64,000 nt of DNA from Enterococcus pallens ATCC BAA-351 (GTDB lineage: Bacteria > Bacillota > Bacilli > Lactobacillales > Enterococcaceae). Shown one piece after another: positions 1 through 64,000 of this stretch (the first letter of the stretch is position 1; each line of letters opens with the position of its first letter). The position numbers were made by a program, and so were the translations under genes. The DNA lies in NCBI RefSeq assembly GCF_000407485.1, contig NZ_ASWD01000004.1:124001-188000 (forward strand), in the 5' to 3' direction. The notes beneath the pieces are model-generated. The model was not told the origin of the DNA. It was given only the letters and a program-made list of their open reading frames with translations, and did no database searches.

Positions 1-1000
1 TGGCTACCTTCACCTGTTTGTCTTCAATCAGCTTCACCGCTTTGCGCATGTCTTCGGTGTTGCCGCCTGAAGTTCCTACAAAATGGGTAAAGGAATAATG
101 TACATCGTAAAAGTTCACTTTAGCTGAAAATTCCTTGTTTTGCGGACCAGCAAAGAAGTTTAAGCAGCCGTCGGGATTCAGCATATCTGCGGCATCCGTT
201 ACCACCTGTTCAGCTGGTACCATCACAAAGATATCGTCAAATCCACCGCCGATTTTTTCTTTAAGCAAAGCGACCTGATCTTCGACTGCCCCAACATTCA
301 CATATTGAACCGTAATACCGTCTTGGCTTGGGTATAGCTTTTCTGCTCGAGCTAATTTGTCAGGATCGCGGTCGGTGACAATCAATTGTTTGGGACGAAT
401 CGGCCCATGCAGTGCGTAATCAATAGCTAGCAGACCCATTGGACCAGTACCACCCATAATTAGCAAATTACCATCTGGCTTGATACCCATTTGATGTTCA
501 TAGCTGCCTTCTTTTAAGTGATAATTTGCCTCAAAAGCACCAATTACACAAGATAAGGGTTCAATTAGTGAACCTTCAAAGTAGGTTTCGCCTTTATAAG
601 GAATCAAGCAATCTTGGTTCATTACATCTTCTGAAATGATAATGTAGGTTGCATCGCCGCCGGTATAAGCATAGGAGTAACCCGGACAATCGGGACGATC
701 AGCTAATTGCAGGTTCGCCTGCACAACATAGCGTTCACCCTTTTTGTATTTGTGGGCCCATTTGCCGCCAACCTCCAGCAGTTCACCACAGAATTCATGG
801 CCGACAATGATCGGATTTTCTGCTACGTTGTTGGGCGCTTTTTTATGGTCGCCGCCTTGGTTAGCCAGCTTCCAGGTAGACATACAGATACTGTCAGTAA
901 TCACTGAGGCTAAAATCTCATTGTCCTTGATTTCTGGTAATTCAAATTCTTCCAATCGCAAATCTTTTTTGCCGTATAATCGAACTGCTTTCGTTTTCAT
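1..1000 (-). CDS. sorE: Zinc-dependent sorbose-1-phosphate reductase-like dehydrogenase (partial)
   Basis: The reading frame starts at an ATG (998-1000) behind a TTGGAGGA ribosome site and runs off the left edge, so the C-terminus is missing; about 333 residues are visible. It reads as a medium-chain zinc dehydrogenase: a GHEFCG motif of the catalytic-zinc domain, then a Rossmann nucleotide-binding region with GGTGPMG. In the sorbose operon of Lactobacillus casei the matching gene reduces L-sorbose-1-phosphate to sorbitol-6-phosphate. Here it is the last visible gene of an operon with a sorF-like dehydrogenase and four mannose-family PTS genes, 16 bp after EIID, which supports that role. Substrate is inferred from gene order; a related sugar phosphate is possible. 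Confidence 0.72.
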   Translation of the reverse strand, partial: MKTKAVRLYGKKDLRLEEFELPEIKDNEILASVITDSICMSTWKLANQGGDHKKAPNNVAENPIIVGHEFCGELLEVGGKWAHKYKKGERYVVQANLQLADRPDCPGYSYAYTGGDATYIIISEDVMNQDCLIPYKGETYFEGSLIEPLSCVIGAFEANYHLKEGSYEHQMGIKPDGNLLIMGGTGPMGLLAIDYALHGPIRPKQLIVTDRDPDKLARAEKLYPSQDGITVQYVNVGAVEDQVALLKEKIGGGFDDIFVMVPAEQVVTDAADMLNPDGCLNFFAGPQNKEFSAKVNFYDVHYSFTHFVGTSGGNTEDMRKAVKLIEDKQVKVA

Positions 1001-1016
1001 TGTTATCCTCCAATAT

Positions 1017-1871
1017 TTACGCTAAAATTCCTAATCCGTAGCCAATAATCCCTACTGCAAACAACACGAAGATCAATACAATCGGGCTGACTTTTTTCTT
1101 CAATAAGCGCATCATTAATAGTGTTAAACCTAGTGCTAAAAGACCTGGAACTAAATCATCCAATACATTTTGGACCGTTGTAATAACTTCCTGACCATCG
1201 GCACCTGCCGTTCTGGAAACAACCAGTGGAATATTGATCGTTGTCCACTTGGTAACCAAGACCCCCATAATAAACAAGCCTAGAATTGTGGCACCCTCAG
1301 TTAATTTCTGCAACAGATTGCCGGATAAATCTGCAACGATATCCATGCCTTTTCTAAATCCGTAAGTTAAACCGAACCATTTCATGGCAAGTCGTACGGC
1401 ATTAAAAGCAAAGAAGAATAGTAATGGGCCAAAGATATTTCCGCTTAGTGCCAAGGAAGCCCCCATCGCCGCGGTTATTGGCCGCAAGGTTCCCCACACT
1501 AACGGATCACCTACACCACAAAGCGGTCCCATTAATCCAATCTTCAAGCTGTTAATTGTTCCTTCATCAATGTCTGCACCTGATGCTTTGGCTTCTTCCA
1601 TCGCCATGGTTACACCAATTACTGGCCCACAGACTGCTGGGGTGACGTTAAAGAAGGTCATGTTGCGTTTCAATGCTTCCGCCTGCTCCTCCTTCGTATG
1701 GTAGACCCGTTTGATTGTCGGAATCATATCCACACAGAAGGCTAACGCGTGAATTCGTTCGTAGTTAAAGGATGCTTGCTGAAAGTTTGAAAAAAGAAAC
1801 GTGCGCATTAAGTCTTGTTTTGTAATTTTTGATTGCACAGGTGCTTTAGTTTCTGTTGCCGTAGTTTCCAT
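1017..1871 (-). CDS. PTS mannose/fructose/sorbose family EIID component
   Basis: This 284-residue membrane protein carries the conserved EIID N-terminus (DLMRTFLFSNFQQASFNYER) and the GPLCGVGDPLVWGTLRPI region of the EIID-Man family, followed by C-terminal hydrophobic segments. With EIIC it forms the membrane channel of a sugar phosphotransferase. It starts at an ATG behind GGAGGAG, 14 bp after the EIIC gene, and lies just before the zinc dehydrogenase. The neighbours suggest L-sorbose or a related ketose or polyol as substrate. Family assignment is firm; sugar specificity is inferred. Confidence 0.93.
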   Translation of the reverse strand: METTATETKAPVQSKITKQDLMRTFLFSNFQQASFNYERIHALAFCVDMIPTIKRVYHTKEEQAEALKRNMTFFNVTPAVCGPVIGVTMAMEEAKASGADIDEGTINSLKIGLMGPLCGVGDPLVWGTLRPITAAMGASLALSGNIFGPLLFFFAFNAVRLAMKWFGLTYGFRKGMDIVADLSGNLLQKLTEGATILGLFIMGVLVTKWTTINIPLVVSRTAGADGQEVITTVQNVLDDLVPGLLALGLTLLMMRLLKKKVSPIVLIFVLFAVGIIGYGLGILA

Positions 1872-1885
1872 AGTTTGAACTCCTC

Positions 1886-2698
1886 CTAATCCTCTAATTC
1901 GTCATCTGCTAAATCGCCGCCGGCTGCTGCGACAACCATGCCGCCAGAAGCTGCCTGCTTTTTGAAATTCGGGTTTAATTGAACGTAGACTAAAGCGATA
2001 ATCAATCCCACAATCCCGAAGGACAGCAAGCTGAAATCTAAATATCCGCCTAAAACAAAGCCTAAGAAGAAGAAGGGCATCAAATATTTTACGCTCATCA
2101 TGTTTAAGACCATTGCATACCCGACGACTACGATAAAGCCGCCTGCGACTGCCAAACCGCCAGTTACTACATCTGGAATCATATTCAGCATATTGGTTAC
2201 CATTTCTGCACTAACAAAGGCTGCGACAATTGTTGCCGGAATGGCTACCCGCAAGGCTTGAACAAACAACGCACTAAAGTGGATGAAAATAATCTTATTG
2301 AAGTTGGCTTTCTCAGCTTCGCGATCCGCCGCATGCTGGAAGGCTACTGTAATCGTCCGGGCAAAGACCGTCAAGACTTGACCGGCTGCCGCAACTGGCA
2401 AAGCAATCGCGATCCCGGCTTGGATATCCTGATGCCCAACGACTACTAAAATGGTTGAAATAACACTAGCCAAGGCGGAGTCTGGAGATTGTGCTGCCCC
2501 GATATTCATCCAACCTAAAGCAATCAGCTCTAAGGTTCCCCCTAGAATAATTCCCGTTGTTACGTCGCCTAAAATCAAACCGACTACCGTACAAGCGATC
2601 AACGGACGATGGGTTTGAAATTCATCCAGCACACTGCCCATCCCGCAAATACAAGAGAAAAGAAAAATAAGAACAATTTGAATCATTGATAATTCCAT
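1886..2698 (-). CDS. PTS mannose/fructose/sorbose family EIIC component
   Basis: This 270-residue, strongly hydrophobic protein has the EIIC-Man signature (GLILGDVTTGIILGGTLELI, then GWMNIGAAQSPDSALASVIS). EIIC carries the sugar-binding part of the membrane channel and works with EIID. A short charged cytoplasmic tail ends in DLADDELED. The ATG at 2698 has AAAGGGG upstream; a second in-frame ATG four codons on is less well placed. It sits between EIIB and EIID in the usual A-B-C-D order of one operon. Confidence 0.93.
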   Translation of the reverse strand: MELSMIQIVLIFLFSCICGMGSVLDEFQTHRPLIACTVVGLILGDVTTGIILGGTLELIALGWMNIGAAQSPDSALASVISTILVVVGHQDIQAGIAIALPVAAAGQVLTVFARTITVAFQHAADREAEKANFNKIIFIHFSALFVQALRVAIPATIVAAFVSAEMVTNMLNMIPDVVTGGLAVAGGFIVVVGYAMVLNMMSVKYLMPFFFLGFVLGGYLDFSLLSFGIVGLIIALVYVQLNPNFKKQAASGGMVVAAAGGDLADDELED

Positions 2699-2717
2699 CA
2701 GTGCTTAACCCCTTTCT

Positions 2718-3206
2718 TTAAAAACCTGCTTCTTTTAATTTCGCTTCAAAATCACCCTTAGCATCCGTCGCCACTACTCGTAAATCCAGCTCCACACCAA
2801 TTTCAGCTAGCTTCCTAAATGCTGCCGCATCCTTTTGATCAATTGAAACGGCTTTGGTTACTTGAGTACGGCCATCCTTGAAGTGCATGCCGCCAATATT
2901 GATTGATTTAATCGGTACCCCGTTTTCTACCATTGCCAAGACTTCCCCTGGGTTAGTAAACAGATAAAAGACTGTTTCATCTGCATATTTGGGGTTGTTG
3001 TACACCTTGACTGCTTTTTCGACATTAACAATGTTGGCTTTAATTCCGGGAGGGGCTGCTTGTTTTACCAATGTACGGCGTACCTCATCATTGGCTACCT
3101 CTTCACTTACTACGATGATTCGTTCTGCCCCCGCTTCTTTGGCCCAAACCGTCGCCACCTGCCCGTGAATCAACCGATCATCAATCCGTGCTAACTTAAT
3201 TTGCAT
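2718..3206 (-). CDS. PTS mannose/fructose/sorbose family EIIB component
   Basis: This 162-residue cytoplasmic protein begins with the EIIB-Man motif RIDDRLIHGQV; His14 is the expected phosphorylated residue that passes phosphate from EIIA to the incoming sugar. The ATG directly follows the EIIA stop codon (no gap) and has GAGGAGGA upstream, so translation is probably coupled. Length is normal for a free-standing EIIB of this family. Substrate is inferred from the operon (sorbose-type). Confidence 0.93.
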   Translation of the reverse strand: MQIKLARIDDRLIHGQVATVWAKEAGAERIIVVSEEVANDEVRRTLVKQAAPPGIKANIVNVEKAVKVYNNPKYADETVFYLFTNPGEVLAMVENGVPIKSINIGGMHFKDGRTQVTKAVSIDQKDAAAFRKLAEIGVELDLRVVATDAKGDFEAKLKEAGF

Positions 3207-3623
3207 TTAGAAATCCTCCTCTTCCTCAATTAATTGTTCTCTAAACGATTTGACCGTATCGCCAGCAACACTTGTAAGATGTTTCACAATACTAGACAAA
3301 TAATTTCCTTGAAGCATGCTCGCTGTCTCGAGTACTAAGGGTAGTGACATTCCCGAGACAACCTCAATCGTTTGTTGCGTATTTTTCATGGCAATCGCAC
3401 AGCTGGCATTATAAGGCGTTCCACAAAATAAATCCGCTAAGATTAAATAGTTTGCTGATTCATCCGCCATCGCTTGGCTGATCTTTTGCTGGATCGAATC
3501 TAAGCCCTCTTCCTTCAAAAATTCCACTGACTGAAAATCGGGCAGCTGGCCGAAAATCATTTCGGCCGAGCGCTTCATTTCATGAGCTAGCTGGCCATGA
3601 GCGACTAAAATTACTTTGTTCAT
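3207..3623 (-). CDS. PTS mannose/fructose/sorbose family EIIA component
   Basis: This 138-residue cytoplasmic EIIA-Man protein has the motif ILVAHGQLA with the phosphorylatable His9, and the domain I/II region LADLFCGTPYN. It accepts phosphate from HPr and gives it to EIIB. I chose the ATG at 3623 because AGGTGA lies at good spacing; a GTG three codons upstream (3632) touches the end of the dehydrogenase gene and has no clear ribosome site. It is the second gene of the sorbose-type operon. Confidence 0.9.
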   Translation of the reverse strand: MNKVILVAHGQLAHEMKRSAEMIFGQLPDFQSVEFLKEEGLDSIQQKISQAMADESANYLILADLFCGTPYNASCAIAMKNTQQTIEVVSGMSLPLVLETASMLQGNYLSSIVKHLTSVAGDTVKSFREQLIEEEEDF

Positions 3624-3632
3624 CGTCTTCAC

Positions 3633-4433
3633 CTAGCCTCTCGTTTTGCCGCCGGCGACATTTACAGTTACACCATCAACATAGCCTGAACGATCCGAAA
3701 GGAAATAAGCCACTAAATCAGCTACTTCGGTTAATTTTCCATCGCGACCTAAAGGAATTGTTTTCGTATTGGTATAGCCTGCTCGCAATTGTTCCACCGT
3801 AATTCCCCGCGTATAGGCCAAAGCTGTTTCATATTCAATCGTGCGCAGCCCCGTTTCTTCCATGATTCCCGGTGCTATTCCTACTACCCGAATGCCCTTT
3901 TTGCCTAATTCTTTGGCCCATGATCTAGTGAAGCTATTCACAGCAGCCTTCGTAGCAGCGTAAACGCTCTGACCTTCCGAACCTTCCAAGCCACACTCAG
4001 ATGACATATTGATTATTACGCCAGTCCCTTGTTTGACCATTTCTCGGCCAACAGCCTGTCCCATTAAATAAACGCCTTTTTGATTAATGTCGATCATTTT
4101 ACTGAAAATCGCTTCGTTGATTTCAAATTTTCCAGCTTCAGTTTGTTTCTCATCTACCAATAAGGCTGGAATATTGATGCCGGCATTATTGACTAAGCCG
4201 TCGATTTTTCCAAAGGTTGCTACTGCCTTATCAACTGTCTGCTGAACGGATTCTGGATCTGTCACATTTGTGGTGCTAAATAAAAGATTCTCATGCTGAA
4301 AGCTGCCCTCACGCAGATCAGCATTAACCACCTGAACGCCTAGCTCACACAATGTTTTGACAATTGCTGCTCCAATCCCTGAAGAGCCGCCGGTTACAAT
4401 TACTGTTTTTCCTGCTATTTCTAGCCAATCCAT
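3633..4433 (-). CDS. sorF: Short-chain dehydrogenase, sorbitol-6-phosphate 2-dehydrogenase-like
   Basis: This 266-residue classical short-chain dehydrogenase has the cofactor motif TGGSSGIG near residue 15, the NNAG motif near residue 88 and the catalytic Ser with a YAATK Tyr/Lys motif. It is the first gene of the operon, followed by EIIA, EIIB, EIIC, EIID and a zinc dehydrogenase. That order matches the L. casei sorbose operon sorFABCD(G)E, where SorF oxidises sorbitol-6-phosphate to fructose-6-phosphate; the aldolase-like sorG is absent. The ATG has GGGGTG upstream. The sugar is inferred from order, not from active-site evidence. Confidence 0.75.
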   Translation of the reverse strand: MDWLEIAGKTVIVTGGSSGIGAAIVKTLCELGVQVVNADLREGSFQHENLLFSTTNVTDPESVQQTVDKAVATFGKIDGLVNNAGINIPALLVDEKQTEAGKFEINEAIFSKMIDINQKGVYLMGQAVGREMVKQGTGVIINMSSECGLEGSEGQSVYAATKAAVNSFTRSWAKELGKKGIRVVGIAPGIMEETGLRTIEYETALAYTRGITVEQLRAGYTNTKTIPLGRDGKLTEVADLVAYFLSDRSGYVDGVTVNVAGGKTRG

Positions 4434-4450
4434 TTCTACACCCCATTTTA

Positions 4451-4460
4451 CACATTTGTG
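4451..4460. promoter_or_regulatory. Palindromic operator CACATTTGTG (downstream copy)
   Basis: A perfect 10-bp palindrome lying between the predicted start of transcription and the first gene of the sorbose-type operon. An identical palindrome lies upstream of the promoter (4549-4558) and another in front of the SorC-family regulator gene (12825-12834). Position suggests a repressor or looping site. Confidence 0.6.
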
Positions 4461-4489
4461 ATTTCAAATTAACGTTTGTTACACTTTGT

Positions 4490-4518
4490 ATTCTAGCCCC
4501 TCAAGAAAACGTTGTCAA
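4490..4518 (-). promoter_or_regulatory. Sigma-70 promoter of the sorbose-type PTS operon
   Basis: On the minus strand a consensus -35 TTGACA (4513-4518) and a -10 TAGAAT (4490-4495) are separated by exactly 17 bp. It drives the dehydrogenase/PTS operon. The -35 box overlaps a cre-like sequence and the promoter is bracketed by two CACATTTGTG palindromes. Confidence 0.82.
4504..4517 (+). promoter_or_regulatory. Candidate catabolite-responsive element (cre)
   Basis: AGAAAACGTTGTCA matches the CcpA consensus TGWAANCGNTNWCA at 13 of 14 positions (the first base differs). It overlaps the -35 box of the sorbose-type operon, so CcpA binding would be expected to repress when preferred sugars are present. 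Sequence-only assignment. Confidence 0.55.
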
Positions 4519-4548
4519 CAACTTTTTGCAATTTATTTAAATTGAATT

Positions 4549-4558
4549 CACATTTGTG
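4549..4558. promoter_or_regulatory. Palindromic operator CACATTTGTG (upstream copy)
   Basis: Second perfect copy of the palindrome, 98 bp from the copy at 4451-4460 and upstream of the -35 box. The pair flanks the promoter, an arrangement compatible with a multimeric SorC-family regulator bridging the two sites. Confidence 0.6.
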
Positions 4559-4560
4559 CT

Positions 4561-4603
4561 AAAAAACAAAAAAATGATGACCAAGCTATTTTGCTCAGTC
4601 ATC
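4561..4603 (-). terminator. Rho-independent terminator of the LevR-controlled PTS operon
   Basis: An 11-bp stem (4576-4586 with 4593-4603, two G-U pairs) is followed on the minus strand by a long T-rich run (4561-4575). It lies 8 bp after the stop codon of the tyrosine phosphatase gene and separates that operon from the next promoter. Confidence 0.85.
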
Positions 4604-4611
4604 GGCCTTTT

Positions 4612-5670
4612 CTATCCAATTAAATAAAGTTTTTTCAGTGCTTGAATTTCTTCTGAGGTAATTCCCAGTGCGGTTTTAACATAGTCCTCCACTGAATCGT
4701 ACGTCTCATCAATTGCTGCGAAGCTGGATTCCAAATAATCTCTTCGGGTATCAATCATCGCCTCTAAATAATCCAAGACATCCTGATTGTCAGTATACTT
4801 GGCATATTGTGCCATTTTGAATTTTGTGCGTTCTTCTCGAACATCCTGAGTAATCAAATAATCCTTGATGATCTCCTCACGTTCAACACCAATAACGGCT
4901 AAAATCAACGCGGCCCCAAATCCAGTTCGATCCTTACCACCACGACAATGCATGAAGGCTGGTAAATTTTCTTCCTTCAGCAATGCCTTTAGCATCTCAC
5001 GAAAAGACTCTTTAGCATGCTCTGAAGTCACAAATTCACGATAATTTTTATGGAAAATAATGCCGGAACCATTCAATTCCTCTGGTGGTACTGCTCCATT
5101 CTCCAGATTCTTAACAATCAATTTGTTTTCTTCCTCAAAGCTGACAACTGCTCCGGCTGCTTCGGAAACGGTTGAATTAGGATCACACTTGTAATAGTTT
5201 TTGATACTGGCAAAGGAATAATTGGGATTCAACTCCCGTTCCTGGTCGTTGCGAAAATCAATGATGCTATGGAAATTGATTCGTTCCAAATAAGCAATGT
5301 CGGCTTCCGTCAATTGACTCAGCTGATCGCCGCGGTACAGCAGCCCCCATTTCACTTGCTGACCGTCTTTAGTACGGTAACCACCCATGTCTCGAACATT
5401 GATTGCACCTGTTAATGGCAGCAAACGTTCACCAAAGATCGGGCTATTCACAGCTCCTGCAATTTGGTAATAATAAGGCCCCTGCTCCTTTTTCAATTCA
5501 AAAGTGAAGGAAGCTGACGATGATTCTGCTAATACTTGTGTTACTTCTTCGGGAGATTTACCAACCAGCAGCTGACAAGCCTGCTGGTTAGGATTCAAAA
5601 AGGTAACTTCACATTGGTCACCCTCCCGATAAAAGTCAATATCTGGTAAGGTATATGGTTGTTTTATCAC
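4612..5670 (-). CDS. Tyrosine-protein phosphatase linked to a PTS operon
   Basis: This roughly 352-residue protein has the protein-tyrosine-phosphatase active-site loop HCRGGKDRTG (CX5R, Cys242 and Arg248) and the LTGAINVRDMGGYRT region of the Y_phosphatase3 family, preceded by about 85 residues of N-terminal domain. I chose a GTG start at 5670 because TTGGAGGA sits at ideal spacing; the longer TTG-initiated frame begins inside the EIID gene. It is the last gene of the sigma-54-dependent PTS operon. Related enzymes remove phosphate from phosphotyrosine or phosphoinositides; no sugar-catabolic enzyme accompanies this PTS, so its link to transport is unknown. Confidence 0.85.
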   Translation of the reverse strand: MIKQPYTLPDIDFYREGDQCEVTFLNPNQQACQLLVGKSPEEVTQVLAESSSASFTFELKKEQGPYYYQIAGAVNSPIFGERLLPLTGAINVRDMGGYRTKDGQQVKWGLLYRGDQLSQLTEADIAYLERINFHSIIDFRNDQERELNPNYSFASIKNYYKCDPNSTVSEAAGAVVSFEEENKLIVKNLENGAVPPEELNGSGIIFHKNYREFVTSEHAKESFREMLKALLKEENLPAFMHCRGGKDRTGFGAALILAVIGVEREEIIKDYLITQDVREERTKFKMAQYAKYTDNQDVLDYLEAMIDTRRDYLESSFAAIDETYDSVEDYVKTALGITSEEIQALKKLYLIG

Positions 5671-5686
5671 TGATTGTCCTCCAATT

Positions 5687-6499
5687 TTATGCAAGAATTC
5701 CTAATACTGAAAGCAGTACGCCAAAGACTAAAGTTCCAACGATAAAGGAAACGGCATGTTTACCCTTGGTCTTTTTCAGGGCTAAGATAAAGCCCACTGT
5801 TAAAAGCATTGGTAAAAGGTTCGGCATGATTTTATCCAGCATTTCCTGAACGACAATTTCATTTTCACCAATTTTGTAGCTGATACCAACACTCATTTTA
5901 ACTGTGTTCACCAGCAAACCGCCTACGACTGTACAACCTAGGACATTCGCCATCGTAGAAATTCGTTGAATCATAGCACTGCCGCCTGTAGTCAGCAAAT
6001 CAATCCCCTTTTTATAGCCATAATGAACACCATAATAGCGCATTAAAATATTGACTGCGGCGAACATTACCAGCATCAAAATCGGGCCTAAAGCATTTTT
6101 CTCCAAGGCCAAGGAAGCGCCGATACTACCACAAATTGGCAGCCAAGTGAACTTCATTAAGCTGTCGCCTAAGCCAGCTAATGGTCCCATCATCCCAGTT
6201 TTTAAAGCAATAACTGATTCTTTTTCATCCTCGCTGGTCTTTTCTTCCATGGCAATTACTACACCTGCGATTAAGCCGTTCATAGTCGTCATGCCGTTAA
6301 AGAATTCCAGATGGCGTTTCATCGCCCGTTTTCTACCTTCAATATCCTCTTCAGGATAAAGTTTTTCTAAGCTGGGAAGAATACTATAAAGCATCCCTAA
6401 TGTTTGCATCCGTTCATAGCCAAAAGAAATCGAACCAACATTTGTTCGCCAAAAGGCCTTATTCAATTCTCTTTTAGTAATTTTACTTTCTTCCATCAT
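5687..6499 (-). CDS. PTS mannose/fructose/sorbose family EIID component (second operon)
   Basis: This 270-residue EIID protein has the family N-terminus (ELNKAFWRTNVGSISFGYER) and the GMMGPLAGLGDSLMKFTWLP motif. It partners EIIC in the membrane. Its ATG overlaps the EIIC stop codon (TAATG), implying coupled translation. It is clearly a paralogue of the EIID at 1017-1871 but divergent, so the two PTS probably take different sugars. Confidence 0.93.
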   Translation of the reverse strand: MMEESKITKRELNKAFWRTNVGSISFGYERMQTLGMLYSILPSLEKLYPEEDIEGRKRAMKRHLEFFNGMTTMNGLIAGVVIAMEEKTSEDEKESVIALKTGMMGPLAGLGDSLMKFTWLPICGSIGASLALEKNALGPILMLVMFAAVNILMRYYGVHYGYKKGIDLLTTGGSAMIQRISTMANVLGCTVVGGLLVNTVKMSVGISYKIGENEIVVQEMLDKIMPNLLPMLLTVGFILALKKTKGKHAVSFIVGTLVFGVLLSVLGILA

Positions 6500-7290
6500 T
6501 AGAGATCATAGCTCCCTTCCTCGTCCTCTGACATTTGATTGTCCGTTTGTTCTTCTGGGGCACTGTTTTTCTGGTTGGCTGCTAAATCATAAACTGCAGC
6601 TGCCGCAATTCCGATAAAGGAAACGGCTAAAAGCGGTAAATCCAAATAAGCAACTAAGGTAAAGCCCAGTAAAACAAAAACCCACATCCGGCCTTTTAGC
6701 ATCATAGTCAACAGCATAGCAATCCCTACTGCTGGAATCATGCTGGAGGCCGTACTTAATCCATTAATAATTGATTCGGGTAAAGCATTCAAAATATTTT
6801 CGACGGCATCTGATCCTAAATAAATCGCCATAAATACTGGTACTGCACGAATCAAGAAGAGAAATGGTACTCCTTCGTATTGAATAAATTTGATTTTACT
6901 AAAATCACCGTTTTCAGCTGCTCGATCAGCCTGATGAATAATAAAGCTGGCAGCGGTATTCCATAAAACTAATAATTGCTGACAAAGAATCGAGGCTGGA
7001 ACTGCAATAGTAACTCCGGCAGCTACGCCTCCGCCAGTCAGGATTCCCATAGCCGTTCCTACAACTGCCCCCGACACTACATCCGGTGAACTGTAAGCAC
7101 CTACGTTTCCAACACCCATCCACATTAATTCCAATGTTGCACCAATTACTAACCCTTGGCCTAAATCTCCTAATAACAAACCTACAACTGCTCCACATGG
7201 TAACGGTCTGCGTAACCCGAACTGTGGTCCCTTGTCATCCAAGGAACAAATCCCAGCCCAGATTGCAACAAGAATAGCCGATTGTAACAT
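6499..7290 (-). CDS. PTS mannose/fructose/sorbose family EIIC component (second operon)
   Basis: This 263-residue hydrophobic EIIC-Man protein has the signature GLLLGDLGQGLVIGATLELM followed by GVGNVGAYSSPDVVSGAVVG. It ends in an acidic cytoplasmic tail. The ATG lies behind AGGGGGAAG, 12 bp after EIIB. It forms the transport channel together with the downstream EIID. Confidence 0.93.
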   Translation of the reverse strand: MLQSAILVAIWAGICSLDDKGPQFGLRRPLPCGAVVGLLLGDLGQGLVIGATLELMWMGVGNVGAYSSPDVVSGAVVGTAMGILTGGGVAAGVTIAVPASILCQQLLVLWNTAASFIIHQADRAAENGDFSKIKFIQYEGVPFLFLIRAVPVFMAIYLGSDAVENILNALPESIINGLSTASSMIPAVGIAMLLTMMLKGRMWVFVLLGFTLVAYLDLPLLAVSFIGIAAAAVYDLAANQKNSAPEEQTDNQMSEDEEGSYDL

Positions 7291-7302
7291 CCCACTTCCC
7301 CC

Positions 7303-7767
7303 TTAGCTTAACGTTTCTTTTTTGTCTTTTGGTACCATTTGAATAAATACATCTACCCCATCTGCGATCATTGCATCCAATGCTGCTTTTTCCTGATCTG
7401 TCACTGATACGGCTTTTGACAAACGGTTGTTGCGGGTTTCATTGTATCGAATACCACCTACATTGACTGATTCCAAGGGCAAACCATTTTGATGAACGTC
7501 ATGAACATCAATTGGATTGCTGAACAGCAGCATGGTTTGCTTTTTGATTGGATTTTTCTTAACAATGTTATTGAATTGGCCTACGCCAAATACATGAACC
7601 TTCACATTAGCTGGTGCTGTCATCATCAAGACCGATTTTTGAACCGAGTCGTTGACTAACTTATCATTAACAATAATAATCTGTTCAATTCCATATTCGT
7701 TCACCCAGCCTGTCACTACTTGACCATGGATCAAGCGATCGTCAATTCTAACTAATTGTATACTCAT
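7303..7767 (-). CDS. PTS mannose/fructose/sorbose family EIIB component (second operon)
   Basis: EIIB-Man protein of about 154 residues with RIDDRLIHGQVV; His14 is the expected phosphorylation site. I chose the ATG giving MSIQLVRIDD because it matches family starts and has AAGGAAG upstream; the longer frame begins deep inside EIIA. The gene overlaps the end of EIIA by about 20 bp, so translation is probably coupled. Confidence 0.9.
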   Translation of the reverse strand: MSIQLVRIDDRLIHGQVVTGWVNEYGIEQIIIVNDKLVNDSVQKSVLMMTAPANVKVHVFGVGQFNNIVKKNPIKKQTMLLFSNPIDVHDVHQNGLPLESVNVGGIRYNETRNNRLSKAVSVTDQEKAALDAMIADGVDVFIQMVPKDKKETLS

Positions 7768-8185
7768 CTTCTTCATCTTCCTTTCGTGATAAAATATCAT
7801 TCAATACATTAAAGCTGTTTTGATGCGACTGGCAAAGGATCTCCCTGATTTCTTCCAGGTTCTTTTGTCGATTCACAAATAGTTCCAGCAGCATCGGCAG
7901 ATTGAAGCCGGTAATACCTAAAACATTTTCCTTTGTCATAACAATTGTTCCAGCAACATTGCTTGGAGTTCCTCCTAAAATATCAGATAACAGTAGTACC
8001 CCATTGGAATCATCCACCATTTCTAATGCTTTCTGTGTTTCACTCACTACAGCATCCAAATCTTTTTCTGGTGTCACCGAGATAGTGGCAACATTCTCTA
8101 ATTCTCCAATGATCATTTCAGCGCTTTTTAGTGCTTCCTGCGCATAATAACCATGACTCATTAATACGACTGCAACTTCTTTCAC
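7748..8185 (-). CDS. PTS mannose/fructose/sorbose family EIIA component (second operon)
   Basis: This 145-residue EIIA-Man protein has VVLMSHGYYA with the phosphorylatable His11 and the LLSDILGGTPSN region. It starts at a GTG (8185) with a strong GAGGAGGG ribosome site. It is the first gene of the operon and lies about 20 bp downstream of the expected sigma-54 transcription start. It should receive phosphate from HPr and may also take part in controlling the LevR-type activator. Confidence 0.93.
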   Translation of the reverse strand: MKEVAVVLMSHGYYAQEALKSAEMIIGELENVATISVTPEKDLDAVVSETQKALEMVDDSNGVLLLSDILGGTPSNVAGTIVMTKENVLGITGFNLPMLLELFVNRQKNLEEIREILCQSHQNSFNVLNDILSRKEDEEDEYTIS

Positions 8186-8216
8186 AGTTGATCCCTCCTC
8201 TTCGTATTACTATAAA

Positions 8217-8231
8217 GCAAGTGGCGTGCCA
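8217..8231 (-). promoter_or_regulatory. Sigma-54 (-24/-12) promoter of the second PTS operon
   Basis: On the minus strand TGGCAC (8226-8231), five bases and TTGC (8217-8220) give an exact match to the sigma-54 consensus TGGCAC-N5-TTGC. The divergent neighbour encodes a LevR-type activator with an intact GAYTGA sigma-54 contact loop, so the pair is mutually supporting. Confidence 0.92.
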
Positions 8232-8252
8232 ATACGGATAGAGAACCGTATT
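8231..8252. promoter_or_regulatory. Candidate activator (UAS) site for the LevR-type regulator
   Basis: A perfect inverted repeat, AATACGG (8231-8237) and CCGTATT (8246-8252) with an 8-bp spacer, abuts the sigma-54 promoter. The string AATACGGATA recurs at 8350-8359, just before the activator gene, and ACGGATA also occurs at 8331-8337. Enhancer sites for LevR proteins usually lie in this kind of position; exact limits are a guess. Confidence 0.5.
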
Positions 8253-8369
8253 TTGGCGTTTTGGTTGTCAAAACAATCCGGTAGCCGATTGATAATCAAT
8301 ACGCTTTCCGTTAGAATGAGGAGAAATAAGACGGATAACACGGTTTATGAATACGGATAGGAGAAAATA

Positions 8370-11201
8370 ATGAAACGGATCGATAAAATTCATACACTTG
8401 TAAAAGAATATACGAAAAACGTTCAGTTAAGTGATTTGTCAGATAAAAAAGTCGGGATTACTTCGGTGGATCTGGCGGCGCAAACGGATATTTTGCGGAA
8501 CAACGTTTCACAGGATTTAAACCAGCTCCATCGAGAATTAAAACTGATCAAAATTAAAGGCAAACCGGTTCGCTATTTGGATGCTGAACAAATTGCTGTC
8601 CTGCTGGGTGGAAAAATTCAGTCCAAGGATTTGTTATTCCAGTCAGCGGCCGAATTACTGGAGGCCCCAGTCCAAGCAAACGATCAAGGCGATCCCTTCC
8701 GTTCATTGATTGGAGCCACTGGCAGCTTGTCCCCGATTATTCAGTCAGCGAAGGCTTCGATTCTATATCCCCCTTTTGGTCTGCACACCCTTTTGCTAGG
8801 AGAATCCGGCACAGGAAAAAGCCTATTTGCAGAAGTAATGTATCGGTACGGCCAAACTGAAGGCGTATTCAAAGAAAACAGTGCCTTTATTCGTTTCAAT
8901 TGTGCCGATTACGCCACCAATCCGCAGTTTTTAATGAGTATGCTGTTTGGTACCCGCAAAGGTGCTTACACCGGTGCCGATGAAGAACGGGCGGGGTTGA
9001 TTGAGGCTGCAGATGGCGGAGTGTTATTCCTAGATGAAATTCATCGGTTGCCGCCAGAGGGCCAGGAAATGCTGTTTCATTTTATGGATCAGCACACTTA
9101 TCGCCGGATGGGAGAAACTGCTAATGAACGAACCTCCAAGGTATTAATTATTGGAGCAACCACCGAAACCGTCAGCAACCACTTGCTAACTACCTTTTTA
9201 AGACGGATTCCCGCGACAATTTGGTTGCCGAATTTGGAAGAACGAGGAGCCAAGGAACGGTTGGAATTGCTTGAATTTTACAGTCAACAGGAAGCGGAAA
9301 AGCTGCATTCACCAGTGGAATTTTCTCGCAATGCGTTGTTCCTGCTGAGCTGTTACCCAGCAAAGGGCAACTTAGGCCAGCTGCGCAGCGATCTGCAATT
9401 GACGATCGCCCGGGCTTATTTGGAAACGCGGCAAAATAATTCTTCTCGGGTGCATGTCACTAGTAAAATGCTGCCAACTTATATTGTGCAGCGCAAAGAA
9501 GCCTTATCCCCAGAAAAAAGAAACCGAGTAGAAAAGCTGCTGCCCACGGATAAGCTGGTGATTTATCCTACTCCTAAGGAAAAGCCTTCTGACCAACTAG
9601 TCATTGAACATGATTTTGTTAATTACTATTTGAACCAATTGTTGACCTCTAAGGGTAGTGTTGACTTGGAACAGCTTTTCCATGAATACACCTTGGAAAT
9701 CAGTAAAAATACCTTATACGAAGACAGCTACTCAGTGTTGTTCGATCCCCTTACCCAGGAAATATCGTCTGTCTTGGCAGAACTTTTAGTAGATGAGTAC
9801 AAGCTGAACTTTGAGGAAAATATTTATCTGTCCTTGGCGTTGTTTATCCGAAATATTCAGCAGTCCAATGGTAAACGCGTGAATACAGTGTTTCCTGAGG
9901 ATGAAATTCATTTATCTGATCAGGCAGTTAAAACGGCAAAGAAAATGGTCGAAATTATTGAGAAACGCTTCAATATTGTTTGTGATACCAATGAGCTGAC
10001 CGTTTTAGCTACCATTATTCATACCTTGATTGAAGGCCGGCAAAACCAAGAAATCCGCTTTTTAGTAGTGGCTCATGGTGAAGCCACTGCTACCAGCTTA
10101 GCCAATACGATTAATCATTTGTTGAATACAGATATTGTTTTAGGCTTGGATATGCCCTTAACCATGAGTCCAACTGAAACAGTCGGAGAAATTGAAAAAG
10201 TGATCAAAAGCTTTCCTTCTACTCACTCGTGGATTCTCTTTGTGGATATGGGCTCTTTGATTCAGCTAGACAAGCAAATCAAGCAGTCGGAGGATCAGAA
10301 TTTCTATGTAATGGAAACAACCGATATTTTGATTATTTTGGAAAGTGTCCGAAAAGTCCTATTCACCTCACGAACTGCGGAGCACATTGTCGCGGATATT
10401 GCCAAAATGTCCGATCTGCAAAATGACAAACTGCAGCGGAAAATCAAGGAATATCTGTCGATTCGGATGAACCGGGTCATTTATACGGTTTGTTCTTCTG
10501 GTGAAGGAGTAGCACTATTTTTAGAAAAGATCATCGGTGACTTTTTGCGGGAGAACCACATTTATGATGTCCAGCTTATTCCCTTAAACGGAACCCAGCA
10601 GGAAGTGGGCCAGTTAATTCGCTCCACTTCTCAGGATAAAGAGGTGGTTAGTGTTATCGGTAGTATTGAACCCAAGAATCTAACCTCGCCGTTTCTCTCT
10701 CTGAATGATATTTTAATGGGTCAAGGCTTGAACCAGCTGTTGTATCTTTTAGGCGAAGAACGGGCACCAGCTCAAAAAGAACATTCCATCGAGAAAGCGA
10801 CTCAAAGCTTAGTTCTGCAACTGTGTCAGGAAACATTAGATAAATATTTGATGTATTTATCGGCCAACAAAATCACTCCAATGCTGATGAACTTTATTGA
10901 AGCACTGGAAAAACAGTTAGCAGAAAGCTTCAGCAACAATCTGCTGACTAAGCTGTTTATCCATACTGGCTGTTTGTTGGAGCGAATTCTCTTTCACGAA
11001 CAGTTGCTGGCTATTACACCTGAGGATGAAGAGTGGGTAAAAACAGAAGGACAAGCTTTGGATGCTTTGCTGCAGGAGACATTGAAGCCAATAGAAGATT
11101 TACTACAGCTTTCGATTAATCTACAAGAACGGTATTACTTAATTCAATTATTACTAGAAAACTTTCCTCATTTAGTGACCAAAAATGCGCTAGCCGATTA
11201 G
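8370..11201 (+). CDS. levR: LevR-type sigma-54-dependent PTS operon activator
   Basis: This 943-residue regulator has a DNA-binding N-terminus, an AAA+ sigma-54 activation domain with Walker A GESGTGKS (144-151), the GAYTGA sigma-54 contact loop (198-203) and Walker B VLFLDE (218-223), then a PTS-regulation domain, an EIIA-Man-like domain (VVAHGE), an EIIB-like segment with a Cys (TVCSSGEG) and a second PRD near the C-terminus (FIHTGCLLERI). Such proteins drive mannose-family PTS operons in response to phosphorylation by HPr and EII. It is divergent from a PTS operon with a consensus sigma-54 promoter. The symbol denotes the family; the sugar is unknown. Confidence 0.93.
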   Translation: MKRIDKIHTLVKEYTKNVQLSDLSDKKVGITSVDLAAQTDILRNNVSQDLNQLHRELKLIKIKGKPVRYLDAEQIAVLLGGKIQSKDLLFQSAAELLEAPVQANDQGDPFRSLIGATGSLSPIIQSAKASILYPPFGLHTLLLGESGTGKSLFAEVMYRYGQTEGVFKENSAFIRFNCADYATNPQFLMSMLFGTRKGAYTGADEERAGLIEAADGGVLFLDEIHRLPPEGQEMLFHFMDQHTYRRMGETANERTSKVLIIGATTETVSNHLLTTFLRRIPATIWLPNLEERGAKERLELLEFYSQQEAEKLHSPVEFSRNALFLLSCYPAKGNLGQLRSDLQLTIARAYLETRQNNSSRVHVTSKMLPTYIVQRKEALSPEKRNRVEKLLPTDKLVIYPTPKEKPSDQLVIEHDFVNYYLNQLLTSKGSVDLEQLFHEYTLEISKNTLYEDSYSVLFDPLTQEISSVLAELLVDEYKLNFEENIYLSLALFIRNIQQSNGKRVNTVFPEDEIHLSDQAVKTAKKMVEIIEKRFNIVCDTNELTVLATIIHTLIEGRQNQEIRFLVVAHGEATATSLANTINHLLNTDIVLGLDMPLTMSPTETVGEIEKVIKSFPSTHSWILFVDMGSLIQLDKQIKQSEDQNFYVMETTDILIILESVRKVLFTSRTAEHIVADIAKMSDLQNDKLQRKIKEYLSIRMNRVIYTVCSSGEGVALFLEKIIGDFLRENHIYDVQLIPLNGTQQEVGQLIRSTSQDKEVVSVIGSIEPKNLTSPFLSLNDILMGQGLNQLLYLLGEERAPAQKEHSIEKATQSLVLQLCQETLDKYLMYLSANKITPMLMNFIEALEKQLAESFSNNLLTKLFIHTGCLLERILFHEQLLAITPEDEEWVKTEGQALDALLQETLKPIEDLLQLSINLQERYYLIQLLLENFPHLVTKNALAD

Positions 11202-11218
11202 GGCTGACGCATTTTTTT
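11183..11218 (+). terminator. Terminator of the LevR-type regulator gene
   Basis: An imperfect 13-bp stem formed by AAATGCGCTAGCC and GGCTGACGCATTT overlaps the last codons of the gene and ends in TTTTTTT. Confidence 0.75.
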
Positions 11219-11220
11219 GC

Positions 11221-11773
11221 TTATTCATACACCAATTCTAAAATCGTTTCCTGTTTTTCCATCGGAATCTCTTCGTCGCTTAAATAATACTCATAGGAAA
11301 TACCGGAGAATTTCCCGCCAATGCTTTTGATTTCCTCCAGCATTTCTAGGTAGATACCAGTCATGTCTTCGTAACGTCCAACATATAATGCTGACAAAGC
11401 TTTAGCTGTGAACTGAACCTTCCTGGCTCAAATCTACTGATAGCCAGTCGCTCCAGTCATAGACACTTCTAAGCTTTTGCATCAATTCTTCCGTATCAGC
11501 CAAACCGATTGATTGCAGCAAATGCAGCGCCAACAGCAAATCATCCTGTTCCTTTTCCATCAATGTATTGTCTACATAAAAAGATTCGTCCAAATAAATT
11601 CCACCATTGCGGCCTTTGACTGAATAGACGGGCACACCAGCCAAGCTTAGGGCATCAATGTCTCGATAAACCGTTCGCGGGGTAACCTGAAAACGGTCCG
11701 CCAGTTCTTTGGCCGTGACCTTTTTACGATTAAGCAAGATTAAGGTTGTTTGCAATAACCGAATCACCTGCAT
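11221..11773 (-). pseudogene. Chimeric regulator remnant: HTH (YafY-type) N-terminus joined out of frame to a GyrI-like C-terminus
   Basis: From an ATG at 11773 (AGGAGAG upstream) the frame encodes about 123 residues with a DeoR/HTH_11-type helix-turn-helix (KELADRFQVTPRTVYRDID) and the start of a YafY-like linker, then stops at 11402. YafY/WYL regulators are normally about 300 residues, so the WYL sensory domain is missing. Immediately downstream, in another frame (about 11418-11221), 65 codons read as the end of a GyrI-like effector-binding domain (LYVGRYEDMTGIYLEML, then SYEYYLSDEE). The simplest reading is a deletion joining two genes. A short HTH-only protein could still be made from 11402-11773. 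Confidence 0.6.
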
Positions 11774-11823
11774 CCTAATCTCTCCTTCCAAGAAAGACTT
11801 CGCAAAGCCAAATAGTATATTCC

Positions 11824-11851
11824 AAAAAAAGGGACAGGCTGCCCTATCCCT
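11824..11851 (-). terminator. Terminator of the SorC-family regulator
   Basis: A 9-bp stem (AGGGATAGG with CCTGTCCCT, one G-U pair, GCAG loop) overlaps the stop codon of the regulator gene and is followed by seven T on the minus strand. Confidence 0.85.
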
Positions 11852-12791
11852 CTAGTACTTTCTTCGCTGTTTCTTCTGTAGTTACCAGTACATTGATGTA
11901 TTCACCCTTTAAGGCACTGGCGATGGCTGGCGCCTTGTCCACCATCGAAGCAATCCCGATGCGATAGGGCGTCCGTTTCAGATCACTGATATCTATCCCA
12001 ATCAACCGATCATCTAACTCATTCTCAATATGCTGACCTTCAGCATTGTAGAAACGGGAAACCACATCCCCAATGACTTTTTTGCCCTCCAAATAAGCTA
12101 GGACATCTTCACCATAAAATTGTTTCCAGCTTTCGCTAGCCTTTAAGTTGGGACTGCCAATTCCTAGAATAGCAATATCCAGCTTGCGCCAATAATCAAT
12201 CAGCTCCTGATTAAACTCATTTTCCATTAACGCTTTTTTCAAGGCAATTGTTTCTGGAAAGGCGGGTGAATCAATCAGTAATGCGCGACCATTCAATTTT
12301 TTCGATGCTTCATAGGAAATGGTATTTACGTGGTAATCGCTGATTAATCGGCCGGATGGTCCGCCAATCATAGGGATGCAGGTAATATTTTTCACCGAAT
12401 AGCTGTCCAAGCCTTCGGGAATCGCCGCCATGGTCTCTCCCCAAGAAAAACCAATAATCATATCATCCACTAAAATCTCTGTTAAATACTCTCCGACACC
12501 GTTAGCCAAGAGTTTGTCCTTTTGTGTTCGATTCAGATCTGGTGCAGCTGGTACAATAATTGCCTTTTTCAGGCCATACTTTTCCTGAAGCTGCTTCTCC
12601 AAGTCATACGTGCCCGCCTTGTCATAGTTGATGGAAATCGTCACGATCCCTTCATTTCTGGAGCGCTTCAACAAACGGCTGATAGTACTGCGGTGAATAT
12701 TCAATTCCTTAGAAATCTGACTTTGATTCTTATCCTCCTGGTAATACATCTCGGCAATTCGAACCAATAATCTATCTTCATCTTTATACAT
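11844..12791 (-). CDS. SorC-family sugar-binding transcriptional regulator
   Basis: About 315 residues. The N-terminal helix-turn-helix (QSQISKELNIHRSTISRLLKR) is followed by a sugar-phosphate-sensing domain typical of SorC/DeoR regulators (GVGEYLTEILVDDMIIGFSWG and later IGIASMVDKAPAI). I chose the ATG at 12791 because GGGGGGAG precedes it; the longer frame runs through the promoter. The gene's own upstream region contains CACATTTGTG, the same palindrome that brackets the promoter of the sorbose-type PTS operon 8 kb away, so this is the likely SorR-like regulator of that operon and of itself. Confidence 0.85.
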   Translation of the reverse strand: MYKDEDRLLVRIAEMYYQEDKNQSQISKELNIHRSTISRLLKRSRNEGIVTISINYDKAGTYDLEKQLQEKYGLKKAIIVPAAPDLNRTQKDKLLANGVGEYLTEILVDDMIIGFSWGETMAAIPEGLDSYSVKNITCIPMIGGPSGRLISDYHVNTISYEASKKLNGRALLIDSPAFPETIALKKALMENEFNQELIDYWRKLDIAILGIGSPNLKASESWKQFYGEDVLAYLEGKKVIGDVVSRFYNAEGQHIENELDDRLIGIDISDLKRTPYRIGIASMVDKAPAIASALKGEYINVLVTTEETAKKVLEG

Positions 12792-12824
12792 TCTTCTCCC
12801 CCCAAACCTAAACAACCTGACAAT

Positions 12825-12834
12825 CACATTTGTG
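12825..12834. promoter_or_regulatory. Palindromic operator CACATTTGTG before the SorC-family gene
   Basis: Third perfect copy of the palindrome found around the sorbose-type operon promoter. It is followed by related half sites (ATGTGATTTAATGTGATTAT, 12840-12859). Its place 33 bp upstream of the start codon suggests autoregulation. Confidence 0.6.
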
Positions 12835-12948
12835 AATGCATGTGATTTAATGTGATTATACCGTTGTTGTTTCCATTTCTGCAAGCCTTTCCCATTAATT
12901 GATGAAAATAAGTTTATACGCCTCTGCTTTAAGAGGGTATTTATCCAT

Positions 12949-13220
12949 AAATGGGACCGATTGGCTTTCGTATGCTATCGTATTAAACTTCTCCGTCGAT
13001 TTATCTATTGTTAACCAATAAGGAAGTTTTCTATTTTGACGAAACTGCGAAAAGTTCGACTGGCAGCTATTTCCTTTTCTAGGTGTCATTTTTCCAAAAA
13101 CCGGAAAAATGGGACCGATCGGCCTTCGCATACCATCGTACTAAACTTCCCTATTGATTTATCTGTGGTTAATCTGTAGTAAGATTTCTATTTTATTTAA
13201 ACTGCGAAAAGTACGACTGG
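12949..13220. repeat. Two direct copies of a 115-bp non-coding element
   Basis: Units at 12949-13063 and 13107-13220 align along their whole length, beginning AAATGGGACCGAT and ending CGACTGG, with scattered substitutions. They fill most of the roughly 470-bp gap between the SorC-family regulator and the methyltransferase gene. A minus-strand open frame crosses unit 1 but is not kept in unit 2 and has no ribosome site. Function unknown; a repeated intergenic element or duplicated small RNA are possibilities. Confidence 0.7.
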
Positions 13221-13221
13221 T

Positions 13222-13260
13222 AAAAAAGACCACCGCAAATTTACTCTGCGGCAGCCTTTG
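13222..13260 (-). terminator. Probable terminator of the methyltransferase gene
   Basis: A GC-rich hairpin with core TGCCGCA/TGCGGTG immediately after the stop codon is followed by TCTTTTTTA on the minus strand. The outer stem is imperfect. Confidence 0.65.
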
Positions 13261-13866
13261 TTATTCCTTAATACTGCGTAAAATATAATACCCTTTGTCC
13301 TTGGAAACAATCTCGGCATTGCCGAAGACTTCTTCCATTTTTTTCTTGGCACTTGGTGCGCCTTGTTTCTTTTGGATCACCGCTGTTAAGGTCCCGCCTG
13401 CTTTCAGCAACGGCTCTGCATCGGTCAAAATCTGATGCACGACCTTTTTACCAGCCCGAATCGGTGGGTTGGTGACAATCGCTGCGTAAGTATCTTGGTG
13501 CAGCTCTTCATAGATATTGGACTGATGAATGTCTGTCTGCTCTGCTAAGTCGTTGCGCTTCGCATTGTCTTGGGCCAAAGCCACTGCACGATTGTTCACG
13601 TCGATCATTTCTACCTTGCGTCCGGTTCCGTAAGCCAAGGCCAGACCAATCGGACCATAGCCGCAGCCAACATCTAAGATTGATCCTTCCGGTAAATCAG
13701 TATTGTCGAAGTGCTCAATTAATACTCGTGAACCGTAATCAACCGTTTGCCGGGAAAACACGCCGCTGTCGGTGACAAAATGAAAGTTTTTGCCCATCAG
13801 CTCAAAGGACCACTGTTCTAAATCGTGGGCCGTCTCAGGATTTTCTGAATAATAGTGATTGCTCAT
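13261..13866 (-). CDS. Class I SAM-dependent methyltransferase, RsmC/YbxB-like
   Basis: This 201-residue protein has the SAM-binding motif ILDVGCGYGPIG near residue 64 and the NPPIRAGK motif typical of small-domain RsmC (16S rRNA guanine-N2) methyltransferases. Free-standing forms of about 200 residues are common in Firmicutes. The ATG has AAGGAG at good spacing. It is a monocistronic-looking gene beside a GDSL esterase. The RNA target is not provable from sequence. Confidence 0.88.
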   Translation of the reverse strand: MSNHYYSENPETAHDLEQWSFELMGKNFHFVTDSGVFSRQTVDYGSRVLIEHFDNTDLPEGSILDVGCGYGPIGLALAYGTGRKVEMIDVNNRAVALAQDNAKRNDLAEQTDIHQSNIYEELHQDTYAAIVTNPPIRAGKKVVHQILTDAEPLLKAGGTLTAVIQKKQGAPSAKKKMEEVFGNAEIVSKDKGYYILRSIKE

Positions 13867-13931
13867 TGTTTCTCCTTAGTGATTAAAAATTTTGACTGTC
13901 TTTTGGTTTTCAGGAAATTGAAGGCCAGCCT

Positions 13932-14507
13932 TTACATGTTCAACAGTTTGTTTTTAATGTCTCTGGCAATTAAGGCGCCTAGGAAATGATAGCCTTCATT
14001 GGATGGATGCAACCCATCATTCTGCAGAAATTCCTTCGGTGCCGGATAAATCGTCATGTGATGATACAAATCAATCACGTTGACACCCATTTCTTCTGCT
14101 ACCTGTTTTGCCATTTCAGCATACTCCTGCTGGCGATCATTGCTGGCTTCTGTTCGAATTTCTGTGTTGACATAGCCTGGTGTTAACACGATCACCTTTT
14201 CAGCCGGAAACGCACTGATTAATTTCCGCAGATTGTCGCCGTAAACATTAATCGGATCTTTGTGTTTAACAGAATCATTGGTCCCAAAGCAGATTACTAC
14301 AAAATCAGCATTAGCAGTCACTACTTCATCCACACGTTCCAAGCCTTCAGCTGAGCCTTCTCCTCGTTTGCCAAATTCTAAAATCTGATAGCCAGGAAAA
14401 CCCATATCTGCCAATTCATTAACTACATACTGATTGAGAATATCACTAGTTTCTCCATTCATCAAGCCTGTCATTAAGCTGTCGCCAAATAAAGCAATTG
14501 TTTTCAT
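13932..14507 (-). CDS. SGNH/GDSL-family esterase or lipase
   Basis: About 191 residues with the SGNH blocks: FGDSLMTG with the nucleophile Ser at the N-terminus, GKRG, CFGTNDS, and the catalytic DGLHPSNEGY block near the C-terminus. No signal peptide, so it acts in the cytoplasm. I chose the ATG at 14507 with GAGGAGG upstream; the longer frame adds 30 residues without a ribosome site. The natural ester substrate is unknown. Confidence 0.88.
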   Translation of the reverse strand: MKTIALFGDSLMTGLMNGETSDILNQYVVNELADMGFPGYQILEFGKRGEGSAEGLERVDEVVTANADFVVICFGTNDSVKHKDPINVYGDNLRKLISAFPAEKVIVLTPGYVNTEIRTEASNDRQQEYAEMAKQVAEEMGVNVIDLYHHMTIYPAPKEFLQNDGLHPSNEGYHFLGALIARDIKNKLLNM

Positions 14508-14641
14508 CACGTTTGCCTCCTCTTTTCTACTATGATAGCACGAAGTTGGCGATCCGACCCTTCTGGCGACTAATTCTAAAAAATAGATGAAACTCACTGA
14601 TTTTTCATAGCTTTTTCCCGTTTTTATCCGTTAAAATGACG

Positions 14642-14709
14642 TATACTTTTTTTATAGAAGAAAAATATTCGGTTTTCTAGCAAAACTCCACCAGAAAACC
14701 GCCTTTTTG
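14642..14709 (+). other. Intergenic promoter-like -10 followed by a terminator-like hairpin
   Basis: A -10-like TATACT (14642-14647) is followed by a perfect 9-bp hairpin (CGGTTTTCT at 14670-14678, AGAAAACCG at 14693-14701) and CCTTTTTG. A second -10-like TAAAAT follows at about 14713, before coaA. This could be a leader attenuator for coaA or the end of a roughly 55-nt RNA. Confidence 0.45.
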
Positions 14710-14745
14710 TGATAAAATTAAGCGCAGTTATCAAAGGAGGTCGTC

Positions 14746-15669
14746 ATGGAGGACAAGATGAATTATTACCGTATTCCGCGGGAGCAATGGCAAGACTTTT
14801 ACACCAGCGGACATACCCCATTGACCGAAGACGAATTGGAAAGTATCCGAAGTTTAAATGACCGCATCTCAATGCAGGATGTGGAGGATGTGTATATTCC
14901 GTTGTGCCATTTGATTCATTTGTATAAAAAAGAGGCGGAATCCTTAAGCCTAAGCAAAGGTCTATTTCTGCATAAATACGTAAAAATGCCACCGTTTATC
15001 ATCGGTATCGCCGGAAGTGTGGCCGTTGGAAAAAGCACCACTGCCCGCCTGCTGCAAACCCTTTTAGGTCGTTTGTTCAAGCATCAACGGGTCCAGCTGA
15101 TTACCACAGATGGATTTCTTTACCCTAATAAGGTCTTAGAAGAGCGGGGTATCATGGACCGCAAAGGCTTCCCAGAAAGCTATGACATGGAAAAGCTGAT
15201 TACCTTTTTAAACGAAGTCAAATCCGGCCAGGAAAACATTCAAATTCCGATTTACTCCCACAACGTTTATGACATTGTGGAGGGCTCGTACGAAACGATT
15301 CATCAGCCAGACATTTTAATTGTGGAAGGGATCAACACCCTGCAGCTGCCAGCCAACGAGCAAATTTACGTCAGCGACTTTTTCGACTTCTCCGTCTTTG
15401 TGGACGCTGATCCAAGTTTGATCGAAAAATGGTACTTAGAACGTTTCGAGGCTTTGCTGGACACAGCTTTTCAGGACCCGGACAATTACTATTATGAGTA
15501 TGCCATTGGCGATCGCAAAGCGGCACTAGAGATGGCAGAAGATGTATGGGAAAAAGTGAATTTGGTTAATTTAGAAGAGTACATCTTGCCAACACGCGGC
15601 CGAGCTGATATTATCATGCACAAGGCCAAGCATCATAAAATTGATGAAGTTTATTTACGCAAGTATTAG
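14746..15669 (+). CDS. coaA: Type I pantothenate kinase
   Basis: This 307-residue cytoplasmic enzyme phosphorylates pantothenate, the first and usually controlling step of coenzyme A synthesis. It has the P-loop GIAGSVAVGKST (87-98), the TTDGFLYPN block and the DFFDFSVFVDAD region of bacterial CoaA, and normal length. The ATG at 14746 has AAAGGAGG six bases upstream. It is followed by a hairpin and then guaA in the same orientation. Confidence 0.96.
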   Translation: MEDKMNYYRIPREQWQDFYTSGHTPLTEDELESIRSLNDRISMQDVEDVYIPLCHLIHLYKKEAESLSLSKGLFLHKYVKMPPFIIGIAGSVAVGKSTTARLLQTLLGRLFKHQRVQLITTDGFLYPNKVLEERGIMDRKGFPESYDMEKLITFLNEVKSGQENIQIPIYSHNVYDIVEGSYETIHQPDILIVEGINTLQLPANEQIYVSDFFDFSVFVDADPSLIEKWYLERFEALLDTAFQDPDNYYYEYAIGDRKAALEMAEDVWEKVNLVNLEEYILPTRGRADIIMHKAKHHKIDEVYLRKY

Positions 15670-15690
15670 ACTGCCTCATGAACACATGCA

Positions 15691-15716
15691 AAAAAAGCCG
15701 AGCTTGCTCTGCTTTT
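15691..15716 (+). terminator. Hairpin after coaA
   Basis: AAAGCCGAGC pairs with GCTCTGCTTTT (one mismatch) and ends in TTTT. It lies between coaA and guaA; the short T run suggests partial termination. Confidence 0.55.
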
Positions 15717-15748
15717 GAAATAAAACTATAAGAATAGAGGGAATAATT

Positions 15749-17317
15749 GTGACAAACGTTGCCAACGAAATGACTGACGTTGAAAAAATCATCGTGCTGG
15801 ACTACGGTAGCCAGTACAACCAATTGATCACTCGTCGTATCCGTGAATTTGGTGTTTTCTCAGAATTAATGAGCCACCGCATCACTGCCGAAGAAGTAAA
15901 AGCCATGAAGCCAAAAGGAATTATCCTTTCCGGCGGACCCAACAGTGTCTATGACGAAGGAGCCTTCTCAATTGATCCTGCGATCTTTGAATTAGGTATT
16001 CCAATCTTGGGAATCTGTTACGGCATGCAGCTAATCACTTACAACCTAGGCGGAAAAGTTGAACCAGCTCAAAACCGTGAATACGGAAAAGCTTTGCTGG
16101 AGGTTACTGCTGATGACGCTGTTTTATTCGAAGGCACACCAAAAGAACAAACCGTTTGGATGAGTCACGGCGACCTTGTTACCCAAGTACCAGAAGGCTT
16201 TGAAACAGTCGCAACCTCTGCCGACTGCCCAATTGCGTCAATTCAAGATACCACTCGCAACTTCTATGGTATCCAATACCATGCGGAAGTACGTCATTCC
16301 GAATACGGAAACGATTTGCTGCGCCACTTTGCCTATGAAGTTTGTCATTGTAAAGGCGACTGGAGCATGGATAACTTTATCGAAATGCAAGTCGCAAAAA
16401 TCCGCGAACAAGTCGGCGACAAAAAAGTCTTACTCGGCTTATCCGGCGGTGTGGATTCATCTGTCGTTGGTGTCTTGCTGCAAAAAGCCATCGGTGACCA
16501 ATTAACATCAATCTTTGTTGACCACGGCTTATTGCGTAAAGGCGAAGGCGAACAAGTAATGGAAGCTTTAGGCGGAAAATTCGGCCTAAACATTATCCGT
16601 GTCGATGCCAAAGACCGTTTCTTAAACAAACTAGCCGGTGTTTCTGATCCAGAACAAAAACGCAAAATCATCGGAAACGAATTTGTTTACCTGTTTGATG
16701 ACGAAGCAACCAAACTAGCGGGTAAAGAAGGCATTTCCTTCTTAGCTCAAGGAACCCTTTATACCGACGTAATCGAATCCGGTACCGAAACAGCTCAAAC
16801 CATCAAATCTCACCACAACGTAGGTGGATTACCAGAAGATATGCAATTTGAGCTAATCGAACCATTAAACACTCTATTCAAGGATGAAGTCCGTGAACTA
16901 GGAACCCAGCTTGGCATGCCAGACTCCATCGTATGGCGCCAGCCTTTCCCAGGACCAGGCTTAGGCATCCGTGTCCTTGGCGAAATCACTGAAGAAAAAC
17001 TAGAAATCGTCCGCGAATCAGATGCCATCCTGCGTGAAGAAATCGCCAATGCCGGCCTAGACCGCGACATCTGGCAATACTTCACTGTCCTGCCAGGCAT
17101 CCGTTCAGTTGGTGTTATGGGGGACGGCCGTACCTACGATTATACAATCGGTATCCGTGCAGTAACCTCAATCGACGGCATGACTGCCGACTTCGCACGT
17201 ATTCCATGGGATGTCTTGCAAAAGATTTCCGTGCGGATCGTCAATGAAGTGGATCATGTGAATCGGATTGTGTATGATATTACCTCGAAGCCTCCAGCAA
17301 CAGTCGAATGGGAGTAG
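15749..17317 (+). CDS. guaA: GMP synthase (glutamine-hydrolysing)
   Basis: This 522-residue enzyme converts XMP, glutamine and ATP to GMP. The N-terminal class I glutamine amidotransferase domain has the nucleophile Cys90 in GICYGMQ; the ATP pyrophosphatase domain has [10 protein letters not shown]; the C-terminus ends in the family-typical PPATVEWE. It starts at a GTG with GAGGG upstream. No purine riboswitch was seen before it. The 3' end of guaA is a known integration site for mobile islands in many bacteria, and the DNA just downstream is AT-rich and accessory. Confidence 0.97.
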
Positions 17318-17322
17318 ATGTT

Positions 17323-17369
17323 AAAGAGTCAGAAACCTTTAATTAATAAAGGTTTCTGACTCTTTTTTT
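17323..17369 (+). terminator. Strong terminator of guaA
   Basis: A long near-perfect stem (AAAGAGTCAGAAACCTTT and AAAGGTTTCTGACTCTTT around AATTAAT) ends in a run of seven T. Confidence 0.95.
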
Positions 17370-17569
17370 AGATTTCTCTATGTACTAATATAGTTAAAGG
17401 TCTGCCTTTAATTTCTTTAAAATTCCAACCATTGTCGTTTAAACTATTAATCGATAGTAACTTAATTTTACTTCGACTTAAACAGTTGTAGCAACGGGGT
17501 TTTCGTTATTAAAATTATTAGATATAATCGACATTAAAAGGGATAATTATTTATAGAGGAGAAGCCGAC

Positions 17570-18754
17570 ATGACAGACAATTACGGAAAAAAGCCAACTA
17601 TTTTTATTAGCTCAACTTGCTACGATTTAAAACAGATAAGAACTGATATAAAAAAAACTCTGGAAGATGAAATGGGTTTTGAAACGCTTTTATCAGAGTA
17701 CGATTCGTTTCCATTAGATCCCTCTTTAGGAACTGTAGAAACTTGTCTAAGAGCTGTCGAACAACGAGCGGATATTTTCGTTTTAGTAATTGGTGGGAAA
17801 TATGGTTATAAAACTGATAATGGTAAATCTGTTACAAATCTCGAATACCTTCAAGCAAAAGGAAAAGGAATTCCTATCTATACTTTCGTCAATAAGTCTA
17901 TTATAAATGCACTCCCCTTATGGAAAGCGAATCCTAACGGAGACTTTTCCTCCTTAGTAGACACTAATGATCTTTTCCATTTTGTTGATGAATTGAGGAA
18001 CAAAGACAATATTTGGGTTTATGAATATGAATTCGCTCAGGAAATTTGCAATAAAATAAAAAATCAATTTGCTTATCTATTTAACGATTCTTTGAAAATC
18101 AGAAATAAGTTTGCTCGATCTAAACTTTCTCCTAGAATTTTGGAACAAAGTCCCGAAGCAATTAAACTTGTATTAGAAAAAAATCATACTGCTTGGGAAT
18201 TAAAATTCTTCTTTCAAGTTTTTTGGGACCAGTTAAGTACATTGGCAGATTATAAAAGAGATTTAGAGTATAAAGTTTTTTTGAAATCCAGTAAGCCCTT
18301 AGATGAGCCTTTAGAAATCATAAGCTGGATTACCTATAAAAATAAAGAACTGATACAAAATGTAGAATCCATGGCTTCACTTATTAATGTTGCTTTCCCC
18401 ATTGCTATTGGAGAATCTGGAAAAGAATCTGATTTAGACTTTTTGATATATATAGCAGTACGTATGGTAAAGCTATATCGAAAGACTTTAGAATGGGAAA
18501 TAGATTTACATTCTATATTAGTGCCTGAAGAAGCCCTTACTATGATAAAAAGTTTGTCATCAGCAAGCCAAATTGTTGTAAAAGCCATCGATAAATTGGC
18601 TTCGGATTCGAAAAAAGAACTGTCAAAAATCCCAGCTATCATTCCAGAAGGGGAAAAATATAAAATTGATTTAAGTCTATCTTTTGAATCACCTGACTTA
18701 TCTGAATTTAACAGAGAATTCGAAGTATATTCCAATGAAGTTTTGTATGGATAA
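17570..18754 (+). CDS. Orphan DUF4062 protein
   Basis: This 394-residue protein starts at an ATG behind GAGGAGAAG. Residues about 9-110 form a DUF4062 domain (PTIFISSTCYDLKQIR, FVLVIGGKYGY, LEYLQAKGKGIPIYTFV), a Rossmann-like fold related in appearance to TIR and deoxyribosyltransferase domains. The remaining 280 residues are helical with no motif I recognise. DUF4062 domains are often found in multidomain signalling ATPases and near phage-defence genes; here the gene stands alone, without an ATPase. It is visibly more AT-rich than guaA and lies directly after the guaA terminator, suggesting horizontal acquisition. Function unknown. Confidence 0.8.
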   Translation: MTDNYGKKPTIFISSTCYDLKQIRTDIKKTLEDEMGFETLLSEYDSFPLDPSLGTVETCLRAVEQRADIFVLVIGGKYGYKTDNGKSVTNLEYLQAKGKGIPIYTFVNKSIINALPLWKANPNGDFSSLVDTNDLFHFVDELRNKDNIWVYEYEFAQEICNKIKNQFAYLFNDSLKIRNKFARSKLSPRILEQSPEAIKLVLEKNHTAWELKFFFQVFWDQLSTLADYKRDLEYKVFLKSSKPLDEPLEIISWITYKNKELIQNVESMASLINVAFPIAIGESGKESDLDFLIYIAVRMVKLYRKTLEWEIDLHSILVPEEALTMIKSLSSASQIVVKAIDKLASDSKKELSKIPAIIPEGEKYKIDLSLSFESPDLSEFNREFEVYSNEVLYG

Positions 18755-18831
18755 TTTTGCTTTTCAGAGAAGAATTGTGATAACTACTGATTTTCCATAT
18801 TACACACTTTGCCTTTTTGAATGAATCATTG

Positions 18832-18875
18832 AAAAGCCTAATACCTTGTTTCAATAAGGTATCTAGGCTTTCTTC
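18832..18875. terminator. Bidirectional terminator between DUF4062 gene and membrane-protein gene
   Basis: An almost perfect 15-bp inverted repeat (AAGCCTAATACCTT with AAGGTATCTAGGCTT) lies between two convergent genes. Confidence 0.7.
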
Positions 18876-18882
18876 TAATGTA

Positions 18883-19548
18883 TCATAATAAGTTATTTGA
18901 TTCTAAATCCTCTTTTAGACTGAAAAAATCTTCTTTAGCTCCTAAAAATGCTTGCTGATATTCCTTTTTTTCAGGAGATAGTATAGTTTTTTCAGAGTAA
19001 TTTTTTGTCAGCATCTCATTTTTACCCTCATCATAATAATGCGTTATCATATGCAAGTGCTTAGATTTATCCATACCCTCTATCAAAAGAAAATAGTAAG
19101 CATAATATTTTTTTTCCTCTTCATTAGCATAAAGGCTGTTTAACTCTTCAGCACCCGCCGATGTTGTCAATTCGTTAAGTTTTAGTTTTTGAAAAAAATT
19201 TAGATCATCACTAAAATTCATTGTTGGAAATTCTGAAATTTTAATATACTCTTTATTCGTATACATGATGACAGAAGTCTTATCGATAAAACCAGAACTT
19301 CTAATAATTCTAGGTTTTGTTCCTTGAAGGGTCTTACCATCTAATACAATCTTGTCAACATATTTATTTTCAGTAGAAATATGATATGATAACGGAGCAG
19401 AAAACTTACTATCTATATAACTATTAATAGAAAAAATTAGTGCACATAAAGATATGAGGACAGGTGAAATTTTTAATACCAAATTCAAGAATCTGACCAA
19501 ATTATCTTTCGAAAAAACCTTTTTTAAATATTCCAATATACTCGACAC
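18883..19548 (-). CDS. Unknown single-pass membrane protein
   Basis: About 221 residues that I do not recognise. A hydrophobic segment (residues about 24-45, ISPVLISLCALIFSINSYI) follows a basic N-terminus, so the rest is probably outside or anchored to the membrane. No catalytic motif is evident; the C-terminal part is rich in Lys, Glu and Tyr. The start is uncertain: the GTG at 19548 abuts AAAGGA, while a TTG at 19536 has better spacing to AAGGAG. It is AT-rich and converges on the DUF4062 gene, so the two may have arrived together, but they are not co-transcribed. Confidence 0.6.
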   Translation of the reverse strand: MSSILEYLKKVFSKDNLVRFLNLVLKISPVLISLCALIFSINSYIDSKFSAPLSYHISTENKYVDKIVLDGKTLQGTKPRIIRSSGFIDKTSVIMYTNKEYIKISEFPTMNFSDDLNFFQKLKLNELTTSAGAEELNSLYANEEEKKYYAYYFLLIEGMDKSKHLHMITHYYDEGKNEMLTKNYSEKTILSPEKKEYQQAFLGAKEDFFSLKEDLESNNLL

Positions 19549-19756
19549 TCCTTTTTAAATAAAATTAATGCTGCAATAATCATGGTACTAAAGTTATCAT
19601 TTTTTAAAAAAATTCCTTCATCTCTTATAAGCCCCCCTTTAGCTACTCTATATAACAATCGTTATTCAAAGTGGTTAATTTGTCAATCTACTCTTTGTTC
19701 CTTGTCTTATAAAAACCTATAATTTGGACATAAAAATAAACAAAAACTGTTAACCA

Positions 19757-19798
19757 CAAAAAATCACCAGCAGAACATCTCTCAACATCCCACTGGTG
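19757..19798 (-). terminator. Terminator after the decayed ABC gene
   Basis: CACCAGTGGGATGT pairs fully (with G-U pairs) with ATGTTCTGCTGGTG and is followed by TTTTTT on the minus strand. It resembles the terminator at 23266-23312. Confidence 0.75.
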
Positions 19799-19805
19799 CT
19801 CTCAT

Positions 19806-20584
19806 TATTTTCTATTCCCTCCCCCGCTAATTCATCAAACTGTGAATTGTACAACGCAGTGTAATAATCATCTTTTGCTAGTAAGTCTTCGTGTGCCCCT
19901 TGTTCCTTGATATCGCCTCCTTGCATATATGCATCCTCAATCGTAGATAGACGGTGAGCGATAACGAAGGACGTCCGGCCAGCCATTAGGTTGTTGTCTG
20001 CTAAGATGGCACGAGAGATTATCAGCAGTTGTTTTTGTCCTTGAGAGATGTTGGATGATTCTTCGTTCAATTCCATATTGTAGCCGCCAGGTAAGGTTTC
20101 GATGAAGTGGTTTACGTGAGCGGCTTTGGCTGCGGCGTAAACTTCTTCGTCGGTGGCATCGAGTCTTCCGTAGCGGAGATTGTCCATGATGGTTCCTTTG
20201 AACAACCAAGTATCTTGTAAGACCATTCCGATATTTTCGCGTAAATCTGCGCGGTTGAAGACTCTGATATCATGACCATCAATTTTTATTTCCCCTGAAT
20301 TGATATCGTAGAAGCGCATTAATAGTTTAACCATTGTAGTCTTGCCGTCAACGGTTTGTCCTGGCTCAACATAACTGCTAAAGTCGTTGATAATAATTTT
20401 GTCCGATGTGTAACCGAATTGAATATGTTCGAAATTGACTTCGCCTTTGACCTTGCCAATTTTGATTTGGTTTTCGGCGGTCTGAGCTTCTTCGTCTTCA
20501 CCAAGAATTCGAAAACACGTTCAGCAGCAGGTTGGATAATTGTGCCAACTGTGCAGTTGGTTGTGTCAGGTTCCAGACGTATAA
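19806..20584 (-). pseudogene. Decayed 3' copy of the ABC-exporter subunit gene
   Basis: This stretch aligns closely with the 3' part of the intact ABC exporter gene at 24487-26340 (for example LRENIGMVLQDTWLFKGTIM and LRYGRLDATDEEVYAAAKAA are shared) but is not functional. The 5' membrane-domain part is absent. Internal deletions remove the core of Walker A (VEPGQTV joins directly to DGKTTM), about 25 residues containing Walker B, and shorter pieces. The normal stop codon is mutated, so the frame runs on to 19750. A frame break near 20500 separates the upstream remnant. It appears to be a partial duplication followed by decay. Confidence 0.88.
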
Positions 20585-20670
20585 AAAAACTTTAGGCCTT
20601 ATAGAAATATGGATGCAAACGTATCATGATAAGAGTCAGCTGTTCGGCTTCTATTATTTATTCACTTAAT

Positions 20671-21630
20671 TTAGCGCATTCCTGACCAATTTGTGATTCG
20701 TTCTTCCCATACATAACTAGATTCATGAATAATATCTCTAGCTGTTTTTTGCTTCTTACCTGTCAATAGTTCGAAATCAGGAGAAATAACATCTAACAAG
20801 CCGTCGCGAATCGCTGCATCATTTGTTACAATGTCATCTCCGGAGAATGGAACGGGTGATTTTGAAAAGTCTCCCGTAATATGACGAGGAACGTGTAATT
20901 TTTCTAGATACTGGTAATAGCTTTCTTCATCTACCGGATCATAAATTAAATTCATACCCGATACTTCGTTCACCAGTTCACATAATTCTCGTACAGAAAT
21001 TGATTCTCCACCATAGATGTTGTATCCTCGATAATCTTCTCCTTTTCCAAGTAAAGAAGCAGTTGCTGCAGCTGCTGCATCATCTTTGGCAATCAATGCC
21101 CCTTTGCCTTCCATTGCCGTACTTGCCCAAACGTCATCAGCCATCATTGCTAACATAGGATACATTGTAAGATAATTTTCGATATATAAACTATTTCTTA
21201 CAGTGGTGTAAGGATGTCCGGTTTCTTGTAAATATAATTCAGTAGCGGTGTGATCTGGCGTTACATCCAAATGAGCATATTTAGGATCTGTTGCTCCGTA
21301 TCCTGAACTATACGTTATATGACTTACTCCTTGATTAATGGCTGCATCAATTGCATTTTTATGTTGTTGCACACGTTTCCCAACTTGTAATCCAGAAATA
21401 ATATAAATTCTATCGCCACCCTTGAAGGCTTTGTTTAAGGCTTCTGTATCGTCATAGTTAGCTTCAAAAACCTGTACTCCCGCATCCTTCCAGCGTTTCA
21501 ATTTTTCATCGGGAACAAAGTTCATATTCCAGACGGTGAAGGTTAAGTTCTCTCCACCTACTTCTTTTAACATGTTTTCCGCAACGCGACCAGCTAATTT
21601 TCCATCTGCACCTGTAACAATATAACGCAT
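20671..21630 (-). CDS. NmrA-like NAD(P)-binding protein
   Basis: About 319 residues with an N-terminal atypical SDR cofactor motif (YIVTGADGKLAGRVAENML) and the NmrA/QOR2-type layout: SGLQVGK, SSGYGA, TVRNSLYIENY. Relatives sense NADP redox state or reduce quinones. The ATG at 21630 has TAGGAG ten bases upstream; a GTG three codons earlier sits too close to that site. It is divergent from a LysR regulator with a palindrome between them, so that regulator probably controls it. Confidence 0.85.
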   Translation of the reverse strand: MRYIVTGADGKLAGRVAENMLKEVGGENLTFTVWNMNFVPDEKLKRWKDAGVQVFEANYDDTEALNKAFKGGDRIYIISGLQVGKRVQQHKNAIDAAINQGVSHITYSSGYGATDPKYAHLDVTPDHTATELYLQETGHPYTTVRNSLYIENYLTMYPMLAMMADDVWASTAMEGKGALIAKDDAAAAATASLLGKGEDYRGYNIYGGESISVRELCELVNEVSGMNLIYDPVDEESYYQYLEKLHVPRHITGDFSKSPVPFSGDDIVTNDAAIRDGLLDVISPDFELLTGKKQKTARDIIHESSYVWEERITNWSGMR

Positions 21631-21714
21631 ATTTTTCACGCTCCTAACTATTATTTACTGCATGTTCAATTTATCACAAAATTTGATTTTCTTGAAATCA
21701 CTTGTTATTATATT

Positions 21715-21733
21715 TAATAAGCATTGCTTATTA
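21715..21733. promoter_or_regulatory. Palindromic operator between the NmrA-like gene and lysR
   Basis: TAATAAGC and GCTTATTA form a perfect inverted repeat around ATT. It contains a T-N11-A pattern of LysR-type boxes and lies 23 bp before the regulator start codon. Confidence 0.6.
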
Positions 21734-21756
21734 CACAAATGATGGAGGACTTTTTT

Positions 21757-22668
21757 ATGCAAATTGAACACCTAAGAACATTTGTTGATTTAGCTGAAAC
21801 GCTCAATTTTAGGCAAACCTCAGAGAATATGAATTTAACTCAGCCAGCTGTTACACAAATTATTAAATCCTTGGAAGTTCAATTAAGCGTTGAGCTCTTT
21901 ATCCGTACGAAACAGCGTGTCCGGCTTACTCAAGCGGGAGTGATTTTTTATAATGATACAAAGTTGTTATTAAAAAAGTTTTATTCCTCTGTTGAGCGTG
22001 TCAAAGAGGTCGCTCAACAGGCTAACCAGACACTTACCATCGGTTTTTCTGGTACCGCTTTCGAGATGAATATTCTGCCAAAGATAATCAGTAAATTCAA
22101 AAAAAAGCAGCCCGATATTCATATACATTTGGAAAACTTCAACCACAACATTTTGAAAAAGGACCTTATCTCCAAAAGCTGTGACATCATCTTTCAAACA
22201 TTGGATAGCGTAGAAACTCTTTCCAATGTACAATTCACCCCTTTAATGTCAGGTGAATTTGTTTGTGTACTGCCAGAAAAACATTCACTTTCAACTCAAG
22301 CAATGATTTCGTTTAATGACTTAGCCAATCAGAATATTATTCTATTCAATTCTTATCAGTGCCCGCCAAAGCAAGCGGATGTTCAACGGTTGATCAAAGA
22401 AAAATGTCCTGAAGGAATATTCTGCTATGCCGATTCTATTCTCTTATCCCATACAATGATCCAAAGCGGACTGGGGATTTCTGTAATGCCCAACTTTATC
22501 ACTAATTTTTCAAACTACCAGCATTATACGGATCTATCGATAATTCCCTTTGATTATAAAGCTGATCTTGTTTATGGCATTGCGTCTTTGAAAAACAATG
22601 ACAAGACTATGATCCATTCTTTTATCTCCTCTACCTGTGCTTTTATTGAAAACGAAGCATTAAACTGA
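21757..22668 (+). CDS. LysR-family transcriptional regulator
   Basis: This 303-residue protein has an N-terminal winged helix (LRTFVDLAETLNFRQTSENM, then QPAVTQIIKSLE) and a periplasmic-binding-like effector domain starting near residue 90 (LTIGFSGTAFEMNILPKII). The ATG at 21757 has ATGGAGGAC at good spacing. It is divergent from the NmrA-like gene and is its likely regulator; the inducer is unknown. Confidence 0.92.
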   Translation: MQIEHLRTFVDLAETLNFRQTSENMNLTQPAVTQIIKSLEVQLSVELFIRTKQRVRLTQAGVIFYNDTKLLLKKFYSSVERVKEVAQQANQTLTIGFSGTAFEMNILPKIISKFKKKQPDIHIHLENFNHNILKKDLISKSCDIIFQTLDSVETLSNVQFTPLMSGEFVCVLPEKHSLSTQAMISFNDLANQNIILFNSYQCPPKQADVQRLIKEKCPEGIFCYADSILLSHTMIQSGLGISVMPNFITNFSNYQHYTDLSIIPFDYKADLVYGIASLKNNDKTMIHSFISSTCAFIENEALN

Positions 22669-22737
22669 TATTCGTGGATAAAGTGCTGAATTCATTGTCT
22701 TACTAGCAATAAAAAATTAATTAAGGAGGCTTCACCT

Positions 22738-23256
22738 ATGGACGTTTGGGAAAATTTTGACTTTCAATCCTTTTGGGAAGAATCAACTTATGCAAAAGAA
22801 CATTATGAAGGAAACGACTTCACTGTATCTGATAGACAAATTATCGAGGAGCAGTTAGGTTATAAATTGCCAGATTCCTATGTTTCTTTCATGCAAAAGC
22901 ATAATGGAGGAATCCCAACTAGGACAGAATTTGAAACAAAGACACCAACAAGCTGGTCCGATACAGGAATTGCGATTAATGGTTTTCTGAATATTGGATT
23001 GGCTGGGGAAAATGCCTTGCTGGGAGAATTTGGCAGTCGCTTTTGGATTGAAGAATGGGGCTATCCAGATATTGGTATTGCTATCTGTGACTGCCCTTCT
23101 GCTGGTCATGATATGGTTTTCTTGGATTACAAAAAATATGGGACACCCGATGCTCCTGCGGTCGTTCACATTGATCAAGAATTTGATTATACAATTACTT
23201 TTCTAGCCAAGGATTTTGAAAGCTTTGTATTCGGTCTGAAGGAAGAAGAATATTAG
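22738..23256 (+). CDS. SMI1/KNR4 (SUKH) family protein
   Basis: This 172-residue cytoplasmic protein has the SMI1/KNR4 pattern: YKLPDSYVSFMQKHNGG in the first third, then FLNIGL, and WGYPDIGIAICDCPSAGHDM in the middle. Proteins of this superfamily often serve as immunity proteins against secreted nuclease toxins, but no toxin gene is adjacent, so the role here is open. The ATG has AAGGAGG upstream and the gene ends at a strong terminator. Confidence 0.85.
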   Translation: MDVWENFDFQSFWEESTYAKEHYEGNDFTVSDRQIIEEQLGYKLPDSYVSFMQKHNGGIPTRTEFETKTPTSWSDTGIAINGFLNIGLAGENALLGEFGSRFWIEEWGYPDIGIAICDCPSAGHDMVFLDYKKYGTPDAPAVVHIDQEFDYTITFLAKDFESFVFGLKEEEY

Positions 23257-23265
23257 TTCACCAAA

Positions 23266-23312
23266 AATTACCAGCAGAATGTCCTTTCAACATTCCGCTG
23301 GTAATTTCATTT
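23266..23312 (+). terminator. Terminator of the SMI1/KNR4 gene
   Basis: An 18-bp near-perfect stem (AAATTACCAGCAGAATGT with ACATTCCGCTGGTAATTT) is followed by CATTTTC. Confidence 0.8.
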
Positions 23313-23326
23313 TCTAGTCTGACAGC

Positions 23327-23360
23327 GAAAAAAGCAGTTGCAATGAATCTGCAACCACTT
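23327..23360 (-). terminator. Terminator of the VOC dioxygenase gene
   Basis: AAGTGGTTGCA pairs with TGCAACTGCTT and is followed by TTTTTT on the minus strand. Confidence 0.8.
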
Positions 23361-23405
23361 CTTTTAATACTCTTCTCATAGCTATCCGTCAGCTTTGTGC
23401 CTGTT

Positions 23406-24266
23406 CTAGCTTTCAAACTTCATGGTAATGCCATTGGGATCGACGACTGTTAAATTGCCGTTTTCGTCTTTAGTATAATCGATCTGATTCTTCCAATGAT
23501 TCTCCAGACGATCCAACTCTGCTTGGTCTGGTACTACGAAGCTGAAATAGTCCAATCCCAGATCCTTCTCTGTCATGGCTGGAATATCTTTTCCCAACCA
23601 GACATTAGACCCGATGTGGTGATGGTAATCCCCTGTCGCAAAGAATTTAGCTTGATCGCCAAAATTATTTTTCAAGGACAATCCCAGAACTTCAGTAAAA
23701 TAGTTTTCTGTCTGCATCAGGTCCGCTACTTTTAAATGAACGTGACCAACAGTCGTTCCCACTGGAAAACCATCTCGGCTACCATCATTGGCAGCGATGA
23801 CCCCTTCAGCATCCATCTCAAGTGTCACACCTACGATCTCACCGTCGTCACGAATATCCCATTGGCTTTGCGGTTTATCATAATAGACTTCGATGCCATT
23901 GCCTTCAGGATCATTTAAATAAAGGGCTTCGCTGTAGCCATGATCGCTGGCACCGATTAAAGGCGCTTCGATCGTTAAATAGTGAAGCAGCGCATTCCCT
24001 AAATCCTTTCGAGTTGGTAATAAAAAGGCCACATGATACAACCCTGTTTTAGGCGTCACAGGCAACGGTTCCTGCACCTCATATAATTCTAGTAATGCCG
24101 TATTGTCAACACCCAAGGTACTTTTGACTGGGGTTTGTTCTAAGATTTGCAGTCCAATCACTTCTTGATAAAAACGGGTCATCTGTTTTAAATTGGCTAC
24201 CTTCAAAGCCACACGACCAATACGTGCAGTGGCACTTAATTGAAAGGTTGGAATAATAACTGTCAT
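23406..24266 (-). CDS. Two-domain VOC protein, CatE-like (catechol 2,3-dioxygenase/glyoxalase superfamily)
   Basis: About 286 residues with two tandem vicinal-oxygen-chelate modules: the first begins IGRVALKVANLKQMTRFYQE, the second VGHVHLKVADLMQTENYFTE. Metal-ligand His and Glu are visible in YHVAFLL, GIEVYYD and VGHVHLKV. The layout matches B. subtilis CatE-type extradiol dioxygenases. I chose the ATG at 24266 (AGGAGG upstream), not the much longer frame through the promoter. A perfect 15-bp palindrome lies upstream. The aromatic or quinone substrate is inferred. Confidence 0.85.
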   Translation of the reverse strand: MTVIIPTFQLSATARIGRVALKVANLKQMTRFYQEVIGLQILEQTPVKSTLGVDNTALLELYEVQEPLPVTPKTGLYHVAFLLPTRKDLGNALLHYLTIEAPLIGASDHGYSEALYLNDPEGNGIEVYYDKPQSQWDIRDDGEIVGVTLEMDAEGVIAANDGSRDGFPVGTTVGHVHLKVADLMQTENYFTEVLGLSLKNNFGDQAKFFATGDYHHHIGSNVWLGKDIPAMTEKDLGLDYFSFVVPDQAELDRLENHWKNQIDYTKDENGNLTVVDPNGITMKFES

Positions 24267-24336
24267 GGTGAAAACCTCCTGTATGGAATAACGCCATCGA
24301 ACGTTCGTTATTCGTTTCTTACGTTCACCATAACAT

Positions 24337-24351
24337 CTTACTATTAGTAAG
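24337..24351. promoter_or_regulatory. Palindromic operator upstream of the VOC gene
   Basis: CTTACTATTAGTAAG is a perfect 15-bp palindrome about 70 bp before the VOC gene. A related AAGTAA/TTACTT repeat precedes the luciferase-like gene at 35946-35963. The style resembles sites of HxlR/MarR-type redox regulators, but the regulator is not identified here. Confidence 0.45.
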
Positions 24352-24427
24352 TAAAATTCCGTGCTCAGATTTGTTATCCGTCTTATCTCAAACATTCCGA
24401 TAAGAACAAGTCTAAGCCTAAACAATC

Positions 24428-24470
24428 AAAAAAAGCCAGTGAAATGAACGAGTTGCGCCATTTCACTGAC
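24428..24470 (-). terminator. Terminator of the ABC exporter operon
   Basis: A 12-bp stem (GTCAGTGAAATG with CATTTCACTGGC) is followed by a run of seven T on the minus strand, just after the second exporter gene. Confidence 0.9.
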
Positions 24471-24486
24471 TTCTATCGACTATTTT

Positions 24487-26340
24487 CTACCCTGCTAATT
24501 CATCAAACTGTGAATTGTACAATGCAGCGTAATAACCATCTTTGGCTAGTAGTTCTTCGTGTGTTCCTTGTTCCTTGATATCGCCGTCTTGCATGTAAAG
24601 GATCTTATCTGCATCCTTAATCGTCGATAGACGGTGAGCGATAACGAAGGATGTCCGGCCAGCCATTAAGTTGTTCATGGCTTGTTGGATGAGTAATTCC
24701 GTTCTGGTATCGACAGAAGAGGTTGCTTCATCCAAGATCAGGATTGGTTTGTCTGCTAAGATGGCCCGAGCAATCGTCAACAGTTGTTTTTGTCCTTGAG
24801 AGATGTTGGATGATTCTTCGTTCAATTCCATATTGTAGCCGCCAGGTAAGGTTTCGATGAAGTGGTTTACATGAGCGGCTTTGGCTGCTGCATAAACTTC
24901 TTCGTCGGTGGCATCGAGTCTTCCGTAGCGGAGATTGTCCATGATGGTTCCCTTGAACAACCAGGTATCCTGTAAGACCATTCCGATATTTTCGCGTAAA
25001 TCTGCGCGGTTAAAGTCTCTGATGTCGTGACCATCGATCTTGATTGCCCCGGAATTGACATCGTAGAAACGCATTAACAGTTTAACCATTGTCGTCTTGC
25101 CGGCACCGGTTGGTCCAACGATGGCAACGGTTTGTCCTGGTTCAACGTGACTGCTAAAGTCATTAATAATAATTTTGTCTGGTGTGTAACCAAATTGAAC
25201 ATGTTCGAAATCGACTTCACCTTTGACTTTGCCAATTTTGACTGGGTTTTCGACCGTTTGGGCTTCTTCATCTTCAGCCAAGAATTCAAAGACACGTTCA
25301 GCCGCGGCTGCCATAGATTGCAGCATATTAGAAACTTGCGCTAACTGAGCAATTGGTTGGGTCAGGTTACGAACGTATTGGATAAAGGCTTGGATATCAC
25401 CAACTGTGATGGTTCCATTGTAGGCTAAAACCCCACCGATAATCGCTACGGCAACATAACCTAAGTTACCAACAAAGTTCATGATTGGCTGCATCAATCC
25501 AGAAAGGAATTGTGATTTCCAAGCGGATTTGAACAGGATATCATTTTGCTTTTTGAATTCGTTTAAGGCATTTTCTTCATCATTGAAGAGATGCACAATG
25601 TTGTAGCCACCAACTGTTTCTTCGACTTGACCGTTAATCATACCTAAATATTTTTGTTGGGTCTTAAAGTGTTTTTGAGAGAACTTAATAACTATGGTAA
25701 TTAATAGTAGAGAAATTGGTACAATCAAAATTGAAATTCCCGTCATCTGTACGGAGATGGATAACATCATGACAATAACCCCGATAATCGTGAAGGTCGA
25801 TGTAATCAGCTGAGTAACAGATTGGTTCAATGATTGTCCTAACGTATCCACATCGTTGGTGATACGGGATAAGACTTCACCGGTTGTCCGGCTTTCAAAG
25901 TAGTTCATTGGCATGCGGTTGATTTTTTCAGAGATTTCTTTCCGCATGCGGTACGTGATTTTTTGTGTAATGGTTGACATGATCCAGCCTTGCATGATTC
26001 CGAAAGCGGAAGCGACTAAGTACAGTCCCAACATGAAGAGCAGGATATGTCCGATCTTATCGAAATTGATATCACCGGTGCCTTGATATTTTTTAATCAG
26101 GCCATTGAATAATTCGGTGATGGCTTTGGATAAGATTTTTGGTCCCCAAATATTGAAAATAGTCGATGCCGCCGCAAAAATCATGACGAAGAAGACGGGG
26201 ATCTTATAGTTTGCTATATAGGAGACTAGTTTTTTAATGGTACCTTTGAAGTCTTTGGCCTTTTCGCCTGGAGCGATTCCTCGGCCGCCGCCCATTGGTC
26301 CACGTCCGCCTTGCGGACGTTGCTGTTTATTTTCTGCCAT
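24487..26340 (-). CDS. Heterodimeric ABC exporter subunit with canonical Walker B
   Basis: This 617-residue half-transporter has a Gly/Arg/Pro-rich N-terminus, six membrane segments and a C-terminal nucleotide-binding domain with Walker A GPTGAGKTT, signature NISQGQ (degenerate, Gly replaced by Gln) and Walker B ILILDE with the catalytic Glu. Together with the upstream partner, which has the opposite defects, it forms an asymmetric exporter of the LmrCD/EfrCD multidrug type. It starts 12 bp after the partner gene behind GGAGGGG. A broken partial copy lies at 19806-20584. Confidence 0.93.
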   Translation of the reverse strand: MAENKQQRPQGGRGPMGGGRGIAPGEKAKDFKGTIKKLVSYIANYKIPVFFVMIFAAASTIFNIWGPKILSKAITELFNGLIKKYQGTGDINFDKIGHILLFMLGLYLVASAFGIMQGWIMSTITQKITYRMRKEISEKINRMPMNYFESRTTGEVLSRITNDVDTLGQSLNQSVTQLITSTFTIIGVIVMMLSISVQMTGISILIVPISLLLITIVIKFSQKHFKTQQKYLGMINGQVEETVGGYNIVHLFNDEENALNEFKKQNDILFKSAWKSQFLSGLMQPIMNFVGNLGYVAVAIIGGVLAYNGTITVGDIQAFIQYVRNLTQPIAQLAQVSNMLQSMAAAAERVFEFLAEDEEAQTVENPVKIGKVKGEVDFEHVQFGYTPDKIIINDFSSHVEPGQTVAIVGPTGAGKTTMVKLLMRFYDVNSGAIKIDGHDIRDFNRADLRENIGMVLQDTWLFKGTIMDNLRYGRLDATDEEVYAAAKAAHVNHFIETLPGGYNMELNEESSNISQGQKQLLTIARAILADKPILILDEATSSVDTRTELLIQQAMNNLMAGRTSFVIAHRLSTIKDADKILYMQDGDIKEQGTHEELLAKDGYYAALYNSQFDELAG

Positions 26341-26352
26341 TTCCTTCCCCTC

Positions 26353-28743
26353 CTATTCTGCTTCCAAGCCTAATTCGGCGTTACTCAACTGTGAAGAAGC
26401 GATTTCTTGGTATACAGGTGATGTTTCCATCAGTTCATCGTGGGTTCCTTGAGCTACGATGCGGCCTTCATTTAATACAATAATGTTATCGGCATGAAGG
26501 ATCGTAGAAATTTTTTGAGCCACAATGATTTGCGTGATGCCTTTGACTTTTTCAGCTAAGGCACGGCGTAATGCAATGTCGGTCTTGTTGTCCAAGGCAG
26601 ACAGTGAGTCGTCAAAGATCAAGATTTTTGGATCTTTTGCCAATGCGCGAGCGATAGACAGACGTTGCTTTTGTCCACCAGAGACGTTGGTCCCGCCTTG
26701 AGAAATTTGACGTTCGTAGCCCGCTTCATTGTCATTAATGAATTCTTCGGCTTGGGCAATTTCAGCAGCCTTTTTCATTTGTTCATCGGAAATGCCTTCG
26801 ACGTTCCCGAATTTGATATTCGACTCAATGTCACCAGAGAACAGCACACCTTTTTGTGGAACAAAACCAATCAGGTCGTGTAGCTTATGCAGGCTCATTT
26901 GACGAATGTCGACCCCATCAATAGTGATTCGGCCGCTGCTTACGTCAAAAAGTCGTGGAATCAAATTAACTACGGTCGATTTACCTGAACCAGTCGAACC
27001 AATTAAGGCCGTGGTTTCTCCAGGCTTAGCCGTGAAATTGATATGATGCAGCACATCTTCGCCAGCATCTGGATAACGGAAGGTTACCCCTTCGAATTTC
27101 ACTTGTCCTTTAAAGTCATGATCATCTTGTGGTTGTTCTGGATCAATGATTGTTGGTTCGGTTTCTAAGACTTCATCTACCCGGCCTGCTGAAACGTTGG
27201 CACGAGGCAGAATGATGGAAACCATTGACAGCATCATAAAGGCCATAACAATTTGCATGGTGTAAGTGATGAAGGCCATCATATCACCAACCTGAAGTTG
27301 GCCAGAATCAATATTGTGTCCCCCAACCCAAACGATCAAGACGGAAATTCCGTTCATTAATAGCATCATAATTGGCATCATGATGGACATGCTGCGGTTA
27401 ACAAACATTTGTGTTTTCATCAAGTTCGTGTTGGCAACATCAAAACGGTTTTCTTCGTATTTTTCACGAGAAAAGGCGCGAATAACTGGTAGACCTGTAA
27501 TGATTTCCCGAGAAACCAAGTTCACTCGGTCAACTAGCTTTTGCAGACTCTTGAATTTTGGCATCGTGAAGCCTAATAGCGTCAAGACTAAAACCAAGAC
27601 TAAGCCAACTGCTAGTGCGATAATCCAGCCCATGCCGGTTCCGGTTTTGTACACTTGGTACACCCCGCCGATTCCTAAGATCGGTGCATACAGCACGAGT
27701 CGAATGGTCATTACCAGCCCCATTTGAATTTGTTGGATATCATTGGTACTCCGGGTAATTAAGGATGCTGGTGAGAATTTCTCCATCTCCGTATTGGAAA
27801 ATTGCAGGATCTTGTCAAATTGACCCACCCGCAGACTTTTACCAACGGAAGAAGAAACCAGCGAAGCGATTAGCCCAACCAAAATGGCTGCTACCGCTGA
27901 GATCAAGGTTAGAATCAGCATTTCGGTTCCTCGTTTGATCATATAGTTCAATTGAATTTGTTTCGTATCCTTATCAAGTGCCTTGTATTCGGCTAATGTT
28001 AATTGAACACCGACTGTTTTCAGCGAAGCTTGTCCAGTATCGCCTAGACCGTCTTTTGTTTCTTTACGAGCGTCTTCGACTTTTTTAGGTAATTCGTTTT
28101 GGGTTTGCTTGATGGAATCACCGATTGATTTGGCTTGCTCACCTTTGGCTTGGGCTTCTTCACCCTTTTGAGTAGCTTCCGCACCTTTAGCTTGGGCAGT
28201 GGCTAGATCACCAGAAGCTGCCGCGGTTTGTGCTGCTGCTCCCGCTTCTTGGGCTTCCTGCGCCAAGTCTTGAGCTTCTTTGCCTAATTCTTGGGCTTGC
28301 TTGCCTTCGGTACCTAATTGCTTGTATTCATCTAAAATTTCTTTAGCTGCTTGTCCATCCTTGGACTCTTTTGCTTGAGAGGTAGCCAGCATGAACATTG
28401 GCAGTTCAAAGATTTTGGCTAACTTTTCTTTCGTCATACCATCTTTTAAGTGCAGCTCATAGACGGCAACATCTTTTCCATCTACTTTTTCAGTCGTTTT
28501 CTGATAGTTCTCTTTGATCGTGTCTTTTTCCTCATCGGTCATAAAGAGCTCGATGGCTGAAAGTGTGGATTCGCGAATGCTCTCTGGGGTGGCTGTTTCC
28601 AAGCCCCCTTGTTGAATCCCTACATCCACGATATCAGATGTGATACTAGGTAATGTCAAATCACTATGGGCCTGAACGACTAATAGAATCAGCGCCGCGA
28701 GGATGGCATACCAGTATTTGCGTAAATATTTAAATAGTTTCAC
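26353..28743 (-). CDS. Heterodimeric ABC exporter subunit with degenerate Walker B and a large extracellular insertion
   Basis: This 796-residue half-transporter begins at a GTG behind AAGGAAGG. Between the first membrane helix (about 12-30) and the second (about 275-295) lies an insertion of about 230 residues, rich in Ala, Glu, Gln and Lys and probably coiled-coil (about 145-215). The nucleotide-binding domain has Walker A GSTGSGKST, an intact signature VSGGQ and Walker B ILIFDD, where Asp replaces the catalytic Glu, as in the degenerate site of heterodimeric exporters. Typical subunits are near 580-600 residues. It is co-transcribed with a TetR regulator upstream; substrates are probably drugs or amphiphiles. 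Confidence 0.92.
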   Translation of the reverse strand: MKLFKYLRKYWYAILAALILLVVQAHSDLTLPSITSDIVDVGIQQGGLETATPESIRESTLSAIELFMTDEEKDTIKENYQKTTEKVDGKDVAVYELHLKDGMTKEKLAKIFELPMFMLATSQAKESKDGQAAKEILDEYKQLGTEGKQAQELGKEAQDLAQEAQEAGAAAQTAAASGDLATAQAKGAEATQKGEEAQAKGEQAKSIGDSIKQTQNELPKKVEDARKETKDGLGDTGQASLKTVGVQLTLAEYKALDKDTKQIQLNYMIKRGTEMLILTLISAVAAILVGLIASLVSSSVGKSLRVGQFDKILQFSNTEMEKFSPASLITRSTNDIQQIQMGLVMTIRLVLYAPILGIGGVYQVYKTGTGMGWIIALAVGLVLVLVLTLLGFTMPKFKSLQKLVDRVNLVSREIITGLPVIRAFSREKYEENRFDVANTNLMKTQMFVNRSMSIMMPIMMLLMNGISVLIVWVGGHNIDSGQLQVGDMMAFITYTMQIVMAFMMLSMVSIILPRANVSAGRVDEVLETEPTIIDPEQPQDDHDFKGQVKFEGVTFRYPDAGEDVLHHINFTAKPGETTALIGSTGSGKSTVVNLIPRLFDVSSGRITIDGVDIRQMSLHKLHDLIGFVPQKGVLFSGDIESNIKFGNVEGISDEQMKKAAEIAQAEEFINDNEAGYERQISQGGTNVSGGQKQRLSIARALAKDPKILIFDDSLSALDNKTDIALRRALAEKVKGITQIIVAQKISTILHADNIIVLNEGRIVAQGTHDELMETSPVYQEIASSQLSNAELGLEAE

Positions 28744-28761
28744 GTTTATTACCTTCCTTGT

Positions 28762-29430
28762 CTATTCGTTTACCGGCTTTTTGGTGGCGCCGTTTTTTAA
28801 CCAATTTAACTTCAGCGTAAACTCGTTCATGACTTCATCAATCGAATGGTCATCGTTTTCTTTCATTTGCCGATAACCTTCTGCAATCGTTGAAAAAACC
28901 ATGTGCATCAGCATCTTGACTAAAAGCTTCAGCTCTTCCTGATTACTTACTTTTAAAAGGGATAAATCCACTCTGTCGTAAAATTCCTGCAGATCTTTTT
29001 TGTGCTGCTGATCTGGCGGACATGAGGCGTGAGGCCTTTTTCCAAAGTGCGGTGCAACCTTATGAAAAGAGCGATAATCCATGCTCATAAACATATTTTT
29101 GTAAAAGGCTGCATTCGTTCCTTGAAGAACCTCCTTGACCATTTTTGAAAAATAAAGCTCAAAGCCTTCAAATAGTCTTCCTTCGGCCTGTTCAATCGCC
29201 AGGTTCAGTTCCTGCTGAAAGTTTCTGCGCATACTTTGAAAATAATAGAAATATAAATCCTCTTTGTCTTCAAAGTATTGATAGAAGCTGCCGCGAGGAA
29301 TCCCTGCATCCTTGATAATTTGTGCGATGGACGCTTCGGCTAACGGCACGCGGGAAAACTCTTTTTTCGCTGCATCCATAATGCGCTGCTTCTTCTTCTC
29401 CGACAGGTGATAAAAGGTTTCTTTAGGCAT
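28762..29430 (-). CDS. TetR-family regulator of the ABC exporter
   Basis: This 222-residue protein has a TetR-type N-terminal DNA-binding domain (KKEFSRVPLAEASIAQIIKD, then GIPRGSFYQYFEDKEDLY) and a helical ligand-binding domain. It is the first gene of the exporter operon, 18 bp before the 796-residue subunit. The ATG has GGAGGG upstream. A nested inverted repeat just downstream of the promoter is the probable operator, so the operon should be autorepressed and induced by a transported ligand. Confidence 0.92.
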   Translation of the reverse strand: MPKETFYHLSEKKKQRIMDAAKKEFSRVPLAEASIAQIIKDAGIPRGSFYQYFEDKEDLYFYYFQSMRRNFQQELNLAIEQAEGRLFEGFELYFSKMVKEVLQGTNAAFYKNMFMSMDYRSFHKVAPHFGKRPHASCPPDQQHKKDLQEFYDRVDLSLLKVSNQEELKLLVKMLMHMVFSTIAEGYRQMKENDDHSIDEVMNEFTLKLNWLKNGATKKPVNE

Positions 29431-29473
29431 GATCTTTCCCTCCTAACTTAATAAAATACGTCTTAAAAAAACG

Positions 29474-29505
29474 AATGACACGATGTCATGTGACAATGTG
29501 TCATT
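29474..29505. promoter_or_regulatory. TetR-type operator, nested inverted repeats
   Basis: Outer arms AATGACAC (29474-29481) and GTGTCATT (29498-29505) enclose an inner perfect repeat TGTCATGTGACA (29484-29495). It touches the -10 box and covers the expected transcription start of the tetR-exporter operon. Confidence 0.75.
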
Positions 29506-29530
29506 ATACGCTCTTTCCCTCCAGATGCAA
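29503..29530 (-). promoter_or_regulatory. Sigma-70 promoter of the tetR-ABC exporter operon
   Basis: Minus-strand -35 TTGCAT (29525-29530), 16-bp spacer and a perfect -10 TATAAT (29503-29508). The -10 overlaps the operator. Confidence 0.75.
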
Positions 29531-29742
29531 GTGTTTTGTCTGGTAATTTTTAAAAAACTTTAGCTGTTTTAAAAACACTCAGCCCTTGAAAAGTCAGAAA
29601 GGCTTTGATACTAAGTTTGGTAAGGGTTGCAAAGGACTGCTTCTGTAAAATCCGTCCGGTCGACAAAAAAACTGCTAAGAACGTTTTCTTAGCAGCCGAT
29701 GAAAGCCAGGTGAATAACCAGTCTTCTATTTTTCCTATTCTG
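29531..29742. other. Intergenic stretch between the exporter promoter and vanS
   Basis: Together with the promoter region (29431-29530) this makes a gap of about 310 bases between tetR and vanS. Apart from the promoter, operator and the van terminator (29665-29695) I see no gene; a short plus-strand open frame here has no ribosome site. Confidence 0.5.
29665..29695 (-). terminator. Terminator of the van operon
   Basis: A perfect 9-bp stem (CTGCTAAGA with TCTTAGCAG) is followed on the minus strand by seven T. It lies 48 bp after vanS. Confidence 0.9.
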
Positions 29743-30819
29743 TTAAATTGTCAGAATGATCTCGAAGTACCCATCCGCATTTTTAGCAGCTATCTTACCA
29801 CCGTGTTCTTCAATAATTTGCTTGGCGATTGCCAAGCCTAAGCCGGCATTTCCGGTTTTCGTATTCCTTGCTTGATCTGCTCTAAAAAATGGGTCGAATA
29901 ATTGTTCCAGCACTTCTGGTGACAGAGCTTCGCTTTGATTTTTGATTGACAGCTCTATTTGATTTTCTTTGTTAGCTAACGTTAATTTTACTTTTGTATG
30001 ACTAGGTGCGTAAGCCAAGACATTTCTGATGACATTTTCCAGCACGCGCTCAAATTTGATGACATTGACTTCAGCATAGCTGTTTTCTGCTATTTCCAGC
30101 TCCCACTCCAAGCCCTTTTCAGCGAAGAGAGGTAAAAATTCTGAGGTAATTTGAGCAATCATCAAGCTCAAATTGGTTCTTTCCTTTGAAATTTTTTCAC
30201 CATTCATACCGATTTTGGCAATTTCAAAAAAATCATTGATTAATCCTTCGAGGCGATAGGCTTTATCGGAAATGATTTGAATGTATTCGTTACTCTTCTT
30301 ATCGTCTAACTCACTATACGTTTCATTTTGCAACAAGGAAACATACCCAATAATACTAGTTAAGGGAGTTCGCAGGTCGTGAGCTAAATAAACCAATAAA
30401 TCATTTTTCTTTTTTTCCGCTTCCTTTACCAATCGCTTATCTTTTATGCTTTCTTCCCTAATTTGATTGATTTCCTGTTCAAATTCGTAAAGCTCATCGC
30501 TCAATCTGACTTTTTCCTCTGGAAACTCAATGAGTATTTTAGTCGCTCGCAGCATTTCTTCCAAATAGTTCATGATTTTTTTAAAGAAGATGTAGGTAAT
30601 TAAAAACCAAAATGCGAAGGGGATGCCTACTACCCACAAAGGTAAGAAGCGATTGAATACATGCAATACAGGATAAATAAACTCATCCCCATGCCAGACC
30701 CTAAGAGAAAGGAACATTTTAGCTGCTAAAGGAACGACCACTAGAATAGCCGTAACCGCAAACATCGTAAAAAAATAGTTTTTAGTAATTTGAATGGTCA
30801 GCTTATTTTTATTTCTCAA
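29743..30819 (-). CDS. vanS: VanS-type sensor histidine kinase
   Basis: This 358-residue membrane kinase has two transmembrane helices (about 15-38 and 60-80) around a short outer loop, then a dimerisation domain with the phosphorylated His147 in AHDLRTPLTSI and an ATP-binding domain ending in GNAGLGLAIAKQIIEEHGG. The G1-box region reads IKNQSEALS, without the classical Asp-x-Gly. It should sense vancomycin-type antibiotics or cell-wall stress and phosphorylate VanR. It overlaps vanR by 11 bp and is the last gene of the van operon. Confidence 0.92.
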   Translation of the reverse strand: MRNKNKLTIQITKNYFFTMFAVTAILVVVPLAAKMFLSLRVWHGDEFIYPVLHVFNRFLPLWVVGIPFAFWFLITYIFFKKIMNYLEEMLRATKILIEFPEEKVRLSDELYEFEQEINQIREESIKDKRLVKEAEKKKNDLLVYLAHDLRTPLTSIIGYVSLLQNETYSELDDKKSNEYIQIISDKAYRLEGLINDFFEIAKIGMNGEKISKERTNLSLMIAQITSEFLPLFAEKGLEWELEIAENSYAEVNVIKFERVLENVIRNVLAYAPSHTKVKLTLANKENQIELSIKNQSEALSPEVLEQLFDPFFRADQARNTKTGNAGLGLAIAKQIIEEHGGKIAAKNADGYFEIILTI

Positions 30820-31498
30820 TTGTATACCCCACTCCCCAGACTGTTTTTAGGAACTTGGGCTGTCTTGGCTTTTCATGCATTTTTTCTCTAATTCTGGCAA
30901 CATGAGCCATTACAGTGTTGTTGTTTTCCAAATAATCTTCCTGCCAAACCTGCTCGAAAAGCTCCTCTGATGGAACCACGCGTCCTTCGTTTTTGCAGAG
31001 ATACCAGAGAATATCGAACTCAATCGGCGTTAATTTGATTTCTTCATCATATAAGAAGACCTTACGGCTGTTGCCGGATACAGCAAGACCATTTCGTTCA
31101 TATTCATCAGTGGCCGGTTGGCGATCAGAATTATAGGTTTGGTATCTTCGTAATTGAGTTTTCACTCGAGCCAATACTTCGAAGGGATTGAAGGGTTTGA
31201 CAATATAATCATCTGCTCCCATGGATAAGCCGCTAATTTTATCCAAGTCAGCCCCGCGAGCAGTTAGCATCAAGACTGGAAAAAACTGCGTTTCCCTGAT
31301 TTTTTGCAACACATCAAAGCCGGATACATCCGGCAGCATCACATCTAAAATAGCTAAATCAATCGCAGTTTCTTTGACAATCGCCAGGCTCTCTTCACCA
31401 GTCATTGCTTTATAGACTTCATAGCCTTCATTAGTCAGTAATGTACTTAAAAGATCAATAATCTCTTTTTCATCATCTAATAGTAGAACCTTAGCCAT
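30809..31498 (-). CDS. vanR: VanR-type response regulator
   Basis: This 229-residue OmpR-family regulator has the acidic pocket LLDDE, the phosphorylated Asp52 in AILDVMLPD, the Lys of IVKPF, and a C-terminal winged helix (KLTPIEFDILWYLCKNEGRV, VWGVGYTIEK). It starts at an ATG with GGAGGG upstream, 31 bp after vanT, and overlaps vanS. It should activate the van promoter once phosphorylated. Order ligase-vanXY-vanT-vanR-vanS is that of VanC, VanE and VanN clusters. Confidence 0.93.
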   Translation of the reverse strand: MAKVLLLDDEKEIIDLLSTLLTNEGYEVYKAMTGEESLAIVKETAIDLAILDVMLPDVSGFDVLQKIRETQFFPVLMLTARGADLDKISGLSMGADDYIVKPFNPFEVLARVKTQLRRYQTYNSDRQPATDEYERNGLAVSGNSRKVFLYDEEIKLTPIEFDILWYLCKNEGRVVPSEELFEQVWQEDYLENNNTVMAHVARIREKMHEKPRQPKFLKTVWGVGYTIEK

Positions 31499-31529
31499 AC
31501 ATTTCCCTCCATCACCTTTTATTTAGTAG

Positions 31530-33641
31530 TCATCCATGTATTTCTGAGCTTAATCTTGTGCCTAGACGACTCAAGATTTCATTGGTAATTGTTTTTTGTT
31601 CAACGGCTGTTTTTTCAATGTCAGGGAGGACTGTTACTTCATCATTTACCGCAATCGCTTCTATTTCAGTTAAATCAACAAGCAGCATATCCATACAAAT
31701 ATTCCCTAGCTGTCTTAACTGCTGGCCCTTAAACTCTAACATAAATCCTTGATTTGATAATGCTCGAGGAATGCCATCTGCATATCCGATGCTGACAACT
31801 CCAATTGTCGCAGCCTTTTCTAATCGAGTCTCTAAGCCATAACCAATGTATTCACCTGCTGAGACTGAGCGTTTTAGAACCAAGGCTGCTTTTATTTGTA
31901 CGACCTGTTTCAAATCTAAGGAAATTTTCGTTGGAGAACTGCTATCGCTTAAAAAGCCGTAAAGGATGATTCCTGCTCTAACAAAATCAAAGTGGTACTC
32001 TGGATAATTTAGTAGACCGTAGCTACTTTGAATGTGTGTATAGCCATAGGAAATACCGGCTTCTTTTAAATCATTTAACACTTTGGTAAATAGCTCCAGC
32101 TGCTTCTTGGTTCGTAAAACGGCTCCCTCCTCCAATGAATCAGAGGAGCCTAAATGTGAATAGATTCCTTCTATCTGCAGATAATTCAGTCGGTAAAAGG
32201 ATTGGATAGTTTTTGCCTCAGGAGCTAAGCCTAAACGGTGCATTCCCGTATCAACCTGCAAATGACAGCGAATCGGAATTCTTTTTAGATTCAATTTTCT
32301 TCCATGCTCTTCACTTACAATAGATTGGATTAAATTGTACTTCTTTATTTCCTTGATACGAGCCGGATCAGTATAACCTAATAATAAGATATCTGCTTGA
32401 ACAGCTGCTTTTCTTAATACAATGGCCTCATCGATAGTGGCTACACAAAGAAAATTGACGCCATTTTTTTCCAGCTCTTTGGCGATGGTTACCATGTCGC
32501 AGCCGTAAGCGTTGGCCTTTACGACACCCATAATCTTAGTTTGCTTAGGCAGTATTTTTCTAATTTCAGCCAGATTATGACCAAGAGCTTGCCTAGATAT
32601 TTTTCTGACAGCACGAGGAGTAGCAGTTGGCTTTTTCCTAGCACTCAACCTGTCCATTAAATACACCAGAATCTGAGCTACCACCAAACTGCCAGCTAGT
32701 ACTAAGATATAGTTAAGTACACTGTTTTTCAAGAACAGAAGATGGTTACTTAGAAAATGAACAACGACTATCAATATCGGATGTAGAATATACACCAATA
32801 AAGACAAGTTAGCGGCACTTTTTATTTCGATCTTCGGCTGCCACTTCAGCAGCACCACATACAAGCAAAGCATACACAACGGCAAGAAAAGATACATACT
32901 ATCGTGCCTAACTTTCGTCAACTGATGAAGAATGGTACTCTCGCCAAGCATCCCTATTAAAAATAGTACTAGCAGCAGATTTATATGTTTTAGGTGTTGG
33001 AAAAATTCCTGCTGGCGATAGATCAGCATTCCTAAACACAGGAAAATAGGCACTAAAAAGAGACCTGAGCGAGTGTACTCCATCCAAATAAACAAAAACC
33101 CATAAAATTTATCGACTAAAGGGCTGGAACCAACGATTCCGTACCAGCTGTCCCCTCCCAAACCAATTAAGTACAAACAAATAGATAGTACAAAGGTTTT
33201 ATTGAACTTCAGAGCTTTAATCAGTAAAGCGGTCAGACCGACTCCCATCATAAGTCCTGGGAAATACCACAGATGATAAAAGGTTCCATCAAACAGAAGC
33301 AGCTTAAAAAAAGTAAATAAATTGGTTTTTAGCGAGAGAGTCCCATTTATAAACGAAAGCGGCAAATACAATACGATTGCTCCTAAATAGATCAACCCAA
33401 TTTTGCCAACATACTTTTTGGTTTTTTCCATATTCGTATACGATGGATCTACGGATAGTTTTCCCATGACAAAATAACCAGTTGTCATTAGAAAAAACGG
33501 CACAGCTACTCGGAAAACGGTAAGCGTGATAAGCTCATCTAAACGCGGAGCGATTGATTGAAAAGGAAAAGTATGGATTGCCACCACCATAGAAGCCGCT
33601 ATTATGCGAAATACATCAATCCCTCTATTTCTATGCTTCAT
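31530..33641 (-). CDS. vanT: VanT-type membrane-bound serine racemase
   Basis: About 703 residues in two parts. Residues 1-335 form an acyltransferase-3-like membrane domain with about ten helices (GIDVFRIIAASMVVAIH at the start), thought to take up or hold L-serine. Residues 350-703 form an alanine/serine racemase domain with the PLP-binding Lys375 in VVKANAYG and the GYADG and ICMDM motifs. It makes D-serine for the D-Ala:D-Ser ligase. I chose the ATG at 33641 with GGAG upstream; a TTG five codons earlier lies deeper inside vanXY. The membrane and racemase parts are fused, unlike the split pair of VanL. Confidence 0.93.
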   Translation of the reverse strand: MKHRNRGIDVFRIIAASMVVAIHTFPFQSIAPRLDELITLTVFRVAVPFFLMTTGYFVMGKLSVDPSYTNMEKTKKYVGKIGLIYLGAIVLYLPLSFINGTLSLKTNLFTFFKLLLFDGTFYHLWYFPGLMMGVGLTALLIKALKFNKTFVLSICLYLIGLGGDSWYGIVGSSPLVDKFYGFLFIWMEYTRSGLFLVPIFLCLGMLIYRQQEFFQHLKHINLLLVLFLIGMLGESTILHQLTKVRHDSMYLFLPLCMLCLYVVLLKWQPKIEIKSAANLSLLVYILHPILIVVVHFLSNHLLFLKNSVLNYILVLAGSLVVAQILVYLMDRLSARKKPTATPRAVRKISRQALGHNLAEIRKILPKQTKIMGVVKANAYGCDMVTIAKELEKNGVNFLCVATIDEAIVLRKAAVQADILLLGYTDPARIKEIKKYNLIQSIVSEEHGRKLNLKRIPIRCHLQVDTGMHRLGLAPEAKTIQSFYRLNYLQIEGIYSHLGSSDSLEEGAVLRTKKQLELFTKVLNDLKEAGISYGYTHIQSSYGLLNYPEYHFDFVRAGIILYGFLSDSSSPTKISLDLKQVVQIKAALVLKRSVSAGEYIGYGLETRLEKAATIGVVSIGYADGIPRALSNQGFMLEFKGQQLRQLGNICMDMLLVDLTEIEAIAVNDEVTVLPDIEKTAVEQKTITNEILSRLGTRLSSEIHG

Positions 33642-34212
33642 TGGCTGTTGCTCCAAATGAATGCAGAAATTCGATGTATTCTTCTAAAACCCAATTTTGT
33701 TGAAGCATAATAGAACTGTGGGGAGTGCCGACATATCTAAAATGCCAAGGTTCGTAACTAATATTGGTAATACTTTCTTTCCCTTTTTGGTACCTTAAAA
33801 TGAACCCAAAATCTGACATATTCGCTAGAAACTTATCAACCACTGGGCTGTTTGTAAAGCTTGGGCAAATGAAGTCATTCATTTGCGCTGCCAGACCTAC
33901 ATCTACAGCAAGTCCCAACTCGTGTTCACTGCATCCAGGCTTTGCCACGTATTTATTAGCAAACACCATTCCCTTTTCTTTAATCGTGTCTTCCCAAAGT
34001 GATTGCTGGGTCTGCTTTGACCGGTACCCGTCAATCACCTTAACCTGCCCTTCTAATCCGGTTTCTTTAAGCAGCTTTTCTAATTGACTGGCCACAAGAG
34101 GATCTAACAAGATCCCCTCCTTGGCAAAAGGTGCTTGAACAAGCTGTTTAGGGCGTTCGTAGTCCTGAATCTTATGGTCTTTATTTACAAGCTTTAAATA
34201 GTTTTTTTTCAT
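33631..34212 (-). CDS. vanXY: VanXY-type D,D-dipeptidase/D,D-carboxypeptidase
   Basis: This 193-residue zinc peptidase has the family motif SEHELGLAVDVG (zinc ligands His97 and Asp104) and EPWHFRYVG with the catalytic Glu154 and zinc ligand His157. VanXY enzymes hydrolyse D-Ala-D-Ala and remove the terminal D-Ala from pentapeptide precursors, so that only D-Ser-ended precursors remain. No signal peptide, in keeping with cytoplasmic VanXY. It overlaps both the ligase gene and vanT, which implies tight translational coupling. Confidence 0.94.
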   Translation of the reverse strand: MKKNYLKLVNKDHKIQDYERPKQLVQAPFAKEGILLDPLVASQLEKLLKETGLEGQVKVIDGYRSKQTQQSLWEDTIKEKGMVFANKYVAKPGCSEHELGLAVDVGLAAQMNDFICPSFTNSPVVDKFLANMSDFGFILRYQKGKESITNISYEPWHFRYVGTPHSSIMLQQNWVLEEYIEFLHSFGATANEA

Positions 34213-35242
34213 GGTTTTCCACCGCCAAAGTAAGTAGTTTTTTTATCATTTCTTTGTAGTCCAGCCCTATTTCCTTCATCATCATGGGGAATCTTGAATG
34301 AGCAGTAAAGCCCGGCATTGTATTAATTTCATTTAATAAAATTGCCCCATCCTCAGCTAAAAAGAAATCAATTCTTGCTAAGCCAGTACATCCCAGTGAC
34401 AAATACAGTTTTTGGGCATCGTCCTGAATCTTTTTCTTAGTAGTTAGCGGTATCTTTGCGGGCAGTATAATTTCTGCTGTTACTAAATTGTATTTTTCTT
34501 CGTAGTCAAAAAAACCATCGACTAAACTGATTTGATCGCATTCGCCAATAATTAATTCCTCATTGCCAAGAATCCCGCAGCCGATTTCTATGCCTTTGAC
34601 TTCCTTTTGAATAAGCAGCTGGCTGTCGTACTTAGCCGCTTCACGTAATGCTTGTGAGAGCTCGCTTCTTTCATTTACCTTGCTGATTCCCTTAGAAGAA
34701 CCGGCTTCATTTGGTTTGATGTATAACGGAAAGCCATGTACTTCAATAAAGCTTTCAAGCTTAGCTCGGTCCTTTTCATTTTGGACAATTATACTGGGTG
34801 TACTTTTTATCCCTAATGTTTCAGCAAATTGATGCAGCATTCGTTTATTCATGGAAATAGCCGAAGCTGCTACTCCACATCCAACATACGGGATATCCAT
34901 CATTTCAAGCAGTCCCTGCATCGCTCCATTTTCACCATATCCGCCATGCAAAACCGGGAATAGCGTATCGACTTTAAGTAGTTTTCCACTATCCGTTAAA
35001 ACAAACCCTTTTTGATCAAAATCAACCGCTACCTCTTTACACGTCTCAGCTGACAACCAAGTATCGTTTCTTATCTCGTCTACTGTTCCTTCAACCAAGT
35101 ACCAGCTTCCAGCTTCAGTAATCCCAATTTTTACTACCTCATACTCAGTAAATGCCAGCGTTTCAATAATTGCCGCCGCTGATTTTAATGAGACTTCATA
35201 CTCAGCAGAAACACCGCCAAAAAGAATGGCCACTTTTTTCAT
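34181..35242 (-). CDS. D-alanine:D-serine ligase (VanE/VanN/VanL/VanC type)
   Basis: About 353 residues. ATP-grasp ligase with KKVAILFGGVSAEYEVSL at the N-terminus, LHGGYGENG, KPNEAGSSKGISKV and LNEINTMPGF. The omega-loop motif EEKYN (248-252) is characteristic of ligases that add D-Ser, not D-Lac. The product D-Ala-D-Ser replaces D-Ala-D-Ala in peptidoglycan and gives low-level vancomycin resistance. I chose the ATG at 35242 (GGAGG upstream); the longer frame adds 11 residues. By recall the sequence is nearer VanE and VanN than VanC1 or VanC2, but the exact type cannot be assigned without alignment, so no letter is given. Confidence 0.93.
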   Translation of the reverse strand: MKKVAILFGGVSAEYEVSLKSAAAIIETLAFTEYEVVKIGITEAGSWYLVEGTVDEIRNDTWLSAETCKEVAVDFDQKGFVLTDSGKLLKVDTLFPVLHGGYGENGAMQGLLEMMDIPYVGCGVAASAISMNKRMLHQFAETLGIKSTPSIIVQNEKDRAKLESFIEVHGFPLYIKPNEAGSSKGISKVNERSELSQALREAAKYDSQLLIQKEVKGIEIGCGILGNEELIIGECDQISLVDGFFDYEEKYNLVTAEIILPAKIPLTTKKKIQDDAQKLYLSLGCTGLARIDFFLAEDGAILLNEINTMPGFTAHSRFPMMMKEIGLDYKEMIKKLLTLAVENHEKKLFKACK

Positions 35243-35274
35243 TTTCCTACCTCCATTGCGTTTATCTACTAACA

Positions 35275-35330
35275 ATCATAGAAAAAATGGGCGACTGAGT
35301 TATTAATAAATCCTTTTTTAAATCTTACGA
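35275..35330 (-). promoter_or_regulatory. Candidate VanR-dependent promoter of the van operon
   Basis: A minus-strand -10-like TATGAT (35275-35280) lacks a good -35. About 20 bp further upstream TCGTAAGATTTA (35319-35330) partly matches the 12-bp VanR box as I recall it (TYGTARGAAAWT). A weak core promoter with an upstream regulator site fits activation by VanR. Speculative. Confidence 0.35.
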
Positions 35331-35511
35331 ATTTATGATAATTTCTTTCCAGTACTCTTCGTTACAAAAAGTATCTATATGCACCACCTTCAGAAGCGGC
35401 TAAACTTGATTTTCCAGTAACTCTTCCCTGCCAAGCGTTTTCCTTTGCGGATTTTTGGGAATATGCGTATAACTAAATAAAATAAATCTATGAGCAAGGG
35501 AGAACCAGACG

Positions 35512-35844
35512 ATGTATTCTTTAGTCCCAGAAAATATGCACGAAGTCCAAGAAAAGCTAAACTATTTAATCGAAAAGGGTAACGAAACTTCTGAGGAAAA
35601 AGTCATTCGGGAGTCTGTACTGGAAAATAGCCAACAAATCTTAGATGGCGATCTGGAGGGACCTTATTGGAAAGTGGCCTGGCAAACAGAAGATAAACGG
35701 TTAGTGATTTTCGACATCATGAATAAGGAAGTTGGCACGATTCCTAGTCTTTCTGCTTCTTTTATCGAAGACTTCCGTCACAATGCACCTCACCTGATCC
35801 GTTATCTAGCAGAAGAAATTCAGAAGATCGTTAACAACAACTAA
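35512..35844 (+). CDS. Conserved hypothetical small acidic protein
   Basis: This 110-residue soluble protein has no motif I recognise. It is rich in Glu and predicted mostly helical, with a short beta stretch (YWKVAWQTEDKRLVIFDI). It starts at an ATG with GGGAG nine bases upstream, and it is divergent from the van operon. No partner gene is evident. Confidence 0.7.
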   Translation: MYSLVPENMHEVQEKLNYLIEKGNETSEEKVIRESVLENSQQILDGDLEGPYWKVAWQTEDKRLVIFDIMNKEVGTIPSLSASFIEDFRHNAPHLIRYLAEEIQKIVNNN

Positions 35845-35945
35845 ACCTTCAAAGCATAACGAGAATTTAGCATAGTCAGCAAATCTTCGAGAACAATTAT
35901 TGGCTTTTTATCCTTAAAGGTAGTAGAATCACTTTAGCTTATTAA

Positions 35946-35963
35946 AAGTAAGTAATTTTACTT
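35946..35963. promoter_or_regulatory. Inverted repeat before the luciferase-like gene
   Basis: AAGTAA (35946-35951) and TTACTT (35958-35963) form an inverted repeat 22 bp before the start codon; the string AAGTAAGTAA resembles AGTAAGTAAA upstream of the VOC gene. Confidence 0.4.
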
Positions 35964-35985
35964 AGCATAAAGGAGGGCTTTTACT

Positions 35986-37011
35986 ATGAAAAAAATCGGC
36001 TTTTTGAGCTTTGGTCATTGGATGGACTTTGAAGGGTCTATCGTGCGATCAGCGAAGGATGCCTATCTGCAATCAATTGATTTAGCAGTTGAGGCCGAAA
36101 AGATCGGAATTGATGGTGCCTACTATCGCGTGCATCATTTTGCGGATCAAATTGGTTCTCCTTTCCCATTGCTTTCAGCTATTGGTGCGAAAACTGATAA
36201 GATTGAAATCGGTACTGGATTAATTGATATGCGGTACGAAAATCCTTATATGATGGCAGAAAATGCTGGCCTTACTGATATTATTACGCAAGGTCGGGTG
36301 GAGCTGGGCGTTGGTCGTGGTTCACCAGAGCAAGTGCTGGATGGCTGGAAATATTTTGGCTATGACTATAGTGAAGAAGAAATCAAAGATATTACCCGGG
36401 AACGGACGTTGGAGTTTTTGAAATTGCTGGAGGGCGAACGTTTCGCTGAACCAAATCCACAGCCAATGTTTCCACAGGAACCTGGTAAGCTGCGTTTGGA
36501 ACCTTATTCTGAAGGACTGCGTCAACGAATTTGGTGGGGAGCTGGTTCGACACAGACTGCCGTTTGGGCTGCTCAGCATGGGATGAATCTACAATCCTCC
36601 ACCTTGGTGAACTATGAAACCAATGAGCCCTTCCATATACAGCAGGCTAAACAATTGCGGGCTTTTAAGGAAGCATGGAAAGAAGCCGGACATGACTTCG
36701 AACCGCGAACATTGGTTACACGTTCCATTCAACCAATCACCAACGATCTTGATCGTCGACTGTTTGGACATCAGGACGAAGGAAGCTATGATCAAGTTGG
36801 CTTCTTGGCGTATCACCAAAACCCAACCATCTTCGGTAAAACCTTCGCTGGCGAACCAGACAAGATTGCAAAGGATTTGGCAGAGGATGAAGCAATCAAG
36901 GAAGCCGATACTGTACTTGTTACCATTCCTAATACGTTAGGCGTGGAATACAATATGCATTTGCTTGAATCAATTGTTAAAGATATTGCCCCTGAGTTGG
37001 CCTGGAGATAG
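35986..37011 (+). CDS. Luciferase-like (LLM) flavin-dependent oxidoreductase
   Basis: This 341-residue cytoplasmic protein has the bacterial-luciferase TIM-barrel pattern: IGFLSFGHWM, DGAYYRVHHFAD, IEIGTGLIDMRYENPYMMAE and GRVELGVGRGSPEQV. Such enzymes use FMNH2 to oxidise varied substrates. The ATG has AAGGAGGG upstream and the gene is followed by its own terminator. Substrate unknown. Confidence 0.9.
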   Translation: MKKIGFLSFGHWMDFEGSIVRSAKDAYLQSIDLAVEAEKIGIDGAYYRVHHFADQIGSPFPLLSAIGAKTDKIEIGTGLIDMRYENPYMMAENAGLTDIITQGRVELGVGRGSPEQVLDGWKYFGYDYSEEEIKDITRERTLEFLKLLEGERFAEPNPQPMFPQEPGKLRLEPYSEGLRQRIWWGAGSTQTAVWAAQHGMNLQSSTLVNYETNEPFHIQQAKQLRAFKEAWKEAGHDFEPRTLVTRSIQPITNDLDRRLFGHQDEGSYDQVGFLAYHQNPTIFGKTFAGEPDKIAKDLAEDEAIKEADTVLVTIPNTLGVEYNMHLLESIVKDIAPELAWR

Positions 37012-37019
37012 ATAAATTA

Positions 37020-37050
37020 AGCTAGTCTGCATGTTAGGCTGGCTTTTTTT
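37020..37050 (+). terminator. Terminator of the LLM oxidoreductase gene
   Basis: AGCTAGTCT pairs with AGGCTGGCT (with G-U pairs) and is followed by a T run. A very similar hairpin follows the GyrI-like gene at 45052-45082. Confidence 0.8.
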
Positions 37051-37121
37051 GTCGTCCTTCTCTCTCTGAATAGATGAAGTCAAAGCAAAAGTATTCAGTC
37101 TTTCCAATAATTAGCTCAAAC

Positions 37122-37168
37122 AAAAAAGCACCCGAGCCTATTGTTCAAGACAACAAACTCCGATACTT
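37122..37168 (-). terminator. Terminator of the serine dehydratase operon
   Basis: A long stem (about 21 pairs with one mismatch and several G-U pairs, loop CUUGA) ends directly in TTTTTTG on the minus strand. Confidence 0.85.
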
Positions 37169-37177
37169 TGTTTACTT

Positions 37178-38047
37178 CTAATCCTTAACCATTAATTCCT
37201 GCGCCAGCCTTTGACCCGTTGGGGTCATTGCTAATCCGCCTTCTGCTGTTTCTTTGAAGATGCTAGGCATTTGGCGCCCCACCCGGTACATTGCCTCGAC
37301 GACTTCATCAGGTGGAATGACACTTTCAATACCGGCTAATGCCATGTCTGCTGAAATGAAAGCCTGTGAAGAGCCTAAAGCATTGCGCTTCACACAGGGA
37401 ACTTCTACTAAACCGGCGACTGGATCACAAATTAAGCCCATCATATTTTTTAAAGTAATCGCGACTGCTTGAGCAGCTTGATGCGGGGTGCCTCCATTGG
37501 CTTGAACCAAGGCAGCCGCAGCCATTGCACTGGCTGAACCTACCTCTGCCTGACAACCGCCTTCTGCACCAGAAATCGAAGCATTGTTGGCAATGACTAA
37601 ACCGAAGGCACCAGCAGTAAACAGGAATTCGAGTTGTTGGCTGTGACTCAGGTTTAAGCGCTTGCGGCAGGCCATTAAAACGCCTGGAACAACACCGGCA
37701 CTGCCAGCTGTTGGTGTGGCACAGATTAGGCCCATCTTTGCATTCACTTCGTTGACAGCAATCGCATTTCTCACCGCCGTCAAGATTGTTTCACCACTTA
37801 GAAAGTTTCCTGAATCTAGGTAGCTGTTTAGTTTCGTCGCATCGCCACCGGTTAGTCCGGTCACCGACTTAACTCCAGCTACTCCTTCATCAATGGACTG
37901 TTCCATCACTACTAGGTTTTTCTCCATCAAACGAATAATTTCTTCCCGTGTACGACCGCTTAATTGGATTTCGGTAGCAATCATCAGCTCGCTGATATTC
38001 TCGTAGTCCTGACTTTGTTCCACCAGCTCTTCAATACTGTAAAACAC
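37178..38047 (-). CDS. sdaAA: L-serine dehydratase, iron-sulfur-dependent, alpha subunit
   Basis: This 289-residue subunit carries the iron-sulfur active site: Cys residues in LICATPTAGSAG, GGCQAEVGSA and LICDPVAGLVEVPCVKRNA. With the beta subunit it deaminates L-serine to pyruvate and ammonia. It starts at a GTG behind GGAGG, 12 bp after the beta-subunit gene, and is the last gene of an operon with an MFS transporter and an M20 amidohydrolase, which suggests serine is released from an imported conjugate. Confidence 0.95.
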   Translation of the reverse strand: MFYSIEELVEQSQDYENISELMIATEIQLSGRTREEIIRLMEKNLVVMEQSIDEGVAGVKSVTGLTGGDATKLNSYLDSGNFLSGETILTAVRNAIAVNEVNAKMGLICATPTAGSAGVVPGVLMACRKRLNLSHSQQLEFLFTAGAFGLVIANNASISGAEGGCQAEVGSASAMAAAALVQANGGTPHQAAQAVAITLKNMMGLICDPVAGLVEVPCVKRNALGSSQAFISADMALAGIESVIPPDEVVEAMYRVGRQMPSIFKETAEGGLAMTPTGQRLAQELMVKD

Positions 38048-38059
38048 CGAAATCCTCCT

Positions 38060-38725
38060 TTATTCGAAATAAGAAACACTAAATACTGAATCGATCGCTT
38101 TGATTTTGTTTTGGACTGCTTCGTTGCGTTCATCTGTCTCGATGACGGTGATCGCTTTTTCCCCGACTGCTTCGCGAGAAACGGACATCGTACCGATGTT
38201 CACTTCAGCATCAAAGAAGAGCTGACTAATGTGAGCAATCATTCCGGGTACATCCTGATGCACAATAACAAAAGTCGGCATGCCCAAGGATAATGACAAT
38301 TTGAAGCCATTCACTTCAGAAATTTGGATATTGCCGCCGCCAATCGAAATGCCAGTAACGGTTAAGACATGATTACCACGGGTTAACTTTAGCTGCACCA
38401 TGTTAGGGTGTTCAGCTTTTTCTTGCTTGGGTACAAATAGAATTTCCATGCCTGCTTCATAAGCAATTTTCAGAGAATCACTGAGGCGTGGATCTTCTGG
38501 CTCCATGCCTAACAAGCCGCCCACTAATGCAATATCGGTGCCGTGTCCACGATAGGTTTTAGCGAAGGATTCGTACAAATAAATATCCACTGTATCGGGC
38601 CGTTCACCAAAAATTTTACGTACAACCTTCCCAATACGAGCAGCCCCAGCAGTATGCGAACTGCTGGGACCAATCATGATGGGGCCGATGATATCGAAAA
38701 TACTCGAATACTTTAATTGTTCCAT
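38060..38725 (-). CDS. sdaAB: L-serine dehydratase, iron-sulfur-dependent, beta subunit
   Basis: This 221-residue subunit has the family N-terminus (SIFDIIGPIMIGPSSSHTAG) and a C-terminal ACT domain from about residue 148 (FVIVHQDVPGMIAHISQLFF), probably for serine binding or control. It pairs with the alpha subunit directly downstream. The ATG has AAGGGG upstream, 19 bp after the amidohydrolase gene. Confidence 0.95.
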   Translation of the reverse strand: MEQLKYSSIFDIIGPIMIGPSSSHTAGAARIGKVVRKIFGERPDTVDIYLYESFAKTYRGHGTDIALVGGLLGMEPEDPRLSDSLKIAYEAGMEILFVPKQEKAEHPNMVQLKLTRGNHVLTVTGISIGGGNIQISEVNGFKLSLSLGMPTFVIVHQDVPGMIAHISQLFFDAEVNIGTMSVSREAVGEKAITVIETDERNEAVQNKIKAIDSVFSVSYFE

Positions 38726-38744
38726 TGAAAAGCCCCTTTTTTAA

Positions 38745-40178
38745 TTATCTTGGTAAAACCTCAGCTGGAATGGCCGATTTGTAAACTTCACCAGCTAATG
38801 TTTTTTGATGTTCTTCTTTGGCCTGCTGAACCAATTCCGGTTTGGTCAGCAAATCATAGGCGGTGGCAGCAATTGTTTTGCCTGCAGCTAGTAGGCCTTC
38901 ATGAGCAATAGCTGATTTGCCATTGGCTACCCATTGCCAGCTGTGAGCAGGGGTTCCTTGCGGTTCACAGCCGATAAAGATTTGAGCAGTTGGACAAACC
39001 CAGCTGACATCCCCCACGTCCGTTGATCCGGCAGTAGCACCAGAGAAAACCAGCGGCTGAATTTGTTCAGCGATTGGTAATGAACCTAAGCGTTGGATTT
39101 CTGCTTCGTCTGCTTCAGGTGCAAATTGTTTTGCTCGAGTGACTAAGGCCTGTTTTGCAGCATCGGTTAAGCTGTCGTAATAGCGCTGCGCATAATCCAG
39201 CTCTGCTTGGCCTATGTTCATTTTTCCTTCAGTTAAAAGATTTTCGTACATTGCTGTGGTCACTGCATGGTTTGGTAAATAGTTGTAGCAGGCAGAATCA
39301 AAATCAATCGTTACTTCGGTTTCAGTCATCATTGCAGCACCTTGGGCAATTTTGTTTACCCGTTGATAAATTTCCTCCACCTGTTCAATTTTTGGTGCTC
39401 GAATAAAGTAATACAAGCTTGCTGTTGGCTGTACGACATTCGCTGATTCACCACCGGCATCGGTAAAGGCATAATGTACACGACCCTCATCAATGATATG
39501 CTCTCGTAAGAATTGGACACCCACATTCATCAGCTCAGCTGCATCTAAGGCACTGCGGCCTTGTTCAGGTGCGGCAGCTGCGTGGGCTGAGATTCCTTTA
39601 AAGTGGTAATACACTTGATAAACCGCTAGGCTGCTAATGGACCAGGCCCCGCTAATATCCCATGGATGCCAAGACAGAGCTACATCTAATCCATCGAATA
39701 AACCAGCTCTAGCCATATATGCCTTCCCATAGCCGCTTTCTTCAGCTGGGCAACCAAACAATTTGATGGTGCCCTCCAGCTGATTGGCAGCAAGATAATC
39801 TTTGATCCCGACAGCGCCTGCTAAAGCGCCCGTTCCTAATAAATTGTGCCCGCAGCCATGTCCGTTGCCACCAGGAACTTCGGCTTTTTGCTCTCCTAGA
39901 TCAGCAACCTGACTTAAGTTGCCTAATGCATCATATTCAGCCAAAATACCAATAACCGGTTTGCCCGAGCCATAGGTTGCGACAAAGGAATGATCCATAT
40001 CGGCTAAGCCTTTTTCAACTTCAAAGCCTTCCTCAGCTAAAATTTCATAAAAGGGCTGAACTGATTTTTCGGTAGCAAAACGCGTTTCTGGCGTGCTCCA
40101 AATACGATCCGCGGCTGCAATAAATTTGTCACGCTTTGCTTCAATCATTTGCGAAATTTGTTCTTTGGGATTTGTCAT
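38745..40178 (-). CDS. M20-family amidohydrolase (AbgB/HmrA-like)
   Basis: This 477-residue cytoplasmic metallohydrolase has the metal-binding motif GHGCGHNLLG and the downstream HPWD and STDVGDVSW blocks of M20D/AbgB-type amidohydrolases, with a dimerisation domain between (ISAHAAAAPEQGRSALDA). Relatives cleave N-acyl or N-aminobenzoyl amino acids and dipeptides. It overlaps the MFS gene (TAATG) and precedes the serine dehydratase genes, so a substrate containing serine is likely. Length matches AbgB. Confidence 0.88.
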   Translation of the reverse strand: MTNPKEQISQMIEAKRDKFIAAADRIWSTPETRFATEKSVQPFYEILAEEGFEVEKGLADMDHSFVATYGSGKPVIGILAEYDALGNLSQVADLGEQKAEVPGGNGHGCGHNLLGTGALAGAVGIKDYLAANQLEGTIKLFGCPAEESGYGKAYMARAGLFDGLDVALSWHPWDISGAWSISSLAVYQVYYHFKGISAHAAAAPEQGRSALDAAELMNVGVQFLREHIIDEGRVHYAFTDAGGESANVVQPTASLYYFIRAPKIEQVEEIYQRVNKIAQGAAMMTETEVTIDFDSACYNYLPNHAVTTAMYENLLTEGKMNIGQAELDYAQRYYDSLTDAAKQALVTRAKQFAPEADEAEIQRLGSLPIAEQIQPLVFSGATAGSTDVGDVSWVCPTAQIFIGCEPQGTPAHSWQWVANGKSAIAHEGLLAAGKTIAATAYDLLTKPELVQQAKEEHQKTLAGEVYKSAIPAEVLPR

Positions 40179-41395
40179 TATTCTTGACTCCTATCTTTTA
40201 ATGTTAATACGGTTAATCCACACAATATACTTGCCAATGCCATAAATCCGAATGGAATCGTGAATGAACCGCCGCCTAGGTTAATTAATTGACCTAAAAT
40301 CATTGGTGCTAAAAAGCCGCCCAGTGTACCACCGGTATTGATGATCCCGATAGCTGATCCGATAATTGAACCGTCCATAATTTTATGCGGCAATGTAAAG
40401 ATAGCGGTAAAGGCGGATACTGAAATCATACTTAGCAGAATCAAGGCCACCATCGCTACAATTAAATTACTGGATAAAACAAACACGACAACAAAAATTG
40501 CTGAAATAACTGTTGCTCCTAGAATGAAGATTTTTTCTTTGCCTAAGAATAATTTTGACAGCAGGACTCCGGCGAACATGGTGGCGATTGTTTGGAATAT
40601 TGCATTAACCGCCAGTAAATAGCCAACTTGAGTAATTTCTAAACTAAACTTTTGTGCCAAAACAGTTGGCAGCCAAGAGATGTTGCCGTAAAGCAGGAAA
40701 TTCAATAGAAGCATTGCAACAAACAAGGTCAGCACATTCCGGTTGGCAATAACTTCTTTAAAGGAAATTTTGGCTGCTTGCTCTTTCTTGGATAATTGCA
40801 GATCCTTTGGTACAAAAATACCAACTAAGATAAACGCTGCCGCAAACAAACTGCCTAGAACGATATAGCCTAAGCGCCAGCTTTGGCTAATCAGATTTGC
40901 GCCTAGAGTAAAGGCTAATATTCCGCCAATCCCTGAAGTTGATAAAATCATGGATTGAATAAACGTCCGGCGTTCCTGGGGAAAATTATTAGCAACGGCT
41001 TTCGAAACACTTGGTGGATAGCCGCCATGACCAACACCCGCAAAAAAACGAATCATCATAAACAGCATCAAGCCGCTGACCATGCCAAAAGCAAAAGAAA
41101 AGAAAGAAATAATTGCTAACGACAGCATCAGCACTTTTTTGGCACCAATCTTGTCAGCAAGCCAGCCGCCAGGAATTTGCATCAAGGAGTAACCTAAGAA
41201 GAAAAACGACATAATCAATCCCGTTTGACCAGAATCTAAGTTGAACTGCTGTGAAATGGGAATAATTGCTGTGGAAACCATCGACTTATCCATATAAACC
41301 ATGGAATAGCCTGCCATTAATGCGAAGACAATGCCGACACCGCTTTTTTTAGAAACGGCAGATACTTCAGTTGTTTCTTGAACCTTTCTGTCCAT
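40178..41395 (-). CDS. MFS transporter, anion:cation symporter-like
   Basis: This 405-residue protein has twelve predicted membrane helices and the MFS loop motif GGWLADKIGAKKVLML. The first helix (FALMAGYSMVYMDKSMVSTA) resembles the anion:cation symporter group that takes up organic anions. It is the first gene of the operon with the M20 amidohydrolase and serine dehydratase and so probably imports an acylated or conjugated amino acid. The ATG has AGAGGTG upstream. Confidence 0.88.
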   Translation of the reverse strand: MDRKVQETTEVSAVSKKSGVGIVFALMAGYSMVYMDKSMVSTAIIPISQQFNLDSGQTGLIMSFFFLGYSLMQIPGGWLADKIGAKKVLMLSLAIISFFSFAFGMVSGLMLFMMIRFFAGVGHGGYPPSVSKAVANNFPQERRTFIQSMILSTSGIGGILAFTLGANLISQSWRLGYIVLGSLFAAAFILVGIFVPKDLQLSKKEQAAKISFKEVIANRNVLTLFVAMLLLNFLLYGNISWLPTVLAQKFSLEITQVGYLLAVNAIFQTIATMFAGVLLSKLFLGKEKIFILGATVISAIFVVVFVLSSNLIVAMVALILLSMISVSAFTAIFTLPHKIMDGSIIGSAIGIINTGGTLGGFLAPMILGQLINLGGGSFTIPFGFMALASILCGLTVLTLKDRSQE

Positions 41396-41480
41396 CTACT
41401 ACACCTCTTTATTTTTTTAGGGCCCCGTTTGGTATACCTCAAGTATAAAGAAAGCGGATTCACAAAGAGTTGCAGATTTT

Positions 41481-41496
41481 ATCTCATAAATAAGAT
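41481..41496. promoter_or_regulatory. Inverted repeat upstream of the MFS-amidohydrolase-serine dehydratase operon
   Basis: ATCTCAT and ATAAGAT form a near-perfect inverted repeat about 85 bp before the MFS gene. A regulator, perhaps the adjacent AraC-family protein, could bind here. Confidence 0.35.
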
Positions 41497-41532
41497 TTAT
41501 TTGCTGGATTTTGACCAAAATATTTTTAAAGA

Positions 41533-41568
41533 CAAAAAATGCCGTTACACTTTTACTTGTGCAACGGC
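41533..41568 (-). terminator. Terminator of the AraC/GH39-like regulator gene
   Basis: A 10-bp stem (GCCGTTGCAC with GTGTAACGGC) includes the last codons of the regulator gene and is followed by ATTTTTTG on the minus strand. Confidence 0.85.
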
Positions 41569-43868
41569 TTTATTTGAATAAGACGGCAGGCATTAAAGCT
41601 GAGAAGCTCTTTGAATGTCAGATGCTCAGCAACCTCGATACGTGAAATTTCTAATTGCGGCAGGATTGCTTGCCTTAAATAATCAGTTGCTTCCTGATCC
41701 ACTAATTCCAGCCCACTGGTTTTTAGAACCTCATTATAAATCCCGCCATGATCCTTATCTAACGTATAGGTATTGATTTGATAAGTGCCTGACTCCAGAT
41801 GCAGCAGCTCTAATTTGATCTGCTGCGATTGATACATCATATAGGTCTCATCGATACTCATCGCCGGATTAAAATAAGCCGGATTTAACAGCAGCAGATA
41901 GTGTGTCTGCCCTTGTTGTGTCAGATAAATAGCTTCCTCTTGATACACAACCGAGCCCTTGATTCGATCAAACATCTGAAGGGCGAAAAAAGCTGGCCGT
42001 TTCAACTGGTGCCCCACGTATAAGGTTAAGCGGTTTTGCCCAGTAAGACTTTGTTCTGGACTATTTAACTGAATACTATTGTTCAGCCAAAATCCAATAC
42101 CATCAATTTCTGCCGCTAAATAAATCAGATCCTTCAGCATAATGGCTGCTCGGAAGAAGGTCCCTCGTAAAGTGGTTCCTTTACCAATCAAAGTATTCCA
42201 TTCGCTAAGGAAAACTTTTTCGCTGCACTGGTATTTTTCCAGCAAAGGCTTCAACGTTGCCAAATTATATTCTTGGTAATCCTTCAATAAGTTCTGAGGA
42301 AGCTCATCCCATAAATAGTCATTGCTAGGATCACTGCGGTAATCAACAAAAGCAATCGTTAAATGCTGTTCATTCAAATCAGCTAAAAAAGCTTCTAACT
42401 GATCAACAACTGGCGAACGATACAAAGCGCCTACGTTTAAGCCAATCGTCGGCTGCTCAAACACTCGCTGCATTTGCTGGTAAAATACTAGGAAATTTTC
42501 CTTTAAGTTGACGGGCAGCGGATCAAGGTCAAACTCCAAATGCCACGTATTCGAAATGACCCCAAACTCATCCACCAAGCGCTGAAGAACCTTTAACCGA
42601 GGCTCCAGCCACTTTGAGAAATCAATCTGGTTATCTTCAGGTATCTTAAAATGAATAATCGGCGTCAAGTGATTGTCCATCGCAAAGCTGATCAACCGGC
42701 ACATTTGCGCATGGTTGTGTAAGATATCAAAGGTGTCGATGATGAGCTGAGTTTCAATCAATACATCGCTAAAACGCAGATACTCAAAATTTATTCCCTG
42801 ACAGGTCTCCAAAAGCGCCTGCTGCGTATCTCCCCGCAGCCAATTGCTGCAATGACCGATATTTAAAATCTTCGGCAGCGTACTTCGTGGCTTTAGTGGT
42901 TTATTTAAAGCAATCTGTCGTTCTAACTTCTTCGGCTCTAGAAACTCCTCTGGGGCCTTTTGCACCATAAAATTGGATAATACCAGCATGGCTGCTTCAA
43001 TCTCCAAAAGCTCATAGTCATCGGCAGTTTGCTTCATTTTGTTACTGACTTCGAGCGTCTGGGAAGCTTGCTGATGGCGATACTCATTTGGCGTAGTTCC
43101 ATAATAATTTTTGAAGGCTAAATGGAAGGCCTTGCTATTGGTAAAGCCATTTTCCAAAGCAATCTTTAAAACCGACTGCTCTGAAATTCGCAAAGCATTT
43201 GCCGCCTTCTTTAAACGATAAGTCGTTAGATATTCCTTGAACGAGACACCCACTTCTTCTTTGAACTTGCGCGATAGATAATGATAGGACAAGAAGGTTT
43301 CCTCAGCGATGTGCTGCAAGGTCAACGGCTTCATATAATTTAGATGAATTGTGGTTAAGACCTGTTGAATCTTTTCGTCATAAGCTGCTGGAATCTGAAA
43401 ATCGGCCTTCTGGAAATGGCTTTTAAGAAAGCTCAGCATACTGAAAAATTTTTCGTAAACGGCAAACTGATTTTGCTCCTTTAAATCATAAAAGGTTGCC
43501 AGACAGGCCAGCAGTTTTTCCCTAAGCTGGCTAAATTCTTTTTCCTGGTAAGCGAATGGATTCTTGGCCATTGAATTACAATCAAAAACTGGGGTCCATT
43601 GCATATTTAGCTGATTTTCGATTTCTTCTCGGTAAATTTCGATTAAGAAAAGAGCCGAGTCTGAACTGGTGGCCTTAATCTGTGCCGTTTGAAAAGCATT
43701 TAAAACCAGTACATCTTCTGCGGACATTTCATACGTGACTTCCTCCGTAAGAATTTGCCAGCCGCCTCGAATACCAAATAGAATGCGCAAATTGCTGTCG
43801 CTGCTTGACGTCCATTGCCGTCCAATGATGCCATTAATAGCAAAGGGGAATCTTCCAGTAGTGGCCAT
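41553..43868 (-). CDS. AraC-family regulator with a C-terminal GH39-like domain
   Basis: About 771 residues: an N-terminal cupin-like sensor (1-150), an AraC double helix-turn-helix (about 180-275; LTLQHIAEETFLSYHYLSRK and TTPNEYRHQ), then about 480 residues resembling a GH39 beta-xylosidase barrel plus a C-terminal beta domain. In the GH39-like part the nucleophile-type motif LSEWNTL is kept, but the acid/base motif (normally WNEP) reads FDLDP, so the enzyme activity is probably lost and the domain may sense a ligand. The ATG at 43868 has GGGAGGAG upstream. It lies upstream of the MFS operon on the same strand. Confidence 0.85.
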   Translation of the reverse strand: MATTGRFPFAINGIIGRQWTSSSDSNLRILFGIRGGWQILTEEVTYEMSAEDVLVLNAFQTAQIKATSSDSALFLIEIYREEIENQLNMQWTPVFDCNSMAKNPFAYQEKEFSQLREKLLACLATFYDLKEQNQFAVYEKFFSMLSFLKSHFQKADFQIPAAYDEKIQQVLTTIHLNYMKPLTLQHIAEETFLSYHYLSRKFKEEVGVSFKEYLTTYRLKKAANALRISEQSVLKIALENGFTNSKAFHLAFKNYYGTTPNEYRHQQASQTLEVSNKMKQTADDYELLEIEAAMLVLSNFMVQKAPEEFLEPKKLERQIALNKPLKPRSTLPKILNIGHCSNWLRGDTQQALLETCQGINFEYLRFSDVLIETQLIIDTFDILHNHAQMCRLISFAMDNHLTPIIHFKIPEDNQIDFSKWLEPRLKVLQRLVDEFGVISNTWHLEFDLDPLPVNLKENFLVFYQQMQRVFEQPTIGLNVGALYRSPVVDQLEAFLADLNEQHLTIAFVDYRSDPSNDYLWDELPQNLLKDYQEYNLATLKPLLEKYQCSEKVFLSEWNTLIGKGTTLRGTFFRAAIMLKDLIYLAAEIDGIGFWLNNSIQLNSPEQSLTGQNRLTLYVGHQLKRPAFFALQMFDRIKGSVVYQEEAIYLTQQGQTHYLLLLNPAYFNPAMSIDETYMMYQSQQIKLELLHLESGTYQINTYTLDKDHGGIYNEVLKTSGLELVDQEATDYLRQAILPQLEISRIEVAEHLTFKELLSFNACRLIQIKPLHK

Positions 43869-44060
43869 CACGTTCACTCCTCCCAAATCAGGTCGTTTAT
43901 TAGCTTAAACTTTATCGTATATTTCGTTTAAGTCAATCCCTTGAATAAACTAGCGGGCGTATCAGCGACAAAGAAAGCTTTTTGATAAGGTGATGAATTT
44001 GCTATAATCATCTAGGATAGATCAATTACCTAACGGATTCATAGAGAAGGAATTAGTGAA

Positions 44061-44453
44061 ATGACGAAGACTAAGAACGAAACAATTTCTAAGCAGACCT
44101 ATATTCGACTCATCAACAAAACCGAGGATTACATTGAACAACACTTGAAAGAACCCTTGTCATTAAAAGATTTAGCAAACAATGCTCACCTGTCTGAATT
44201 TCATTTTCACCGGATTTTCAAGCGGTATTCTACGGAAACTGTCAATGAATTTGTGACTCGTTTCAAAATAGAGCGGGCGGCGATTTTTTTGTGTGTCAGC
44301 CCTGATACTTCTATAACTACGGTTGCGATGGACTATGGCTACAACGACTCCAGTTCCTTCAGTCGAACATTTAAACGACATTTTGGTGCAAGTCCCCTTA
44401 AATACCGAAAACAGCAAGAATCGTCAAGAAGTGCTCGCTGGTTCATGGAATAA
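44061..44453 (+). CDS. Short AraC-family DNA-binding protein
   Basis: This 130-residue protein is essentially only an AraC double helix-turn-helix (LSLKDLANNAHLSEFHFHRI and TTVAMDYGYNDSSSFSRTFK). It has no sensor domain of its own; the next gene, 41 bp on, is a free-standing GyrI-like effector-binding protein. In many relatives the two parts are one polypeptide. The ATG has AAGGAATT upstream, and a TATAAT -10 lies at about 44004. Confidence 0.87.
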   Translation: MTKTKNETISKQTYIRLINKTEDYIEQHLKEPLSLKDLANNAHLSEFHFHRIFKRYSTETVNEFVTRFKIERAAIFLCVSPDTSITTVAMDYGYNDSSSFSRTFKRHFGASPLKYRKQQESSRSARWFME

Positions 44454-44494
44454 TTGTCTTTGTAAAGCAGAATGAAAACAAGGAGGACAATTAT

Positions 44495-44986
44495 ATGCTT
44501 GAACCAATTACTATCACTACCGAAGAATTAATCAATCAAAGAATTATCTATGTCCGTTTTAGAGGAAGCTATATTGAATTTAGAAAACAAAGTAGAAAGC
44601 TGTTCAAGGAATTATTCGAATTCGCTACTGCCCACAACCTGATCATCCCTGACGAGACAAAGGTATTGACCATTTATGATGACAATCCTTTTATTACAGA
44701 TGGGAAAAACCTGCGTACGAGTGTGGCGATGACTCTCTCGGATGATGCTAAAGTAATCGAGAGCGGAACTATTTGCGAATCCAGCATCTCTGGCAAGTTT
44801 GGTGTAGGACACTTCGAGCTGTCCGCTGCTCAATATGGTGAGGCATGGCAGTATATGTATCAAGAATGGCTGTTTAACGACCAAGCTAAACCCCGAGATG
44901 CGGTCCCTTTTGAAATGTATTTAACCGAGCCAGCTAAAAATATGCGAGATAAAAGCCTGACCGATATTTATATTCCGATTTTATAA
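44495..44986 (+). CDS. GyrI-like effector-binding domain protein
   Basis: This 163-residue protein has the GyrI/SOUL-type pattern (RIIYVRFRGSYIEFRKQSRK, VLTIYDDNPFIT, FEMYLTEPAKN). It follows the short AraC protein in the same operon with AAGGAGG upstream. The likely role is small-molecule sensing for, or together with, that DNA-binding protein. Ends at a strong terminator. Confidence 0.87.
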   Translation: MLEPITITTEELINQRIIYVRFRGSYIEFRKQSRKLFKELFEFATAHNLIIPDETKVLTIYDDNPFITDGKNLRTSVAMTLSDDAKVIESGTICESSISGKFGVGHFELSAAQYGEAWQYMYQEWLFNDQAKPRDAVPFEMYLTEPAKNMRDKSLTDIYIPIL

Positions 44987-45051
44987 AGAGTTGGATAGAC
45001 AACCTGTTCATTAATTTTGATGAATGGGCCACTCCATATATTGAAAAATTT

Positions 45052-45082
45052 AAGCTAGTCTGGCCTTCAGACTGGCTTTTTT
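45052..45082 (+). terminator. Terminator of the AraC/GyrI pair
   Basis: A perfect hairpin (AGCTAGTCTG and CAGACTGGCT, GCCTT region as loop) followed by TTTTTT; closely similar to the hairpin at 37020-37050. Confidence 0.85.
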
Positions 45083-45191
45083 GATGTGTATCTTTGGGTT
45101 GGACTAATAAGACTAAGGCAAAATGATTACAGTATAGAGCTAGCTGCGTTATACTTTTAGATGGAACGAATTTTATTAGGAGGTTTTCGTA

Positions 45192-46034
45192 ATGGAAGAG
45201 TTGAAACTTAACAATGGTCAAATGATTCCGCAATTAGGTTTAGGTGTCTTTAAGGTTCAAGATGCTGACGATTTGAAGTCGGCTGTGGCAGAAGCGCTAA
45301 AAGATGGCTATCGTCACTTCGATACTGCAACGATTTACCACAACGAAGAATGGCTTGGTGAAGCCTTGGCTGAGAGTGATGTAAAACGCGAAGACTTATT
45401 CATCACATCAAAGGTTTGGAACAGCAATACCACCTACGATGAAACAATCACCGCTTTCCATGAGTCCTTGAAAAAATTGCAAACAGACTATTTGGATCTT
45501 TATTTGATCCACTGGCCTAGTGAAGGCTACAACGAAAAATGGCGCGCAATGGAACAATTGTACAATGACGGTTTGATCAAATCCATTGGTGTTTCAAACT
45601 TTGAAAAACCTCACATGGAAAAATTGATGACCACTGCTAAAATCAAACCAGCGGTCGATCAAGTGGAAACCCATCCGTATTTCCAACAAAAAGAATTGAA
45701 CCAGTACTTGAAGAGCATGGATATCGCCCACGAAGCTTGGGGCCCACTGGGACAAGGCAAAGGCAATGTAATGGAAGATCCTGTTTTAATAAAAATCGCT
45801 GAAGCGCATAACAAATCAGTGGCACAGGTCATTTTACGTTGGCACCTGCAACGAGATATCATTGTTATTCCAAAATCGGTTCACGCTGAACGCATCGCAC
45901 AAAATATCGATGTCTTTGACTTCAAGTTAACCGACGAAGAAATGTCCATGATTGCTTCCATCGACAAAAACCAACGAGGGTCTGGTGATCCTAACGACGA
46001 AGAATTTTTGAAGAGTTCTTTGAGCAGAAAATAA
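45192..46034 (+). CDS. Aldo/keto reductase
   Basis: This 280-residue cytoplasmic reductase has the full catalytic tetrad Asp44 (FDTATIYHNE), Tyr49, Lys74 (ITSKVWN) and His107 (LIHWPS), plus the NADPH-binding IPKSVHAERI block. Such enzymes reduce small aldehydes and ketones such as methylglyoxal or diketogluconate. The ATG has TAGGAGG upstream. Substrate not predictable. Confidence 0.94.
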   Translation: MEELKLNNGQMIPQLGLGVFKVQDADDLKSAVAEALKDGYRHFDTATIYHNEEWLGEALAESDVKREDLFITSKVWNSNTTYDETITAFHESLKKLQTDYLDLYLIHWPSEGYNEKWRAMEQLYNDGLIKSIGVSNFEKPHMEKLMTTAKIKPAVDQVETHPYFQQKELNQYLKSMDIAHEAWGPLGQGKGNVMEDPVLIKIAEAHNKSVAQVILRWHLQRDIIVIPKSVHAERIAQNIDVFDFKLTDEEMSMIASIDKNQRGSGDPNDEEFLKSSLSRK

Positions 46035-46091
46035 GTGAACATTTTGAGGGGCAGTGTTTTCATAAGAAATCAATGTTCCCCCTACAACTAA

Positions 46092-46133
46092 CAACAAGCG
46101 ACCTACTCTTTTCGAGTAAGCCGCTTGTTTTAC
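46092..46133. terminator. Bidirectional terminator, first copy of a 35-bp repeat
   Basis: The stem CAAGCG-ACC-TACTC / GAGTA-AGC-CGCTTG lies between the aldo/keto reductase and the convergent hydrolase gene. Bases 46099-46133 are repeated exactly at 47313-47347. Confidence 0.75.
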
Positions 46134-46154
46134 GTTCTATGTCTTACTTAGCCT

Positions 46155-47138
46155 TTACATTGCATTTAGATCAGTCACTTTGAAGGTTGCATCGTAGGCA
46201 AATTCAGTTGGTTCCGCTTTGTTCAGCAATGTTTCATCTAGCGTAAGCTTGTACACTTCTTGCGATTCATAAGGATTGAAATAGTAAGTCAGCTCAGTCA
46301 CATCCAGCACCGCCCGGTATTGAGTGTAATCCACAGAGGCATCGTCCTTAATATTAACCCCTTTAGGAATTGTCACGTTATCCAAAATTTTGAAGACCGC
46401 ATTTATCCCATCTTCAACTGTTTCGCCTGTATTTGTCAGCGTCCGTAAAAAGGTCGCTCGAGCAAATCGTTCTGGCGAAGTATAACCGCCTGGCAGGCCA
46501 AAGGTTCCTGAACCTTGCCCAAAAGGTTGAATGACATACTCATTAATTTTCTTTGCCGAAAAATTCGTTGGTTGAATACTCAAATAATTGTTCAAGTTTT
46601 TCAAGTGCCAGCCAAAATCAGGGCTGTTGGTCATCACACCAACTGGATTGTCTTTAATAACCATTTCTCCGCTGTCAGATTCCAGTACAACTGTCTCACC
46701 TGTTTTATCCGTAACAATGAAATGCAACGGCGGCACAAAGCCCATCATAGGAATAGCCTCTTCAACTAAACAAATCTCTGTAATTCTTTCTCTTAGTTCA
46801 GAGATACTTCCCATCTGACCCAATAACCACATAATAAATTCGTGGGGAGCCACATTCACTTTACCCTCCTGCGGCTCAGTATGATACTTAGCTTCATTTA
46901 GGAAGTACAACTCAGCTACAGCTAACCCTTTTTCGTTAACTCCTTCAGCTAAAAAATATTCTCCCAAATTTCGTCCGGTTCCAATGAAGCCATACTTTGT
47001 TCTCAGTGCACCTTGCTGCTGCCATTCATAATTGCGGGGAATGACCACAGGCCGGCCATCCAGCTGAAATCCAAAATCCATGGTTCTAGCTAAAAAATGA
47101 TGTCCTGCTTGGCAGGTTAATGTGATACTCGTACACAT
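46155..47138 (-). CDS. Choloylglycine hydrolase family protein (bile salt hydrolase / penicillin V acylase-like)
   Basis: This 327-residue N-terminal-nucleophile hydrolase starts Met-Cys, so Cys2 becomes the catalytic nucleophile after Met removal. Other family residues are visible: Arg18 and Asp21 in ARTMDFGF, Asn in MTNSPDF and Arg in SPERFARA. The family includes bile salt hydrolases, penicillin V acylases and acyl-amide hydrolases; sequence inspection does not decide which. The ATG has GGAG upstream. No signal peptide. Confidence 0.88.
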   Translation of the reverse strand: MCTSITLTCQAGHHFLARTMDFGFQLDGRPVVIPRNYEWQQQGALRTKYGFIGTGRNLGEYFLAEGVNEKGLAVAELYFLNEAKYHTEPQEGKVNVAPHEFIMWLLGQMGSISELRERITEICLVEEAIPMMGFVPPLHFIVTDKTGETVVLESDSGEMVIKDNPVGVMTNSPDFGWHLKNLNNYLSIQPTNFSAKKINEYVIQPFGQGSGTFGLPGGYTSPERFARATFLRTLTNTGETVEDGINAVFKILDNVTIPKGVNIKDDASVDYTQYRAVLDVTELTYYFNPYESQEVYKLTLDETLLNKAEPTEFAYDATFKVTDLNAM

Positions 47139-47308
47139 GTTACCACTCCTTCGTCTGACAAAATCGCCGATACAAACCGGTAATTTTCTTTGACTATAGC
47201 GTACTCTTTTGCCAAGAAAAAGAAAACTAAAAAGGAATATTGAGGAAAAGGCTAATTACCTTATTTATAAGAAGACAAGAGAAATTCATAATTATCAGCA
47301 ATCAGCAA

Positions 47309-47347
47309 GAAACGACCTACTCTTTTCGAGTAAGCCGCTTGTTTTAC
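47309..47347 (-). terminator. Terminator of the phn/5'-nucleotidase operon, second copy of the 35-bp repeat
   Basis: An 11-13 bp stem with a GAAAA loop follows the 5'-nucleotidase gene on the minus strand, ending in TTCTTG. Bases 47313-47347 are identical to 46099-46133. Confidence 0.65.
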
Positions 47348-47354
47348 TTTATTC

Positions 47355-48902
47355 TCACAAAACCACCTGAAAGTTCTGATTCGTTTCTGCCTTAATCACT
47401 GGATGCTGCTTTAAGTAATCTGCAATCAATTCGGTCATATCCACTTGAATTTCTCGCACGATCTTCTTAGCACCAAACATCGCATAATTGCCGCCGCCGA
47501 TTGCTCGGTACTGATTAGTGACTACTTCCAGCTCTTGTTCAGGCGTGATTGGCTGGCCCTGAAATGTCAGGTGAGTAATTCGCTGACCAGCCGGTTGTTT
47601 CAAGTCAATCGTATAGTTAATGCCTTCATACATATCATAGTTGTAGTATTGTGGCTTGGGCTTGATAAAAGCTGGATTGAAGACGATTTTGCCATTTTCA
47701 ACAGCTAAGTAATTGGCAGTTTGTTCTAATGCTGCTCGCAGATCTGCTCCGCTGACCTTGATTACGGCCAAAGTATTGGGGTATATATAGTTCGTAATGA
47801 CATCTCGCATGGTAATTGTCTGGCCGAAGCCTTTTCCGTCATTGTTGAACAGAGCAGTTCCAGAAATTTGTGCACCGCTGGCTGACAGTTGGACTCGATT
47901 GATGAATTCGATATAAGGATGCTCCACTAAACGTGCTTCCATCGGATCACTAATCCCCATGTCACCTTCGACCTGACCTAAAGTACGATCCAGCCACTCT
48001 TCCAATTCTGCCTCCGCTGATTCTACAGCAGCAAGAATTTGCGGATCAGCGGTCACTGCTTCAAGGGAATGCAAAGCGGCCTGACTGTCAATAACCATTA
48101 CTTTTCCGTCGCGCTTTTCAACCATTAGCTGAATTTCACCGATTTGGCTGCCACGGTATCCCGGTTGGACTACCGGCACACCGTTAACCGTTGCAGCGAG
48201 GGTTCGATGCTGATGCCCCGTGAAAAGTACATCAATTCCCGATACTTCCTGCAACAGCTGATATCCTTCGTTTTCTCCAGTCAGGGCTTCCGTTGGTTCC
48301 CCAGTCGTTAAATCTCTTTCAAAGCCGCCATGATAACTGACCACCACCAGATCTGCTTGCTGCTTTAACATTGGCACATACTTTTTTGCTGTTTCAACAA
48401 TGCTTTCGAAAGTAATTCCTTCGAGGGTGGCAGGTTTTTCCCAATGTGGAATGTATTGGGTAACCAAACCTAAAACAGCAATTTTGATCCCTTCTTTTTC
48501 AATAATGGTATAGGCTTTGCCAAAGTAGGGGTCTCCTGCTTCATTCAAAATATTGGCTGCCACTACGGGTGCCTGGTAGCTGGCAATCGCCTCCTGCAAA
48601 TAGTCCTGACCATAGTTGAACTCATGATTGCCGATTGTTTGAACATCGTAGTCCATTAAGTTAATCACTTTGGTTAAGGTATTTACCGAGTGGTTTCCTT
48701 GGGCAATGTAATAACTCAAGGGTGATCCTTGGATAAAATCGCCATTTTCGATCGTCACAACCGGCCCCGCTGCTTTTGCCCGCAGTTCCTTTAACTTGGC
48801 TGCAACTTTGGCTGCGCCAAGGGCTAGGTCGTGTTCGCCAGCATAATTGGTGGGATAGACATAGCCGTGCATGTCGCTGGTTTCAAGAAAGGTTATCTTC
48901 AA
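47355..48902 (-). CDS. 5'-nucleotidase / 2',3'-cyclic phosphodiesterase family metallophosphoesterase
   Basis: About 515 residues. The N-terminal calcineurin-like domain shows TSDMHGYVYP, ENGDFIQGS, IGNHEFNYG and TGHQHR metal-binding motifs; the C-terminal 5'-nucleotidase domain follows (NNDGKG, FGQTITMRDV). No signal peptide, so it appears cytoplasmic, unlike secreted UshA. I chose a TTG start at 48902 with AAGGAG eight bases upstream; the longer open frame runs into the neighbouring gene. It is the last gene of the phosphonate-type transporter operon. Confidence 0.88.
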   Translation of the reverse strand: MKITFLETSDMHGYVYPTNYAGEHDLALGAAKVAAKLKELRAKAAGPVVTIENGDFIQGSPLSYYIAQGNHSVNTLTKVINLMDYDVQTIGNHEFNYGQDYLQEAIASYQAPVVAANILNEAGDPYFGKAYTIIEKEGIKIAVLGLVTQYIPHWEKPATLEGITFESIVETAKKYVPMLKQQADLVVVSYHGGFERDLTTGEPTEALTGENEGYQLLQEVSGIDVLFTGHQHRTLAATVNGVPVVQPGYRGSQIGEIQLMVEKRDGKVMVIDSQAALHSLEAVTADPQILAAVESAEAELEEWLDRTLGQVEGDMGISDPMEARLVEHPYIEFINRVQLSASGAQISGTALFNNDGKGFGQTITMRDVITNYIYPNTLAVIKVSGADLRAALEQTANYLAVENGKIVFNPAFIKPKPQYYNYDMYEGINYTIDLKQPAGQRITHLTFQGQPITPEQELEVVTNQYRAIGGGNYAMFGAKKIVREIQVDMTELIADYLKQHPVIKAETNQNFQVVL

Positions 48903-48928
48903 TTGTATCGCTCCTTCATTGGTAATGC

Positions 48929-48965
48929 CAAAGAGACCGAGGCACAAGGGCTCTTCGGTCTCTTG
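48929..48965 (-). other. Hairpin between the two phosphoesterase genes
   Basis: AAGAGACCGA and TCGGTCTCTT form a perfect 10-bp stem followed only by TTGG, so it may stabilise or attenuate the operon mRNA instead of terminating fully. Confidence 0.5.
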
Positions 48966-48973
48966 TTCACTTT

Positions 48974-49777
48974 TTACTGGCGCATGTCGAGAGTCTTCAG
49001 CACATGGCCGGAAATAAAATTTTCTGAGGTTTGGCGGGTGATTCTCCCCTGCTCTAGCCAATAAAGATTGTAGCCATGGCGTTCCTCAAAGCGGACTAAA
49101 CCTTCCCCTACATCTTCTCCTACAAAAGACATACTGGCAACGGTAAAATAAGGAATGCCATTAATCTCATCCACAAAGAAGTGATGGGTGTGCCCATTTA
49201 AAATGCAGCGAATATCATAAGGAGCAAGCAAGGCTAAAAATCGCTCGGTTCCCGGCCATTTAGGCATGTTGCTTTGCTGCGACAATAAATGATGATGGGT
49301 TACTAGCACAATTGGCTGATCTTTGTGTTCTTCCAAGGTCTGCTCTAGCCATTGAAATTGCTGCTCATCAACGATTCCATCAGCGTAGCCATAGCTGGAA
49401 TTATCAAAGGAAACCACGGTAAATTCTGGATAGGCCACCACTTGATTGTAAGGTTTTGCAGAAGCCGTTTCTCCAAACCAGCCAACCCAAAAGTTCTCCT
49501 TAATATCGTGATTGCCTAACGTGACAATCATCTTGGTTTCGCCTAGTGCCTCCTGCAGCCATTTCTTCAAATAGCGGTAGTCCTCTACCTCGCCATCTTC
49601 AGTCAAATCACCGCTGATAATTACCAAATCAAGCTCCTGCTGTTGCTGCAAATGCTTCAGACATTCTCCTAACGGAATCAGTGGACTTTGCATCTTAGAC
49701 AGCATCCCTTTGTAACCATCCTCGCTTGCTTCATATTCTCGACGAAAATGTATATCTGATATATGCAATATATTCAT
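48974..49777 (-). CDS. Calcineurin-like metallophosphoesterase
   Basis: This 267-residue cytoplasmic protein has the full set of calcineurin-type motifs: HISDIHF, ISGDLTEDG, LGNHD, VTHHHLL and LNGHTHHF. It starts 3 bp after the second permease gene, so it belongs to the transporter operon. Related proteins cleave phosphodiesters such as cyclic nucleotides or glycerophosphodiesters. With the downstream 5'-nucleotidase it could release phosphate from an imported ester. Confidence 0.9.
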   Translation of the reverse strand: MNILHISDIHFRREYEASEDGYKGMLSKMQSPLIPLGECLKHLQQQQELDLVIISGDLTEDGEVEDYRYLKKWLQEALGETKMIVTLGNHDIKENFWVGWFGETASAKPYNQVVAYPEFTVVSFDNSSYGYADGIVDEQQFQWLEQTLEEHKDQPIVLVTHHHLLSQQSNMPKWPGTERFLALLAPYDIRCILNGHTHHFFVDEINGIPYFTVASMSFVGEDVGEGLVRFEERHGYNLYWLEQGRITRQTSENFISGHVLKTLDMRQ

Positions 49778-49780
49778 GTT

Positions 49781-50563
49781 CTATCTCAATTTCTTTCTTA
49801 TGATTCCGGTTATTTGGTCCAAAATAAACACGGTAACAACAACACCAATTAAAATAATGCTGACCTTACTCCACGACCGCGTTTGAATCGCAAAAATCAA
49901 CGGCGCACCGATTCCGCCAGCTCCTACTAAGCCTAGGGTCGCCGCACTTCTCACCGCAATTTCAAAATGATTCAATGCCAGCGAACTGTAGATGGGCATC
50001 AAATATGGCACGCGGACAAAGAAAATCGTTTGCCAAAAATTTGCTCCTACCGCTTCCATCTCTTCGGTTAATCGTTCATCCATTGCTTCCATTTCTTCAG
50101 TAAACAGCTTGCCCAGCATCCCAATCTGATGGACACCAATCGCCATCACCCCAGCAAAAGGCCCCGGGCCAACGACTTTAACAAAGATAATCGCAAAGAC
50201 TAATTCAGGAAAGGCCCGCAGCACATTACAAACAAATTTGCCAATTTTGGTTACCAAAGGATGGGCCTTCCACAAATTAACCGCACTTAGCAAGGTTAAA
50301 GGAATTGCCAAAACCGTCGCAATCATGGTTCCTAAGCAAGCAATGCCAATCGTCAGCAGCAGCAAGCTCACTAAATCTTCTCCACTGCCATCATAAAGAA
50401 AGCCCCAATCGGGTTGAGCCAATCCTTTCAGCACATCCATCCCCATTGAAAGAGAAAAGGTGCTTAACCCTGAATAATCCAAGCTAACGGCCGACCAAAT
50501 CACCAGCAGCGCTAAAACCGCGAAAGAGATTAAAGTCCGTTTACTCATTTCACGAATCATCAT
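49781..50563 (-). CDS. phnE: Phosphonate-type ABC transporter permease (second PhnE)
   Basis: This 260-residue membrane protein has the binding-protein-dependent permease EAA loop (EMEAVGANFWQTIFFVRVPYLMP) and about six helices. It ends with the PhnE-typical ILDQITGIIRKKLR. It overlaps the first permease gene by 4 bp and has GGAGG upstream. Two non-identical PhnE subunits presumably form the channel. Confidence 0.92.
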   Translation of the reverse strand: MMIREMSKRTLISFAVLALLVIWSAVSLDYSGLSTFSLSMGMDVLKGLAQPDWGFLYDGSGEDLVSLLLLTIGIACLGTMIATVLAIPLTLLSAVNLWKAHPLVTKIGKFVCNVLRAFPELVFAIIFVKVVGPGPFAGVMAIGVHQIGMLGKLFTEEMEAMDERLTEEMEAVGANFWQTIFFVRVPYLMPIYSSLALNHFEIAVRSAATLGLVGAGGIGAPLIFAIQTRSWSKVSIILIGVVVTVFILDQITGIIRKKLR

Positions 50564-51339
50564 AGCAGCGACCTCCTTACCCGTTCACTTAGTTTGTCTA
50601 CCAAGGCCACCGTGACCAAAATCGTTAAAATAATAATCGACACTCGTTCATAATTCAATAAGGCCAGTGAGGAATTCAAAATTACACCAATCCCACCGGC
50701 ACCCACATAACCCAGCACCGTGGAGGCCCGTACATTCACTTCAAAAGCATAAAAGGCGTAGCTGGCAAATTGACTCAACACCTGAGGCCCAATCGACCAG
50801 ACAGCAATTTGCATTTTAGTCGCTCCTACTGCCGCCGCAGCTTCGATCGGTCCATAATCAATCGTTTCAATTGCCTGAAACATCAGCTGGGATACCATGC
50901 CAAAGGTAAAGACGGCAATCGTCAGTACCCCCGTGGCTTCCCCAATCCCAAATATCGCCACAAAAAGAGCAGCCAGCAACAGGTTGGGGATCGTTCGAAC
51001 CAAGCCCAGCAAAAAGCGAAAAATAGTGGATAACCAGCGATTTTCCGTCACGACAGTTGTTGCTAGAAAGCTGATAGGAATCGCCAAACCAACTCCAATC
51101 ACCGTTCCGACTAGCGACATCTGCAGCGTCTTAATCATTGGATTAATCAGCTTCGGCAGATAACTAAAATCAGGATGAATAAAACGCGACAAAAAGTTCG
51201 TCATTTGTCCCGAGTTGGTAAACACCATAGCAAAATCAGCCGAAGTCAGACGCACGCTTGCTGAAAAGCACAGGACTAAAAACAGTAAAATCAGCAGGTG
51301 CTTGTACCACTTAAAGTGGACGGTCTCTTGCAATTTCAT
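50560..51339 (-). CDS. phnE: Phosphonate-type ABC transporter permease (first PhnE)
   Basis: About 259 residues, six membrane helices and an EAA loop ([22 protein letters not shown]). I chose the ATG at 51339; a TTG eight codons upstream is possible. The gene overlaps the end of the ATPase gene by about 29 bp. Similar to, but divergent from, the second permease downstream. Confidence 0.91.
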
Positions 51340-52102
51340 CACGCTCGCCTGCCTTTTCTTCAAAAATGGCTTTGCCGTAAATTTGAGTTAGCTGTTCATC
51401 CGTCAAAGCCTCCGGTGAGCCATCAAAAACTACCTGTCCGGCTTTTAAGGCAATCACCCGGGTAGAAAACTCACGAGCCAAGGGCACCGAATGAAGATTG
51501 ACAATTACGGTTTTCGCCATCGTTTGATTTATTTTTTTCAAATCCTCCATTACTTTTTGAGTGGTGATAGGATCTAAAGAGGCTACTGGCTCATCCGCCA
51601 AAATAATCGGTGCCTGCTGAACCAGCGCTCGGGCGATGGAGACTCTTTGCTGCTGGCCACCGCTTAGTTCATCACTTCGAGTTTGCAGCTTATCTGATAA
51701 TCCGACTGTTTCCAATGCTTCCTTTGTTCGCTGATAGTCCTCTTGTGTAAACAACCCTAGGATACTTTTCCAGGTGGAATAATACCCCAAGCGTCCTGAC
51801 AAAACATTCTTCTGAACCGTACTGCGTTTCACCAGATTAAAGCTCTGGGAAATCAAACCAATTTGACGGCGAATCATCCGCAGCTCACGCTTATTAGCCT
51901 TGGTGATTGACGTACCGTTAATTTGAATGTTGCCATCCGTAATCGGCACCAGCCGATTTATTGCTCGCAGCAGCGTACTCTTACCTGCGCCGCTTAGCCC
52001 AATGATTGAGACAAACTCTCCATCTTCAATCGTTAAATTGATCTCCTTTAGGCCCACCACCCCATTGGGATAAACCTTTGAAACATTCTCAAAAATAATC
52101 AT
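51311..52102 (-). CDS. phnC: Phosphonate-type ABC transporter ATP-binding protein
   Basis: This 263-residue ATPase has Walker [10 protein letters not shown] (35-43), the signature [14 protein letters not shown], Walker [14 protein letters not shown] and a switch His in IVNLHSV. It matches PhnC of phosphonate/phosphite importers. It lies between phnD and two permease genes; a structured 173-bp gap separates it from phnD. Confidence 0.93.
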
Positions 52103-52241
52103 GCGCGTTCTCCATTTTTTGAGGTTGTAAAAGAAGCCTTCAGCTCCTAGAAATAACTCGAAAATTGCTGCTTAAATCTTTGCAATTATCCGTCTTATTC
52201 CCGAAGGAGCTGCTTCAGTCACACCGTTTATTCATTTTTCA

Positions 52242-52269
52242 AGGGATGCGACATTCCTGTCACATCCCT
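52242..52269 (-). other. Strong hairpin directly after phnD
   Basis: A 12-bp stem (one G-T pair) with a 4-nt loop begins 7 nt after the phnD stop codon and has no T run. Such hairpins usually protect the 3' end of a highly expressed binding-protein mRNA. The rest of the gap to phnC holds further complementary stretches (AGCTCCT and AGGAGCT). Confidence 0.6.
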
Positions 52270-52275
52270 GCTGTT

Positions 52276-53208
52276 TTATTCTGCTGCTTTTTTAGTATAT
52301 TCACGAATCGTATCGTAGGCTGAATCGGCAGCTTCCTCGTAGCCTTGGTGACTCCATAAGGACATCGCTTCTTTTCCTTCTTCGTCATCCTTCATACCTA
52401 AGAACACTTTTTTAATTTCAGCTTTCAAATCTTTATCCATGTCTGGTTGAACAGCAATTGCATCGTTCGGGATATCGCCTTCTGTCAAATACAATACTTT
52501 CAAGTCCTTCATCAAATCATTGTCAGAAAAGCTTGAACCAAAAATATTACGGGCACCTTCAAAGACAAACGCGGCGTCCATTTGACCATTCAAGACTGCA
52601 GTAATTTCACTTGGAATATCGTTAACAGTAGTCATTTTGGCATCTGTCGTTGGATCAACACCAGCATCCTTTAATTCCGCAACTGGATAAATATAGCCGC
52701 TGGCAGAATTAGGACTCAATGTTGCAATATTTTTTCCTTTTAAATCAGTCAGCTTGGTCATATCGCTGTCTGCTTTCACTAGAACTTCACCTTTAAAGGT
52801 ATTCGTCAGCTCACCTTTTAACGGCAAACCAGTTTCTTGGTCATAATCGCCTAGCTGCGAAGTTAAAATTGCTTCCGCTGCGTCCATGTCTTTGGCTTGT
52901 ACATACGCCGCTGGCGGCATAATTCCTACATCCACCTGACCAGAAGACATTGCTTCCACAATGGTAGAATAATCGGTGGCCAAGGTAACCTCAACATCAC
53001 GATCTAATTTTTTCGATAAATAGTCAGCAAAAGGTTTTGCTTTGGCTTCCATGCTGCCATCGTTATTGGTTGGAACAAATTGGACAACTAATTTTTCCTT
53101 GCTGGTATCCTCTGAACTACTGCTGGTATCTCCCGAACCGCCACAACCTGATAATGCTGCGAGTAACATCACACCCATGAAGCCTTTTGCTAACTGTTTG
53201 AACTGCAT
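52276..53208 (-). CDS. phnD: Phosphonate-type ABC transporter substrate-binding lipoprotein
   Basis: This 310-residue protein has a lipoprotein signal peptide with lipobox LSGC (mature Cys22) and a PhnD fold: VQFVPTNNDGSMEAKAKPFA, GQVDVGIMPPAAYV and LSPNSASGYIYPVAEL, the last containing ligand-contacting Ser and Tyr. It binds phosphonate, phosphite or a phosphate ester outside the membrane. It is the first gene of the operon, divergent from a Crp-like regulator. Confidence 0.92.
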   Translation of the reverse strand: MQFKQLAKGFMGVMLLAALSGCGGSGDTSSSSEDTSKEKLVVQFVPTNNDGSMEAKAKPFADYLSKKLDRDVEVTLATDYSTIVEAMSSGQVDVGIMPPAAYVQAKDMDAAEAILTSQLGDYDQETGLPLKGELTNTFKGEVLVKADSDMTKLTDLKGKNIATLSPNSASGYIYPVAELKDAGVDPTTDAKMTTVNDIPSEITAVLNGQMDAAFVFEGARNIFGSSFSDNDLMKDLKVLYLTEGDIPNDAIAVQPDMDKDLKAEIKKVFLGMKDDEEGKEAMSLWSHQGYEEAADSAYDTIREYTKKAAE

Positions 53209-53343
53209 TTTTTCTCCCCCTGTTGGAAATAATTTCTATTACGTCTAAATCATAGCAAGTTCGACCAAATAATGAAGTGACACACGTCCTATTTTACACA
53301 ATTTTTACATACAATTTACAAACAAACAGAATAATCGTTCGTG

Positions 53344-53372
53344 TTGAGCCTGTATCTATTCTAAGCTATAAT
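53344..53372 (+). promoter_or_regulatory. Sigma-70 promoter of the Crp-like regulator
   Basis: TTGAGC (53344-53349), 17 bp and a perfect TATAAT (53367-53372), 32 bp before the start codon. Confidence 0.8.
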
Positions 53373-53404
53373 GAAGAAAAAGAATGCTTTAGGAGTGGTT
53401 TCTT

Positions 53405-54082
53405 ATGAAGAAAATTCGCGACACTCAGCAGCTGGCTGCCTACGTGGAGCAGCACGATCTGCAAAATTATATGGACGCTGATATTTTAACCATGGCTTCT
53501 TTGCAGTCCTTTCAAAAAGAAGAACATTTGATCCAAACCGGAACCACTTCTGATTACCTATATTTTCTGGTGGAGGGCAGTGTCATGGTTTATTCTTATC
53601 CTTCTGATACCCAGAATATTTGTATTGATTTTGCCACACCCGCTACACCGCTGGGAGAAGCCTCCTCTTTATGGGGACTTTTGCCCAAGAGCAGCGTCAA
53701 AGCGGTGACCGATTGTCTCTGTGTTTCGATTCCTTTAAATCAATACCGCAGCACGTTGCAGCAGGATGTTCGTTTTTTGCAGAACATTTGTCAGCTGCTT
53801 AGCTATCGCTTAAATTCCGGTGTCAACCTGGCAAACTCCTTAACCGAACCAGTAGAAACTCGGCTGGCGAAGTTCATCCTGACCCATCAGGAACAGGGGA
53901 AATTTTCATTTCGCCTGACTACCTGCGCCTCCATCCTAAATGTCAGCTATCGCCACCTTTTACGAACAATCACTAATTTCCGTGATGCTCAGATTTTGGA
54001 GAAGCAGAAGAGCTATTACCTGATTCGCGATCTTAAAGCCTTAGAGGAATTAGCGGAGAATTTGAGCCATTCCCTGGGATAA
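53405..54082 (+). CDS. Crp/Fnr-family transcriptional regulator (YeiL-like)
   Basis: This 225-residue protein has an N-terminal cyclic-nucleotide-binding-like barrel (LIQTGTTSDYLYFLVEGSVM, TPLGEASSLWG) and a C-terminal winged helix (TTCASILNVSYRHLLRTITN). No FNR-type N-terminal cysteine cluster. It is divergent from phnD and could control it. The ATG has TAGGAGTGG upstream. Confidence 0.88.
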   Translation: MKKIRDTQQLAAYVEQHDLQNYMDADILTMASLQSFQKEEHLIQTGTTSDYLYFLVEGSVMVYSYPSDTQNICIDFATPATPLGEASSLWGLLPKSSVKAVTDCLCVSIPLNQYRSTLQQDVRFLQNICQLLSYRLNSGVNLANSLTEPVETRLAKFILTHQEQGKFSFRLTTCASILNVSYRHLLRTITNFRDAQILEKQKSYYLIRDLKALEELAENLSHSLG

Positions 54083-54475
54083 TCCCTCTCACAACTACAA
54101 ACTCAATTACAACGAACAATTCTTATAAAAAAACACTCACCAAACCAATGAAACGCCAACATTCATTGGTTTTTTCAATTTATCCTCCTAATTCAGCTAG
54201 TTTTCATCAAAAATAGTTTCTTTTAAATAATTATTATTCATTTTTTTACTAAGGGATAGAACTTTTTTGACAATGAATCTTACGTTTCAATTCGTTATAA
54301 TTACAAAGATGGGTATTGTTTTCTCTATTACAACTGTTTAGATTAACTGTTTTTCCCTATTGCGATTAAAATAACAATTGTTTCTTTGCAAAACTCAGGG
54401 TTTTTTAATTATTACTAGATAATAAAATGATACAATCAAGCTTCATACTATTTTGAAAGGAGCAGACTATTCACC
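54083..54475. other. Intergenic stretch before the Mga-like regulator
   Basis: About 390 AT-rich bases without a gene. It holds the terminator of the Crp-like gene (54142-54175) and then a long leader with promoter-like pieces (TTGACA near 54268, TATAAT near 54296, too far apart to be a standard pair). Confidence 0.5.
54142..54175 (+). terminator. Terminator of the Crp-like regulator gene
   Basis: AAACCAATGAA pairs with TTCATTGGTTT and is followed by TTTTC. Confidence 0.85.
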
Positions 54476-55936
54476 GTGTTATCGTTAGATCGGAACATAA
54501 CCGTTAAACTAGAGCTGTTGTCTATACTCAACAAACAGGATGTCCCTATTTCCTCTAATCAGTTAAGTCAGTTGCTGGAACCAATCAGTTCAGCAACTAT
54601 TTTGAATTACTGCCGGGAGCTTCAGGACACTATAGATGAATTGTATACAGAAGACCAGCTTCGTTTACTGATTACTGAAACAGGTATTTGTCTTAAAAAT
54701 GGTGGGACTTCCTTGATTGCATTAACTAATTTTCTTTTGACTAGCGATTTGTCCTATCAAATTATTATTGAAGTGTACAATAATAAAGAGGTAAATAGTC
54801 TTAAGTTCTGTCAAGAATACGGTACTAGCCTTTCCACCCTTCGAAGAAAGATCCGAGCCCTTAACCAAGAAATTGCTCCTTATGGTTTTTATATTTCTTC
54901 TTCTGATCGAACCTTTATCAAAGGCGATGAGATCAAGCTAAGAAATTTTTTTGCAGTTTTTCTTTGGAGTATTCACCGTAAATTTAGCAGTATCCCACTA
55001 GATATGGAACTGAATCATTACATAGCACTTTCAGAAATCGTGGTGGGGAAAAATAAACGTTTGCCCCAAACCCAGACCGAACTGCTCAGCTTTTTCATTT
55101 ACGCTACGGACATACGAGCGAAAAATAAAGAGAGGATTCCTTTTACTCAAGAACGCTATGAGCTTTCCCGACATTATCCCATTAAAAAAATGTCCTCTTT
55201 GGATTACTGGGAGGATTTCGATTATTTCTTTACCTATTTCAGCTTTTTCAGTTATGTCTTTATTGACATCAATGACTTAGCTTTTTTAGAACAATTGCCT
55301 CTTTCAGCAGCTGAAGAGCACTTTATGACCGTTTGGGTAGCCCTTTTTGAAAGATATTTTTTACAACTAACCGATAAGAATAGTCGTCTGCTTAAACAAA
55401 TTTTAAAAAGGAACATCCTCGCAGAAAAATTCCTGCATATCGAAGATAACCTGATTCCTTTTTTTGTTTATGATGATTTAAACGGTTTTAAAGAGCAATA
55501 TAAATCATTTAAAAGTACCTTTGATCTATTTTTTTCAGAATTAATTGATCGCTACCCGCAAGGAAACACCGATTTTTATTACGAATTCTGTTTCTACAAC
55601 TGTTTATTCTTTGTCCCATTAGAAAAGATGCTGACTGAAATCAAGATTTTTTGTTTTACTGATTACTCTTATATTCTCGACAACATTTTTAAAAAGGCAC
55701 TGCTAACCAATTTTAACGATAAATACCGCCTGATTTTTGTTGATGACTTGAACGAAGCGGACATAATCATTGAAAATTTAGGTTTTAGTGAGGATCACCT
55801 TCCGCTTGAGCCTTCAAAGGAATATCTGATAATCGAAGCTCCCTTCTCAAGTCAAAGCATCGCTGTATTAGGTGAAAAGCTGGCTGCTGTTGAAGAAAAA
55901 AAGATGCTGTGTAACCAGAGGGTTCAATGTACGTAG
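54476..55936 (+). CDS. Mga/AtxA-like PRD-containing virulence-type regulator
   Basis: This 486-residue protein has two N-terminal helix-turn-helix regions (ILNKQDVPISSNQLSQLLEP and KFCQEYGTSLSTLRRKIRAL), then long helical regions resembling PRD domains, as in Mga/AtxA-family regulators. These often control surface-protein genes. It converges on the WxL locus across one shared terminator. The GTG start is uncertain because AAGGAG lies 13 bases upstream, further than usual. Confidence 0.8.
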   Translation: MLSLDRNITVKLELLSILNKQDVPISSNQLSQLLEPISSATILNYCRELQDTIDELYTEDQLRLLITETGICLKNGGTSLIALTNFLLTSDLSYQIIIEVYNNKEVNSLKFCQEYGTSLSTLRRKIRALNQEIAPYGFYISSSDRTFIKGDEIKLRNFFAVFLWSIHRKFSSIPLDMELNHYIALSEIVVGKNKRLPQTQTELLSFFIYATDIRAKNKERIPFTQERYELSRHYPIKKMSSLDYWEDFDYFFTYFSFFSYVFIDINDLAFLEQLPLSAAEEHFMTVWVALFERYFLQLTDKNSRLLKQILKRNILAEKFLHIEDNLIPFFVYDDLNGFKEQYKSFKSTFDLFFSELIDRYPQGNTDFYYEFCFYNCLFFVPLEKMLTEIKIFCFTDYSYILDNIFKKALLTNFNDKYRLIFVDDLNEADIIIENLGFSEDHLPLEPSKEYLIIEAPFSSQSIAVLGEKLAAVEEKKMLCNQRVQCT

Positions 55937-55973
55937 CTTGGCATTCAGTCCCTAAGCTTTAGCTGTCTATGAT

Positions 55974-56024
55974 AAACACACAAAGAACGTATGGCGAAAT
56001 TTGCCATACGTTCTTTGTGTTTAT
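55974..56024. terminator. Bidirectional terminator between the Mga-like gene and the WxL operon
   Basis: An 18-bp perfect stem (ACACAAAGAACGTATGGC and its complement) with A and T runs on both sides serves both convergent genes. Confidence 0.93.
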
Positions 56025-56042
56025 TTAGTACCCTTGAGTACC

Positions 56043-59000
56043 TTACTGAGCAGGCTCACTGACCAAAGACCAATTGATTGTGGCTTCATAGGACTCATCA
56101 ACCTTTGCTTTTCCTCCTGGCACAGTAATTGTGACTTTTGTTGGGTCCCATTGGTAGGTGCTGATTTTCTTGCCAATACTATCGCTTCCTTTGTCCTTTG
56201 CCCCAAACAAGGTAGCTTCCCCGTTAGAGCCAATAGCAATTTCCTTTGCAGACATCTTGGCATTGGCACTATCGGTATCAATATCGCCAGAAAACTCAGA
56301 GTTTCTAATCTTACCTTTTGGTATAGTTAACGTTGTTCCGACAAGCGTTTCTCCTGTACTTGATTTAAATGCTTCTGGTTGACTAACTTTTACTGACCAG
56401 CCATTTATATCTGAACGATCGTCTGAAATCTGAATCCATTGCTTGGTTAATTTATTTCCTTGTTCATTCAATGGATTCTGAGCATTAAACGATGCATTAT
56501 CATAAGAAAACGGTACTTTACCAAAGCTGATATTGGAAGGTGCATAATCCATTCGCAGAGAGCCTGAAGCACCCGTTCCTGGATTTTCCGTTCCTTCCGG
56601 CGGCAGATTGCCCTCTTGCGGGTTGTCTGGATCAACCGGTTTTGTCGGTCCGTTGCTTCCAATGGTGATTGTCACTGTTTTGTTTAAACCACCAATAACA
56701 CCGGAATCTGCTTCAGAAACTGCCATCGTCACTAAGTACACTCCTGCAGCTTGTTTTACCGTTGAAAAATCATAGATAATTTTATCAGACAAATCAATTT
56801 TAGCACCATCCTTCAGCCTATAGGCTTCGGCTGCTATCTTTTCCTTAAGCAAATCCTTAAAAGCACTGTCGCTTAGTCCGTCAATATCCTGATTGGTTAA
56901 AGCTACGTCCAATCCGGTTAAATCTTCTGCTTTATCTAACACGTGCAGCTTGCTTGAAAAGGTTGCTTCATTTCCAGTAACATCCACAGCTATTATCGTG
57001 ATATCATAGGTTCCAGCAGCTGCTAAATAGCCTGCTAATACATCTTCACCTACAGTAAAGGCCGCTGTTGGTTCCCCAACAGGATTCGAATCCGTTAGAT
57101 CAGGAATGAATCGTGAAACATCTGGCATAGAAGAACCTACTGTTACGTATGGCTCTACTGGTGTACCAGTAGGAGCAGTCGTATCAGCAACTACTTTACT
57201 TGCTGTATCGGACTTCCCATTCAAGTAAGCATAAGCTTCGATGGTATTTCCAGCCACAAACGGAATATTTTCTTTTTGAGGCACTTCAAATTCAAAATGT
57301 CCATTTTCATCCGCTTGAACAGTATAATTTTCCCCCGTACTTCCATCTAAACATTCAGTTGGATCAGGAATAGTATTATTACTTTCCGGAAAAGAGCTGT
57401 ACCCACCAGCAACTACCTGATCGGAAATTCGAATCAAGGCTTTTGCATTGGTCGATCCACTGATTATTCTGGAATCTTCGCTGGCTGGATTATCGACTGG
57501 CTCATTGTCAATTGTTACTTTAACATCGGGAATAAACTCAAAGGCTAAACGTTGAAAACCGTTCGTAGTACCTGTATTGTAATTATCTTTGAAATTTTGT
57601 GCTGTACCAGCAGTTGTTGAATTTCCTTGAATACTAGTCGAAGCTACCGCCGTATTAGTATAAGGAATAACCATACCAAACATTGGATTCCAATCATAAT
57701 CAGGCTGAGCATCGTTTAGCGCTGTGCCCGATCGTTTCCAAGCTTTAACTCTTTGAATATCCACCAAGAAGTTTCCGTTCATATTAATTAAAGCACTGGT
57801 CGCAGCGGGCTCTTTAGTAAAACCAAAGTCGACTAATTTAGCATCTGTAAATTGGAAGGATGAATTTGTTCCAATAGTAAAGATATAACGAGCACGATCA
57901 GCGGACAGCTGAAAATTTCCTAGACGCTGAACAGTAAATTCAGCATAGCTTCCCACAGATACGACATCATTGTCAGAATTGGTTCGGCCTAATGAATTTA
58001 CATTTAAGGTCGAATCAGTCCCAACAATAAAACCAGTTCTCCTGCTGGCACTCCCATTTCCAAGCGTGATGATACTATTTTGATACCCCACAGCTTGAAT
58101 ATCTAAGCTTGAGCCGGTATCGATAGACATCTTTGCAAACTCACCAATATTCAAAATCGGATTCGTCCCCGTCCCAGTACTAGTCATATTTAAAATCATT
58201 TGACTATGATCAGACATGTTAAACGCTGGATAGTTAGTCGTATAACGGTTTAGACTTAACGCAGTAGCTCCTGCAGCGGCATCCGTTATATCCATCTCAA
58301 TAGTGCTTCCATTTATTAAGTTGAACGTACCTGAACGTCTAAAATGTATAATCCCATTCGTACCAGAATGCGAATCCTTATTAACCTTCATCTTCGCACC
58401 GTTCTCCATAGTAAAGGTACTTCCAGTGGCATCAAACCAGACAACTCCCATATCATTACGTGTGCCATCTCCAGGATCCGTATACGTATAGTCTATTTCT
58501 GAATTTTTTTTCATAATAAAACTCGATTGATCACGGGCACTAATCCCGTAGGCGGATGATCCCTCATATGTCCCCCCCGCCTGCCTGCCGGCAATCAAGT
58601 TTAATTTGGCATTTTCATAAATGACGACTTCCCCAGCAGCAGTCAAATCAATATTCGCACCATTGTAGGTTTCTAATGTGGTAACCGAATCTGCTAAAAA
58701 CTCAATATTGGAAGATTCAAAGTTCTGTTGTCTATTGTATTGCGTAGTAACACTGGTCCCATCAATTGGTGAAATGTAGGATGTTTTGTCGAAACGACTG
58801 ATAAAATCTCCCGAGATTTGTACGGGCATTCCTTGTGAACTCAATACCTGTGATCCATAGTCATTTACGTTATGGAATTTTTGAATGGAGCCTCCACCAG
58901 TTGCTCGAACTGCACCATAGTAATTCCCATGATACATGTTTAGATTTTGAACCGTTACATCGGCAGTTCCGGTAATATTCGCTCTGTAAGTTTTAAAGTC

Positions 59001-59912
59001 GATCAGCATACCGTTTCCTTCAATAATAATTGGCCGTGTTTTACTGCCTGCTCCCGAGACATTTCCACTTAAGGCAAATGATTTTGCTATGCTGATTCCT
59101 TTAATCGAAGTGTTGCCTAATGCTTTATTAAATTCGGTTTCCGACCTCACCAAGGCTATTTCACTTTCAGCTAAGCTGTGCAAATCGGTTTCTACCGACT
59201 GATAGGCAGCGGTTATGCCATTTACAGGTAAATGCGGGTAACTATACTGAGCTAGATATTGAGCTACCGTCAAATCATCTGGTAAATCCGGAGAAACTAC
59301 CATTCCGTTTTCTAAATTGGCAAATGCCGTATTTTGACGCTTTTCTGGTACTTCAGCTTCCACTGGCGTTTGGGATTCTGAAGTCTCCATTTTTGCTTCT
59401 GGTAATTCACTGTCTGCAGCAGTTTCCTTTTTACTGTTATCTGTTTCTTTAATCTGAGGAAGCAGCGTGAGCTCATTCGAATATAACGCCGGCTCCTCGC
59501 CTTTTCTTATTACTTGAAGAATTGTTTTACTCTCCAGCTTTTCAGTATCTACTTCCAGATACACCACTGCCTCGGTCGCTTTTTTGTCTAAAAATTGAAA
59601 GCTTACCTGATCGGCTTGATCCTCAATAGAAACTTTTGAAGGAGAAGACTGATACGTCACTCCCTCTGGCAAAAGAAACGCATAGTGAGGGTCTTCTAAC
59701 CATGTATCTTCTGTTGTTACTGTTTGATCTTCGATAGTCACCTCAATTTGCTGGGTTTTCTCAGTCAAATTGACATTATCTCTTCCGTCGACACTAATTT
59801 TTAGTGGTGATTCAGTGAAATCAAGAGCGGTTTGCGCAAAAGCCGGTACACTTAAGATGAGTGATTGCATACACAAAAAAAGCACACCAAGAAAACTAAT
59901 CCATTTTTTCAC
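56043..59912 (-). CDS. Large WxL surface protein with probable beta-helix region
   Basis: This 1289-residue secreted protein has a signal peptide (residues 1-26, ending AFA), an N-terminal domain (30-200), a long Asn/Gly/Thr-rich region (about 225-790) with parallel beta-helix character (AVRATGGGSIQKFHNVNDYG), Ig- or adhesin-like modules (about 820-1090) and a C-terminal WxL domain (about 1120-1289, ending INWSLVSEPAQ). WxL domains bind peptidoglycan non-covalently. It starts at a GTG overlapping the stop of the FPKTN protein gene and is the last gene of the operon. Confidence 0.9.
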   Translation of the reverse strand: MKKWISFLGVLFLCMQSLILSVPAFAQTALDFTESPLKISVDGRDNVNLTEKTQQIEVTIEDQTVTTEDTWLEDPHYAFLLPEGVTYQSSPSKVSIEDQADQVSFQFLDKKATEAVVYLEVDTEKLESKTILQVIRKGEEPALYSNELTLLPQIKETDNSKKETAADSELPEAKMETSESQTPVEAEVPEKRQNTAFANLENGMVVSPDLPDDLTVAQYLAQYSYPHLPVNGITAAYQSVETDLHSLAESEIALVRSETEFNKALGNTSIKGISIAKSFALSGNVSGAGSKTRPIIIEGNGMLIDFKTYRANITGTADVTVQNLNMYHGNYYGAVRATGGGSIQKFHNVNDYGSQVLSSQGMPVQISGDFISRFDKTSYISPIDGTSVTTQYNRQQNFESSNIEFLADSVTTLETYNGANIDLTAAGEVVIYENAKLNLIAGRQAGGTYEGSSAYGISARDQSSFIMKKNSEIDYTYTDPGDGTRNDMGVVWFDATGSTFTMENGAKMKVNKDSHSGTNGIIHFRRSGTFNLINGSTIEMDITDAAAGATALSLNRYTTNYPAFNMSDHSQMILNMTSTGTGTNPILNIGEFAKMSIDTGSSLDIQAVGYQNSIITLGNGSASRRTGFIVGTDSTLNVNSLGRTNSDNDVVSVGSYAEFTVQRLGNFQLSADRARYIFTIGTNSSFQFTDAKLVDFGFTKEPAATSALINMNGNFLVDIQRVKAWKRSGTALNDAQPDYDWNPMFGMVIPYTNTAVASTSIQGNSTTAGTAQNFKDNYNTGTTNGFQRLAFEFIPDVKVTIDNEPVDNPASEDSRIISGSTNAKALIRISDQVVAGGYSSFPESNNTIPDPTECLDGSTGENYTVQADENGHFEFEVPQKENIPFVAGNTIEAYAYLNGKSDTASKVVADTTAPTGTPVEPYVTVGSSMPDVSRFIPDLTDSNPVGEPTAAFTVGEDVLAGYLAAAGTYDITIIAVDVTGNEATFSSKLHVLDKAEDLTGLDVALTNQDIDGLSDSAFKDLLKEKIAAEAYRLKDGAKIDLSDKIIYDFSTVKQAAGVYLVTMAVSEADSGVIGGLNKTVTITIGSNGPTKPVDPDNPQEGNLPPEGTENPGTGASGSLRMDYAPSNISFGKVPFSYDNASFNAQNPLNEQGNKLTKQWIQISDDRSDINGWSVKVSQPEAFKSSTGETLVGTTLTIPKGKIRNSEFSGDIDTDSANAKMSAKEIAIGSNGEATLFGAKDKGSDSIGKKISTYQWDPTKVTITVPGGKAKVDESYEATINWSLVSEPAQ

Positions 59913-60274
59913 ATCTTTTCACCCACCCTGTTTTGTTGTCTTATTTTTAGCAGCAATAGACCAATTAGCAACAGCAAAAGCCCCAATACACTAAGCTGTT
60001 TGTTAACACTATCGTTGGTTTTAGGGAAATTCTTGACTGCGCCATTTCCCTGCTGACCTGCTCTATATTGAGCACTTTGATTCACTAATGTCGACTCTCC
60101 TTGCGGGCCGCTAGGAATATTGGGCTCCGGCTGTTCTTGATCTCCCCAGCCGCTTAACACAACTGAACCTTTCGTTGTCGCAATAGATTCTTCTGCATGA
60201 ACCTTTGTGGGAGCCGCTAGTAAGAGACTCGCGATAAGTGACAGACCGAGAAACAAAGAAAATAGTTGCTTCAT
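59909..60274 (-). CDS. Small surface protein with atypical sortase signal FPKTN
   Basis: This 121-residue protein has a signal peptide ending KVHAEE, a short Pro/Gly/Gln-rich middle, then KNFPKTND followed by a hydrophobic helix (LSVLGLLLLLIGLLLL) and a basic tail (KIRQQNR). That is the layout of a sortase substrate, with FPKTN in place of LPxTG. Small LPxTG proteins are regular members of WxL loci. The ATG has AAAGGAAAG upstream. Confidence 0.85.
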   Translation of the reverse strand: MKQLFSLFLGLSLIASLLLAAPTKVHAEESIATTKGSVVLSGWGDQEQPEPNIPSGPQGESTLVNQSAQYRAGQQGNGAVKNFPKTNDSVNKQLSVLGLLLLLIGLLLLKIRQQNRVGEKM

Positions 60275-60286
60275 ATGCTTTCCTTT

Positions 60287-61360
60287 CTACGATCCCCGCT
60301 TCTTATCCTTATTTCTTTTAACAAGTATAAAGATGAGAATCACAATAATTACAATCCCAAGTCCAATCAATACATAAATCCACCAAGGAGTCGGCGCTTG
60401 GGCATCGTTAATTGCCTCTTGGTTCATTTTTTTGGCTTCATCAGAAGTGATCGTAAAATCCTGATCCCATGCCCACCTTTTCTTATCCCACTTAGGATCT
60501 GTTGTCTCAGCAGTTAGTCTTAAGGTATAATCGCCAGCCTTCATCTGACTTTCATTTAGAAAAATAGGAAAAGGAAAAGTAGAATTTGGCGCCATGATCA
60601 TCTTTTCCGCACTATTTTCAAACAGTACATCGTAACTGCCCTTTTTCATCACTTTTCCAGTGATAGTCAAATTGGAAACAATCGCTGGGCGATCGTTTTG
60701 AACATTTGCATTGATTACTTTTCGGTAATTATTTAAGCCTGTAGTTACATTGATTAAATTAAGATTTGGATCATCGATTTCTTTTTCAACCGTAAGCTTG
60801 ACTGCCATGGCATAGCTGTACTTATTTTTTATGACAATCCCTTGATCCTCATCCTTTGATTCTGCCTGTCCCATTTTTTCAAAATACCAAGAACCTAATA
60901 TGACACCTTCTTCTGCTGAATCTGGAACTCTGATGATCGTACTGATCGTCTTTTCACTTTTAGGTGGCAGTGTCGTTTTTACATCAGAAGCCGCAATTTC
61001 AGCAATCTGGGAAAAAGGATGCTTCAAGCTCGGATCTTTTTCGTCTTGTTCAGTGGTATAGCTAATTTCCCCATTTTTATTAGTTGAAGCACTGAATAGC
61101 TTAGACTCGATCGTAATTTCTTCATCGGAAGGGTTGACCAGCTTTGCTTGAATTGTCCGCTCTTCTCCAGGCTTCACCAGTAAATCGTAAAACGAACTGC
61201 TGTCGCTAACTTCATCTCCTGGATCTACCTTTTGAACACTATAACCAATCCCCGCATTCACTTGATTAGAAGTCTCTTCAGCAACAGCGTGCTTAGCTCC
61301 CACGGTCATTGGCAAAGCCAACAATCCAAGCAGTACTAATTTCTTTTTCCATCCGACCAT
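60287..61360 (-). CDS. WxL-interacting membrane protein (DUF916/DUF3324)
   Basis: This 357-residue protein has a signal peptide, a DUF916 domain (about 30-155; FYDLLVKPGEERTIQAKLVN), a DUF3324 domain (about 160-305), and a C-terminal membrane helix (WWIYVLIGLGIVIIVILIFI) with a Lys/Arg-rich cytoplasmic tail. Such proteins bind WxL proteins and peptidoglycan and anchor the complex. It sits between the small WxL genes and the sortase substrate gene. Confidence 0.92.
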   Translation of the reverse strand: MVGWKKKLVLLGLLALPMTVGAKHAVAEETSNQVNAGIGYSVQKVDPGDEVSDSSSFYDLLVKPGEERTIQAKLVNPSDEEITIESKLFSASTNKNGEISYTTEQDEKDPSLKHPFSQIAEIAASDVKTTLPPKSEKTISTIIRVPDSAEEGVILGSWYFEKMGQAESKDEDQGIVIKNKYSYAMAVKLTVEKEIDDPNLNLINVTTGLNNYRKVINANVQNDRPAIVSNLTITGKVMKKGSYDVLFENSAEKMIMAPNSTFPFPIFLNESQMKAGDYTLRLTAETTDPKWDKKRWAWDQDFTITSDEAKKMNQEAINDAQAPTPWWIYVLIGLGIVIIVILIFILVKRNKDKKRGS

Positions 61361-61384
61361 TTTTTCTCATCCTTTAAAATTGAT

Positions 61385-62125
61385 TTATACCATAGGAGTT
61401 GCACTCAACACCCAATTAATAGTTGAGGTGAATGTCCCTTTTTTAGCTGCTCCTGCTGGAATATGCAGCAATTCTTCAGAAGAATCCCAGCTATACGTAG
61501 TTGTTCCTTTACCGACTAAATTGTTCAGGTCATCTACTGCGCCTACTAAAGTTGATTCATTTTTTCCAATTTCATGCATATTTGCGAATTCTATGTTGGG
61601 TGTTGCATCCGCCACAGTGATACTGCTGTCTACTACTGTCGGATCAGCTGCTAAGGTATTTTTCGCTTCACCTTCAGGAATATACAGCTGTGAACCAGTT
61701 AACTCTTTACTTTCATCTGAAAACTCTGTTCTAGACACCACAATAGACCAGCCACCTAGGCTGTCGCGGTTGTCTGTAATCTGTAAATAGTGGGTACCCG
61801 TTTTTTGTGATTCGTAAGTTCCGCCATTCATATCAATCTTTTGGATACCAAAATCGAAATAGCTTGGATAAACATCTAGAGATAAAGGTCCCCTTGTCCC
61901 TGTTTCCTCATTATTGCCATCTGGTAAGTTGGGATTAGGCTTTGTTGGATCAGTTGGGTCTTTTGGCCATGTAGGGTTATCATTATCTTCGAACTCAATT
62001 GATGCTCTACCTTGAGCTGGATCTGCACTTGATCCTAATCCTGCAGCATGGCTCACGGCAGAACCAGCAGATAAACTTAAGGCTGCTAAAAATACTGTAC
62101 TTGCTACTACTTTAGTCAATTTCAT
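61385..62125 (-). CDS. Small WxL-domain surface protein (third in operon)
   Basis: This 246-residue secreted protein has a signal peptide, an acidic Asp/Pro/Asn-rich spacer (NPTWPKDPTDPTKPNPN) and a WxL domain with GPLSLDVYPSYFDFG, DNRDSLGGWSIVV and the terminal motif INWVLSATP. It binds the cell wall without covalent linkage. The ATG has GAGGAG upstream, 16 bp after the previous WxL gene. Confidence 0.93.
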   Translation of the reverse strand: MKLTKVVASTVFLAALSLSAGSAVSHAAGLGSSADPAQGRASIEFEDNDNPTWPKDPTDPTKPNPNLPDGNNEETGTRGPLSLDVYPSYFDFGIQKIDMNGGTYESQKTGTHYLQITDNRDSLGGWSIVVSRTEFSDESKELTGSQLYIPEGEAKNTLAADPTVVDSSITVADATPNIEFANMHEIGKNESTLVGAVDDLNNLVGKGTTTYSWDSSEELLHIPAGAAKKGTFTSTINWVLSATPMV

Positions 62126-62141
62126 AATCGTTGCTCCTCTA

Positions 62142-62858
62142 TTATTGATAAACTTCTGCGCTTAAAACCCAATTTACAGTTGAAGTAAACGTACCCGTTT
62201 TAGCAACATTGGCTGGAATTGTTAAGCTTTCATTCGCTGCATCCCAAACATAAGTAGAAGTAGATTTACCCACTTTCGCAGTGCCATCCGCGCCAAAGAC
62301 AGTTACGGCATTCCCTTCTCCTACAGGAATATCAACCGCACCAGCGTTAGACAATAATGCATCCTCTGCACTGGCATCTGGTGTATTCAATGCATTTCTA
62401 GCTGTTCCTGCTGGCAGACTGAAGGTTGAACCAGTCAATTCATAATTTTGATCATTGGCAAATTCAGTTCTAGAAACCTTGACACTCCAACCATCTGCAT
62501 TATCCCGATTGTCAGTTACTTGCAAATAATGATTGCCAGTCAATTTTGAAGCATAGGTTTGCTCACTCATGCTGACTTTATGGGTATCAAAGTCAAAGGT
62601 TGAAGGATAAACATCTAAAGATAAAGGTCCTTTAGCATCTGTTTTGTCATTATTACCATCTGGCAGAGGATCTGGGTTAGGTTTTGTTGGGTCAGTAGGA
62701 TCTTTGGGATCCGTTGCGTCATCATTTTCTGTGAAAGTAACCGTTCCTGTTCCTTCTGCTGGATCGGCAGCTGTTCCTGTTCCTGCCGCTTGAGTAATAG
62801 ATGTTCCTAAAGTTAACGCACTTAAAACTAAAACACTAAATAAAGAAATTTTTTTCAT
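62142..62858 (-). CDS. Small WxL-domain surface protein (second in operon)
   Basis: About 238 residues: signal peptide, Asp/Pro-rich spacer and a WxL domain (GPLSLDVYPSTFDFD, DNRDNADGWSVKV, VNWVLSAEVYQ). Closely related to the next gene, so the pair is probably a tandem duplication. I chose the ATG at 62858 (GGTGA upstream); one five codons earlier lacks a ribosome site. Confidence 0.92.
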   Translation of the reverse strand: MKKISLFSVLVLSALTLGTSITQAAGTGTAADPAEGTGTVTFTENDDATDPKDPTDPTKPNPDPLPDGNNDKTDAKGPLSLDVYPSTFDFDTHKVSMSEQTYASKLTGNHYLQVTDNRDNADGWSVKVSRTEFANDQNYELTGSTFSLPAGTARNALNTPDASAEDALLSNAGAVDIPVGEGNAVTVFGADGTAKVGKSTSTYVWDAANESLTIPANVAKTGTFTSTVNWVLSAEVYQ

Positions 62859-62884
62859 TGTTCTTTTCACCATTTTCTAAAGAA

Positions 62885-63628
62885 TTAATTTGTTGCTTCG
62901 GCTGTTAAGATCCAAGTGACTGTATTTGTATAGTTCCCTGCTTTAGCAACTCCAGTTGGAATCGTTAACTCTACATCAGCAGATTTCCACATTGAAGTGC
63001 TGGTTGCTTTTCCGCCTTTATCTTGACTTTTAGCTTCAAAAACCGTTTGTTCTGCTAAATCAATCTTTGCATCGTAGGTTTTCAACCGTGCATCAATATC
63101 AGTCGTTGGCGTGTTCAAACTGTTGCGTGCTTCTCCTGCTGGAATATTGATAGTGGTTCCAGTTAGGACTTTTGCGCCATCTGTTAAATAAGAGTCTTGT
63201 TTTACTTTAACGGACCAACCAAAAACATCAGAATCTCGGTTATCAGTAACTTGGAGGTATTGATTTTCAATAGGCGTACCATCATCAGTCGCATCACCAA
63301 CGTTTACTGCTTGATAAGTATGCTCAGTACTGTACATTTTTTGCTGACCAAAATTAAAAGCAGCAGGAGCTACATCCAAGGATAATGGTCCCTTGTTTCC
63401 GGTTAGGCTCCCCCCGTTATCTTCTGGCGCTTTGTCGGAATCACCTGGCTTTGATGGATCAAGTGGATTTACCGGACCAGTCGGTTCATCATTTTCAATT
63501 AATTCAACCTGACCAGGTGTTTTAGCCGAACTTGCTTCTGCTGCCAATACCTTTTCTCCCTGTAGTCCTAAAGCAGTACTGCACAATAATAGTGAAGCCA
63601 GCACTGCAATATTTCTTCCTTTTTTCAC
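62885..63628 (-). CDS. Small WxL-domain surface protein (first in operon)
   Basis: About 247 residues: signal peptide ending VLAAEA, a Pro/Gly/Asp spacer (GPVNPLDPSKPGDSDKAP) and a WxL domain (GPLSLDVAPAAFNFG, FGWSVKVKQDSY, VTWILTAEATN). It is the first gene of the WxL operon. I chose the GTG at 63628, seven bases after AAAGGAG; the ATG at 63634 lies too close to that site. Confidence 0.9.
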   Translation of the reverse strand: MKKGRNIAVLASLLLCSTALGLQGEKVLAAEASSAKTPGQVELIENDEPTGPVNPLDPSKPGDSDKAPEDNGGSLTGNKGPLSLDVAPAAFNFGQQKMYSTEHTYQAVNVGDATDDGTPIENQYLQVTDNRDSDVFGWSVKVKQDSYLTDGAKVLTGTTINIPAGEARNSLNTPTTDIDARLKTYDAKIDLAEQTVFEAKSQDKGGKATSTSMWKSADVELTIPTGVAKAGNYTNTVTWILTAEATN

Positions 63629-63634
63629 TGTCAT

Positions 63635-64000
63635 TCTCCTTTACAATATATTCTCTCTTTTAATAATAATTATTCCAAGAGCACACTATTACCATACGGC
63701 TCAGACCAGTAAAAAGTCAAAATTATGGGTCTAAATCCAGTGTTCCTTTTTATCAACAGCTGATTAAAAAATTTGAACACTACGGAAATTAAAAAACTAA
63801 ATATCTATTTTTAAAACTTTTAAAAACCATTTACAAAGGCATTACAGGCCGAAATTCTTTTTATAAAGAAACGACATAAATGTTTTAAAATCACATGAAA
63901 ATCCTAGATTTATCAAAAGGAAATGGATTCCCTCTCCTTGCTTCCACTAGCAAAAAAATAACAACTGTATACCATAAGCATTCTACAGCAAACTATTTTT
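63635..64000. other. Upstream region of the WxL operon
   Basis: No gene is visible in these 366 AT-rich bases. A minus-strand TTGACT (about 63714) with a TATGGT 18 bp on could be the operon promoter. A long imperfect hairpin at 63739-63781 (arms AGTGTTC and GAACACT with an inner TGATTAAAAA/TTTTTATCA pair) lies just upstream of it. Confidence 0.45.

What the first reader, a model, noticed from the sequence alone, without database searches (positions are those of the whole stretch)
29743..35242. Complete D-Ala-D-Ser van operon of a type that is not obviously VanC
Seen: five overlapping or near-abutting genes in the order ligase, vanXY, vanT (fused), vanR, vanS, with all catalytic motifs intact, a terminator and a leader. 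Known: this order is shared by VanC, VanE and VanN; VanL splits vanT. Inference: from remembered sequences the ligase (GGVSAEYEVSL, EEKYN, ILGNEE) is nearer VanE/VanN/VanL than VanC1/C2, so it may be a variant or an undescribed intrinsic type. It is surrounded by chromosomal genes with no transposase or integrase visible.
Basis: partly seen in the sequence, partly recalled or inferred. Interest (0 to 1): 0.78.

Follow-up and report, generated by a model that had tools for sequence, protein, structure and literature searches.

The report
VanE-like vancomycin-resistance operon
This is a complete, intact five-gene set of the kind enterococci use for low-level vancomycin resistance, most like the known VanE type but different enough (about 70% identical) to be its own subtype; its parts and likely workings are otherwise ordinary.

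Summary
NCBIfam calls the ligase a D-alanine--D-serine ligase (613 bits, cut-off 520), but it misses the VanE cut-off (588 of 700) and those of VanC, VanN, VanG and VanL. It is 69-70% identical to ligases NCBI names VanE, 56% to VanC1, 55% to VanN, 51% to VanL. A tree puts it in a supported clade with VanE; grouping with VanC, VanL/VanN or genus-mates' ligases is rejected. So 'nearer VanE' is right and 'VanN/VanL' wrong. A 19-base promoter element, probably a VanR site, is shared with VanC, VanN, E. caccae and E. gilvus clusters and not found in eight clusters lacking downstream vanRS. The three closest relatives by flanking genes have no van here; one carries another cassette in the same slot. 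Base composition is ordinary. The host is probably E. pallens (inferred), whose reported isolates were vancomycin-susceptible (PMC5343133), so expression is the open question. Verdict: a new variant of a known kind, modest interest.

The parts
34181..35242 (-). [quoted passage not shown]
   Evidence: NF000207 613 bits, cut-off 520; 70% to NCBI-named VanE P0003; Arg in SRFP where own Ddl has Met
33631..34212 (-). vanXY, D,D-dipeptidase/carboxypeptidase (193 aa); overlaps the ligase gene
   Evidence: NF000380 305 bits, cut-off 250; SEHELGLAVD and EPWHF stretches aligned with those of 4mur
31530..33656 (-). vanT, membrane-bound serine racemase, membrane and racemase parts fused (708 aa)
   Evidence: NF033132 vanT-CELN 1206 bits, cut-off 900; racemase part aligned with serine racemase 4ecl
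30809..31498 (-). vanR response regulator (229 aa)
   Evidence: NF033117 362 bits, cut-off 350; 83% to the E. caccae copy
29743..30819 (-). vanS sensor kinase (358 aa); overlaps vanR
   Evidence: NF033091 347 bits, below its cut-off of 400; 58% to the E. caccae copy
35320..35338 (-). 19-base promoter element, probable VanR site, 96 bases upstream of the ligase ATG
   Evidence: Profile made from 5 other van promoters scores it 25.6 bits; the next best of 127,964 places in the window scores 15.1
29670..29697 (-). intrinsic terminator after vanS
   Evidence: 12-pair stem, 4-base loop, T run; fold z -3.3
29575..35432 (.). slot filled by the van operon; DNA homology to genus-mates ends on either side
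   Evidence: blastn against 10 stretches of genus-mates: left homology ends at 29565-29574 in G006, G005, G011; right homology begins at 35433 (G015) and 35443 (G007) at the earliest, later in five others

Best explanation
A VanE-like, probably inducible D-Ala-D-Ser vancomycin-resistance operon. VanS senses glycopeptide stress and phosphorylates VanR, which turns on transcription upstream of the ligase through the 19-base element. VanT makes D-serine from L-serine, the ligase joins it to D-alanine, and the host MurF puts D-Ala-D-Ser on the wall precursor. VanXY removes D-Ala-D-Ala and D-Ala-ended precursors. Vancomycin then binds its target several-fold less well. Gene identity, order, open frames, ligase and VanXY motifs and the shared promoter element are shown; enzyme activity, VanR binding, induction and actual resistance are inferred from the families. 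It is a distinct subtype in the VanE clade, set in a variable slot of the genome.
For: Family cut-offs met by ligase, VanXY, VanT and VanR. Ligase in one clade with NCBI-named VanE, support 98/96. Arg in place of the Ddl Met in the SRFP motif, shared by all 7 D-Ser-type references of the alignment. Same order as the VanC1 and VanN clusters and E. caccae. Promoter element in 10 of 10 clusters with vanRS downstream (5 of these trained the profile, and near-duplicate pairs G046/G048 and G047/VanC1 are counted separately), in 0 of 4 without vanRS in the stretches held and 0 of 4 with vanRS upstream. Pathway roles as in passages of PMC8541618.
Against: VanS falls below its family cut-off. The consensus scan found no sigma-70-type promoter upstream of the ligase on its strand. 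If the host is E. pallens, its reported isolates were susceptible to vancomycin and teicoplanin (PMC5343133, whole held text read), so the operon may be silent or too weak to cross the breakpoint. No activity, expression or MIC was measured here.
Confidence: 0.88

Rival explanations
1. The operon is a cryptic resident: its proteins work but it is hardly expressed in this host, so the strain tests susceptible. (A shading of the main reading, so the two confidences overlap.)
For: E. pallens isolates were reported susceptible (PMC5343133); host probably E. pallens (inferred). PMC8541618 lists VanC MICs from 2 ug/mL, within the susceptible range of 4 or less given in PMC9866002 (passages). No consensus promoter was listed upstream of the ligase.
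Against: Frames, ligase and VanXY motifs and promoter element are intact; the allele is kept at 98% in another dataset. It is not known whether those isolates carry the operon.
Confidence: 0.35
2. It is simply VanE, mobilised recently from the E. faecalis/E. caccae group.
For: Closest named relatives are VanE; a clade with only the three cut-off-passing VanE rows is not rejected (AU p 0.21). Ligases of genus-mates G007 (E. gilvus, inferred) and G016 are of other types, and a clade with them is rejected (p 3e-6).
Against: Only 69-70% identity and 588 bits of 700. GC3 of the five genes lies within 0.8 SD of 48 other window genes. None of the 16 flanking proteins tested matched in the 21-kb E. 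caccae stretch.
Confidence: 0.08
3. The ligase is a housekeeping D-Ala-D-Ala ligase of unusual sequence.
For: Ddl-type families also match the protein, two or more above their cut-offs.
Against: The genome has a separate Ddl-like gene 34% identical to it, the D-Ser equivalog scores far above the Ddl models, and it sits with vanXY and vanT.
Confidence: 0.02

Closest known systems
VanE cluster (E. caccae copy L001 and P0003, both named VanE by NCBI; type first described in E. faecalis)
   Same: Same gene order in E. caccae, same ligase clade
   Different: Ligase 69%, vanXY 76%, vanT 62%, vanR 83%, vanS 58% to the E. caccae copy, with none of the 16 flanking proteins tested in common; ligase misses the VanE cut-off
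VanC1 (E. gallinarum, L167)
   Same: Gene order and the promoter element
   Different: Ligase 56%; clade with VanC rejected, p 1e-5
VanN (pEfm12493, L166) and VanL (P0039)
   Same: D-Ser type; VanN has the same order and promoter element
   Different: Ligase 55% and 51%; clade rejected. VanL splits vanT (recalled; NCBIfam has separate VanT-L subunit models)
Cluster of G007 (E. gilvus, inferred; L150), no named type
   Same: Same genus group, gene order and promoter element
   Different: Ligase 55% and nearer VanN/VanL by NCBIfam score, at another place in the genome

Membership tests
D-Ala-D-Ser vancomycin-resistance operons (VanC/E/L/N kind) | Ligase of the D-alanine--D-serine equivalog | tested here: met
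   NF000207 613 bits, cut-off 520
D-Ala-D-Ser vancomycin-resistance operons (VanC/E/L/N kind) | vanXY and membrane serine racemase vanT alongside | tested here: met
   NF000380 and NF033132 above cut-off
D-Ala-D-Ser vancomycin-resistance operons (VanC/E/L/N kind) | VanR/VanS pair | tested here: inconclusive
   VanR passes (362/350); VanS has the VanS model as its best match but misses the cut-off (347/400)
D-Ala-D-Ser vancomycin-resistance operons (VanC/E/L/N kind) | D-Ala-D-Ser-ended precursors and low-level resistance | not testable with these tools
   needs culture and precursor analysis
VanE type | Ligase above the NCBIfam VanE cut-off of 700 | tested here: not met
   588 bits; the 98% relative P0001 586; P0003 781, E. 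caccae P0005 747 and P0004 708 pass
VanE type | Same clade as VanE ligases | tested here: met
   8-row clade with support 98/96; it also holds P0002, P0006 and P0009, which miss the VanE cut-off
VanC, VanN, VanL, VanG types | Ligase above that type's cut-off | tested here: not met
   VanC 473/650, VanC1 439/775, VanN 436/700, VanG 427/495, VanL 410/750

The most novel reading that the evidence does not exclude
A further, uncatalogued van type: an inducible D-Ala-D-Ser operon proper to one Enterococcus lineage (probably E. pallens), kept at a genomic slot where close relatives carry other genes, and silent or sub-breakpoint under standard tests.
Probability: 0.35. Interest if true: 0.5.

Novelty: new variant of a known kind. 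Interest (0 to 1): 0.33.

Why it matters
It widens the VanE branch and adds to a wide scatter of D-Ala-D-Ser-type ligases in the family: 14 of 105 genomes searched, own included, hold one at least 48% identical. A genome survey reported no resistance genes in E. pallens (PMC12094018, passages), so if the host is that species, catalogue-based screens may overlook such operons. The shared promoter element gives a direct test of common VanR control across types.

Tried and rejected
Rejected: nearness to VanN/VanL and membership in VanC (AU tests; these groups were tested after a first tree had been seen, which weakens the p-values). Rejected as part of the system: the adjacent serine dehydratase genes (37178-38725), which would consume VanT's substrate, because G005 has them beside tetR with no van genes. 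In 'viral contigs' 12 stretches hit a pattern and none encoded a relative. In 'plasmids' 644 records matched, all under 60%; the best places were VanN 54.5% and VanC1 55.6%. No direct repeats of 12 bases or more within either border stretch (repeats between the two stretches were not tested). The published 12-base VanR consensus (PMC4405338, passages) scored alone did not stand out in the window: two other places score 9 of 11 (shuffle P 0.13) and the shared element only 8 of 11. The 19-base core was read off promoters that included the window, so only the profile, made from five others, counts as a control; its most nearly independent rows are the window, E. caccae and G050. Published vanE primers (PMC12004154, passages) have 6 and 4 mismatches here, against 3 and 2 in E. 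caccae; amplification was not modelled. No structure was predicted. The canonical VanE of E. faecalis BM4405 was not obtained; P0003 stands in by NCBI's name and score, and the vanE cluster paper is not held. Searches for a prior report were made; one search found none, the others gave listings, some cut (20 of 30, 20 of 82, 12 of 99). No listed title or abstract start names a van operon of E. pallens, and nor do the passages of the papers opened; most subscription papers are not in the library, so a prior report cannot be excluded.
Full report
What is there. Five open genes on the minus strand fill 29743-35242 in the order ligase, vanXY, vanT, vanR, vanS. Ligase and vanXY overlap, vanXY and vanT overlap, vanR and vanS overlap, and 31 bases separate vanT from vanR. 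NCBIfam models at their curated cut-offs identify the ligase as D-alanine--D-serine ligase, the second gene as VanXY, the third as VanT of the C/E/L/N kind and the fourth as the VanR family; VanS has the VanS model as best match but scores 347 of 400. A terminator follows vanS: 12-pair stem and T run, folding better than 200 of 200 shuffles. The same scan listed fewer promoter-like and terminator-like sites in the region than shuffles give, and none of the promoter kind on the minus strand upstream of the ligase.

Which type. The ligase scores 588 bits on the VanE model, whose cut-off is 700, and falls further short on VanC, VanN, VanL and by a smaller margin on VanG (427 of 495). A search of 5.8 billion proteins (8,000 candidates scored, 120 of 4,263 hits listed) gave first a 98% relative without source or name, then unnamed and NCBI-named VanE proteins at 69-71%. 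Of ten relatives scanned, three passed the VanE cut-off: P0003 (781 bits, Enterococcus sp. DIV0242_7C1), P0005 (747, E. caccae) and P0004 (708, unnamed). By blastp the window ligase is 70% to P0003, 69% to E. caccae, 56% to VanC1, 55% to VanN and 51% to VanL. For scale, VanL and VanN are 64% identical, and VanC1 and the C2-like G048 ligase 67% ('C2-like' is inferred), so 70% lies at a distance at which types or subtypes have been named before.

Tree. With 42 ligases or 41 without the long Ddl branch, the window and its 98% relative fall in a clade of eight with the three VanE rows and P0002, P0006 and P0009 (support 99/96 and 98/96). The data reject a clade with the ligases of genus-mates G007 and G016 (p 3e-6), with VanC rows (p 1e-5) and with VanL/VanN (p 8e-58); the groups were tested after the first tree had been seen. 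A clade with only the three VanE-passing rows is not rejected (p 0.21), so the exact place within the VanE clade is open. Because genus-mates carry other types, transfer between lineages at some time is likely (inference).

Working parts. In the alignment with VanE, E. caccae, VanC1, the C2-like ligase, VanL, VanN, VanG and the genome's own Ddl, all seven D-Ser-type references and the window have Arg in the S-R-F/Y-P motif where Ddl has Met, and share E-K-Y nearby where Ddl has A-K-Y. That this Arg helps select D-Ser is recalled from work on VanC2; a search of PMC12004154 for it found nothing. VanXY keeps, aligned with the D,D-dipeptidase/D,D-carboxypeptidase 4mur, the SxHxxGxAxD and ExxH stretches (motif names and 4mur being VanXYC are recalled). 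The racemase half of VanT aligns along its length with the serine racemase 4ecl. Pathway roles follow a review (PMC8541618, passages).

Control. Ligase promoters of relatives share a 19-base element, TCATAAAWTCGTNAGAWTT. A profile from five other promoters (G007, G092, C2-like G048, VanN, VanC1) scores the window site at 35338-35320 at 25.6 bits, the best of 127,964 places; the next scores 15.1. Across 18 clusters examined, all 10 with vanRS downstream have it (19-29 bits, none of 300 shuffles as good). The 4 without vanRS in the stretches held (V. fluvialis, Vagococcus sp. DIV0080, G016, G057) score 10.4 to -0.7, with 17 to 210 of 300 shuffles as good; V. fluvialis and DIV0080 keep a degenerate copy at the same distance. 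The 4 with vanRS upstream score 2.1 to -4.4 before the ligase and 6.3 before vanR. Five of the ten trained the profile and two others are near-duplicates of trained ones, so the more independent confirmations are the window, E. caccae and G050. The second half resembles the VanR/VanRG consensus (T/C)CGTANGAAA(T/A)T of PMC4405338 (passages), though only 8 of 11 in the window, where two other places score 9. I read it as a VanR site; binding was not shown.

The site. The genus search covered 20 genomes: a ligase at 54% or more occurs in the window's genome, G007 and G016 only, and three others have 42-43% matches. Among the 19 other genomes only G006, G005 and G011 have a close copy (92-96% by tblastn; 94-96%) of the neighbouring transporter gene. 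In none of the three fetched stretches did a van protein match, nor did their genomes give a ligase match at E 1e-70. G006 keeps both neighbours, tetR and the monooxygenase gene, with about 5 kb of other genes between them, by eye a PTS-type sugar cassette. G005 has tetR followed after about 330 bases by the serine dehydratase genes, and G011 has tetR beside the aldo-keto reductase gene; the monooxygenase gene was not found in either genome. Homology stops at 29565-29574 on the left and starts at 35433 (G015) and 35443 (G007) on the right, or later in five other stretches. The gene at 35512 is linked to the monooxygenase gene in 4 of the 7 stretches fetched with the latter, out of 16 other genomes that have it. 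So the van operon sits in a slot that changes content between close relatives. GC3 of the five genes is within 0.8 SD of 48 other window genes, and vanS total GC is 1.4 SD low: no sign of a recent foreign origin. Pfam scans of 20 neighbours (18883-47138) found no transposase, integrase or recombinase family; two had no match at all, and the gene at 44495 matches GyrI-like best and also Cass2, an 'integron-associated effector binding protein'. Genes beyond that span were not scanned.

Host and phenotype. The genome is 5.44 Mb in 13 contigs, the window lying on a 459-kb contig, so chromosome and large plasmid cannot be told apart here. One survey gives E. pallens as the largest of its clade at 5.4 Mb and reports no resistance genes in it (PMC12094018, passages). 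The only other genome of that size in the genus set, G005, best matches Enterococcus sp. AZ163 (98%). The host is therefore probably E. pallens, but no call names it. E. pallens isolates from Quebec were reported susceptible to vancomycin and teicoplanin (PMC5343133, whole held text). D-Ala-D-Ser types give MICs of 2-32 (C) and 16 (E) (PMC8541618 table), so an operon of this kind may stay under the breakpoint, be uninduced, or be absent from those isolates. This is the main unresolved point.

Verdict. The finding is real, correctly located and mostly correctly read. It works like VanE (inferred) and lies in its clade but fails the curated VanE threshold, so it is filed as a VanE-like variant of the D-Ala-D-Ser kind, not as VanE.

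Noticed in passing
L002, L003 (Vagococcus), L151 (G016), L156 (G057): D-Ala-D-Ser-type clusters with no vanR/vanS pair in the stretches held and a weak or no promoter element; in L151 vanT matches as two separate halves and in L156 only the racemase half matched, suggesting VanL-like splits.
   Followed up: partly
L157-L160 (G086, G085, G071, G075): A separate, well-supported clade of D-Ser-type ligases (48-52% to the window) with vanR-vanS upstream of the ligase and the same 19 bases TGAAGAAATCTTAAGTATT 78-79 bases before vanR in all four.
   Followed up: no
L155 (G048), 8085-10171: vanT of this C2-like cluster matches in two overlapping pieces in different frames, so it may be frame-shifted in that assembly; the G046 copy matches in one piece.
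   Followed up: no
L167 (NZ_CP116511.1): A VanC1 cluster lies on a 484-kb circular E. gallinarum record labelled plasmid, although a review lists VanC as neither acquired nor transferable.
   Followed up: no
G000:C5:10635-11657 and G000:C1:1107467-1108477: Besides the Ddl-like gene on C2 (35% to the window ligase), the genome has two more distant matches (29% each); the C5 one has a TAG within the aligned stretch.
   Followed up: no
L140 (G006) 2255-7369: By eye, a PTS-type sugar cassette with a GntR-like regulator and a SIS-like gene occupies the slot that holds the van operon in the window.
   Followed up: partly
22738-23256: Single SUKH/SMI1-KNR4 family gene, a family often found as immunity proteins (the immunity role is recalled).
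   Followed up: no
46155-47138: Choloylglycine (bile salt) hydrolase family gene.
   Followed up: no
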